This document shows, piece by piece, positions 1-37,604 of a stretch of 37,604 nucleotides of DNA. The position numbers and the translations under genes were made by a program. The stretch is from Clostridia bacterium (GTDB lineage Bacteria; Bacillota; Clostridia; Christensenellales; Aristaeellaceae), in contig JAFWEL010000120.1 in assembly GCA_017512905.1 (NCBI GenBank), positions 1-37,604 on the forward strand, in the 5' to 3' direction. The notes under the pieces were generated by a model. It was not told where the DNA came from. It searched no databases and worked only from the letters and a program-made list of their open reading frames with translations. The stretch's first letter is position 1, and every line of letters begins with the position of its first letter.

Positions 1-171
1 CGCCCTAAAGGACTAACTTCGTGTCGCGGCAACCTGCCGCCACCGTTCCCAGCCGATAAGAATGCCGTGGCGGCAGATTGCCGCCGCTACAGGGCTTTCA
101 GGGATTCTATACTTCATTTTCGTCGCGGGAACGTTCCCTTTGTTCTGGCTGCAACATTCCGTGCGTGGCTT

Positions 172-207
172 TTCCTGTTCCCTGTTGACTGTTCCCTGTT
201 CCCTTTG
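172..207 (+). repeat. Heptamer tandem repeat, left copy
   Basis: About five units of a 7-bp motif of the type TTCCCTG, one variant reading TTGACTG. The same 36 bp occur as an exact reverse complement at 37512-37547. It is an intergenic short tandem repeat of unknown role. Confidence 0.8.
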
Positions 208-237
208 TACTACCCTCTGCTTTTCCACCAACAGATC

Positions 238-252
238 GACAAATCAGTATTT
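238..252. repeat. Half copy of the dispersed palindromic element
   Basis: GACAAATCAGTATTT matches the right arm of the full elements (GACAAATCAGAATTT) at 14 of 15 positions. The left arm is missing, so it is probably a decayed copy. It lies about 55 bp upstream of the uvrA start. Confidence 0.5.
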
Positions 253-308
253 CCTCCATCGAACAGACACGAACAAAGAACGCTTCAAACAGAACGAGGT
301 AAGTATCA

Positions 309-3143
309 TTGAACATCAACGAAATCATCATCAAGGGTGCCCGGGAGCACAACCTGAAGAACGTGAACCTGGTCATCCCCCGCAACAAGCTGATCGTGAT
401 GACCGGCCTTTCCGGCAGCGGCAAGAGCTCACTGGCCTTCGACACCATCTATGCCGAGGGACAGCGGCGCTATGTGGAATCGCTGTCTTCCTATGCCCGG
501 CAGTTTCTGGGGCAGATGGAGAAGCCGGACGTGGACTACATCGAGGGCCTGTCCCCCGCCATCTCCATCGACCAGAAGACCACCAGCCGCAACCCCCGCT
601 CCACCGTGGGCACGGTGACGGAGATCCACGACTACCTGCGCCTGATGTACGCCCGCATCGGCGTGCCCCACTGCCCCAAGTGCGGCAAGCCCATCCAGCA
701 GCAGACCGTGGACCAGATCGTTGACCAGATCCTGGCCCTGCCCGAGCGCACGAAGCTGATGATTCTGGCCCCGGTGGTGCGGGGGCGCAAGGGCGAGTTC
801 GTCAAGCTGCTGGAGGACATGACCAAGCAGGGCTACGTCCGCGCCCGCATCGACGGGGAGCTTTGCGAGCTGTCCGACCCTCCGAAGCTGGTCAAGAACA
901 AGAAGCACACGGTGGAGATCGTGATCGACCGCCTGGTCGTGCGCCCGGACATCCAGCAGCGGCTGACCGACTCGCTGGAAACCGCCATGAAGCTGGCGGA
1001 GGGGCTGGTGGTCGCCAGCGTCATCGACGGAGAGGACACGCTGTTTTCGCAGAACTACGCCTGCCCGGACTGCGGCATCTCCATCGGCGAGCTTGCGCCC
1101 CGCATGTTTTCCTTCAACAACCCCTACGGCGCATGCCCCACCTGCTCCGGGTTGGGGATGCTGATGAAAATAGACCCGGCCATCGTCATACCCGACCGGA
1201 GCCTGTCCCTGAACCAGGGAGCCATACAGGTCTCCGGCTGGAACAGCGGCGAATTTGACTCCATGGCCCACACCTACCTCACCGCCCTGTCCGAACAGTA
1301 CGGCTTCTCCCTGGACACCCCGGTGAAGGACCTGCCCGAGAGCGCCCTCAGCATCCTCCTCTACGGCACCAACGGCGAGAAGGTCAAAATCCACTACACC
1401 CGGGGCGACGGCGGCGGCACCTTCTCCGCCCCCTTCGAGGGCATCGTCGCCAACCTGGAGCGCCGCTACCGGGAGACCAACTCCGATGCCATGAAGTCGC
1501 TCTACGAGGGCTACATGAGCCAGATCCCCTGCCCCGACTGCGGCGGCAAGCGGTTGAAGAAGGAATCGCTGGCCGTGACCATCAAGGACCGCAACATCGC
1601 CGAGATCTCGGACCTGTCCGTGCAGGACTGCCGCGCCTTCTTCGACGGCATCACCCTGACCGAGCGGGAGCGGATCATCGCCCATCAGATCTTAAAGGAG
1701 ATCCAGTCCCGGCTGGGCTTTTTGACCGACGTCGGCCTGGGCTACCTGACGCTGTCCCGCAGCGCGGGCACCCTGTCCGGCGGCGAGGCCCAGCGCATCC
1801 GGCTGGCCACCCAGATCGGCAGCGGCCTCGTGGGCGTGCTGTACATCCTGGACGAGCCCTCCATCGGCCTGCACCAGCGGGACAACCGCCGGCTGCTGAA
1901 CTCGCTGAAGGGCCTGCGGGACCTGGGCAACACGCTGATCGTGGTGGAGCACGACGAGGAGACCATGCTGGACGCCGACTGGATCGTGGACGTGGGCCCC
2001 GGCGCGGGCATCCACGGCGGCGAGATCGTGGCCGAGGGCACCCCCGATGAAATCATGGCAAACCCGGCCTCCCTCACCGGGCAATACCTGTCCGGGAAGA
2101 AATTCGTGCCCGTTCCCACATCCCGGCGCGAGCCCTCCGGCTGGCTCACCATCCGCGGGGCGCGCACCAACAACCTGAAAAACATCGACGTGAAGCTGCC
2201 CCTGGGCGTCATCACCTGCGTAACCGGCGTGTCCGGCAGCGGCAAGTCGTCGCTGGTGAATGAAATCCTGTACAAGTCCCTGTCCAGGACGCTGAACCGC
2301 AGCCGCCAACGGGCGGGGGCCCACGACGGCATCGACGGCGTGGAGCAGCTGAACAAGATCATCGCCATCGACCAGAGCCCCATCGGGCGCACACCCCGGT
2401 CCAACCCCGCCACCTATACCGGCCTTTTCGACATGATCCGGGACGTATTCGCCGCCACGCCGGACGCCAAGGCCCGGGGCTACAAGCCCAACCGGTTCAG
2501 CTTTAACGTGAAGGGCGGGCGCTGCGAGGCCTGCAGCGGCGACGGCATCATCAAGATCGAGATGCACTTCCTCTCAGACGTCTACGTGCCCTGCGAGGTG
2601 TGCAAGGGCCGGCGCTACAACCGGGAGACCCTGGAGGTGCGCTACAAGGGCAAGAACATCTACGAGGTGCTGGAGATGACCGTGGACGAGGCCCTGGAAT
2701 TCTTCCGCCCCATACAAAAAATCGCCCGCAAGCTGGAAACCATGCGGGACGTGGGGCTGGGGTATGTGAAGCTGGGCCAGCCCGCCACCACCCTTTCCGG
2801 CGGCGAGGCCCAACGGGTCAAGCTGGCCACGGAGCTGTCGCGGCAGGCCACGGGCCGCACGATCTACGTGCTGGACGAGCCCACCACCGGCCTGCACGTG
2901 GCGGACGTGGAGCGGCTGATCCAGGTGCTGGACCGGCTGGCCGAATCGGGCAACACCGTAGTGGTGATCGAGCACAACCTGGACGTCATCAAGACCGCCG
3001 ACTACATCATCGACCTGGGCCCCGAGGGTGGTGACGGCGGCGGCACCGTGGTCACCACCGGCACCCCCGAGGCGGTCGCCCAGTGTGAAGCGAGCTTCAC
3101 CGGGCAATATCTGAAGCGGGCGCTGGACAATTGGGGGCGGTGA
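309..3143 (+). CDS. uvrA: UvrA, excinuclease ABC subunit A
   Basis: ATP-dependent damage-recognition subunit of nucleotide excision repair; it loads UvrB at DNA lesions in the cytoplasm. The 944-residue length is normal. Two ABC ATPase modules are visible: Walker [10 protein letters not shown] at residues 33-41 and a second near 640, with signatures [11 protein letters not shown] near 490 and [11 protein letters not shown] near 830. Two CxxC-x19-CxxC zinc fingers start near residues 250 and 738. The start is TTG, preceded by GAGGT with 8-nt spacing; the first downstream ATG would remove the first Walker A strand. No uvrB or uvrC lies in the window. The gene converges on the NamZ-like gene 26 bp downstream. 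Confidence 0.97.
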
Positions 3144-3169
3144 AGCCCCCGTCGCGTCGGAAGGCTGTA

Positions 3170-4501
3170 TCACTCTTCATAGAGCAGATACGGCCTTCGC
3201 TGTTCCTTGAAGGCGTCGATATCCGCCTGCCAGCTCGCCTTGATGGCCTCGGCGGATTCGCCGGCCACGATCATCTTCCGCACGGCGTCGGTGCCGCACA
3301 GCTTGTCCAGCCAGTAGCGGCCCTCCTTGTCGGGAGTGCCGAAGAAGTCCACCCCGGGGGCGTCCTCCAGGACGGCGTGGTAGGCGTCCACCAGGTAATC
3401 GAGGTTGATGCCCGCGTTCCAGATGTCCTCCAGCGGCGTATCCATCATCTGCCTGCCCTGGCACACCCTGCCCTCGAAGGGCGGCTCGTTGGCCCCCGGC
3501 ATGCTCACGGGCGTAAAGCTGTAGTCAAAGGCGTCGTCCCCGGCGAGATACGGGCTGCCGTAGATCTCGAAGGGATGGTCGGTGCCCCGGCCCACCGACA
3601 TCGCGGTGTTCTCGAAGAAGCAGGTGGAGGCGTACAGGTACACCGCCCGCATGTCCTTCAAATTCGGCGAAGGGGCGCGCACCAGGGGCACCCGGTCCCG
3701 GTGGGTGTAGTTCTGGCAGGGAATCACGGTCAGGTCGCAGGCGTCCTTCCCGGCCTCCAGCCAGCCCTCGCCGTTGATCATCCGGGCCAGCTCGCCCAGG
3801 GTCAGGCCGTGGACGACGGTGATGGGCAGCCGGCCCACGCCGGACATGAACTCCTCCTGTAAAATCGGCCCGTCCACATAGAAGCCGTTGGGATTGGGCC
3901 GGTCCAGCAGCACCACCGGCTTGCCCGCGCCGGCGCAGGCGTCCATCATGTAGTACATCGAGATATAGTAGGTGTAGTAGCGCAGGCCCACGTCCTGCAA
4001 ATCGATCACCAGCACGTCGAAGGCGTCCATGCTTTCGGCGCTGGGATAGTGGCTGTTCTCGGCGTACAGCGACAGGATCGGCACACCGGTGGCCGGGTCC
4101 ACGGAATCGCTGACCGCCTCCCCCGCGCCGGCCGTGCCCCGGAAGCCGTGCTCCGGGCTGAATATGGCGGTGACGTTCACGCCCCGGGCCAGCATCGCGT
4201 CCAGCACGTGTTCGCCGTAGGCGATGTCGTTGCCGTCCACATCCCTGCCGAAGGGAATGAGGCTCGCATCGGTTGCGGAGGTATCGCCCTGTCCGCTGGT
4301 CCTGTCGCCCACGATGCCGCTGTGGTTGGAGAACAGCGCCACCCGCTTTCCCGCCAGCAGCGACAGGTAGGCGTCAAACTGCTCGTCGCCCAGCACCACG
4401 TCCGTGGGGCCCTTGAGGTCGGTTTCAGCTTCAGCCAGCGCGGCAAAGGCAGGGACCAGCGCCAGCATCAGCGCGAGGCAGAGGGAAAGCAACTGTTTCA
4501 T
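3170..4501 (-). CDS. Secreted NamZ/DUF1343 family exo-beta-N-acetylmuramidase
   Basis: The 443-residue protein has a signal peptide (KQLLSLCLALMLALVPAFAALA), so it is exported. The body matches the DUF1343 family, whose characterised member NamZ removes terminal MurNAc from peptidoglycan fragments. Visible family motifs are NHSGI, SPEHGFRG, DLQDVGLRYYTY, DRPNPNG, HGLTLGELA and SVGRGTDHPF. The likely role is cell-wall recycling or scavenging outside the membrane. The start is the ATG with AAAGGAG eight bases upstream; the frame stays open further upstream but that part is not protein-like. No MurNAc transport or kinase genes lie nearby. It is transcribed divergently from the membrane protein at 4616. 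Confidence 0.9.
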   Translation of the reverse strand: MKQLLSLCLALMLALVPAFAALAEAETDLKGPTDVVLGDEQFDAYLSLLAGKRVALFSNHSGIVGDRTSGQGDTSATDASLIPFGRDVDGNDIAYGEHVLDAMLARGVNVTAIFSPEHGFRGTAGAGEAVSDSVDPATGVPILSLYAENSHYPSAESMDAFDVLVIDLQDVGLRYYTYYISMYYMMDACAGAGKPVVLLDRPNPNGFYVDGPILQEEFMSGVGRLPITVVHGLTLGELARMINGEGWLEAGKDACDLTVIPCQNYTHRDRVPLVRAPSPNLKDMRAVYLYASTCFFENTAMSVGRGTDHPFEIYGSPYLAGDDAFDYSFTPVSMPGANEPPFEGRVCQGRQMMDTPLEDIWNAGINLDYLVDAYHAVLEDAPGVDFFGTPDKEGRYWLDKLCGTDAVRKMIVAGESAEAIKASWQADIDAFKEQRRPYLLYEE

Positions 4502-4615
4502 AGCGTTCACTCCTTTGAAAACATGAATTAATCCTACAATACGGTCAACAATAGGATATGGGGCTGCAGCGCAGGCCCGGACCGACTTGACTTCCAATGG
4601 GACGGAGGGCTGACC

Positions 4616-5347
4616 ATGGCCGCATTCATCGACCGCACCGCGCTCGGGTTGCTCGGCGCGACCGGGTACTACCTGTTCTTCCTGAATGCCTGGGGCAGCA
4701 TACCGTTGGCCTGCGGGATGGCCTTTGCCTGCACAGCGCTGAGCCTGTGGCTGATCCGGGGGCTTCCGACCGTGCGCCACGCCAGCAGGGCCCAGATCCG
4801 CTGGGAGCTGCTGCGCATCGCCGCGTTGGACGACGTCGCCGCCGAAGCCGCGCTGACGGCGCTGATCCGCCGCCGATGGCCCGATGAAGCCTTCCGGCTC
4901 GTCCCGGTACTGAAACACCCGGAGGCCACGATGTCCTCCGGGGATGTGCTCAGCGCCTGGAAATCCAACCGGGACGCCGGGCGGCTGGTGATCGCCGCCA
5001 CCTGTCCCTGCGAGCCCCGGGCGGCCCTCTATGCCGGGGATTTGCGGGAGCCCGCCGTGGCCGTGATGGACAGCCGAAGGCTGACCCGGCTGTTGCGTTC
5101 GCTCCCCGCCGATGCGCTGGCCCCTCCCCCGCGCCGCAGGCCGGATCATGGCCTCAGGATGCTCCGGGCAGGGCTGGAATCGGCCCGGTTCTCGCCGCGA
5201 AGCGCGCTGCTGGCCCTGGGGATGCTGGCCTGCTACCTTTTGACGGGCAACGGCTGGTATCTGTTCCCCGGGCTCGCCGTCGTCGCCCACGCCGGCGTGG
5301 CGCTGATCCGCCACGGGCGGGACCGGCAGCTGTTCGAGGGGGATTGA
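4616..5347 (+). CDS. Membrane protein of unknown function
   Basis: The 243-residue protein has two hydrophobic segments at the N-terminus (about residues 7-27 and 30-50) and two near the C-terminus (about 195-230), flanking a soluble middle. The middle part (residues about 60-165) contains SSGDVLSAWKSNR, RLVIAATCPCEP and AVAVMDSRRLTRLLRSL. Its spacing loosely recalls the last strands of Mrr-like restriction-endonuclease-fold domains found in some clostridial membrane proteins, but I see no catalytic D-ExK set, so this is only a weak resemblance. GGAGGG lies about 7 nt before the ATG. It converges with the nth-obgE-yhbY operon, and a 12-bp inverted repeat starts at its stop codon. Confidence 0.8.
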   Translation: MAAFIDRTALGLLGATGYYLFFLNAWGSIPLACGMAFACTALSLWLIRGLPTVRHASRAQIRWELLRIAALDDVAAEAALTALIRRRWPDEAFRLVPVLKHPEATMSSGDVLSAWKSNRDAGRLVIAATCPCEPRAALYAGDLREPAVAVMDSRRLTRLLRSLPADALAPPPRRRPDHGLRMLRAGLESARFSPRSALLALGMLACYLLTGNGWYLFPGLAVVAHAGVALIRHGRDRQLFEGD

Positions 5348-5401
5348 CAGCGGTGAAAAGGTCCTTCGACTCCGCTTGGAATGACACTGCGCTGTCAATC
5401 C
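5341..5401. repeat. 12-bp perfect inverted repeat between convergent genes
   Basis: GGATTGACAGCG (5341-5352) is matched exactly by its reverse complement at 5390-5401 with a 37-nt loop. The left arm overlaps the stop codon of the membrane protein. It could act as a terminator for either strand, though there is no T tract. The loop reads TCCTTCGACTCCGCT then GGAATGACA, resembling a sequence I recall as recurring in intergenic DNA of unrelated bacteria; that is memory, not a search. Confidence 0.5.
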
Positions 5402-5413
5402 GCAGTGGCGGCC

Positions 5414-5710
5414 CTACAGCTCCTCCAGCTTGATCTTTGAATTCTCCCGCGCCTGGCGGTAGATGCAGAACCGGCTGCCGATGGTCTGCACCGGCTCGGC
5501 ATGGACCCGCTCGCACAGCGCGTCGCAGGCCTCCCGGGTGGAATCAAAGGGCGCGTTCTTCTGCACGGTCACCTTGATCAGCTCCCGCGCCTCCAGGGCA
5601 TCCCAGCACTGCTTGACCAGGTTGTCGTTGATGCCCTCCTTGCCGATGTGCAAGACCGGCTCCATCGTATTGCACATGGACCGCAGGGCGGCCCGCTGTT
5701 TGGTGGTCAT
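5414..5710 (-). CDS. yhbY: YhbY-family CRM-domain RNA-binding protein
   Basis: The 98-residue protein is a single CRM (KH-like) domain. The family binds RNA and associates with pre-50S ribosomal subunits. The conserved block is VLHIGKEGINDNLVKQ near residues 19-34, followed by the LxxxELIKV pattern and GSRFCIYRQ near the C-terminus. The length is typical. The start ATG has GGAGG with about 8-nt spacing. It lies 24 bp downstream of obgE on the same strand and is the last gene of the nth-obgE-yhbY operon. An obgE-yhbY pairing is common in Firmicutes and suits a shared role in ribosome assembly. Confidence 0.93.
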   Translation of the reverse strand: MTTKQRAALRSMCNTMEPVLHIGKEGINDNLVKQCWDALEARELIKVTVQKNAPFDSTREACDALCERVHAEPVQTIGSRFCIYRQARENSKIKLEEL

Positions 5711-5734
5711 GGTTCGTTCCTCCGTATATCCATA

Positions 5735-7009
5735 TTATTCTACAAAGTCAAATTCCATATCGCCGATGACGACGCTGTCGCCCTCCTTCGCGCCCCTTTC
5801 CCGAAGGGCATCGATCACGCCCAGGCGGCGCAGGGAGCGGTGGAACCAGTTCAGCGATTCCTCGTTTTCAAAGTTCACCGAATCCATCAGGCGGTCCATC
5901 TCCCGCCCGGAGACGAAGTAGACGCCGCCGTCCACCTCGACGGTGAAGGGCTCGCCCTGACCAAGGGCGTCGGCATCGCCCAGCGCCTCCTCCAGGAAGG
6001 GCTCGGCGGGGGGACAGGTGTCCAGCAGCCGCACGGTGGCGTAGAGCAGCGCGTCGAAGTTCTGCCTCGTGGCCGCGGACACCGGGTAGATGTCGATGCC
6101 CGTATCCGCCAGCTTGTCCCGCAGACGCCTCAGGTTTTCCTCGGCTCCCGGCAGGTCCATCTTGTTGGCCACCACGATCATGGGCCGGTTCTTCAGGTCG
6201 CCGTAGGCCTCCAGCTCCTTCATGATGGCATCGAAGTCCTCCAGCGGGTCCCGGCCCTCGCTGCCGGCGATGTCCAGCACGTGCAGCAGCATCCGCGTTC
6301 GCTCCACGTGGCGCAGGAAGGCATGTCCGAGGCCCACGCCCTGGGCCGCCCCCTCCACCAGGCCGGGAATGTCCGCCAGCACAAAGCTGGCCTCGCCGTG
6401 CTTGACGATGCCCAGGTTGGGCTGGAGGGTGGTGAAGTGGTAGTTGGCGATCTTGGGTCGCGCCGCCGTCACCACGGACAGTATCGTGGATTTGCCCACG
6501 TTGGGAAAGCCCACCAGGCCCACGTCGGCGATGGACTTCAATTCCAGCGTCAGCTCGATGGTCTCCCGCTTTTCACCCGGCTTGGCGAACTGGGGGGCCT
6601 GGCGGGTGGGCGTGGCGAAGTGCTGGTTGCCGAAGCCGCCGTTGCCGCCCCGCACCAGCGTCTTGCGCTTGCCGGGGGTGTACAGGTCCAGCAGCAGCTT
6701 GCCGGTGGCCTTCTCCCGCACCACCGTTCCCGGGGGCACCTGGATCACCACCGGCTCGCCGGACTTGCCTGAGCGCTGGTTGGCCATGCCGTCGCCACCG
6801 TTGCCGGCGGTGAACTTGCGCTTGTAGCGGAAGTCCATCAGCGTGTGCATCCGTTCGGAGGCCTCGAAGATCACGTCGCCACCCCGGCCGCCGTCGCCGC
6901 CGTCCGGCCCGCCGGCCTGCACGTATTTCTCCCGGTGGAAGGACACGCAGCCGTTGCCGCCGTCCCCCGCCTTTACAGTGATCGTAACTACATCAACAAA
7001 CAATGCCAT
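5735..7009 (-). CDS. obgE: Obg GTPase (CgtA)
   Basis: Large-ribosomal-subunit assembly GTPase, 424 residues. The glycine-rich Obg fold (residues 1-158) contains GDGGNGCVSFHREKYV and GGPDGGDGGRGGDV. The G domain shows G1 GFPNVGKST (167-175), G3 DIPGLVEGA (about 213) and G4 NKMD (about 285). A C-terminal OCT domain (about 350-424) is present, as in Firmicutes homologues. It starts 3 bp after the nth stop codon, and its GGAG ribosome binding site lies inside the last nth codons, so translation is probably coupled. It belongs to the nth-obgE-yhbY operon driven from the promoter at 7691-7720. Confidence 0.97.
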   Translation of the reverse strand: MALFVDVVTITVKAGDGGNGCVSFHREKYVQAGGPDGGDGGRGGDVIFEASERMHTLMDFRYKRKFTAGNGGDGMANQRSGKSGEPVVIQVPPGTVVREKATGKLLLDLYTPGKRKTLVRGGNGGFGNQHFATPTRQAPQFAKPGEKRETIELTLELKSIADVGLVGFPNVGKSTILSVVTAARPKIANYHFTTLQPNLGIVKHGEASFVLADIPGLVEGAAQGVGLGHAFLRHVERTRMLLHVLDIAGSEGRDPLEDFDAIMKELEAYGDLKNRPMIVVANKMDLPGAEENLRRLRDKLADTGIDIYPVSAATRQNFDALLYATVRLLDTCPPAEPFLEEALGDADALGQGEPFTVEVDGGVYFVSGREMDRLMDSVNFENEESLNWFHRSLRRLGVIDALRERGAKEGDSVVIGDMEFDFVE

Positions 7010-7012
7010 CGT

Positions 7013-7645
7013 TCAATTCTCCATGTGCTTTTCGCAGAGTCCTTCATTCAGGGGGCAGTGCTCGCATTCCGGCTTGCGGGCGTGGCAACAGCGCCGCCCG
7101 TGCCAGATGATCAGGTGATGGCCCAGGGACCAGATGTCCCTCTTCAGCAGGTCGCGAAGCTGGGCCTCCACCTTTTCCGGGGTGTTGCCGTCGGCCAGTC
7201 CGATGCGCCGGGATACCCGGAACACATGGGTGTCCACGGGAATCTGGTCATCTCCGAAGGCGGCCAGCAGCACCACCCCGGCGGTCTTCTGCCCCACGCC
7301 GGGCAGCGCCATCAGCTCCTTGCGGGTGGAGGGCACCTTCCCGTCGTACCGCTCCACCAGCGCCCGGCTGGCGGCGATGATGTTTTTCGCCTTATTGTGA
7401 TACAGCCCGCACTCCCGGATCAGCGGCTCCAGCGCCTCCGGCTCCAGCTTCGCCATGGCGAAGGCGTCCGGGTATTGGGGGAACAGCCGCGCCGTGACCA
7501 GATTCACCCGCTTGTCGGTGCACTGGGCGGAGAGGATCGTGGCGATCAGCGTCTCGTAGGGATTGGCGAAGTGCAGCTCCGGCTTCGCCTCGGGGTACAG
7601 CTTGCGCAATTCCTCCATCACCTGCGCCGCCTGTCGGGCGTCCAT
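7013..7645 (-). CDS. nth: Endonuclease III (base-excision repair glycosylase/AP lyase)
   Basis: Removes oxidised pyrimidines from DNA and cleaves the abasic site. The 210-residue protein has the helix-hairpin-helix LPGVGQKTAGVV with catalytic Lys120 and the VDTHVFRV motif with Asp138; both numbers coincide with E. coli Nth. A [4Fe-4S] cluster is indicated by Cys187, Cys194, Cys197 and Cys204. The last spacing is six residues instead of the usual five. The start is the ATG at 7645, because GGAGGG sits 6 nt upstream; the ATG at 7651 abuts that site, and farther-upstream starts precede the transcription start. It is the first gene of a three-gene operon. Confidence 0.96.
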   Translation of the reverse strand: MDARQAAQVMEELRKLYPEAKPELHFANPYETLIATILSAQCTDKRVNLVTARLFPQYPDAFAMAKLEPEALEPLIRECGLYHNKAKNIIAASRALVERYDGKVPSTRKELMALPGVGQKTAGVVLLAAFGDDQIPVDTHVFRVSRRIGLADGNTPEKVEAQLRDLLKRDIWSLGHHLIIWHGRRCCHARKPECEHCPLNEGLCEKHMEN

Positions 7646-7690
7646 GGCCATCCCTCCATCCGGGCAAACGCCCGCTTTCGTATTGCTACA

Positions 7691-7720
7691 ATTATACATG
7701 GTCCCCCGCACCCCGGTCAA
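7691..7720 (-). promoter_or_regulatory. Promoter of nth-obgE-yhbY
   Basis: On the minus strand, TTGACC (7715-7720), an 18-bp spacer and TATAAT (7691-7696). Transcription should begin near 7684, about 40 bp before the nth start. Confidence 0.65.
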
Positions 7721-7798
7721 GCACGTTTCGGTTTATTCCACGGTGAGTATGATAGGGGAAGATGATTCTCCACTAGCCTCCCGCATCCAGCCTCCCTT

Positions 7799-8062
7799 TC
7801 ACACCGGGCTCACCCGCAGCCTTACTCCGTCGTACTCAGCCCGGTACAGGCCGATCAGGTTGCCGGGGTTGTTGGCCAGCAGCGCACGGCGCACATCGTT
7901 CAGGCGCTCCATGGGAAAGCGCACGGACAGGCCGCAGCCCATTGAAATATCCCTCGGCGTCGTGACGACCTGGGTGGGTACGCCCCGCTGCCGCAGCGCC
8001 GCCTCGAAGCGCAGCACCTGCTGGCGTGAGCGAAACGCCGCCACACCGTATAGATCCCGCAT
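7799..8062 (-). CDS. DUF3343 protein (putative Se/S carrier)
   Basis: The 87-residue protein matches the DUF3343 family in length and in the pattern PRDISMGCGLSVRF around residues 36-49, where the family has a conserved CG pair after a PR-I-S-x-G motif. Family members have been proposed as selenium or sulfur carriers and often sit beside cysteine-desulfurase-like enzymes. Here such an enzyme is the divergent neighbour at 8172. No selD or selA is in the window, so a sulfur or general persulfide role is equally possible. The start ATG has GGAGGA about 5 nt upstream. Confidence 0.85.
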   Translation of the reverse strand: MRDLYGVAAFRSRQQVLRFEAALRQRGVPTQVVTTPRDISMGCGLSVRFPMERLNDVRRALLANNPGNLIGLYRAEYDGVRLRVSPV

Positions 8063-8142
8063 AGCGTCTCCTCCGTTTCCATTGATTCACGCGCCGGCTC
8101 ATAAAACGACCCCGGCGCATGTATCCTATACTACGCGAACGA

Positions 8143-8162
8143 TCCTTCGTGTGTGAAGGAGG
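8143..8162 (+). promoter_or_regulatory. Hairpin overlapping the ribosome binding site of the aminotransferase gene
   Basis: TCCTTC (8143-8148) pairs with GAAGGA (8155-8160) over the loop GTGTGT. The right arm overlaps the Shine-Dalgarno sequence AAGGAGG (about 8156-8162), so the stem could mask ribosome binding. It is short and may be coincidental. Confidence 0.35.
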
Positions 8163-8171
8163 CCATCAGAG

Positions 8172-9305
8172 ATGCCGATCTATTTTGACAACGCGGCCAC
8201 CAGCCATCCGAAGCCGCCGGGCGTCGTCGAAGCGGTGACCCGGGCGCTGACCGAGACCAACGCCAATCCGGGCCGGTCGGGGCATCGCGCCGCCATCGAG
8301 GCGGCGCGGACGGTGCTGGACTGCCGGGAACGGCTGGCGGCGCTGCTGGGGGCGGCAGACCCCATGAGCGTCGTGCACTGCTTCAACTGCACCGACGCGC
8401 TGAACCTGGCCATCAAGGGCAGCCTGCGCGTGGGCGACCACGTCATCGCCACCCGGCTGGAGCACAACTCGGTGCTGCGGCCGCTGTACGCGCTGGAGCG
8501 GCGAGGCCGCATCGCGCTGACGCTGGTATCCCCCCGGCCCGACGGCTTCGTGGACCCGGACGACATCCGCGACGCCCTCACCCCACAGACCGCGCTGATC
8601 GTCTGCACCCACGCCAGCAACGTCACCGGAGCCATACAGCCCGTGGCCGCCATCGGCCAGGTGGCCCGGGCCGCGGGGGTGCGCTACCTGATCGACGGGG
8701 CCCAGGCCCTGGGCGGCCTTCCGGTGGACGTGAACGCGCTGGGATGCGACCTGTACGCCTTCCCCGGCCACAAATCCCTGCTGGGTCCCCAGGGCACCGG
8801 CGGGCTCTATATCGCCCCGGGGCTGCGCCTCAACCCCCTGCGGGAGGGTGGCACCGGCACCGATTCCCATAGCCTGGATCAGCCGGACACGCTGCCCGAG
8901 CGCTACGAATCCGGCACGGTGAACCTGCCCGGCATCGCGGGGCTGGCGGCGGGCTGCGACTACGTCGCTTCCCGGCTGTCCCAGATCATGATGCACGAGC
9001 GGGAGCTGACCCAGGCGCTCTGGGAGGGCCTCGCCGCCATGGACGGGGTTACGCTGTACACCCCCGCCCAGGAGGCGGGACGGGCGGGCATCGTGTGCTT
9101 CAATGTGGGCGACATGCCCTCGGCCCAGGTGGCCGACGCCCTCGCCCGCCGGGACATCGCCGTGCGCGGCGGGCTGCACTGCGCCCCCGGCGCCCATCGC
9201 TTCCTGGGGACGCTGGAACGCGGCGCGGTGCGCGCCAGCCTGGGCCACGCCAACACCTTCGACGAGGTTGAACAGTTCCTGAAGGCGGTGTGCGCGCTGC
9301 TCTGA
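8172..9305 (+). CDS. Class V aminotransferase, cysteine desulfurase family
   Basis: The 377-residue PLP enzyme is predicted to release sulfur (or selenium) from cysteine or selenocysteine as an enzyme-bound persulfide. The N-terminus MPIYFDNAATSHPKP is typical. The PLP lysine is Lys201 in FPGHKSLLGPQG, and the cofactor-binding stretch LIDGAQALGGLPVDV precedes it. The persulfide cysteine is Cys337 in GGLHCAPGAH. It resembles the CsdB-like, EF2568-type group rather than housekeeping IscS, and no iscU is adjacent. It is divergent from the DUF3343 gene, supporting a joint role in sulfur/selenium transfer. AAGGAGG lies about 9 nt upstream of the ATG, inside a small hairpin. A cysteine-rich small gene follows 52 bp downstream. 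Confidence 0.92.
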   Translation: MPIYFDNAATSHPKPPGVVEAVTRALTETNANPGRSGHRAAIEAARTVLDCRERLAALLGAADPMSVVHCFNCTDALNLAIKGSLRVGDHVIATRLEHNSVLRPLYALERRGRIALTLVSPRPDGFVDPDDIRDALTPQTALIVCTHASNVTGAIQPVAAIGQVARAAGVRYLIDGAQALGGLPVDVNALGCDLYAFPGHKSLLGPQGTGGLYIAPGLRLNPLREGGTGTDSHSLDQPDTLPERYESGTVNLPGIAGLAAGCDYVASRLSQIMMHERELTQALWEGLAAMDGVTLYTPAQEAGRAGIVCFNVGDMPSAQVADALARRDIAVRGGLHCAPGAHRFLGTLERGAVRASLGHANTFDEVEQFLKAVCALL

Positions 9306-9357
9306 ACGCATATTTCCTCCCGCACCCGGGCATACTGACCGTCGGAGGTGGTTTGCC

Positions 9358-9528
9358 ATGCCGATGAGCGAATGCCGGAGCTGTCACAGGACGATGGATT
9401 CCCGGGCCTTTCGGTCCTGCGCCGACTGCGGCGCGCCGCTGTGCGACGACTGCGCCAACGAGTATTCGGGCCTCTGCCCGGACTGCGATAACATCGAACC
9501 GGGATGGGTGTTCCACAATCTGTACTGA
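9358..9528 (+). CDS. 56-residue cysteine-rich (zinc-binding) protein
   Basis: A short frame starts at ATG 9358 with GGAGGTGG six nt upstream and ends at TGA 9528. The product has eight cysteines in four CxxC knuckles: C6-C9 (CRSC), C21-C24 (CADC), C29-C32 (CDDC) and C40-C43 (CPDC). This is enough to bind two zinc ions in a RING/treble-clef-like or tandem zinc-ribbon fold. I do not recognise the family. It lies 52 bp after the aminotransferase on the same strand and may be co-transcribed with it. The strong ribosome binding site and regular CxxC spacing argue that it is real. Confidence 0.75.
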   Translation: MPMSECRSCHRTMDSRAFRSCADCGAPLCDDCANEYSGLCPDCDNIEPGWVFHNLY

Positions 9529-9533
9529 CAAGG

Positions 9534-9562
9534 TTGCATAGTGCGCCGATGAGGGATATAAT
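9534..9562 (+). promoter_or_regulatory. Promoter of gpsA
   Basis: TTGCAT (9534-9539), a 17-bp spacer and TATAAT (9557-9562). Transcription should begin near 9569, leaving a leader of about 105 nt that contains palindromic element A. Confidence 0.65.
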
Positions 9563-9581
9563 GGGGTTGAAGGTTTGTTGG

Positions 9582-9632
9582 GTCGCGGGGATTCTGATTT
9601 GTCGCTACGCGGCAAATCAGAATCCCTGCGAC
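9582..9632. repeat. Dispersed palindromic element A (in the gpsA leader)
   Basis: Arms of 24 bp (9582-9605 and 9609-9632) match at 22 positions around a 3-nt loop. The core ATTCTGATTTGTCGC is shared with elements C and D. It lies between the gpsA promoter and the ribosome binding site, so the transcript should fold it into a strong hairpin. Confidence 0.8.
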
Positions 9633-9674
9633 AATACAGATACGACAAAAGTATTCACTCGGAGGCGCGTTAAC

Positions 9675-10739
9675 ATGACTGGATTACATACATTCAACCC
9701 AAATGGCGCGGACCGGCCCACCCCCGCGTCCATCGGCGTACTGGGGGCGGGCACCTGGGGCATGGCCCTGGCCCGGATGCTGACCAACCTCGGCCATGAG
9801 GTCATGGTCTGGTCGGCGCTGCCGGAGGAGATCGAGCGGCTCAGCGCCACGCGGCGACAGCCCAACCTGCCGGACATGGTCATCCCCGACGCCACCGGCT
9901 TCACCACCGCTATCGAAACCGCCTGTCGCGGCCGGGACGTGGTGCTGTTCGCCGTGCCCTCGGTCTACGTGCGCGCCACGGCCCGTGCCGCCGCGCCCTG
10001 CATCCGCGACGGGCAGATCATCGTGGACGTGGCCAAGGGCATGGAGCCGGACACGCTGCTGACGATGACCCAGGTCATCCGAAGCGAACTGGACGCCCAC
10101 GGGGCGCATCACAATCCCCTGGTGGCCCTGTCCGGACCCACCCACGCCGAGGAGGTGGCCCGGGACCTGCCCACCACCATCGTGTCCGCGTGTCCCGATG
10201 TGGAGGCGGCGCGGCGGGTCCAGGATATCTTCATGAACTCCTGCCTGCGGGTGTACACCAACACCGATATCGAGGGCGTGGAGCTTTGCGGCGCGGTGAA
10301 GAACATCATCGCCCTGGCAGCGGGCATTTCCACGGGACTGGGCTACGGCGACAACGCCCGGGCCGCGCTGATCACCCGCGGCATGGCGGAGATCACCCGC
10401 CTGGGCACGGCCATGGGCTGCAGCGAGCGCACCTTTCCGGGGCTGGCGGGGATGGGCGACCTGATCGTCACCGCTACCAGCCGGCACAGCCGCAACAACC
10501 GCTGCGGCCAGCTGATCGGCGAGGGCGTTCCCCCGAGGGAGGCCATCGCCCGGATCGGCATGGTGGTGGAGGGCATCAACGCCCTGGACGCCACGATGCA
10601 GCTGGCCCGGCGCTATAATGTCGAGATGCCCATCACCGAGGCCGTGGACCAGATCGTTAACCACGGCATGCGGCCCCGGGACGTGGTTTACGCGCTGATG
10701 ACCCGGGAGAAGTCATCGGAAAACCCGGCGGGCCAATGA
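9675..10739 (+). CDS. gpsA: NAD(P)H-dependent glycerol-3-phosphate dehydrogenase
   Basis: Makes sn-glycerol 3-phosphate from dihydroxyacetone phosphate for phospholipid synthesis. The Rossmann motif is IGVLGAGTWGMALA (GxGxxG at residues 24-29). LSGPTHAEEVARDLPTT matches the conserved GPS-A-E block, and catalytic Lys209 lies in GAVKNIIALAAG. The C-terminal domain has GMAEITRLG, GMGDLIVTATS and SRNNR. The 354-residue length includes about 17 residues more than usual before the Rossmann strand. The ATG was chosen because GGAGG lies 9 nt upstream. The gene has its own promoter and a leader carrying palindromic element A. Confidence 0.96.
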   Translation: MTGLHTFNPNGADRPTPASIGVLGAGTWGMALARMLTNLGHEVMVWSALPEEIERLSATRRQPNLPDMVIPDATGFTTAIETACRGRDVVLFAVPSVYVRATARAAAPCIRDGQIIVDVAKGMEPDTLLTMTQVIRSELDAHGAHHNPLVALSGPTHAEEVARDLPTTIVSACPDVEAARRVQDIFMNSCLRVYTNTDIEGVELCGAVKNIIALAAGISTGLGYGDNARAALITRGMAEITRLGTAMGCSERTFPGLAGMGDLIVTATSRHSRNNRCGQLIGEGVPPREAIARIGMVVEGINALDATMQLARRYNVEMPITEAVDQIVNHGMRPRDVVYALMTREKSSENPAGQ

Positions 10740-10756
10740 GGGGTGGCCGAAATTTT
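10729..10756 (+). terminator. Possible gpsA terminator
   Basis: CGGGCCA (10729-10735) pairs with TGGCCG (10744-10749) with one bulged G, followed by AAATTTT. The stem overlaps the stop codon. It is weak but well placed. Confidence 0.35.
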
Positions 10757-10780
10757 AAAAACAATAACAGGGATTTTCTG

Positions 10781-10809
10781 TGGACAGCGGCTCTTTTCTA
10801 TGGTATCAT
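10781..10809 (+). promoter_or_regulatory. Promoter of the zinc-ribbon protein gene
   Basis: TGGACA (10781-10786), a 17-bp spacer and TATCAT (10804-10809) preceded by TGG (extended -10). Transcription should start near 10816, upstream of palindromic element B. Confidence 0.55.
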
Positions 10810-10826
10810 AATAGAGTGATTGTGTC

Positions 10827-10891
10827 TGTTCAGTCGGGTAAATTATGATTTGTCGCGTTGCGACAAATCATAATTTGCAAACGACTGAACA
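10827..10891. repeat. Dispersed palindromic element B (in a 5' leader)
   Basis: This is the most complete copy. A perfect 17-bp inner stem (AAATTATGATTTGTCGC at 10840-10856, with its reverse complement at 10860-10876) is flanked by a perfect 10-bp outer stem (TGTTCAGTCG at 10827-10836, complement at 10882-10891). It lies between the promoter at 10781 and the start of the next gene. Confidence 0.85.
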
Positions 10892-10946
10892 CTTATGAGT
10901 GACCTTGCCTTATCCGCCCTTGAATCATCTCATGGAGGGGTTCCAT

Positions 10947-11615
10947 ATGCCGCTGTACGCCTGCCCCCGCTGCCATAACATCTTTCCCTCGCCCGACAAG
11001 CCCTCCGCCTGCCCTGAGTGCAGCCACAAGTATCCCCTGGTTGCCAGCGACGTGGAGTTCAACACCTTCTACACGTCAAAGCTCACACGCCTGCGGGAGG
11101 GCCACGCCCCGGCCATGACCATGGACGAGCGCAACTGGACGCTGATCCTGCTCTTCCTGAACAAGCCGAAGATGTCCTTCTACACCTCCCACCTGCTGCG
11201 CAATTACGTGCTTGAGGCGACCCCCGAGCTGTGCCTGGACACCTACAAGGGCTTCCGCTGGGAATTCACGCGAAGGGTGAAGCAGGACCGCATCGCCCTG
11301 CAGCTGGAGGGCTACAAGGAATCCCGCCTGCTGATGCGCAGGGAGGACGGCACACCGCTGGTGAAGGGCTGGGACAGCTACGGCCCCGCCCTGCGCCTGC
11401 TGTACAGCTTTGAAGCGACGGACCCCCACAAGGCCCCGAACCTGGGCAACATCAACCGCATCGACCTGGCGCAGATCGCCGGCGCGCCCACCGAGGCCTA
11501 CCGCCAGTTCCTGTCGGACTGGCTGGAAGCGGTTAAGGACGTGCCCTCGCCGATGGGGCGCATACTGCCCGAAGCCAAGCCGCTGCTGAAGCTGATGAAA
11601 AGCGACGATACCTGA
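10947..11615 (+). CDS. Hypothetical protein with N-terminal zinc ribbon
   Basis: The 222-residue protein is not recognised. It starts MPLYACPRC and has CxxC pairs at residues 6/9 and 22/25, a probable zinc ribbon. The remaining 190 residues look globular and mostly helical (for example WTLILLFLNKPKMSFYTSHLLRNYVLE) and ends basic (KPLLKLMKSDDT). There is no signal peptide or membrane segment. The ATG at 10947 has GGAGGGG six nt upstream; the earlier GTG at 10899 has no such site. The leader carries palindromic element B. The stop codon lies in a 19-bp hairpin shared with the convergent gene. Confidence 0.82.
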   Translation: MPLYACPRCHNIFPSPDKPSACPECSHKYPLVASDVEFNTFYTSKLTRLREGHAPAMTMDERNWTLILLFLNKPKMSFYTSHLLRNYVLEATPELCLDTYKGFRWEFTRRVKQDRIALQLEGYKESRLLMRREDGTPLVKGWDSYGPALRLLYSFEATDPHKAPNLGNINRIDLAQIAGAPTEAYRQFLSDWLEAVKDVPSPMGRILPEAKPLLKLMKSDDT

Positions 11616-11655
11616 ATGAACGAACTGCCCGCTTTGGCGGGCAGTTCGTTCATTC
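11614..11655. terminator. Bidirectional 19-bp hairpin between convergent genes
   Basis: A perfect 19-bp inverted repeat (11614-11632 and 11637-11655) closes on the loop TTTG. It overlaps the stop codons of both convergent genes (TGA at 11613-11615 and, on the minus strand, at 11650-11652), so the genes are separated only by the hairpin. There is no long T tract on either side. Confidence 0.75.
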
Positions 11656-11907
11656 AAGCTGTTTTCTGATCAGCCAGTCCCGGAAGGTATCCAGTGGGGC
11701 CGTGGGGCGTTCGTCGCGCCTGGCCATCATAATCGCGTCCTGCACGATCGAAATCAATATGCTCACATCCCGGCGCGTGGTCACGTCCAGGCGGCCCAGC
11801 AGCGCCGCATAGGCCCCGGCATCCGATTCGTGGGGAAGGAACGCCTCGTTTTTAAAGCGCATGCCGATTTCGCGCTTTCTTTGATTCCAATCGGTGACCT
11901 GATGCAC
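11650..11907 (-). CDS. Hypothetical 85-residue protein
   Basis: A small soluble protein of unknown family, charged and probably helical, with a hydrophobic helix DVSILISIVQDAIMMARRDE near the middle and DTFRDWLIRKQLE at the end. The start has GGAGGG about 5 nt upstream, which supports real translation. It lies 46 bp downstream of the PAS-GGDEF-EAL gene on the same strand and is probably the last gene of that transcript, which ends at the shared hairpin at 11614-11655. No motif gives a function. Confidence 0.7.
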   Translation of the reverse strand: MHQVTDWNQRKREIGMRFKNEAFLPHESDAGAYAALLGRLDVTTRRDVSILISIVQDAIMMARRDERPTAPLDTFRDWLIRKQLE

Positions 11908-11953
11908 GGCGAACCCTCCTTCCGGTAGCGTTGACTGGTCAGGGATCGGCCGT

Positions 11954-14929
11954 TCAGCGCCGGACGCGCCTTGCCTGTACCCCTGCCACCAGCCTCTGGA
12001 CCTCGCCCTCCTGGAAGCGGGCGATCCGGAGGCTGACGGGGCGGGACTCGCCGTGGATCACGAGCCGGTATTGCAGCTTGAACACGCCGTTTTCCCGGAC
12101 TTCGCGCAACACGTTTTCCCGGTTGAAGTGCTCGAGGTAGCGGGGCAGGTCCTCCGGATGGACGGTCCGCCGGCCGTCGATGATGCCCTGGCGGAAGAAA
12201 TCCTCCCCCTCCTTGCCAAAGCCCAGGCTGGCGTAGTCCTCGGACGCACTGTATTCGATATAGTGTCCCGTCTCCCAGTCGATCGTATAGAGGCTCAGGT
12301 AGTCCTCCGACAGCGCCATCACCCGGGCGAGGGTATCCCGCTCCTTCTGCATCTGCCGGAGGTGCTCGCTCTGGCGCATCTGGGCGTCGATGATGCTGAT
12401 GCCCATGATGATCCGGTTCCCGCCGGGCTGCATCCGGGTGATCTTCATGTTGACGTACATCGGCGCGCCGGTGTCGATCAGGCGATAGGTGGCCGTATAC
12501 ACGCCCTGCTCGTCCAGCTCGTGGATCAGCTTCTCCTTCGTGAAGCCCGACAGGAAGGGCTCCCGGTCCTCCTCGTAGATGCGGGTCATGGTGTCGCGCT
12601 TGACCGCGGCGAAGAAGTTTTCGCCGTGGCGCTCCATGGCCAGCTCCTCCCCGCCCACCGGCGAGGTGTATTCAATGAAGCGCTCCGTGTCCAGGTCGAC
12701 GACGTAGATGTTGTAGTAGTCCGCGGCCAGCGCCCTTGCGATGTCCGCGTAGGTCGCGCCCTCGTTGGGCTCGGAGATGGAGAGCACCGCGATGGCCGCC
12801 GCGGAGGTTCCGGTCACCGGGTTGCGGTCGATGCGCCTGGCGAAGGCGTGGACCACCGAACCATCGGGCATCTGTTCGTCAAAGAACGCGCGCCCGCCAT
12901 TCCGGCTGCAATCCTGCACCAGCTTCATGAATGACGAACCGGGGCCAAAGGGCGTCGCGGGGAAGTCCTCCGTCTTTCCCTGAAGCTCCAGGTCAAAGAA
13001 GCGCTTCACAAAATCCCGGTAGGACTGGTTCGTGCGCACGAAGCGCACCCGGTCGCCGTTGATCTCGATGATGCCCATGGGCAGCGTGTTGAAAAAATTC
13101 TGGAAGGCGTTTTCATCCTCGTTGGTGATCACCGCCAGGTCGTACAGGTTGACGCGGCCGATGGACTCATAATAGGCCGATTCCGCCGGGTTTTCATAGC
13201 CGAACTTGAACCCCTTTTCATAGCGCTCGAGAATGCGCGCCACGGGCAGCGGCTTCTCAAAGAAGTAGCCCTGCAGCTTGGAGCAGCCGATCTCCTGGAG
13301 GAACGCCACCTGCTCCGGGGTCTCCACGCCCTCGCACACGGTGTCCACCCCGAGGGACGTGGCCATCTTCATCAGCTCGGTGAGTATGATCTTGCCGCTG
13401 TCGCCCTCGTCCAGCTTCTGCATGAAGCTCATGTCGAACTTGATCAGGTCGAAGGGGATGCTTTGCAGCACGTCCAGCGACGAATAGCCGCTGCCGAAGT
13501 CGTCCATCCACACCGGGAAGCCCAGCTGCTGGAAGCGGGCGATCTGCCCGGTCATGAAGCCAAAATCCTTGCCGATGACGCTCTCGGTGATCTCGATGGT
13601 GATCCTGTCGTGGGCTATCCCGGCGGCGTCCACCCGTTTGCGGATCTCCTCGACGATGTCGCAGGCGTCGAAATCGGAGCGGGACAGGTTGATGGAATGG
13701 GGCACGATTTCCCCGCTGATCCCATGCTGGATCTTCATCTTCTCCAGCACCTGCTCCAGCACGTAAAGGTCCAGCTTATAGATCAGGTTGGCGTCCTCCA
13801 GGCAGGGGATGAAGTCCGCGGGGGACAGGAAGCCCCGGACCGGGTCGATCCAGCGGGCCAGCGCCTCCTCGTCGCACACCTTCCGGGTCACCGCCCGAAC
13901 GATGGGCTGGTAATACACCTGGATCCAGCCCTCCTCGATGGCGCGGTCCAGGTTGTTGAGGATGTACTGCTGCTTTTCCAGGTCCTCCCGCATATCGGTG
14001 CTGTACCAGTTAAAGCCGGAGACATAGCGCCTGCCCAGGGCGTCGCAGGCCACCTTGGCCCGGTCACAGGCCGTGCTGACCAGCACATCCTCGACGCTGG
14101 CAGGATAGATACCCACCCGCACGGGCAGCGAATCGCCCCCATTGAGCAGGCGGCATTCCTCGAACAGCCGGTTCAGCGTGTCCTCCAGACCTTCCGCCCT
14201 GGCGAAGGCCATGAAGTGATCCGCGTTGATGTGGCAGCAGCAGGCATTGCCAAAGGTATGGCTCAGCAATCGGGCGAAGGCCTGGAGCAGCCGGTTGCCG
14301 GCGGCGAAGCTGTTCTTCTGGTTGAAATACTTCATGCCGGAGAAATCCATGTACATCAGCACCGCGTCGCCGCCCTCCCGCAGGATGGCCTCCTTGCCCG
14401 CCTGGGCCAGCTCGAAAAAGTAGGTCATCGTGGGCAGGCCGGTGAGGGCGTCGTAATCGCTGGCCTTCAGGATGCTCTCCTGATGCAGCGCCTTGCTCAG
14501 GGACTGGTTCAGCGCCTTCCCCTGCATTGCGCCCTCCACGGCGTATTCACCCTCGTTGGTATACCAGATCTGGGCCAGTCTTTCGCCCGTGGGCGTGAAG
14601 ATATGGCGGCCGAGGGCGTGCAGCACGATGTAGCCCGACCCCTCCCGCGCCTGCAGGCGATAGATGATGTCCAGCTCGCCGCCGTCCCGGACAAAGCGGT
14701 ACACGGCCTCCCCCACCCGGGCCGCGTCGTCCGGATGCACGTTGTGAAAGGTGTCCCGGTCCATGGCGGCACAGGCGCTGTCCCGGTCGTCCTCTCCCAG
14801 CAGCTCGCAGAAGCCATCGGACAGCACAAGGGTCACGATGCGGTTGTCCACCAGCTGGAACACAGCGAACGGAATCGGCATGCGCTCCATGAGCGCCCGC
14901 TGCTCGCTTGTAAAGCTATATTTCTTCAT
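11954..14929 (-). CDS. PAS-GGDEF(degenerate)-EAL-PAS c-di-GMP phosphodiesterase
   Basis: A 991-residue cytoplasmic signalling protein predicted to hydrolyse c-di-GMP. A PAS-like domain (about 20-140) precedes a GGDEF fold (about 159-290) whose signature has become NADHF, so it cannot be a synthase. The EAL domain (about 340-560) is intact: EALARW, INLSR, EITES, WMDDFGSGYSSL, DLIKFDMSF, CEGVET and QGYFFEKPLP. After it come a PAS-like domain (about 600-720) and two copies of a roughly 125-residue sensor domain (about 727-855 and 867-991), each with an RFIEYTS or HYIEYSA motif. The start ATG has GGAGGT 6 nt upstream. The promoter is at 14980-15009, divergent from the 15131 gene. Confidence 0.92.
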   Translation of the reverse strand: MKKYSFTSEQRALMERMPIPFAVFQLVDNRIVTLVLSDGFCELLGEDDRDSACAAMDRDTFHNVHPDDAARVGEAVYRFVRDGGELDIIYRLQAREGSGYIVLHALGRHIFTPTGERLAQIWYTNEGEYAVEGAMQGKALNQSLSKALHQESILKASDYDALTGLPTMTYFFELAQAGKEAILREGGDAVLMYMDFSGMKYFNQKNSFAAGNRLLQAFARLLSHTFGNACCCHINADHFMAFARAEGLEDTLNRLFEECRLLNGGDSLPVRVGIYPASVEDVLVSTACDRAKVACDALGRRYVSGFNWYSTDMREDLEKQQYILNNLDRAIEEGWIQVYYQPIVRAVTRKVCDEEALARWIDPVRGFLSPADFIPCLEDANLIYKLDLYVLEQVLEKMKIQHGISGEIVPHSINLSRSDFDACDIVEEIRKRVDAAGIAHDRITIEITESVIGKDFGFMTGQIARFQQLGFPVWMDDFGSGYSSLDVLQSIPFDLIKFDMSFMQKLDEGDSGKIILTELMKMATSLGVDTVCEGVETPEQVAFLQEIGCSKLQGYFFEKPLPVARILERYEKGFKFGYENPAESAYYESIGRVNLYDLAVITNEDENAFQNFFNTLPMGIIEINGDRVRFVRTNQSYRDFVKRFFDLELQGKTEDFPATPFGPGSSFMKLVQDCSRNGGRAFFDEQMPDGSVVHAFARRIDRNPVTGTSAAAIAVLSISEPNEGATYADIARALAADYYNIYVVDLDTERFIEYTSPVGGEELAMERHGENFFAAVKRDTMTRIYEEDREPFLSGFTKEKLIHELDEQGVYTATYRLIDTGAPMYVNMKITRMQPGGNRIIMGISIIDAQMRQSEHLRQMQKERDTLARVMALSEDYLSLYTIDWETGHYIEYSASEDYASLGFGKEGEDFFRQGIIDGRRTVHPEDLPRYLEHFNRENVLREVRENGVFKLQYRLVIHGESRPVSLRIARFQEGEVQRLVAGVQARRVRR

Positions 14930-14979
14930 GGACGACACCTCCGGCCGGAAATCGCTGAAGGGCACGCTTTAACAAAGAT

Positions 14980-15009
14980 ATTATACCATGGAAACACAGG
15001 CTTTGTCCA
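14980..15009 (-). promoter_or_regulatory. Promoter of the PAS-GGDEF-EAL gene
   Basis: On the minus strand, TGGACA (15004-15009), an 18-bp spacer and TATAAT (14980-14985) preceded by TGG (extended -10). Confidence 0.65.
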
Positions 15010-15061
15010 CACCGAAGGGCCAAAAAATAGACGGCTAAGGCATTTTTAATACCATGACCGG

Positions 15062-15091
15062 TTGATCTTTCGGACTGGAAGCTGCTATAAT
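15062..15091 (+). promoter_or_regulatory. Promoter of the secreted Trp-repeat protein
   Basis: TTGATC (15062-15067), an 18-bp spacer and TATAAT (15086-15091) preceded by TGC (extended -10). It is divergent from the promoter at 14980-15009. Confidence 0.65.
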
Positions 15092-15130
15092 AGCATTATC
15101 AACCCCGAAAGCGAAAGGAGAAACCCAACC

Positions 15131-15667
15131 ATGAAGCGCGTCGCACTGATCATCGCCCTCGTCCTGGCGCTGTCCACAGCCGCCATGGCGGAGGCCACCC
15201 CCGCTCCCACCTCCTCGACCGACGAATTCCTGTCCAACCTGTCAAAGACCTGGGATTCCTTCCTGAAAATGACCAACGAGGCCGGTCAGAACATCTCCGA
15301 TTGGGCCGACAAATCCGGCGTCAGCGCGTGGGCCCAGGGCGCAATCAACGACGTTACCGCCTGGCTCAACGGCTCCGGCCTTGTGGAGTGGTCCCAGTAC
15401 ACCCTGACCCAGCTCAACACCTGGATGGAGCAGTCCGGCATCAACGCCTGGACCGAGGAGCTCGCCTCCCAGTTCCAGACCTTTATCGACCAGAACGGCC
15501 CCGCCATCGAGGCATGGCTCCAGCAGGCCGGCAAGGACATCAGCGACGCCTGGAACATGCTGGCCAACCCCGAAGGACATACCGCCGAGGAGCTCCAGCA
15601 GGCCTACCAGACGGTGACGGACGCCCTCACCGAAGCCGGCAAGCCCACTGAAAAGCCCCAGCAGTAA
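15131..15667 (+). CDS. Secreted protein with 20-residue tryptophan repeats
   Basis: The 178-residue protein has a signal peptide (residues 1-20, ending AMA). The mature part is acidic, predicted helical and built on an exact 20-residue period: W67, W87, W107 and W58, W78, W98, F118, with SG or NG pairs at 62, 82, 102 and 122. A Pro/Lys/Gln-rich tail ends it. There is no cell-wall anchor, so it is probably released or loosely bound. I do not recognise the family; an amphipathic helical solenoid or a surface-active or membrane-binding protein are possibilities only. AAAGGAG lies about 10 nt before the ATG. It has its own promoter and stands among c-di-GMP genes, which may control it. Confidence 0.85.
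   Translation: MKRVALIIALVLALSTAAMAEATPAPTSSTDEFLSNLSKTWDSFLKMTNEAGQNISDWADKSGVSAWAQGAINDVTAWLNGSGLVEWSQYTLTQLNTWMEQSGINAWTEELASQFQTFIDQNGPAIEAWLQQAGKDISDAWNMLANPEGHTAEELQQAYQTVTDALTEAGKPTEKPQQ
15308..15487 (+). repeat. Three 60-bp coding repeats (20 residues each)
   Basis: Residues 60-79, 80-99 and 100-119 of the secreted protein align without gaps as x2-SG-x3-W-x10-(W/F)-x. A partial fourth unit follows from residue 120, and an eroded unit precedes it around W58. The DNA is more diverged than the protein pattern, so the repeats are not recent. Confidence 0.75.
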
Positions 15668-15696
15668 TTGTAGGCGTGTTGCTTGCAGGCGCATGT

Positions 15697-15755
15697 AAAT
15701 TCTGATTTGTCGCTTCGCGACAAATCAGAATTTCCCCACCTGAACATCTGAACAG
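15697..15755. repeat. Dispersed palindromic element C
   Basis: A perfect 17-bp stem (AAATTCTGATTTGTCGC at 15697-15713, complement at 15717-15733) with a 3-nt loop. On the right flank CTGAACAG (15748-15755) corresponds to the outer arm of element B. It lies between two convergent genes. Confidence 0.85.
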
Positions 15756-15772
15756 GCGCCCAAAAACCATCG

Positions 15773-15812
15773 CCGCGCCGGGATGAACGAACCGCTGTTC
15801 ATCCCGGCGCGG
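15773..15812. terminator. Bidirectional 16-bp hairpin terminator
   Basis: CCGCGCCGGGATGAAC (15773-15788) is matched exactly by its reverse complement (15797-15812) around an 8-nt loop. It lies between convergent genes and is followed by ATTATTGG on the plus strand. It can serve both strands. Confidence 0.65.
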
Positions 15813-15833
15813 CCATTATTGGTTTATGACTTA

Positions 15834-17774
15834 TTACGCCGCCCGGTTTCGCGCCTGTAGGAAGCGGACGAAATCGTCCGGGGGCAGGGGCTTGGAGTAG
15901 TAGTAGCCCTGAATGAAGTCGCAGGACATGGCCGCCAGCGCCTCCATCTCGTCCCGGGTTTCCACGCCCTCGACCACCAGCTCCTTGTGGATGTCCTGCA
16001 TCATGCGCACGGTATTGCGGATGATGACCTGCCCGTCCTCGGTGAACATCTCGTCCACCAGGCTCTTGTCGATCTTGATGATCTCCAGGGGCAGCTTGCT
16101 CAGCCGGTGGATGTTGGAATAGCCGATGCCGTAATCGTCCAGCGAGAAGGAATAGCCCATCCTGACCAGCTCCCGCAGGTTCCTGTCCATCACCTCGCTC
16201 AGGTTGTCAAACATGGTCTCGGTGATCTCAAAGTTGACCTGGCTGGGCTTTATGCCGTATCGCGCCTGCAGGCGGGCGACGGTGGCCGGCAGGTCCTGCT
16301 GCAGACACTGGGCCACGGAGAGGTTGATCTCCACATAGCTCAGGCCGAGCGCCTCCATGTCCGCCTTGGAGATGAACCTGTAGACGGACTCCAGTATGAG
16401 GTTGCCCAGCGGAATGATCAGGCCGGTCTTCTCGGCCTCGGGTATGAACAGGGCCGGCGATACCATGCCATATTGGGGATCCCGGATCCGCGCCAGCGCC
16501 TCCGCCGAGCGGAAGCGGCCCGCATGGATGTCGTAGATGGGCTGGTAGAACATCTCCAGGGTCTTCCCTGTGATGGCGCTGTTCAGGATCTCCTGCATGT
16601 GGTTGATCACGTCGTAATCCCGCAGGTGCACCAGCTCGGCGGCGTCGTAGACGGTCTGGTTGGGGTCGCCCAGGCGGGTAAACAGGTGGCCGACGTTGAG
16701 GATCTCCTGGTATTCCTTCAGGTCCTCCGGGCAGCGGATGATGCAGAACTTCGGCTCGAAGTGGACGCCCTGCTCGGCGAAGCGCCTGACGCGGCGCGTG
16801 GTGCGCTCCACAAAGCTGGGCACGAGGCTCTTCACGTCCAGCTTCGCGTCCTCGATGATCAGGTAAAACGATCCCGGCCGCTCGAAGTACAGGTCGATGT
16901 GGGTATGCAGCTCGTAGTACAGCTTGTCGATCTCCGCCGCCACCTCCATGACGTAGTCGTGGAAGGCCTTGTCGCCGATGTAGCTACGGATCTCCTCGGC
17001 GTTCATCATCTTCACGACGACGATCTGCACATGCTGGTTGCCCTTCAGGATGTAGTCCAGCATCCGCTGGTACGCCTTCCAGCCCTGCACCACCACGGTG
17101 CCGTCGATCGTCTCCTCCGGGCGCATGATCAGCAGCAGCACCATCAGCACGCCGATGGCCGAGGCGAACAGCTCCACCATCAGTTGCTGGTTGAGCATCT
17201 GCATCAACACGCTGACCAGGGTCAGGGCATACACGGAGATCAGGGCGATCCACTTGCTGGCGATCAGGTAGCGCTTGCAGTACAGGCAATAGGCGATGCC
17301 CACGACCACATACAGGAACGCGATGGCGTAGACCAGCCACAGCAACGGCCCCCGGGCATAGCCCCCCTCGGCGGTGATGACATAGACGTTGTGGGTAAAG
17401 AAGTTCTGCAGCAGCAGGACCACCAGCACCCCGTCGGGCAGCCAGAGGAACAGTCGGTTCTTCAGCGGCTGGAGCCGGTATTCCGTCCGGGTCGCGGTGA
17501 AGATGTAGATAAAATAGATGACGATGGATGCGTTGCGCAGAAATTTGTAGGCAAAGGATATCGCCGTGCCCAGCGCCACGGCGCCCCGGGACAGGGGCAG
17601 CGGATTGACCGTGAACTCCATCCAGATGTCCAGTATCGCGCAGGCGAGGGACATGCCGTTCACCATCAAAAAGAGCCGGTTGGCCCGTCCCCGGGTCATC
17701 CCGCGAATGCGGCAGGTAAAGAGGATCAGTATGTAGAGCGGTATGGCGCACAGATCGAAACAGATGTTTTTCAT
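15834..17774 (-). CDS. Membrane-bound EAL-domain c-di-GMP phosphodiesterase
   Basis: The 646-residue protein has about six to seven membrane segments in residues 1-225, probably a signal-sensing region. A degenerate GGDEF-like domain (about 240-370) follows, recognisable from its length and pattern, with RPGSF where the signature would be. The EAL domain (about 385-640) is complete: EALARI, EINLS, EITET, LDDYGIGYSN, IIKIDKSLV, VEGVET and QGYYYSKPLP, so c-di-GMP hydrolysis is predicted. The ATG at 17774 is the only methionine codon that keeps the first membrane helix and lies inside the transcript; its ribosome binding site (AAGGGA, about 11 nt away) is weak. The promoter is at 17826-17854. 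Confidence 0.92.
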   Translation of the reverse strand: MKNICFDLCAIPLYILILFTCRIRGMTRGRANRLFLMVNGMSLACAILDIWMEFTVNPLPLSRGAVALGTAISFAYKFLRNASIVIYFIYIFTATRTEYRLQPLKNRLFLWLPDGVLVVLLLQNFFTHNVYVITAEGGYARGPLLWLVYAIAFLYVVVGIAYCLYCKRYLIASKWIALISVYALTLVSVLMQMLNQQLMVELFASAIGVLMVLLLIMRPEETIDGTVVVQGWKAYQRMLDYILKGNQHVQIVVVKMMNAEEIRSYIGDKAFHDYVMEVAAEIDKLYYELHTHIDLYFERPGSFYLIIEDAKLDVKSLVPSFVERTTRRVRRFAEQGVHFEPKFCIIRCPEDLKEYQEILNVGHLFTRLGDPNQTVYDAAELVHLRDYDVINHMQEILNSAITGKTLEMFYQPIYDIHAGRFRSAEALARIRDPQYGMVSPALFIPEAEKTGLIIPLGNLILESVYRFISKADMEALGLSYVEINLSVAQCLQQDLPATVARLQARYGIKPSQVNFEITETMFDNLSEVMDRNLRELVRMGYSFSLDDYGIGYSNIHRLSKLPLEIIKIDKSLVDEMFTEDGQVIIRNTVRMMQDIHKELVVEGVETRDEMEALAAMSCDFIQGYYYSKPLPPDDFVRFLQARNRAA

Positions 17775-17825
17775 GCCGGCTGTATTCCCTTCGGGTGTTT
17801 GCAGTACCCATATTTTTACAAATCT

Positions 17826-17854
17826 ATTATAACACAGCGGGCATGATCTGTCCA
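17826..17854 (-). promoter_or_regulatory. Promoter of the membrane EAL gene
   Basis: On the minus strand, TGGACA (17849-17854), a 17-bp spacer and TATAAT (17826-17831). It lies just downstream of the terminator of the preceding gene. Confidence 0.7.
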
Positions 17855-17869
17855 CACGATTATGAAAAC

Positions 17870-17894
17870 CGGGGACATCCGCAGGATGTCCCCG
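17870..17894 (-). terminator. Intrinsic terminator of the beta-helix protein gene
   Basis: CGGGGACATCC (17870-17880) and its exact reverse complement (17884-17894) form an 11-bp stem with a 3-nt loop. On the minus strand it is followed by GGTTTTC. It begins 10 bp after the stop codon. Confidence 0.75.
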
Positions 17895-17903
17895 ATTCCA
17901 TTT

Positions 17904-19388
17904 TCAGCCAACCAGGGCTTCCCCGTTTACAAACAGGGTGTAGCCGTTGGCGTTGATGTTTTCAACATCGCCTTCAAAGGCGGTGATGCTCGTGTCCGCC
18001 GTCAGCGTCCATGTGCTGGTGGCGTCCAGCGTGACGGTGACCTCGCCCACCTCGGTGGAGACGGTGTCGCCCTTGGCGTTTTCGATCGCGCCGCTGATCG
18101 CGCCTTCAAAGGACGCGCCCTCGGTCAGGTTCAGCGTCAGGGAGGAGTCGTCCCCCACCAGGATCGTGCCGGACAGGACCTGGCCCACGGCGTTCAGCTC
18201 GGCGATGTTGCCCGCGCCGCTCCAGCCGTCGTCGCACACGCTCAGCAGCACGTTCCCATCGTCCTCATTCACCAGCTCGACGCCGCTCAGCGTGATCACC
18301 GCGTGTGTGTTGGTGACGTGGAACATGTGGCCGTTCAGGCTGGTCAGGCTGCCGCCGGTCATCGTGAAGGCGGAGGTGCCGCTGTCGGCGTCGCCGGACA
18401 TGGACTGGTAGATCATGATGGTATCCAGGAAGGTGGCGTTGCCGTTCATCTGGGTGTTGTTGGCCGTCATGTCGCAGTTTTCCAGGGTGATGGAATTCAT
18501 ACCCTCGATGCATACGCCCTCGGAGAGATTGCTGGTCAGCGTGGCATTGGACACGGTGATATCCGCGGTGGAGTAGATCGCCGGGGAGCCCAGGCCGTTG
18601 CTGGTGTAGCTGCCGCCGTCCACCACCACGGTCCCGCCGCCGCGGTCGGTGCGGATGGCCGCGGAGGAGCGCCCGGAGGTCTCCACCGTCAGGTCGTTGG
18701 CGTAGGTCACGCCGCCGCCGGTGGTCATGATGCCGCCGGAGCCGTCGCCGGTGGTTGTGATGTTGGAATCGGAGATGACCACCGTGGTGCCGTCGCCCGC
18801 CGCGCCGTTCCGGCCGCCGTTGCCGCCGTAGCTGAACACGCCGTTCGCGCCGTCGGCGTCGGAGGTGATGGTCGCGCCGGTGATGGTGGTGGTCGTGCCG
18901 CCCATCGCCAGCAGCGCCGCGTTCAGGCCGTAGAAGTTGCAGTTGTCGCCGCCGTTGGAATCCCCCGTCTTGGAGACGGTGATGCCGGTCAGGGTGACGT
19001 CGGCGTCGGTATTCACGATCAGCGCGCTCTCATCCGCGGTTTCGGAGGCATAGGCTTCGCCGGACACCTCGGACGCCTCGGTGATCTGCGTCGCGGCGGT
19101 GTATTCAAAGTCCGAGGACCCTCCGCCGGGAGGGGTGCTGCCGCCGAAGCCGCCCGGGCCGCCCATGCCCTCCGGAGGTTCACCGGGCATGCCCTCGCCG
19201 GGTGCGCCGCCCTCGCCGGGTGCGCCACCCTCGGGAGGCGTTCCCATGCCCTCGGGGGGCTCCCCGGGCATTCCGTCCCCGGCGGACATCTCGGTCGCCT
19301 CGGTCACATCGGTCGTCTCCGCAACAACAGTCAACGGATAGGTCGCCAGCAGCGCCAGCGCCGTGAGTATCGCAAGTGTTTTTTTCAT
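17904..19388 (-). CDS. Secreted Gly/Thr-rich protein, probable parallel beta-helix
   Basis: The protein of about 494 residues has a signal peptide (KKTLAILTALALLATYPLTVVA). Next comes a low-complexity Pro/Gly/Glu/Met linker (about residues 35-90, units such as GAPGEG and MPGEPPEGMG). The rest is rich in short strand-turn units (ITGATITSDADGANGVFS, VVISDSNITTTGDGSGG), typical of right-handed beta-helix surface proteins. Similar linkers occur in CotH-associated and carbohydrate-binding secreted proteins of clostridia, so an adhesin or cell-surface role is likely but unproven. There is no LPXTG or SLH anchor. ATG 19388 was preferred because AGAGG lies 9 nt upstream; ATG 19394 is only 3 nt from it. 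It is divergent from the GGDEF gene at 19611. Confidence 0.82.
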   Translation of the reverse strand: MKKTLAILTALALLATYPLTVVAETTDVTEATEMSAGDGMPGEPPEGMGTPPEGGAPGEGGAPGEGMPGEPPEGMGGPGGFGGSTPPGGGSSDFEYTAATQITEASEVSGEAYASETADESALIVNTDADVTLTGITVSKTGDSNGGDNCNFYGLNAALLAMGGTTTTITGATITSDADGANGVFSYGGNGGRNGAAGDGTTVVISDSNITTTGDGSGGIMTTGGGVTYANDLTVETSGRSSAAIRTDRGGGTVVVDGGSYTSNGLGSPAIYSTADITVSNATLTSNLSEGVCIEGMNSITLENCDMTANNTQMNGNATFLDTIMIYQSMSGDADSGTSAFTMTGGSLTSLNGHMFHVTNTHAVITLSGVELVNEDDGNVLLSVCDDGWSGAGNIAELNAVGQVLSGTILVGDDSSLTLNLTEGASFEGAISGAIENAKGDTVSTEVGEVTVTLDATSTWTLTADTSITAFEGDVENINANGYTLFVNGEALVG

Positions 19389-19534
19389 TTTCATGCACCT
19401 CTTTCCCTTTCGTTGGCCCTATTGTACGGCAAAAAGCTTAAACGAAGCTTGAGGATTTCCCGGTTGTCCCGAGCGTCAATTGCCATAGTTTGTTAACACA
19501 TTTATTTATTCAATGCATTTTTCCCTTGTGCCTA

Positions 19535-19563
19535 TTGCAATTCGTGCTCAAATCAGGCATAAT
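19535..19563 (+). promoter_or_regulatory. Promoter of the GGDEF/EAL operon
   Basis: TTGCAA (19535-19540), a 17-bp spacer and CATAAT (19558-19563). Transcription should start near 19570, which excludes the earlier in-frame ATG at 19566 as the start. Confidence 0.6.
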
Positions 19564-19610
19564 ATATGTATAATAAAGGAATCCATCCCTTTAGGAAAGC
19601 AGGTGCGTCG

Positions 19611-20687
19611 ATGAAGCATATCCTGGAGCTGCTTCGCAAGAAGGTTCCCAGGTCCGGCAAGGCCATGCCCGCCTATTACAGGAGCGCGCTGGCCACCACG
19701 CAAATCGTGCTGGTCATCTATTTCCTGCTGGTCACGGTCATGCTCTCCCGGCTCAACCATCGCCTGGAGTGGGTGCCGGCGCTGATGGGCGTGGGCATGC
19801 TCGGCTGCCACTACTCCATCGGCCGGGTCAACTGCAGGCTGAACGTGTACGCCTTCGACCTGCTCATACTGATCTGGTGCGCGTGGCACACCTACTTCGT
19901 CGGGTGGAACTACGGAGCACAGCATCTGCTGATCCCGATGCTGATGCTCTGCTTCTTCAACATCTACGAGCCGCCCGCGCTGAAGCTGGTCACCTTCCTG
20001 CTGGTGGTGTTCTACCGGATGGCGCTGTTTTCCTACTCGCTGACACACGACGGCGTCTATACCATCGACGGCAAAACCATGATCGTGCTGCTCCAGCTGC
20101 TCAACAGCCTGACGCTCTTTGACATACTGGCCGTCGATTTCATCACCTTCAGCAGCAGCATCCAGGAGAACGAGCGGGAGCTGATCCTCCACAACCAGGC
20201 GCTACACAAGGAGGCCGGGACCGACCCGTTGACCCAGCTGCCCAACCGGCGCGCCCTTCTGGACGTGGTACACGCCTTTGTGGCCGCGCACCCGGACGAG
20301 CCCTACAGCGTCGCCATCGCCGATATCGACTTCTTCAAGAAGGTAAACGACACCTACGGCCACCACTGCGGCGATTATACGCTGAAGGAGCTCTCCGTCC
20401 TGTTCATGGCCCACGCCGAGAAGTATACCGCCTGCCGATGGGGCGGCGAGGAGTTTTGCTTCTTCATGCCCGGCCTGAACCTGGACGAGGCGGGCATCAT
20501 CATGAACGACCTGTGCAACGCGGTGCGCAAAATGCGGCTGCGCTTTGGCGAAGCGGATTATTCCATCACGATCACCATCGGCGTCGAGGAAAGCGACTTC
20601 CAGTCCCCGCCGGACGCGATTCTGGACAAGGCCGACCGTAAACTGTACATGGGCAAGGTCCACGGGCGGGACCAGGTTGTCATATAA
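19611..20687 (+). CDS. Membrane-bound diguanylate cyclase (GGEEF)
   Basis: The 358-residue protein is predicted to make c-di-GMP from two GTP. The first 185 residues contain about five to six membrane helices (for example IVLVIYFLLVTVML, LVTFLLVVFYRMALFS) and a short cytoplasmic helix. The GGDEF domain starts at TDPLTQLPNRRALLD and includes IADIDFFKKVNDTYGH and GGEEF at residues 278-282, all intact. There is no RxxD inhibitory site five residues upstream, so product inhibition through that site is not expected. The ATG at 19611 lies after the predicted transcription start; its ribosome binding site is weak (CAGGTG). It is followed 30 bp later by an EAL gene in the same direction. Confidence 0.92.
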   Translation: MKHILELLRKKVPRSGKAMPAYYRSALATTQIVLVIYFLLVTVMLSRLNHRLEWVPALMGVGMLGCHYSIGRVNCRLNVYAFDLLILIWCAWHTYFVGWNYGAQHLLIPMLMLCFFNIYEPPALKLVTFLLVVFYRMALFSYSLTHDGVYTIDGKTMIVLLQLLNSLTLFDILAVDFITFSSSIQENERELILHNQALHKEAGTDPLTQLPNRRALLDVVHAFVAAHPDEPYSVAIADIDFFKKVNDTYGHHCGDYTLKELSVLFMAHAEKYTACRWGGEEFCFFMPGLNLDEAGIIMNDLCNAVRKMRLRFGEADYSITITIGVEESDFQSPPDAILDKADRKLYMGKVHGRDQVVI

Positions 20688-20717
20688 TCGGAAATCATCA
20701 TCAAAGGGGAATCCTTC

Positions 20718-23609
20718 ATGGAAAAGCTTGAACAGTTCATCGCCGCCAATTTTGAGGACGCCCTGGCGCGCGGCCATATACAGCCCTATTACCAGCCCGT
20801 CATTCGCACGATCTCGCGGCAGCTTTGCAGCTTCGAGGCCCTGGCGCGATGGGTGGACCCCCAGCGCGGCGTCATTCCCCCCGACCGGTTCATCCCCGTG
20901 CTGGAGCGCAACCAGGTCATCCACAAGTTGGACGCCTGCATCATACGCCAGGTCTGCGCCACGATCCGGGAGCGCATGGAGGCCGGGGACGTGCCCATAC
21001 CCGTGTCCGTGAACCTGTCCCGGCTGGACTTCACCCTGTGCGACATCTACAGCGTGGTCGACGACATTGTCACCCAGTATCAGATTCCCCACGATTTCTT
21101 ATACATTGAGGTCACTGAGAGCGTCATGGCCGAGCAGGAGGCCCGGATGCACGACATCGTAGATCGGTTCCACGCCGCGGGCTACCAGGTCTGGATGGAC
21201 GACTTCGGCAGCGCCTTTTCCTCGCTGAACGTGCTGAAGGACTATGAATTCGACGAGATCAAGCTGGACATGCGCTTCCTGAGCTCCTTCAACCAGCGCT
21301 CCCGCAGGATATTGACCGCCGTGATCCAGATGGCCAAGGAGATCGACATCCACACGCTGGCCGAGGGCGTGGAGACCCAGGAGCAGCTGCGCTACCTGCG
21401 CAACATCGGCTGTGAAAAGGTGCAGGGCTTCTACTTCGGCAAGCCCATGCCCTGGAGCGACGCCCTGGCCCACCTGAAGGACATCGGCATCGCCATCGAG
21501 AGCCCCAACGACCGGAAGTACTACGACGACATCGGCAAGGTCAACTTCCTCAGCGCCGTGCCCTTCATGACCCGGGAGGAGCGGGACGCGCTGAAGACCG
21601 CCCGCCAGCTGAACAGCATTCCCCTGGCCATCGCCGAGGGGCGAAAGGACGCCTTCAGCATTCTGTTCTACAACACCGCCTTCGAGCAGACCGCCGAGAG
21701 CACGGGCATGGTCTCCCACATCTTCACCCAGGAGATGCTGCGGGTCCCCCAGCCCTATTCCCTGCTGCCCCGTCGGCTGCTGGACCTGATGGAATACACC
21801 CGCACCGGCGAGGAGGGCCGCATGACCTTCATCTCCCACGGGGAATACTACGAGATCCAGGCCAAGTGCATCGCCCAGACGCGGGACGCCTACAGCGTGC
21901 TTTTCCGCATGAGCAACCTTTCGAAGGCCTCGATGGCCATCCAGCGGGACCAGCTGGACGACAGCATCCGTCAGATCTTCACGCTGTTCGAGCGCATCAC
22001 GCTGGTGGACGTGGCCGCCGACACCATCACGCCGCTGTACGTGGCCACCCGGAAAAACCTGCTCTCCGGCAGCACCGGTCTGAAGCAGCTGGCCGGGGAA
22101 TACGCTGAGCGACTGATCTTTCCCGAGGACCGGGAGGCCTACCGCCAGCTGATGGACTTCGACGTCATCGAGGAAAAGCTCCATGCCGCCGGACGCACCA
22201 ACATCTCCCGTTACCTGCGCACCCGCATCCGCCACGGGCAGTACGCCTGGAAGCAGTACATCGTGCTGCGAATGCAGGCCGGCGTCTATGTCGAGCTGAT
22301 CCGCAACGTCCACGCCGACCTGCTGCGATTTGTGAAGAACCACCACCTCACCCACCAGTCGACCGAGGCCGAGGCCGTCGACGCGCCGGAGGTGCTGTGG
22401 CGCAACCTGATCCACTCCGACATCGCCCGCCTGTTCTGGAAGGACCGGGACCGCCGCTTCCTCGGGGCCAGCCAGGGCTTCCTGGACTACTACGGCTTTG
22501 CCTCCAGCGAGGAGATCGTCGGAAAGACGGATGAGGACCTGGGCTGGCACGTCCACCCGGACAGCTACATGAATGACGAGCTGCGGGTGATCCACGAGGG
22601 CATCACCACCCACAACATCCCGGGCCACTGCATCAGCAACGGCGAAAACCGGGACATCCTCGCCAGCAAGACGCCCCTCTTCGATCGCAACGGGGAGGTC
22701 CAGGGCCTGATTGGCTGCTTCCTGGACCGGGACCTGCTGAACGTCAATGACAGCCGCGGCAAGGAGACGAAGCGCCGGGACATGCTCACCGGCCTGCTCA
22801 ACAGCCGGGGTATCACCGAGGAGGCCCACACCTTCAGGGATGAATATGACCTGCGCAACGTGGATTTCGTGCGCATGCACGTCGCCATCGACGATTTCAC
22901 GTCCATCAACCGCCGGTACGGCTTCGACTTTGGCGACAAGGCCATCGCCGCGCTGGGCCGGGCGCTGAAGGACGCCTTCGGGCTGACCTGCGCCGTCGGG
23001 CGCTATTCGGGGCATCAGTTCGTGGTGCTGCACCAGATTCACAGCCGGGAGGAGGTCGGCCAGCTGCGCGCCAGGATCAAGAAGATCGCCTCCCGGATCC
23101 AGCAGATCGACGGCATCGCGCTGACGCTGTACCTGTCCGTGGGCTATTGCGTCTATTCCGAATGCGAGGACCTGGACGAGCAGACCCAGAAATCGGAGGT
23201 CCGGCTGCTGGCCGACCACGACGACCACTCCACCGTGGAAAACCGCCAGAGTCGCGCCGCCGAAATCTTCCGCCTGTACGACGACCTGCCCATCCCCTAC
23301 TGCGTCTGCCGGATCGTGGCCGACGAGGATCGCCGGGTGCACGACGGGATACTGTTCTACGTCAACCACGCCTTTGAACGCCAGCGGAACATGGAGGCCG
23401 CGCAGATGTTGGGCCGCAGGGTCAGCGCCCTCTTCAGGCAGCCCGATGAAAAATGGCGGGACATCGCCCGCCGCGCCGCCCTGGAGGGCGAGAGCATTGT
23501 GGAACGGGTGCCCGCCCCGGACACCGACGCACAATACCTCGTGAGCGCCAGCCCCGTCATCCACCCGGGTTACTGCTGCTTTACGGTGCAGCGGATCGAG
23601 GGGGTATAG
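20718..23609 (+). CDS. EAL-PAS-GGDEF(degenerate)-PAS c-di-GMP phosphodiesterase
   Basis: A 963-residue cytoplasmic protein with an inverted domain order. The EAL domain is at the very N-terminus (residues 1-250) and complete: FEALARW, VNLSR, EVTES, WMDDFGSAFSSL, EIKLDMRF, AEGVET and QGFYFGKPMP. Two PAS-like regions follow (about 290-395 and 410-545), then a clearer PAS domain (about 565-680, with LFWKDRDRRFLGAS and GKTDEDLG). A GGDEF fold (about 685-845) has the signature changed to SGHQF, so it is inactive as a synthase. A final PAS-like domain ends the protein (about 848-963). AAGGGGA lies about 8 nt before the ATG. It is almost certainly co-transcribed with the diguanylate cyclase upstream, so one operon carries opposing enzymes. 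Confidence 0.92.
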   Translation: MEKLEQFIAANFEDALARGHIQPYYQPVIRTISRQLCSFEALARWVDPQRGVIPPDRFIPVLERNQVIHKLDACIIRQVCATIRERMEAGDVPIPVSVNLSRLDFTLCDIYSVVDDIVTQYQIPHDFLYIEVTESVMAEQEARMHDIVDRFHAAGYQVWMDDFGSAFSSLNVLKDYEFDEIKLDMRFLSSFNQRSRRILTAVIQMAKEIDIHTLAEGVETQEQLRYLRNIGCEKVQGFYFGKPMPWSDALAHLKDIGIAIESPNDRKYYDDIGKVNFLSAVPFMTREERDALKTARQLNSIPLAIAEGRKDAFSILFYNTAFEQTAESTGMVSHIFTQEMLRVPQPYSLLPRRLLDLMEYTRTGEEGRMTFISHGEYYEIQAKCIAQTRDAYSVLFRMSNLSKASMAIQRDQLDDSIRQIFTLFERITLVDVAADTITPLYVATRKNLLSGSTGLKQLAGEYAERLIFPEDREAYRQLMDFDVIEEKLHAAGRTNISRYLRTRIRHGQYAWKQYIVLRMQAGVYVELIRNVHADLLRFVKNHHLTHQSTEAEAVDAPEVLWRNLIHSDIARLFWKDRDRRFLGASQGFLDYYGFASSEEIVGKTDEDLGWHVHPDSYMNDELRVIHEGITTHNIPGHCISNGENRDILASKTPLFDRNGEVQGLIGCFLDRDLLNVNDSRGKETKRRDMLTGLLNSRGITEEAHTFRDEYDLRNVDFVRMHVAIDDFTSINRRYGFDFGDKAIAALGRALKDAFGLTCAVGRYSGHQFVVLHQIHSREEVGQLRARIKKIASRIQQIDGIALTLYLSVGYCVYSECEDLDEQTQKSEVRLLADHDDHSTVENRQSRAAEIFRLYDDLPIPYCVCRIVADEDRRVHDGILFYVNHAFERQRNMEAAQMLGRRVSALFRQPDEKWRDIARRAALEGESIVERVPAPDTDAQYLVSASPVIHPGYCCFTVQRIEGV

Positions 23610-23614
23610 CGGCT

Positions 23615-23660
23615 CCTTCAAAAGGCCCTTCGCCGAATGCGGCGAAGGGCCTTTTGAAGG
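23615..23660. terminator. 20-bp perfect hairpin after the EAL gene
   Basis: A perfect 20-bp inverted repeat (23615-23634 and 23641-23660) begins 5 bp after the stop codon and closes on GAATGC. It is a strong terminator-type stem without a T tract. The opposing gene at 23774 may use it from the other side. Confidence 0.7.
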
Positions 23661-23695
23661 GGGCAGAGCCCGCCTTATATTATGGTCAATTATAT

Positions 23696-23748
23696 CTGTT
23701 CAGGCACATACAAATTCTGATTTGTCGCAACGCGACAAATCAGAATAT
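23696..23748. repeat. Dispersed palindromic element D
   Basis: A 17-bp stem (23712-23728 and 23732-23748, one mismatch) with loop AAC and core AAATTCTGATTTGTCGC. The left flank has CTGTTCAG (23696-23703), the outer-arm sequence seen in element B. It lies between convergent genes. Confidence 0.85.
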
Positions 23749-23773
23749 ACCCGTCCGACCATCCACTCTGCAA

Positions 23774-24619
23774 TCACCCTAACACCGGCCCGATGGTGCC
23801 GCCCTCCACCAGCTCTACCGGGAAAACATTGGCTTTGCGGGAGGCGGTTTCGGGGGATTCGATCAGGTCGATCAGTCGCTTGGCCGCCATCTGGCCGATG
23901 TCCTCGCTGCTCTGGCGGATGGTGGTCAGCCTGGGCGTCATGGCCTGGGTGAGGGGGATGCCGTCATAGCCGCCGAAGGAGATGTCCGCGGGGATGCGCA
24001 GGCCCAGCTCCCTGGCCGCCTCCTGGGCGCCCAGATAGCCCACGTCGTCGGGCAGCATGATGCAGGTGGGCCGCTGGGGCAGCTGGAGCAGCTCCAGCAC
24101 AATCCGGCGGGTCAGGCCGATGTTGTCGTACAGGCCCTCCCGCACGTATTCCGGCGGCACGGGCAGTTCGTGATAGGCCATCGTGTTGTGGAACTGGCTG
24201 ATGCGCGTCCGGGTGACGATGGAGTTATCGTGGCCGTAGATGAAGGCGATGCGGCGATGACCCTTTTTGATCGCGAACTCCACCAGTCGCTGGACGCCGG
24301 TCTCGTTGTCCGACAGCACGGCGGGCGTGTGCCTGTAGATGTGGTCGATGGTGACGCAGGGAATGCCGCTCTCCACCAGCGCCTTGAACCTGGGGGCGCG
24401 GAAATCCACGCAGACCATGCACACGCCGTCGATGTTGCCCCGGCGACAGTGCTCGGCATAATCCTCGTCCTCGGCCGGGTGCATGAACGTGATGTCATAC
24501 CCCCGGCGCGCGGCCTCCACCTTGATGGCGTTCAATATCAGCACAAAGAAGGGATGCGTGATTCCCCGTCCGCTCTCGTCCGCGTAAAGTATGCCAAGAT
24601 TCGGCGTATGCCCGGTCAT
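23774..24619 (-). CDS. LacI-type ligand-binding protein lacking the DNA-binding domain
   Basis: The 281-residue protein matches the periplasmic-binding-like core of LacI/GalR regulators: NLGILYADESG, GHRRIAFIYGHDNS, PADISFGGYDGIPLTQAMTPRLTTIRQ, and LVEGGTIGP at the end. LacI proteins normally begin with about 55 residues of helix-turn-helix and hinge; here the ligand domain starts at once. There is no signal peptide, so it should be cytoplasmic. The ATG at 24619 was chosen because GGAGG lies 8 nt upstream; the GTG at 24628 overlaps that site. The stop codon of the permease-kinase gene is 14 bp upstream, so no lost HTH is hidden there. It is the last gene of the signalling operon. A sugar-type ligand is likely from the family, but the partner is unknown. 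Confidence 0.88.
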   Translation of the reverse strand: MTGHTPNLGILYADESGRGITHPFFVLILNAIKVEAARRGYDITFMHPAEDEDYAEHCRRGNIDGVCMVCVDFRAPRFKALVESGIPCVTIDHIYRHTPAVLSDNETGVQRLVEFAIKKGHRRIAFIYGHDNSIVTRTRISQFHNTMAYHELPVPPEYVREGLYDNIGLTRRIVLELLQLPQRPTCIMLPDDVGYLGAQEAARELGLRIPADISFGGYDGIPLTQAMTPRLTTIRQSSEDIGQMAAKRLIDLIESPETASRKANVFPVELVEGGTIGPVLG

Positions 24620-24633
24620 AGTTGCCACCTCCG

Positions 24634-27600
24634 CTACATGATCAGGGTATTGGTTGCCGCGGCGCTTGAGCGCGCGGAGTGTATCAGCTTGTCAAGGGTC
24701 TCGTACAGGCGCTCCGGCTCCACAGGCTTGGACAGGTGCGCCGTCATGCCCGCCTGGAGGGAACGCTGCACGTCCTCGTCAAAGGCGTTGGCCGTCATGG
24801 CGATGATGGGCACGGTTTTGGCGTCCTCGCGGTCCAGCTCTCGTATGGCGCGGGTGGCCTCGAGACCGTCCATCACCGGCATGCGCACATCCATCAGTAC
24901 CGCGTCGTAGTGGTGCAGCGGCTGCGCGGCGAACATCTCCACCGCCAGCTGGCCGTTCTCGGCATGGTCGGATTCGATGTCCTCCATCTCCAGCAGGTCC
25001 ATCAGGATGTCCGCGTTGATCTCCATATCCTCGGCGATCAGCACGCGGCAGCCCTCCAGGTCATATTTCCCATCCCCGGTGGCTTCCTCCACCACCGGTC
25101 CCTGGGCATCCGGGGCGCCGGAGCCGCGCCGGTCGATGATGCCCAGCAGCTCGCGCATCAGGCTGTCGGTAAACAGCGGCTTGGACATGATGCCGTCCAC
25201 GCCCGCCGCCCTGGCCTCGGCCTGCATGTCGTCCCAGCTGTAGCCGGTCAGGACGATGATGGCCGTCTCGCCAGCGTCGATGGCGCGTATGGCGCGGGTC
25301 AGGTCCAGGCCATCCATATCCGGCATCTTGTAATCAGTCAGCACAAAGCCATAGGGATTGCCCTGGTTTCTCAGGACCTGGACCCGGTCCAGCGCCTCCC
25401 GGGCGCTGGTCACGGTATCCGCCTCGACGCCGATGGCGTTGGCCACCAGTCGGGCATGCTCGCAGGCCACGGTGTCGTCGTCCACCACCAGGATCCGAAG
25501 CCCCTGGGGCAGCGCCCAGCCCTGCTCGGAATTGACGCTGCGGCTGGAGGCCTTCAGCGTGACGGTGACGGTAAACGTGGTGCCGACGCCCTTTTCACTG
25601 TCCACGGCGATTTCGCCGTTCATCATATCGACGATGTTCTTGGTGATAGCCATGCCCAGGCCGGTACTGCCGTACTTGTTGGCCGCGCGGGAATCCTCCT
25701 GGGAAAAGGCCTCGAAGATCTTGGGGATGTACTCCTTGCTCATGCCGATGCCGGTGTCCTTCATGATAAAGCGCAGGGTGCAATGGCCCTCGAATTCGGC
25801 CACCTGCTCCACCGTGAAGGTGACGGAGCCGGGCACAGGCGTGAACTTTACGGCGTTGCCCAGGATGTTAATCAGCACCTGCTTGAGCTTCATGTCGTCG
25901 CCGATGTAATAATCGTTCACCTGGCCGATGATCTGGCAGTCAAAGTCCAGCCCCTTGTCCATGCACTGGCCGTTGACCATGACGTTGATCTGGTCGATGA
26001 AATCCCGGAAGCTGAATTCCTCGCTCTTGAGCACCATGCGCCCGGATTCGATGCGGCTCATGTCCAGGATGTCGTTGATCAGGCCCAGCAGGTGCTTGGC
26101 GCTGGCGCCGATCTTTTCCAGCTGCTCCCGGGTATGGGGGGTCAGGTCCGGGTCCTTCAAGGCGATGTTATCCAGGCCGATGATGGCGTTCATCGGTGTG
26201 CGGATCTCGTGGCTCATGTTGGACAGGAAGCTGGTTTTGGCGCGGCTGCTCTCCTCCGCCAGCACCTTTTCAACCTCTATCTGCTTTTCCCGCTTCTGCA
26301 TCAGGAAAAAGATGTAGAACAGTATGCCCAGCGCGAACACGATCAGCAGGGTTTGTATCATGCTGTTGCGAATCAGTGCGTTGCCCACATTGTCCAGCAC
26401 CTCCCGCAGATAGCTGTCCGCGGAGCGGGTGGAGGTCGAGACGATGTCCACCCCCGCCTCCTCGAGCTTCTGGGTGTAGAAGGCCTGTATCGGCGTGACG
26501 GCGTTTTCGGTGGCGTTCTCAGTGGCCTGGCGCATCCAGATGGTGGTGGTCAGTATGATCAGCGCCAGCAGCACCACCCAAACCACCGGCGATCGCCCCA
26601 GGCGGCGGGCGGTATCCCGGCGGAACAGATAGAGAAAGAACACGAAGCCCAGTATGCCCCAGGCGGCGAGGATCAGGTAGGACTCGGTGGAGAGGGTCTT
26701 GACCGCCATCAGGTTGGGGATCAGGAAATAGAGCATCAACAGCAGCGAGATGACCACGCCCGCCAGTCCCGTCACCCGCGCCCACCGTTCGCCGTTGATC
26801 CGGGCGGACCGGGCCGCGGCGGCGGAGGTATAGGCATAGGCGATGGTGGCGCCTACCGTGGTCACGTCCACGATCCAGCTGATGGCCGTGCGGCCCAGCA
26901 GGGGCAGCACCGCGGACACGCAGAGTATGAACAGGATGGCATTCCGGGGCACACCGCCTTCGTCCAGCCTGCCCATCCAGGCCGGCATCATGTCATCCTG
27001 AGCCATCGCGTACAACAGGCGGCTGGAGGCGATGGTGTTGCCCACCAGGCCGGTGACGATGGCGCCCAGCGTGGTCAGCCCCAGCACCACGGGACCCAGC
27101 GAACCCATCAGCGCCTCCGCCGCGTAGAACGTGGGCAGGCCCTGAACGCCAGAGTAGCTGCCGAGGTTGGAGATGTAATCCGTCCAGCCTGCGCAGCCCT
27201 CCGGCAGCGCGCACACCGCCAGCACCGAAAGCCAGGCATAGGCGATCGCGGCCGTGATGACGGCGATGGCCATGATCCTGAAGCTCTTCCTGACGGGAAA
27301 TTTGAATTCCGTCGCGGAATGGGAGATGGACTCAAAGCCCACATAGGCCCAGGGCGCGAGGGCGATGATCGTAAGCACGCCCGCAATCGGGCTGCCTTCG
27401 GGGGCGAAGGAGGGCGCGATGCTGCCCAGCCTGCTGGCCGGATTTGTGATGGCAGAGAGGATGCTCACCAGGATGCCGCCGCCCAGCAGCAGCGCCATGA
27501 TGATCTGCACCGTGCCGGCGACCCTGCCCCGCAGGCAGAACAGCGCCGCGATGCCCAGCGCCGCGATGGCCAGCAGCACCTCGCCCATGTAGATGTCAAA

Positions 27601-28026
27601 GCCGGCGATTCGGTAGTGGAAGCCGAACTGGAACAGAGCGCCGAACAGGTTGCGGGCGATCAGCGGCAGCGCGGTGGCGTTGGCCCAGATGATGGCCACG
27701 TAGGTCAGCAGCAGGAACCAGCCGTTCAGGAAGCCGTGGTCATAGCCGAAATTGTGCTTGGCGTAGGCGTAGGTGCCGCCGGCGTCGGGCTCCCGGTTCA
27801 TCAGGTAGTGGTAATTAGCCCCGATGACCAGCATGATCAGCCCGCCGATGACGATGCCCAGCACCGTCCCCAGGGGCCCCGCCACCGGCAGGAAGGTGGT
27901 TCCCGGCATGACAAAGGCGCCCCAGCCCACGCTGCAGCCAAAGGCCAGCGCCCATGCGCCCAGGCCGGACAGATAGCGCAGGAGGCCCTTCCCCCGCGCT
28001 TTATTGGATGGATTCAACCCAATCAC
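24634..28026 (-). CDS. APC amino-acid permease fused to hybrid histidine kinase (HK-REC-REC)
   Basis: The 1130-residue protein begins with a complete APC-superfamily permease-like region (about residues 15-480, roughly 12 helices, first-helix motif GWGAFVMPG, then EPDAGGTYAYAKHNFG). Two further helices (about 490-505 and 560-580) bracket an extracytoplasmic segment of about 55-65 residues. The kinase follows: phospho-acceptor His606 in NMSHEIRTPMNAI, N box ILGNAVKFTP, and ATP-lid motifs DTGIGMS and STGLGMAI. Two receiver domains end it, with Asp898 (LTDYKMPDMDG) and Asp1046 (LMDVRMPVMDG). The transporter probably serves as the sensor, as in SLC5-kinase fusions such as CbrA. The start is GTG with AAAGGG close upstream; a TTG three codons later is possible. 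The Hpt gene is 27 bp upstream and the LacI-like gene 14 bp downstream. Confidence 0.93.
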   Translation of the reverse strand: MIGLNPSNKARGKGLLRYLSGLGAWALAFGCSVGWGAFVMPGTTFLPVAGPLGTVLGIVIGGLIMLVIGANYHYLMNREPDAGGTYAYAKHNFGYDHGFLNGWFLLLTYVAIIWANATALPLIARNLFGALFQFGFHYRIAGFDIYMGEVLLAIAALGIAALFCLRGRVAGTVQIIMALLLGGGILVSILSAITNPASRLGSIAPSFAPEGSPIAGVLTIIALAPWAYVGFESISHSATEFKFPVRKSFRIMAIAVITAAIAYAWLSVLAVCALPEGCAGWTDYISNLGSYSGVQGLPTFYAAEALMGSLGPVVLGLTTLGAIVTGLVGNTIASSRLLYAMAQDDMMPAWMGRLDEGGVPRNAILFILCVSAVLPLLGRTAISWIVDVTTVGATIAYAYTSAAAARSARINGERWARVTGLAGVVISLLLMLYFLIPNLMAVKTLSTESYLILAAWGILGFVFFLYLFRRDTARRLGRSPVVWVVLLALIILTTTIWMRQATENATENAVTPIQAFYTQKLEEAGVDIVSTSTRSADSYLREVLDNVGNALIRNSMIQTLLIVFALGILFYIFFLMQKREKQIEVEKVLAEESSRAKTSFLSNMSHEIRTPMNAIIGLDNIALKDPDLTPHTREQLEKIGASAKHLLGLINDILDMSRIESGRMVLKSEEFSFRDFIDQINVMVNGQCMDKGLDFDCQIIGQVNDYYIGDDMKLKQVLINILGNAVKFTPVPGSVTFTVEQVAEFEGHCTLRFIMKDTGIGMSKEYIPKIFEAFSQEDSRAANKYGSTGLGMAITKNIVDMMNGEIAVDSEKGVGTTFTVTVTLKASSRSVNSEQGWALPQGLRILVVDDDTVACEHARLVANAIGVEADTVTSAREALDRVQVLRNQGNPYGFVLTDYKMPDMDGLDLTRAIRAIDAGETAIIVLTGYSWDDMQAEARAAGVDGIMSKPLFTDSLMRELLGIIDRRGSGAPDAQGPVVEEATGDGKYDLEGCRVLIAEDMEINADILMDLLEMEDIESDHAENGQLAVEMFAAQPLHHYDAVLMDVRMPVMDGLEATRAIRELDREDAKTVPIIAMTANAFDEDVQRSLQAGMTAHLSKPVEPERLYETLDKLIHSARSSAAATNTLIM

Positions 28027-28053
28027 TTACCCTTTCACGAGCGTTTGGTATTG

Positions 28054-28425
28054 TCAATTGCTTTCCTCGTACTCCGTGATGCACTGAACGGTCTGCCGGT
28101 AGCGCCGGAGGAGGGCCGCCAGCTTTTCCTTCACCGCGTCGTCGGAAAGGGTGCGGGGATTCCCGGCGCGATATTCCTCGGTGATCTCGTCGGCGGCGTT
28201 CGCCAGCCCCTCCAGGCCCAGGTTGGAGCAGACGCCCTTCATCGCGTGGGCGCTTTCAAACAGCTTCACCGCGTCCATCGTCTCACCGGCCTCGGCCAGC
28301 ATATCGCCCACATTGCTGTTCTTCAGCTTGCGGACGTACTTGTCGATCAGCTTGTCCTTCTTCATCACACGGACGGCCTGGTCGTAATTGCCGCCGATTT
28401 TTGTATACAGCTCCTGGATTGTCAT
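28054..28425 (-). CDS. Free-standing Hpt phosphotransfer protein
   Basis: The 123-residue all-helical protein is a histidine phosphotransfer domain. The phospho-accepting residue is His60 in ESAHAMKGVCSNLGL, the canonical HxxKG pattern. It should shuttle phosphate between receiver domains of the two hybrid kinases and the response regulator of this operon. Its ATG overlaps the stop codon of the REC-GGDEF-EAL gene (ATGA), which implies translational coupling, with GGGAG about 8 nt upstream. The permease-kinase gene follows 27 bp downstream. Confidence 0.93.
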   Translation of the reverse strand: MTIQELYTKIGGNYDQAVRVMKKDKLIDKYVRKLKNSNVGDMLAEAGETMDAVKLFESAHAMKGVCSNLGLEGLANAADEITEEYRAGNPRTLSDDAVKEKLAALLRRYRQTVQCITEYEESN

Positions 28426-30125
28426 GCCTGTTTCTCCCTCTCGATCTGTTTCTCCCTGACGATCAGCGGTTCAAATTCCTCCGGGGGCACCGGGCGCGAG
28501 AAGTAATAGCCCTGGATCAGGTCGCATCCGGCCTCCTTGAGCATGTTCAGTTGCTCCTCTGTTTCCACGCCCTCCGCCACCACCGGTACCTTCAGGTACC
28601 GGGCGATGTCCAGCACCACGCCGACCAGCCGGAAATCCTTTTCGCTCTGGACGATGTTGCGCACGAACTTCATGTCCATCTTCAGCACGTCGATGGGCAT
28701 GGAGGACAGCATGTTCAATGATGAATAGCCGGAGCCGAAGTCATCCATCTCGATTTCAAAGCCCCGACCCCGCAGGCGGTTGATCAGCTCGATCATCTGC
28801 TCGGCATTTTCGGTATAGGCGGACTCGGTGACCTCCAGCTTCAGAGCCTTGTGATCCAGGCCGTAGCGCTCCACCAGCGACTCCAGGCGCTCCTCCAGGG
28901 ACGGGTCGAACACGTCCACCCGGGACAGGTTCACCGATACCGGCAGGGTCACGCCGAATTTCTCCCGCCATTCGGCGATCTGGCGGGCGGCCTCGTTCCA
29001 CACGTAATGGTCCACGGTACTGATCTGGCCGTTGCTCTCGAACAGCGGTATAAACGTGCCCGGGGAGACCAGGCCCAGCTCCGGGTGGTTCCAGCGGATC
29101 AGCGCCTCGGCGCTGGACAGCCTGGGCGGGTCGCACTGCACGTTGTACTTGGGCTGGTAAAAGACCTTCAGCTCCCGCTCCTCCACGGCCCTGACCAGGT
29201 CGTTCACCAGGCGCTGGTTCAGCAGCTCCCGCCGGTACATCTCCTCGTCGTAAATCATCAGGTGGGACTTGTAATTGCCCCGGACCATGCCGCAGGCGGC
29301 CCTCGCGCGGTCGAACAGCGTCACCGGGTCCACCCCTTCCCGCCAGGGGGCCACGCCCATACGCAGGCGGATGCCCGCGATGTGGGACGCCTCGTTGACC
29401 CGGGTCTGGATCTTGTCCAGCAGCGCCTGGTAATCGGTCTGGGGCTCGCAGAGGATGGCGAAGCGATCCCCCTCAAAGCGGCTGGCGATGCCGTTGCTGT
29501 CGGCCAGGAAGGCGCGGATGCCGTCGCCGATGATCCCCAGCACACGGTCGCCAAATTCGCGCCCGTTCAGCGCGTTGACAGAATGGAAGTGGTCGATGTT
29601 CAGCACGACCGCGTCCATGTGCCAGCCCTGCTGGTACCGGTAGATCCGGTTGGCGTATTCGAAGAAGAAGTTGCGGGTATAGAGCCCGGTCAGCGGGTCG
29701 TGCTCCGCCGCCTGGATCAGCTGGCGGCCTTCACTGAGCTCGATGATGCGCTCCACGCGGGCCAGTATGATCTCGTGCATGTCGAAGGGCTTGGTGATAA
29801 AGTCCGCCGCGCCCATCTCCAGCGCCCGCAGCTCGGCGTTGCGCTCGGCGGTCAGCACGATGATCGGGATGCTCTTCAGGAGCTCGTCGTTGCGCACACA
29901 GTCGAGCACCTTGAAGCCGTCCATTTCGGGCATGATCAGATCCAACAATACCACGGACAGCTTGTCCCGGTATTCCTCGATCATTTGAAGCGCTTCCCTG
30001 CCGTTGGAAGCGTATATGATGTCATAATAGTCCTCCAGGATCATCCCCAGCACATCGCGGTTGATCTCCTGGTCGTCTACAATCAAAACCAGTTGGGGCT
30101 TTTTTAATTGTTTGGATTTGATCAT
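28422..30125 (-). CDS. REC-GGDEF(degenerate)-EAL response regulator
   Basis: The 567-residue protein has a receiver domain (about 10-130) with phospho-acceptor Asp62 in VVLLDLIMPEMDG, an acidic pair VDDQE and Lys in FITKPFD. A GGDEF fold (about 140-300) follows, starting HDPLTGLYTRN, with the signature changed to EGDRF. The EAL domain (about 315-560) is intact: AEALIRW, VNLSR, EVTES, EMDDFGSGYSSL, VLKMDMKF, AEGVET and QGYYFSRPVP. Phosphorylation probably controls c-di-GMP hydrolysis, making it the output of the phosphorelay encoded beside it. The ATG at 30125 has GGAGGA 7 nt upstream; the earlier TTG overlaps that site. It overlaps the Hpt gene by 4 bp. Confidence 0.94.
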   Translation of the reverse strand: MIKSKQLKKPQLVLIVDDQEINRDVLGMILEDYYDIIYASNGREALQMIEEYRDKLSVVLLDLIMPEMDGFKVLDCVRNDELLKSIPIIVLTAERNAELRALEMGAADFITKPFDMHEIILARVERIIELSEGRQLIQAAEHDPLTGLYTRNFFFEYANRIYRYQQGWHMDAVVLNIDHFHSVNALNGREFGDRVLGIIGDGIRAFLADSNGIASRFEGDRFAILCEPQTDYQALLDKIQTRVNEASHIAGIRLRMGVAPWREGVDPVTLFDRARAACGMVRGNYKSHLMIYDEEMYRRELLNQRLVNDLVRAVEERELKVFYQPKYNVQCDPPRLSSAEALIRWNHPELGLVSPGTFIPLFESNGQISTVDHYVWNEAARQIAEWREKFGVTLPVSVNLSRVDVFDPSLEERLESLVERYGLDHKALKLEVTESAYTENAEQMIELINRLRGRGFEIEMDDFGSGYSSLNMLSSMPIDVLKMDMKFVRNIVQSEKDFRLVGVVLDIARYLKVPVVAEGVETEEQLNMLKEAGCDLIQGYYFSRPVPPEEFEPLIVREKQIEREKQA

Positions 30126-30170
30126 AAACCGTTCCTCCAATAACCATCCTTTGCCATAAATGCGGCGGCG

Positions 30171-31643
30171 CTACGCCACCAGTTCCCTCAGCGTTTCATA
30201 CAGAAGGTCGGTATCCACCGGCTTGGGCAGATGGGCGTTCACGCCCGCCTCCATCGACTGGCGCACGTCCTCGTCGAAGGCGTTGGCGGTCAGCGCGATG
30301 ATGGGCACGGTCCCGGCGTCGGGGCGGGGCAGCGCCCGGATGGCCCGGGTGGCCTCCAGCCCGTCCATCACCGGCATGCGCAGGTCCATCAGGATCGCGT
30401 CAAAGCGTCCCGGCGGGGACTGGGCGAAGGTGTCGACGGCCACGCGGCCGTTCTCCGCCCGCTCGCTGGTGACGTCCTCCAACTCCAGCAGGTCGGCCAG
30501 CAGGTCGGCGTTCAGGTCTACATCCTCGACGATCAGCATGTGCTTTCCCGCCAGCGAAGACGTCTCATCCTTTCCCGAATCCAGGGCCGCCGCGTCGCAA
30601 TCGTCGACGAACCCCAGCCTGACCGTGACGATGAAGGTGCTGCCCTCGCCCTTGCGGCTGTGGACGGCAATATCGCCGTCCATCATTTCCACCAGTTTTT
30701 TGGTGATCGCCAGCCCCAGGCCGCTGCCGCCGTAGCGGTTGGTGGCGGTGGCGTCCTCCTGAGAGAAGGAATCGTAAAGCCGGGGCATGAATTCCTCGTC
30801 GATGCCAATGCCCGTATCGCTGATGGTGAAGCGCATCCCACAGTATTCCCCCTCCCTGGGCAGCTGCTCGGCCACAAAGGTCACCGAACCGCCTTGGGGC
30901 GTGAACTTCACCGCGTTTGACAGTATGCTCAGCAGCACCTGCCGCAGGCGCAACGAATCGCCGATACAGGTATCTCTCAGCTCACCGACCACCTCATGCC
31001 GGTAGTTGAGCCCCTTTTCCTCGCAGAGCATGCGGGCCAGCACGTTCACCAGGTTCAGCAGGTCGGCAGGCGAGAAGGGCTCCGCAATCACCGACATTTC
31101 CCCCGATTCGATGTGGTTCATGTCCAGCACATCGTTGATCATGTCCAGCAGGTGATGGGCACTGATATCGATCTGCTCCAGCCGCTCCCGGGTCTGGGGC
31201 CGCAGGGTTTCATCCTGCAACACGAGGCTGTTCAGGCCGATGACCGCGTTCAGCGGGGTGCGCATCTCGTGGCTCATGGTAGCCAGGAAATTGCTCTTGG
31301 CGCGGTTGCTCTCCTCCGCCGCCAGCAGCTGGGCCTCCAGGTGCTCATTTTCGACGATGCGCTGGGTAATGCCCCTGAGCAGCTTGTACATGACAAAGAC
31401 GAACACGCTGCCGCCGAAGAGTATGCCGGCCACGATGATATCCGGCTTGCCGAATATGCCCACCGCCAGATAGCCCATCAGGAAGCAGACAAGCAGCACG
31501 ATGGGCAGGTACAGTATTCGATTGTTGGCATGCCAGGAATCCAGCTTTTTCACATAGCGGGCAAACCGCACAAAGCCGCAGATATTGTAGACCATGAGCA
31601 GGCTGCCCAGATAGACCATGGCGAGCGTCAACCCTCGCATCAT
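30171..31643 (-). CDS. Membrane hybrid histidine kinase (HK-REC)
   Basis: The 490-residue protein has three membrane segments in the first 90 residues (LTLAMVYLGSLLMVYNICGF, YLPIVLLVCFLMGYLAVGIF, IIVAGILFGGSVFVFVMY) with almost no external loop. The kinase shows His125 in TMSHEMRTPLNAV, N box ILSNAVKFTP, DTGIGID and GGSGLGLAI. A receiver domain ends it, with Asp420 in LMDLRMPVMDG. Kinase core and receiver closely resemble those of the permease-kinase fusion (shared AAEESNRAK/LAEESSRAK and ALTANAFDEDV/AMTANAFDEDV stretches), so the two are paralogues. The ATG at 31643 has AGGGGGT 7 nt upstream; the GTG at 31652 abuts that site. It is the first gene of the five-gene operon. Confidence 0.93.
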   Translation of the reverse strand: MMRGLTLAMVYLGSLLMVYNICGFVRFARYVKKLDSWHANNRILYLPIVLLVCFLMGYLAVGIFGKPDIIVAGILFGGSVFVFVMYKLLRGITQRIVENEHLEAQLLAAEESNRAKSNFLATMSHEMRTPLNAVIGLNSLVLQDETLRPQTRERLEQIDISAHHLLDMINDVLDMNHIESGEMSVIAEPFSPADLLNLVNVLARMLCEEKGLNYRHEVVGELRDTCIGDSLRLRQVLLSILSNAVKFTPQGGSVTFVAEQLPREGEYCGMRFTISDTGIGIDEEFMPRLYDSFSQEDATATNRYGGSGLGLAITKKLVEMMDGDIAVHSRKGEGSTFIVTVRLGFVDDCDAAALDSGKDETSSLAGKHMLIVEDVDLNADLLADLLELEDVTSERAENGRVAVDTFAQSPPGRFDAILMDLRMPVMDGLEATRAIRALPRPDAGTVPIIALTANAFDEDVRQSMEAGVNAHLPKPVDTDLLYETLRELVA

Positions 31644-31717
31644 GCGATTCACCCCCTGTTATGCGCTTTCAACGGTCCGCACAGGACGCCGGCCGCAGCG
31701 TGCGCAGGTACGAAAAT

Positions 31718-31765
31718 CAAGAGCGCTCGCTTTGGGTTAATTCTATCACAAAACGACCGCTCTTG
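31718..31765. promoter_or_regulatory. Operator-like inverted repeat over the signalling-operon promoter
   Basis: Two 17-bp arms (31718-31734 and 31749-31765) match at 15 positions around a 14-bp centre. The centre holds the -10 box, and the outer arm reaches the -35 box. Read as RNA from the upstream GGDEF gene, the same sequence is a hairpin followed by AUUUUCG, so it may also be that gene's terminator. Confidence 0.55.
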
Positions 31766-31768
31766 CAA
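31740..31768 (-). promoter_or_regulatory. Promoter of the five-gene signalling operon
   Basis: On the minus strand, TTGCAA (31763-31768), a 17-bp spacer and TAGAAT (31740-31745) preceded by TGA (extended -10). It sits within an inverted repeat. Confidence 0.65.
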
Positions 31769-31789
31769 CAACTAAACACTGATAATATA

Positions 31790-33136
31790 CTATTGCGCAA
31801 CCTGACAGCCATGTCCCCCGGCAGCCTTGACCGCGTACATGGCGGCGTCGGCGCGCTTGAAGATCGCCTCGGTATCCTGGCTCGCGTCGCCATAGGCCAC
31901 GCCGCAGCTGAGGCTGATCGGCGGCAGCCCGTCCTCGCAGTCGGCGAGGATATCGTTGATGCGGGACGCCTTCTGCTTCACCAGCTCCGTGTGAGCGCTG
32001 TCGGTATGCACCATGATGACCGCGAACTCGTCGCCGCCGATGCGGCAAACGTGGTCCTGGTTGCGGAAGCTGTTTCGTATGACCTGCGCCACCTTCACCA
32101 GCGCCTTGTCCCCCAGCTCGTGGCCGTTGCCGTCGTTGATCTGCTTGAACTTGTCGACGTCAAACAGCAGCAGCGCCGAGCTCCGCCAGTCGGTGTTCTT
32201 CAGAAAGAACACATAGCCGCTGCGGTTGTGGATGCCCGTCAGCTGGTCGTGGGTCGCGTCATAGGTCAGGCGCTCGGTCTTTTCCTTGTTTGCCTCGTAC
32301 ATCAGGTTGTAGGTCTTGGCCAGGAACTGGAATTCGTTGGAGCCCTTGATGGGGATCGGCTGGTCCGCGCGGATGTACACTACGGCCCGCAGCAGCGGGC
32401 TGACCACCAGCAGCGTGGTCAGCAGCATGGTGAACAGCGTGGCGAGGATTGCGATGAGTATCAGCGTGCGCTCCTTGAACAGCATGTCGTCCAGGGCTTC
32501 GATGGACGCCTTCTGGTGGTTCTCCACCTCATTGGTCAGGGTATCCAGGCATTCCTGCACATGGGCGGAGATGGACTCCTTCTTTATGTGATAAACGTCA
32601 TCAAACACCATCTTCCGGGCGCGGACCTCCTGCTTGGCCCGGGGCAGCAGCGCGTCCTCCTCCGACAGCTCCACCGCCCGGATAGCCTGCGGAAATTCCT
32701 TCACATCGTAGCCGTTGGCCGCCACAGCCAGACGCATCGCGTAATACTCCCGGTCCATCAGCGCCACGGATTCCTCCATCGCCGCCTCCAGGGCGGTGTA
32801 CGCATCGTGGTCGTCGGTAATGGCCCGGATGCTGTCCAGGGCCTTGTCCCGCCGCCGGGTGACCTCCGCCTCTTCAAAGTAGTTGTCCAGGTATTCCCGC
32901 TTGCCCGTCTCCACGAAGCAGCGAACCTGCTCGGTCAGGTAGTCCGAGGCCATTTGCAGCTTGTCAGCGTCCCGCTCCCACTGGATGTAATTGCCGGTGT
33001 ATTCCCGCATCCGGGAATAGCCCACCTTGGTCCTGAAGGTAGTGAATAGCAGCAGCACCGATATGACCAGCATCAGAAGTGCCATCAGCATCTGGATACT
33101 CCGGATGGAGACGCCCTTCACCTTGTCGCGCAGCAT
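31790..33136 (-). CDS. Membrane-bound diguanylate cyclase (GGDEF) with external sensor
   Basis: The 448-residue protein is predicted to make c-di-GMP. A membrane helix (about 13-33) and a second (about 230-255) enclose an extracytoplasmic helical region of about 195 residues, similar in design to four-helix-bundle or CHASE-type sensors. A short linker precedes the GGDEF domain, which begins THDQLTGIHNRSGY and contains FDVDKFKQINDGNGHE and GGDEF at 367-371. The inhibitory site RNQD at 358-361 lies exactly five residues before GGDEF, so product feedback inhibition is expected. The ATG at 33136 has AGAGGT 8 nt upstream; the ATG at 33169 has no ribosome binding site. Confidence 0.94.
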   Translation of the reverse strand: MLRDKVKGVSIRSIQMLMALLMLVISVLLLFTTFRTKVGYSRMREYTGNYIQWERDADKLQMASDYLTEQVRCFVETGKREYLDNYFEEAEVTRRRDKALDSIRAITDDHDAYTALEAAMEESVALMDREYYAMRLAVAANGYDVKEFPQAIRAVELSEEDALLPRAKQEVRARKMVFDDVYHIKKESISAHVQECLDTLTNEVENHQKASIEALDDMLFKERTLILIAILATLFTMLLTTLLVVSPLLRAVVYIRADQPIPIKGSNEFQFLAKTYNLMYEANKEKTERLTYDATHDQLTGIHNRSGYVFFLKNTDWRSSALLLFDVDKFKQINDGNGHELGDKALVKVAQVIRNSFRNQDHVCRIGGDEFAVIMVHTDSAHTELVKQKASRINDILADCEDGLPPISLSCGVAYGDASQDTEAIFKRADAAMYAVKAAGGHGCQVAQ

Positions 33137-33199
33137 GATAACCGACCTCTTCTGTAGATTTATTGCCATTGTTTGTAAAAAAACGAAATTATCAGGTTA

Positions 33200-33228
33200 A
33201 TTATACTCTATCTTTTCTGAAATGTCCA
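33200..33228 (-). promoter_or_regulatory. Promoter of the membrane diguanylate cyclase
   Basis: On the minus strand, TGGACA (33223-33228), a 17-bp spacer and TATAAT (33200-33205). Confidence 0.7.
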
Positions 33229-33321
33229 CCCGTTCACGCTTTATTTAATCCGCCAAACAAACAAAATCGCCGGTTATCCCGCCGTTTCGGGTTAAATTTT
33301 ATGTTAAGAACTCAACATTTG

Positions 33322-33350
33322 TGGCGAAACGGCTCCGGCTGTGATATAAT
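33322..33350 (+). promoter_or_regulatory. Promoter of the hypothetical gene at 33385
   Basis: TATAAT (33345-33350) preceded by TGA (extended -10); the -35 position, 17 bp upstream, reads TGGCGA (33322-33327). It is divergent from the promoter at 33200-33228. Confidence 0.55.
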
Positions 33351-33384
33351 GCAGGTGACTTGAGTTCAGGGGAGTGATGGATGT

Positions 33385-33924
33385 ATGACCCTCAACGGCT
33401 ATTATTTTTCGGCCACCGGCATATCGGAATACGCCTTCTTTCACGGCGAGAGGAACATATTCCGCATGACCCACGACGCGCTGCCGGATGAACCGGTCCA
33501 CATCCACGTCGCCTCAGGGACGTCCTATACCTTGGGCCGGCCCCCGGAATGGGGCGGCTTCCTCTCCAACGTGGCGATGCCCGCCCCCGGCGCGTCCTTC
33601 CCCTTTGAAAGCGCGGATGGCGAAGAGGCCGGCCGGCTGTATCTGCTGGGGGCGGACCACTACGCCGTGGCCATGCCCGGCGCGGCCCTCACCGGCAGGG
33701 TCATCCACGAGCGGCCGCACCGCAGCATCTGCCTGACGGGCCTGGACGATGATCTGGTCGCCCGGGTGGAATACGGCTTTGAACGCATACTGTCCCGTGA
33801 ACGGTTCGGCGAGTGGGTTCCCCGGCGATACGTGGCCGACGTCTACAGGCAAACCGACGACACCCTGCTGGCCCTGGCGCTGTGCGCGCCGTTCCTGGGC
33901 TTCGATGGCCTCGAGGTGCGGTAG
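33385..33924 (+). CDS. Hypothetical protein
   Basis: The 179-residue soluble protein is not recognised. It has no signal peptide or membrane helix and looks like a compact alpha/beta domain: a strand-rich first two thirds (GYYFSATGISEYAFFHGERN, HIHVASGTSYTLGRPP, RLYLLGADHYAVAMPG), then helical (DDLVARVEYGFERILSRERF). It has a good extended -10 promoter and GGGGAG about 10 nt before the ATG. An imperfect long hairpin follows 26 bp after the stop. It is divergent from the diguanylate cyclase and stands alone, so context gives no function. Confidence 0.72.
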   Translation: MTLNGYYFSATGISEYAFFHGERNIFRMTHDALPDEPVHIHVASGTSYTLGRPPEWGGFLSNVAMPAPGASFPFESADGEEAGRLYLLGADHYAVAMPGAALTGRVIHERPHRSICLTGLDDDLVARVEYGFERILSRERFGEWVPRRYVADVYRQTDDTLLALALCAPFLGFDGLEVR

Positions 33925-33950
33925 ATGAAGCCCGACAGCCTACAAACACC

Positions 33951-34009
33951 GGCGCCCGCGCCGCCATGGCATTCCCATCGTCCGGGAATGCGGTGGCTGC
34001 GCGGGCGCC
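33951..34009 (+). terminator. Long imperfect hairpin terminator
   Basis: GGCGCCCGCG, CCGCC and GCATTCCC on the left pair with GGGAATGC, GGTGG and GCGCGGGCGCC on the right, giving an interrupted stem of more than 20 bp around ATCGTCC. On the plus strand GCTGTGTTTTG follows. It probably ends the 33385 transcript. Confidence 0.55.
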
Positions 34010-34059
34010 GCTGTGTTTTGTACCGCTCCGGTCGCGGTTCGGGTGCCTTGTCCTGCCGT

Positions 34060-34200
34060 GCGGCGGAGAGCCTTGCGCGTGTAGTCCCGCTCCCGCATGA
34101 CCTGGGCGTCCACATTGCTGACGCCGATAATGCAGGAAGCTTCATGCTCACGCAGGTGGGCATTCCTTCGATCATCGGGCGGCAGGTCAGCGCAAACGCG
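34060..34200 (-). pseudogene. Remnant of a PAS/GGDEF-type sensor gene
   Basis: On the minus strand one frame, lacking a start and any downstream domain, reads HLREHEASCIIGVSNVDAQV followed by MRERDYTRKALRR. This resembles the end of a PAS-like domain and linker in clostridial GGDEF proteins. The gene at 11954-14929 has the parallel stretch RIIMGISIIDAQMRQSEHLR. The frame continues into meaningless sequence and stops at 33940, with no GGDEF domain and no upstream part. I take it as a leftover of a deleted paralogue. The rest of the 33925-34228 gap holds only the hairpin at 33951-34009. Confidence 0.45.
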
Positions 34201-34228
34201 GTTGTCCAGCCGGCCGGATGTGGCTATG

Positions 34229-37200
34229 TCAGGAGATCCTGAACCTTGCCGTCACCTTCGCAGGCAATTGGTAATTCGGATTGGACAGCTTGTAGGCCGT
34301 GGCGATGTACGCGCCCCTTTTCTTTTTGGCGCCGCTGACCCGCACGATGCATTTATCCCCCTCGATCAACCCGACGGCGGCGGCTGTGGGCTTCTGGTAA
34401 TTCCCGTTGTATTTCAGCCGGGTACCGGTCCACTTCAGGCGGATCGTCTTCTTCCGGATCGTGCAGGTCTTTGTCCGCGCCTTCGGCAGCGCGTAATTGC
34501 CGTTGGAGAGCCCGGTGGCCTTTGCCGTGTAGCTGCCCGCGTTCTTTCGGGACCCCTTCACCGTCACCACGCACCGGTCGCCATCGACCAGGCCGGTGGC
34601 CGTCGCGGTGGGCTTCTGGGCCTTGCCGTTGTAGACCAGACTTGTCCGGGACCACTTCAGGCCCACTGTTCTGGGTTTGATGACGAACGCCTGGCTCACA
34701 TTCTGAGGCAGCGCATAGTTGCCGTTGGACAGGCCCGTCGCCGTGGCAGTATAGGATCCCGCGTCCCTCTGCGCGCCGGTCACCGCGACTGCGCAGCTGT
34801 CCCCGGAAACCAGGCCCGTCGCCGCGGCGGTTGGCATATGAGCGTTGCCATCATAGGTGAAGCGGGTGTCCGACCAGATCAGCTTCACCGCCCTCGGGAC
34901 GATAGTGAACGCCCGGGTGACGTTCCCCTCCAGGGCATAGTTGCCGTTGGACAGGCCCGTCGCCGTGGCGGTGTAGCCGCCCGCGTCCCGCCGACCGCCG
35001 GTCACCGTGACTGCGCAGCTGTCCCCGGAAACCAGGCCCGTCGCAGTGGCGGTTGGCATATGAGCGTTGCCATCATAGGTGAAGTCGGTATCCGACCAGC
35101 TCACCTCCACCGGCTTCGGCGCGATGGTAAACGCCCGGGTCACATCCCCCGCCAAGGCATAGTTGCCGTTGGACAGGCCCGTCGCCGTGGCGGTGTAGCT
35201 ACCTGCGTCCCGCCGGCCGCCGGTCAAAGTGACCGCGCAGCTGTCCCCGGAAACCAGACCCGTCACAGTGGCGGCGGGCAGGTGGACGCTGCCGTCATAG
35301 GTGAAGCTGTCCTCCGACCAGCTCAGCGCCACCGCCTTTGGAGCAATGGTGAACGCTCGGGTGGCGGTCCCCGCCAGCACATAGTTGCCGTTGGACAGGC
35401 CCGTCGCCGTGGCGGTATAGCTGCCTGCGTCCCGCCGGCCGCCAGTCACCGTGACCGAACAGCTGTCCCCGGGAACCAGGTTATCCACCGTCGCCGCGGG
35501 GGCTTGGGCCTCGCCGTTGTAGGTCAGGTCCGTGTTCGTCCAGGCCAGCGTCGCCGCCCTCGGGGCGATGTTCACCGTCGCCGCTCCCGTCAGTACGCCT
35601 TCCGATTCGACGCGATAATAGACCGTGTAGGTGCCCGCGTCTTTCCACGTCGGACTCTGGCCGAGGTCATACGTGCCGCTGGCCGTACCGTAGGACACGC
35701 TGCCGGAGGCCGTTGTGACGGTGATGCCGTGGGGCTGGCCGTCATATTCCCCCTCGTAACCCTGGACAGCATAGGTGCAGGTCGGGCGCGCGGTGGCGGT
35801 CACGTTCCCCCAGGGCATCGCAAAGCGCCACTGGCCACCGCCCAGCGGCTGCACATCCAGTCTGCCGCCCCCGAAGCTCACCCCGACCCCATCCGCCGCG
35901 TAGCCCGGGTCGGGCTTCAGCGTCAGCGTGACAGCCTGGCCGGCATCCGCCACCTGGGGATCGGCGGCCAGGGTGCCGTGCTCCGCCGATACGGTCACGG
36001 CGTAGCCCTTGCCATAATCCTCAGCGGACAGGCTTCGCCATGCGGCGGAGAAGGTGGCCAACGTGTTGGCGTTATAGGTGTATTTGAGTGAGCCGCAGGT
36101 GAAGCCGCTGTCCGACCGGTCGCTGCTGCCCTTCAGGAATACCCGCTCATTGCAGGCGTCGCCGCCGTCGCTGTTGGTCAGGTCCACCGGATAGCAGCGC
36201 CCGTCGGGCATGCGCACCGCGTTCCACATGTGGGTGCCGGCGGGAATTTCGCCGCCCATCAGCTCGCAGTAGACTTCACCGCTGAAGTCGGACAGGTCAC
36301 ACAGGTACTTGAAGGCCTTGGAATAGCCCTCGCACACCACCCTCGTGCCGTCGTCGCCGTCGAAGACGTACACCAACTGCCAGGGATCGCCATAGGGGGT
36401 GTTCGGGTTGCCCGCCGCGTCGTTGTTGTAGGCCGTCAGGCCGCAGATGGCATTGGCATAGGCGCGCAGCTTGTCCAGGTCGCCCTTGCCCCTGTTGTCC
36501 GCGACGATGGCGTTGATTGTCGTCACGGCGTCGTTGACCCGGGCGGGCAGATCGTTCACCTCGTAGGCGCCCGCCGCGCCGGTCCGGGAATAGGCCGCGA
36601 CGACGGCGATATTCGCAGTCATGCCCGTCAGGCGGGCGCGGCCGTCCTTGATGACCTTGCTAAAGCTCCAGCCCATGCCGCCAGTCACCTTGTCGAACCA
36701 GTACAGGTCATAGGGACAGTCGGCCAGGAGGGCCTGCATGATCTTTTTCTGGTCAAAGCCTTCCGCATTCAGCAGCTTGCTGCCCAGGCTGCTGTCGTCC
36801 AGGCTGGCCAGGCCCAGCTGCTCCGCGGTCCACCAGCTATCGGCCAGGCCGGCGGCGGCGTCGTCAACCTTCATCCGGGTGGCGGTGCGCCTGCCCTCGG
36901 CAACCTCCCGGATCATGGGCACCAGGGCGTCGTAGAGCCTTTGGTTGATGCCATCCAGGCTTGCCCGGCCGGAACGCGCCGAGGCGTTGGCGCGCAGGCC
37001 CCCGCCCGGCAGCCGCTGGCGCATCCAGGCCTCGAGGAGCGCGTCGCCGTCCAGCCCTTTGGCGCTCGTCAGTCGCTTCGTGGTGTCCGCGGCAGACGCC
37101 GTGAGCCCGTCGCTCTCCCGCCCGGGGGCTTCCGTGCCCTGAATGAGGTCATCCTCCGTGAGCCGGAGCTCCAGCGGGCCGTCCAGGAGCAGGTCCCGGT

Positions 37201-37402
37201 CCAGTCCCTCGTCGGGAATCAGCAGCCCGCCCTCCAGGTCCAGGCCGTCGCCGTCCAGGAGCAGGTCCTCGCCATCCCAGTCCTGCAGCAGCCCGATGCC
37301 CTCCAGCTCCACCTCTGTCACCGGCGTGTCGGCCATCGCAAACAGGGATGTGGACAGCAGCATAGCCAGCGCCAGTATCAGCGCAAACCGCCGACGCTTC
37401 AT
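34229..37402 (-). CDS. Secreted transglutaminase-like protein with six Ig-like (MBG-type) repeats
   Basis: The 1057-residue protein has a signal peptide (KRRRFALILALAMLLSTSLFAMA) and a very acidic Leu/Asp/Gly-rich segment (about 30-95). A transglutaminase-like domain (about 270-420) shows a Cys-His-Asp set: VCEGYSKAFKYL (Cys near 357), HMWNAVRMPDG (His near 389) and YPVDLTN (Asp near 404). Next come a bacterial-repeat-like domain (TVSAEHGTLAADPQV) and one diverged Ig-like module. Six 74-residue MBG-type repeats finish the protein, which becomes strongly basic. There is no LPXTG or SLH motif; wall binding by the basic tail is possible. ATG 37402 has GGAGGT 7 nt upstream; the earlier GTG abuts it. 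The role is probably cell-surface or matrix cross-linking or proteolysis. Confidence 0.88.
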   Translation of the reverse strand: MKRRRFALILALAMLLSTSLFAMADTPVTEVELEGIGLLQDWDGEDLLLDGDGLDLEGGLLIPDEGLDRDLLLDGPLELRLTEDDLIQGTEAPGRESDGLTASAADTTKRLTSAKGLDGDALLEAWMRQRLPGGGLRANASARSGRASLDGINQRLYDALVPMIREVAEGRRTATRMKVDDAAAGLADSWWTAEQLGLASLDDSSLGSKLLNAEGFDQKKIMQALLADCPYDLYWFDKVTGGMGWSFSKVIKDGRARLTGMTANIAVVAAYSRTGAAGAYEVNDLPARVNDAVTTINAIVADNRGKGDLDKLRAYANAICGLTAYNNDAAGNPNTPYGDPWQLVYVFDGDDGTRVVCEGYSKAFKYLCDLSDFSGEVYCELMGGEIPAGTHMWNAVRMPDGRCYPVDLTNSDGGDACNERVFLKGSSDRSDSGFTCGSLKYTYNANTLATFSAAWRSLSAEDYGKGYAVTVSAEHGTLAADPQVADAGQAVTLTLKPDPGYAADGVGVSFGGGRLDVQPLGGGQWRFAMPWGNVTATARPTCTYAVQGYEGEYDGQPHGITVTTASGSVSYGTASGTYDLGQSPTWKDAGTYTVYYRVESEGVLTGAATVNIAPRAATLAWTNTDLTYNGEAQAPAATVDNLVPGDSCSVTVTGGRRDAGSYTATATGLSNGNYVLAGTATRAFTIAPKAVALSWSEDSFTYDGSVHLPAATVTGLVSGDSCAVTLTGGRRDAGSYTATATGLSNGNYALAGDVTRAFTIAPKPVEVSWSDTDFTYDGNAHMPTATATGLVSGDSCAVTVTGGRRDAGGYTATATGLSNGNYALEGNVTRAFTIVPRAVKLIWSDTRFTYDGNAHMPTAAATGLVSGDSCAVAVTGAQRDAGSYTATATGLSNGNYALPQNVSQAFVIKPRTVGLKWSRTSLVYNGKAQKPTATATGLVDGDRCVVTVKGSRKNAGSYTAKATGLSNGNYALPKARTKTCTIRKKTIRLKWTGTRLKYNGNYQKPTAAAVGLIEGDKCIVRVSGAKKKRGAYIATAYKLSNPNYQLPAKVTARFRIS
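34235..35566 (-). repeat. Six tandem 222-bp coding repeats
   Basis: Six units of exactly 74 codons each, with the shared pattern YDG or YNG, then GDxC, then AGSYTATATGLSNGNYAL. The four inner/upstream units share long nearly identical stretches such as ATAGTTGCCGTTGGACAGGC, so they duplicated recently or are kept similar by recombination. The two C-terminal units have diverged and are lysine-rich. Confidence 0.85.
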
Positions 37403-37450
37403 CCGACACACCTCCTGTCAATGAAATACATATAACTACCCATTGTGAGC

Positions 37451-37482
37451 ATCTATTCGGTCAGATAAATTCTGATTTATCG
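37451..37482. repeat. Degenerate copy of the palindromic element
   Basis: The stretch resembles the left half of element D, including the flank ATCTRTTC and AAATTCTGATTT. Only a 7-bp stem (GATAAAT/ATTTATC) remains. It lies upstream of the secreted transglutaminase-like gene. Confidence 0.55.
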
Positions 37483-37511
37483 GGGTGTTGGTGGAATCGC
37501 AAAGTGTAGTG

Positions 37512-37547
37512 CAAAGGGAACAGGGAACAGTCAACAGGGAACAGGAA
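37512..37547 (-). repeat. Heptamer tandem repeat, right copy
   Basis: An exact 36-bp reverse complement of 172-207, made of 7-bp units (CAGGGAA). An 11-bp stretch further right (37585-37595, GTAGCGGCGGC) is likewise the reverse complement of 80-90. The last 200 bases of the window hold no gene. Confidence 0.8.
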
Positions 37548-37604
37548 TGGCTGCTGCCGCGAAGACATCGAAATCGTTCGTGTTGTAGCGGCGGCTCCTG
37601 GGCC

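Follow-up and report, generated by a model that had tools for sequence, protein, structure and literature searches.

A permease of the APC type fused to a two-receiver hybrid histidine kinase as a probable membrane receptor for the control of c-di-GMP

Introduction

If an amino-acid permease and a hybrid histidine kinase are encoded in one reading frame, does the resulting protein sense a ligand, transport it or both? This question is raised by a gene of a Clostridia bacterium from the gut that was found within a stretch of 37,604 nucleotides (JAFWEL010000120.1), referred to as the window throughout. In the source assembly, which comprises 209 contigs with a total of 3.53 Mb and has a genome completeness of 92%, the window corresponds to contig C164. 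A sequence-only reading had proposed that a full-length APC-type permease is joined to two further helices, a complete kinase and two receivers, and had named a sequencing error that merged two genes, as well as the lack of a significant APC match, as findings that would speak against this view. Transporter-like receptors are described as rare, bacteria included (PMC11109136, PMC13022988).

Results

Domain architecture of the fusion protein

The features of the locus are summarized in Table 1. Pfam analysis of the N-terminal part delivered matches to AA_permease_2 (residues 19-440, E 4e-23, 82.5 bits compared to a curated cut-off of 27) and AA_permease (residues 30-469, E 3.8e-23), which confirms the proposed full-length APC-type permease and removes the concern about a missing APC match. 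The closest solved structures by sequence are CAT4 (9sqh, E 7.1e-21) and GkApcT (5oqt, E 4.3e-17), and CAT1 was found as well. GWG in TM1 and GFE in TM6 of the window protein align with GTG and GFD of GkApcT, while GxG in TM1 together with GF and an acidic residue in TM6 are what we take to be the motifs of the APC family.

Table 1. Genes of the locus and domains of the fusion protein (window positions)
Feature	Position	Strand	Remarks
LacI-type ligand-binding protein without DNA-binding part	23774..24628	-	start 5 bases past the fusion stop
APC-permease/hybrid histidine kinase with two receivers, 1130 aa	24634..28026	-	single frame, GTG start
Receiver 2, residues 995-1111	24694..25044	-	Asp1046; Pfam Response_reg
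Receiver 1, residues 856-975	25102..25461	-	Asp898; Pfam Response_reg
HATPase_c, residues 709-824	25555..25902	-	Pfam
HisKA phosphoacceptor domain, residues 596-662	26041..26241	-	His606; Pfam, motif
TM13-external segment-TM14 hairpin, residues 480-576	26299..26589	-	hydropathy
APC permease core, residues 19-470, TM1-TM12	26617..27972	-	Pfam and 12 hydropathy peaks
HPt phosphotransfer protein, 123 aa	28054..28425	-	directly upstream, 27 bases from the fusion; Pfam Hpt E 3.1e-7
REC-GGDEF-EAL protein	28422..30140	-	overlaps the HPt gene by 4 bases
Small hybrid kinase HisKA-HATPase-REC, hydrophobic N-terminus	30171..31652	-	upstream
GGDEF protein	31790..33169	-	upstream; membership of the unit uncertain

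Hydropathy values averaged across the 78-row alignment A2 revealed 14 peaks above a cut-off of 1.15 that we set ourselves (the peak at 385-403 lies exactly at this value): 12 in the permease core and two beyond it. These last two peaks (480-498 and 555-573) enclose a segment of about 52 aa, as the sequence-only reading had it, and this segment probably faces the outside. The same hairpin is present in those fused relatives whose C-terminal side was read. With 14 helices both ends of the protein would be cytoplasmic, as needed for a fusion to a kinase. The kinase part comprises SHEIRTPMN at 605, NAVKFTP at 724, DTGIGM at 757 and GSTGLGMAI at 786. Thus, all hallmarks of a hybrid histidine kinase are found, namely the N, G1 and G2 motifs and, exactly at the residues predicted before, His606, Asp898 and Asp1046.

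At E 0.001, the window protein matched permease, kinase and receiver families only; neither an ammonium transporter domain nor a PAS domain was among the Pfam matches, and SSF (SLC5) was not among the listed hits of either the window protein or 49 scanned sequences. Membership of the SLC5 or Amt families was thus ruled out by Pfam. Both permease families were matched by 49/49 scanned members (39 of the 78 A2 rows and 10 others) at the same threshold. A STAC domain spans about 72 residues (PMC7096432), whereas only about 20 residues separate TM14 from HisKA, which by length leaves no such domain in the window protein.

Relatives within and beyond the genome

A fragmented source assembly of 209 contigs would suit an artefact in which two genes were joined through a mistake in sequencing or assembly. 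However, a profile scan of species genomes yielded at least 585 confirmed relatives, and among the best 80 of them, in which fusion was checked and which rank highest against a profile that covers the TM13-TM14 hairpin as well, 80/80 carry the permease module and HisKA or GGDEF in one frame, although some are contig-cut. In addition, three sister fusions are encoded in the same genome. This conserved architecture rules out a merging error, to which we assign practically no probability.

When the genome was searched for the two permease families, each gave four matches, and the positions coincided. All four proteins are fusions, namely the window protein, a permease-GGDEF protein of 747 aa and a pair of permease-GGDEF-REC-GGDEF-EAL proteins (1457 and 1434 aa), one of which was covered by the Pfam domain scan. 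The sister modules are 35-42% identical to that of the window over about 590 residues, TM13 and TM14 included. No stand-alone AA_permease or AA_permease_2 protein was found in this 92% complete genome. Within the genus, 26/28 genomes gave AA_permease_2 matches. Our census comprises 92 rows, with short fragment rows left out, and its 85 full-length matches fall in frames of 700 aa or more (60), of 520-699 aa (16) and below 520 aa (9), the large frames being classed by length alone. Judged from these frame lengths, stand-alone forms exist in sister species.

By submitter title, the 78 A2 rows comprise 70 Bacillota, 6 Actinomycetota, 1 Chloroflexota and the unlabelled window itself; a branch with a support of 94, which is below the starred level, separates the Actinomycetota-labelled rows from the others. 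Ruminants or the rumen are named in 33 of the 80 titles, a number that rises to 62/80 if RUG isolate names, which presumably stand for rumen, are added. Matches were obtained in 43/200 genomes of the family (E 1e-10), 6/297 of the order (E 1e-40), 8/391 of the class (E 1e-100) and 18/398 of the phylum (E 1e-40), with stand-alone relatives included and thresholds that differ between samples. An apparent extra N-terminal domain of the 1940-aa relative L124 gave no Pfam match, looks like non-coding read-through and was discarded.

One permease module with many outputs

The same module was found with six types of output: kinase with one receiver, kinase with two receivers, PAS-kinase, GGDEF, PAS-GGDEF and GGDEF-REC-GGDEF-EAL. 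L136 and L137 are further kinases, the phosphoacceptor region of which was missed by the HisKA query used. The motif of the directly fused first GGDEF domain is intact in 31/32 distinct frames (30 GGDEF, 1 GGDEY), and the remaining frame stops before it.

A tree was calculated from 95 of 147 distinct permease rows (duplicate loci of the window's own genome and partial modules were excluded). It covers each non-kinase row, a selection of kinase rows and one in three of the kinase rows left over. Of the 69 rows in its starred clade, 40 are kinase fusions, 25 are cyclase fusions, two look broken and two are contig-cut. A second small clade consists of five kinase fusions and two proteins with extra helices but without output. 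Stand-alone permeases fall mostly outside both fusion clades, with L122 and L131 beside them in unresolved position, and the 95-row tree contains no single, exclusively fused clade for all fusions. The fused versus stand-alone state needs two changes on the tree. The kinase/GGDEF label needs at least three, counted on 70 labelled rows from which the broken and contig-cut ones were excluded. Since the module keeps its form while the output changes, it seems to act as an input. Such changes are expected of an input domain with swapped outputs and thus support the reading of the fusion as a receptor.

One might argue for the reverse, that the state of the kinase or cyclase controls the transporter, as fused domains are generally known to regulate transporters in some cases. 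However, histidine kinases, GGDEF and GGDEF-REC-GGDEF-EAL proteins are enzymes, the outputs of which are passed on by relay or by diffusion, and the two-receiver form is co-encoded with an HPt protein and an EAL enzyme, so that we regard a reverse fusion as very unlikely.

Gene neighbourhood

The REC-GGDEF-EAL protein of the window has EGDRF at the GGDEF position and an intact EAL motif, and is predicted from this to be a phosphorylation-controlled c-di-GMP phosphodiesterase. Across the loci and the window, all 37 REC-GGDEF-EAL frames of 500-700 aa lack the GGDEF motif and all 37 keep EAL; in all sets, GGDEF and EAL states were read from short motifs only. Where 1 kb or more of upstream sequence was available, HPt was found upstream of 32/34 and REC-GGDEF-EAL upstream of 29/34 two-receiver relatives, compared to 8/32 and 5/32 one-receiver relatives; the other seven loci (contig-cut or odd forms) have four of each. 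The small hybrid kinase, which may feed this HPt as a second input, lies upstream in 25/28 two-receiver loci that have 4 kb or more of upstream sequence, and under the same condition it occurs together with REC-GGDEF-EAL and HPt in 24/28 two-receiver but only 3/28 one-receiver loci. All three partners are also present in four Actinomycetota-labelled loci, one of them a contig-cut form.

On the level of genes alone, HPt and a terminal receiver, that of REC-GGDEF-EAL, are thus co-encoded with the fusion as a phosphorelay requires. Together with the swapped outputs, these genes point to c-di-GMP, an output that the sequence-only reading did not consider. As EAL-only motifs stand against intact GGDEF motifs, the kinase form should act on the breakdown of c-di-GMP and the cyclase form on its synthesis. 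This c-di-GMP route rests on the two-receiver form, because one-receiver kinases mostly have no HPt or REC-GGDEF-EAL gene nearby.

The upstream GGDEF gene was also seen in L009 and L016; the neighbour survey itself spanned 4 kb upstream. A homologue of the LacI-type protein lies downstream in 3/29 two-receiver and 1/34 one-receiver loci with at least 1.2 kb of downstream DNA.

Conservation of the pocket and receptor-specific residues

In carriers of the APC superfamily, TM1, 3, 6 and 8 form the pocket (PMC5809530). Over 78 rows, the mean frequency of the majority residue was 0.87 for TM1, 0.82 for TM3, 0.84 for TM6, 0.83 for TM10 and 0.82 for HisKA, while lower values were obtained for TM8 (0.66), TM4 and TM7 (0.60 each), TM5 (0.52) and the external hairpin (0.40). 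These values bear on the idea that the TM13-TM14 hairpin itself senses the ligand and that the permease merely serves as anchor or as platform for dimerisation. Kinases commonly receive their input through helix hairpins with an external segment, and all fused relatives read on the C-terminal side possess the hairpin. However, its external segment is poorly conserved if compared to TM1, 3, 6 and 10, and anchoring alone would hardly justify the cost of a complete APC core. Consequently, we consider a sensing hairpin improbable.

To compare receptors and transporters, 117 main-group rows (92 kinase and 25 cyclase fusions) were set against 19 stand-alone rows, and five TM6/TM8 positions were found to distinguish them. 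In TM6, position 232 is Glu in 117/117 receptors and Asp in 17/19 stand-alone relatives, Pro at position 235 occurs in none of the 117 receptors but in 17/19 stand-alone rows, and position 236 is His in 101/117 receptors and Gln in 17/19 stand-alone rows. The TM8 Asn of the stand-alone rows (16/19) was found in 1/117 receptors, while position 330 is Asn in 102/117 receptors and Phe in 19/19 stand-alone rows. This pattern fits one receptor pocket common to both output types that would be unlike the pocket of the transporters. A single clade with its own substrate could give the same receptor-specific residues. The second small kinase clade (five rows) has Phe or Leu at position 236 and thus may have another ligand.

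These residues also bear on a true transceptor, in which an amino acid would still be transported and transport turnover instead of occupancy would drive the kinase, as proposed for CbrA. The sequence-only reading had suggested that either transport flux or substrate occupancy could be converted directly into phosphorylation, and a transceptor is the bolder version of this idea. The full permease core and the conserved TM1, 3, 6 and 10 are in agreement with this scenario, and CbrA is a kinase-bearing protein that transports histidine (PMC7096432, PMC13022988). However, the receptors share core TM6/TM8 substitutions that distinguish them from their stand-alone relatives, and the pattern of one module with many outputs can be explained without transport. 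We therefore judge a transceptor rather unlikely, though it is the rival that we take most seriously. Loss of the TM5 lysine of GkApcT was rejected as proof of lost transport, since the 19 stand-alone rows of the alignment lack this lysine as well; its absence is thus neutral for a transceptor. The Trp of GWG in TM1 was dismissed as a receptor mark, as it is also found in 15/19 stand-alone rows.

As to the stand-alone relatives themselves, L141 is located near a sulfoacetaldehyde acetyltransferase gene (772 bits, cut-off 676), L143 near a methylmalonate-semialdehyde-dehydrogenase-like gene (440.9 bits, just below the cut-off of 448.5), and L141, L142 and L144 near aminotransferase genes, presumably of class III and omega-type. 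This gene context hints at taurine or beta-alanine as their ligand. For the receptors it is only a lead, since they differ at TM6 and TM8.

Discussion

Taken together, we propose that the fusion is an APC-fold membrane receptor that controls c-di-GMP, and for the whole pathway, as deduced from sequence, we estimate a probability of about 0.62. Domain order, motifs, operon, swapped outputs and conserved pocket helices are observed, while ligand binding, the direction and sign of signalling, the route of the phosphate, dimerisation and any remaining transport are inferred. A small amine- or amino-acid-like ligand would enter the central pocket formed by TM1, 3, 6 and 8 and shift its conformation, which the TM13-TM14 hairpin would relay to a putative kinase dimer. 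Phosphate might then pass from His606 via the fused receivers and HPt to the receiver of REC-GGDEF-EAL, and phosphorylation of the latter would change the breakdown of c-di-GMP, either upwards or downwards. The sister receptors of the genome, with a similar pocket and intact diguanylate cyclases, could bring related signals to both synthesis and breakdown of c-di-GMP.

Some points speak against a receptor. Conserved pocket helices are equally expected in a working transporter, and TM8 is only moderately conserved (0.66). Nor does the tree, with its two changes between fused and stand-alone states, unite the fusions in one exclusively fused clade. Furthermore, in CbrA, the nearest characterised analogue, histidine is transported and yet leaves the kinase activities unaffected, while target expression is retained without the transporter domain, the role of which seemed limited to a modulation of the autokinase (PMC7096432).

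The family, with at least 585 relatives (the best 80 of which were checked for fusion) and several outputs, extends over Bacillota, Actinomycetota-labelled bins and one Chloroflexota-labelled bin. An importer-like part that is joined to varied signalling enzymes points to a mode of environmental sensing that has hardly been described in bacteria. Tentatively, the APC permease fold may even be a widely used, exchangeable receptor in gut anaerobes, with one non-transporting pocket type on kinases, cyclases and cyclase-phosphodiesterases, by which one cue could reach synthesis and breakdown of c-di-GMP via separate proteins in one cell. Direct GGDEF fusions would turn ligand binding into enzyme activity within a single polypeptide. 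Given such a one-polypeptide readout and outputs that can be swapped on one module, the question of occupancy or transport would become testable.

The sequence-only reading held that known transporter-kinase fusions use the SLC5 fold and that no characterised APC-type fusion is known. The former holds true for the precedents CbrA and CrbS, but other folds occur as well, as KsAmt5 is an Amt-kinase (PMC8534201, PMC10433425). The latter agrees with our literature search, in which no APC-type kinase or cyclase fusion was found described in the open-licence literature, outside of which most subscription journals lie. In the main text of a review on sensory inputs to c-di-GMP, the word 'permease' is absent (PMC8846402). 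The SLC5/STAC and Amt kinases are precedents that realize the same idea with other transporter families.

The SLC5/STAC kinases CbrA, CrbS, RpuS and MxtR likewise combine a transporter fold and a histidine kinase in one chain, with hybrid kinases among them. Diguanylate cyclases are mentioned as further fusion partners of SLC5-STAC (PMC7096432), and both SLC5 and APC are LeuT-fold families within the APC superfamily (PMC7918813). In contrast to these kinases, with their SLC5 module of 13 helices and a STAC domain, the window protein possesses an APC module with 14 predicted helices, has the TM13-TM14 hairpin followed by a linker of roughly 20 residues in place of STAC, and lacks PAS. Its neighbours are HPt and REC-GGDEF-EAL, whereas a LuxR-type regulator is found at RpuS and CrbS homologues (PMC9100948). 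KsAmt5 resembles the window protein in that a transporter-derived domain, which transports inefficiently, is placed on a kinase; it differs in that this is an Amt domain instead of an amino-acid permease and that a single protein is described (PMC8534201). Stand-alone APC permeases such as CAT4, GkApcT and CAT1 match along the core but have no kinase or cyclase output, and the stand-alone relatives compared here differ at TM6 and TM8. The 5TMR/S-component receptors share with the window protein a transporter-related membrane fold that is interchangeable on histidine kinase, GGDEF and EAL outputs; however, they have another fold, the relationship of which was derived from structure prediction (PMC11109136), while the similarity of the window protein to permeases is plain in its sequence.

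Genomic surroundings and relatives of the fusion

Window positions 11954-33169 form a dense cluster of c-di-GMP genes, which includes the gene for the REC-GGDEF-EAL protein, the predicted phosphodiesterase upstream of the permease-kinase fusion; 37 GGDEF matches (E 0.001) were counted genome-wide. The MBG-repeat protein of the window is, we infer, probably secreted.

A gene for a CheB-type methylesterase adjoins the paired tandem fusions of the related loci L136 and L137, hinting at a connection to chemotaxis. The chains of the relatives L118 and L119 terminate shortly past the TM13-TM14 hairpin and carry no output domain; such proteins are possibly receptors whose kinase is lost or borrowed. 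In a single assembly (n=1; L112:703-3192), the permease module shares one frame with the phosphoserine phosphatase/homoserine phosphotransferase ThrH (284 bits), in a sequence that stops short of any output domain, and this one case reflects either a true fusion or a missing stop. Genes for sulfoacetaldehyde acetyltransferase and an aminotransferase flank two stand-alone relatives (L141:750-7706), suggesting that the latter are putative taurine transporters.

Features of the window and of related loci
Locus	Position	Feature	Remark
Window	11954-14965	EAL or GGDEF protein	
Window	15834-17855	EAL or GGDEF protein	
Window	19566-20687	EAL or GGDEF protein	
Window	20718-23609	EAL or GGDEF protein	
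Window	23774-24628	LacI-type ligand-binding protein	no DNA-binding part; start 5 bases past the fusion's stop
Window	31790-33169	EAL or GGDEF protein	
Window	34229-37411	Protein with repeated MBG domains	1060 aa
L118	1841-3595	Permease with TM13-TM14 hairpin	585 aa
L119	1438-3192	Permease with TM13-TM14 hairpin	585 aa
L136	3507-8418	Tandem permease-kinase fusions	kinase regions diverged
L137	396-5400	Tandem permease-kinase fusions	kinase regions diverged
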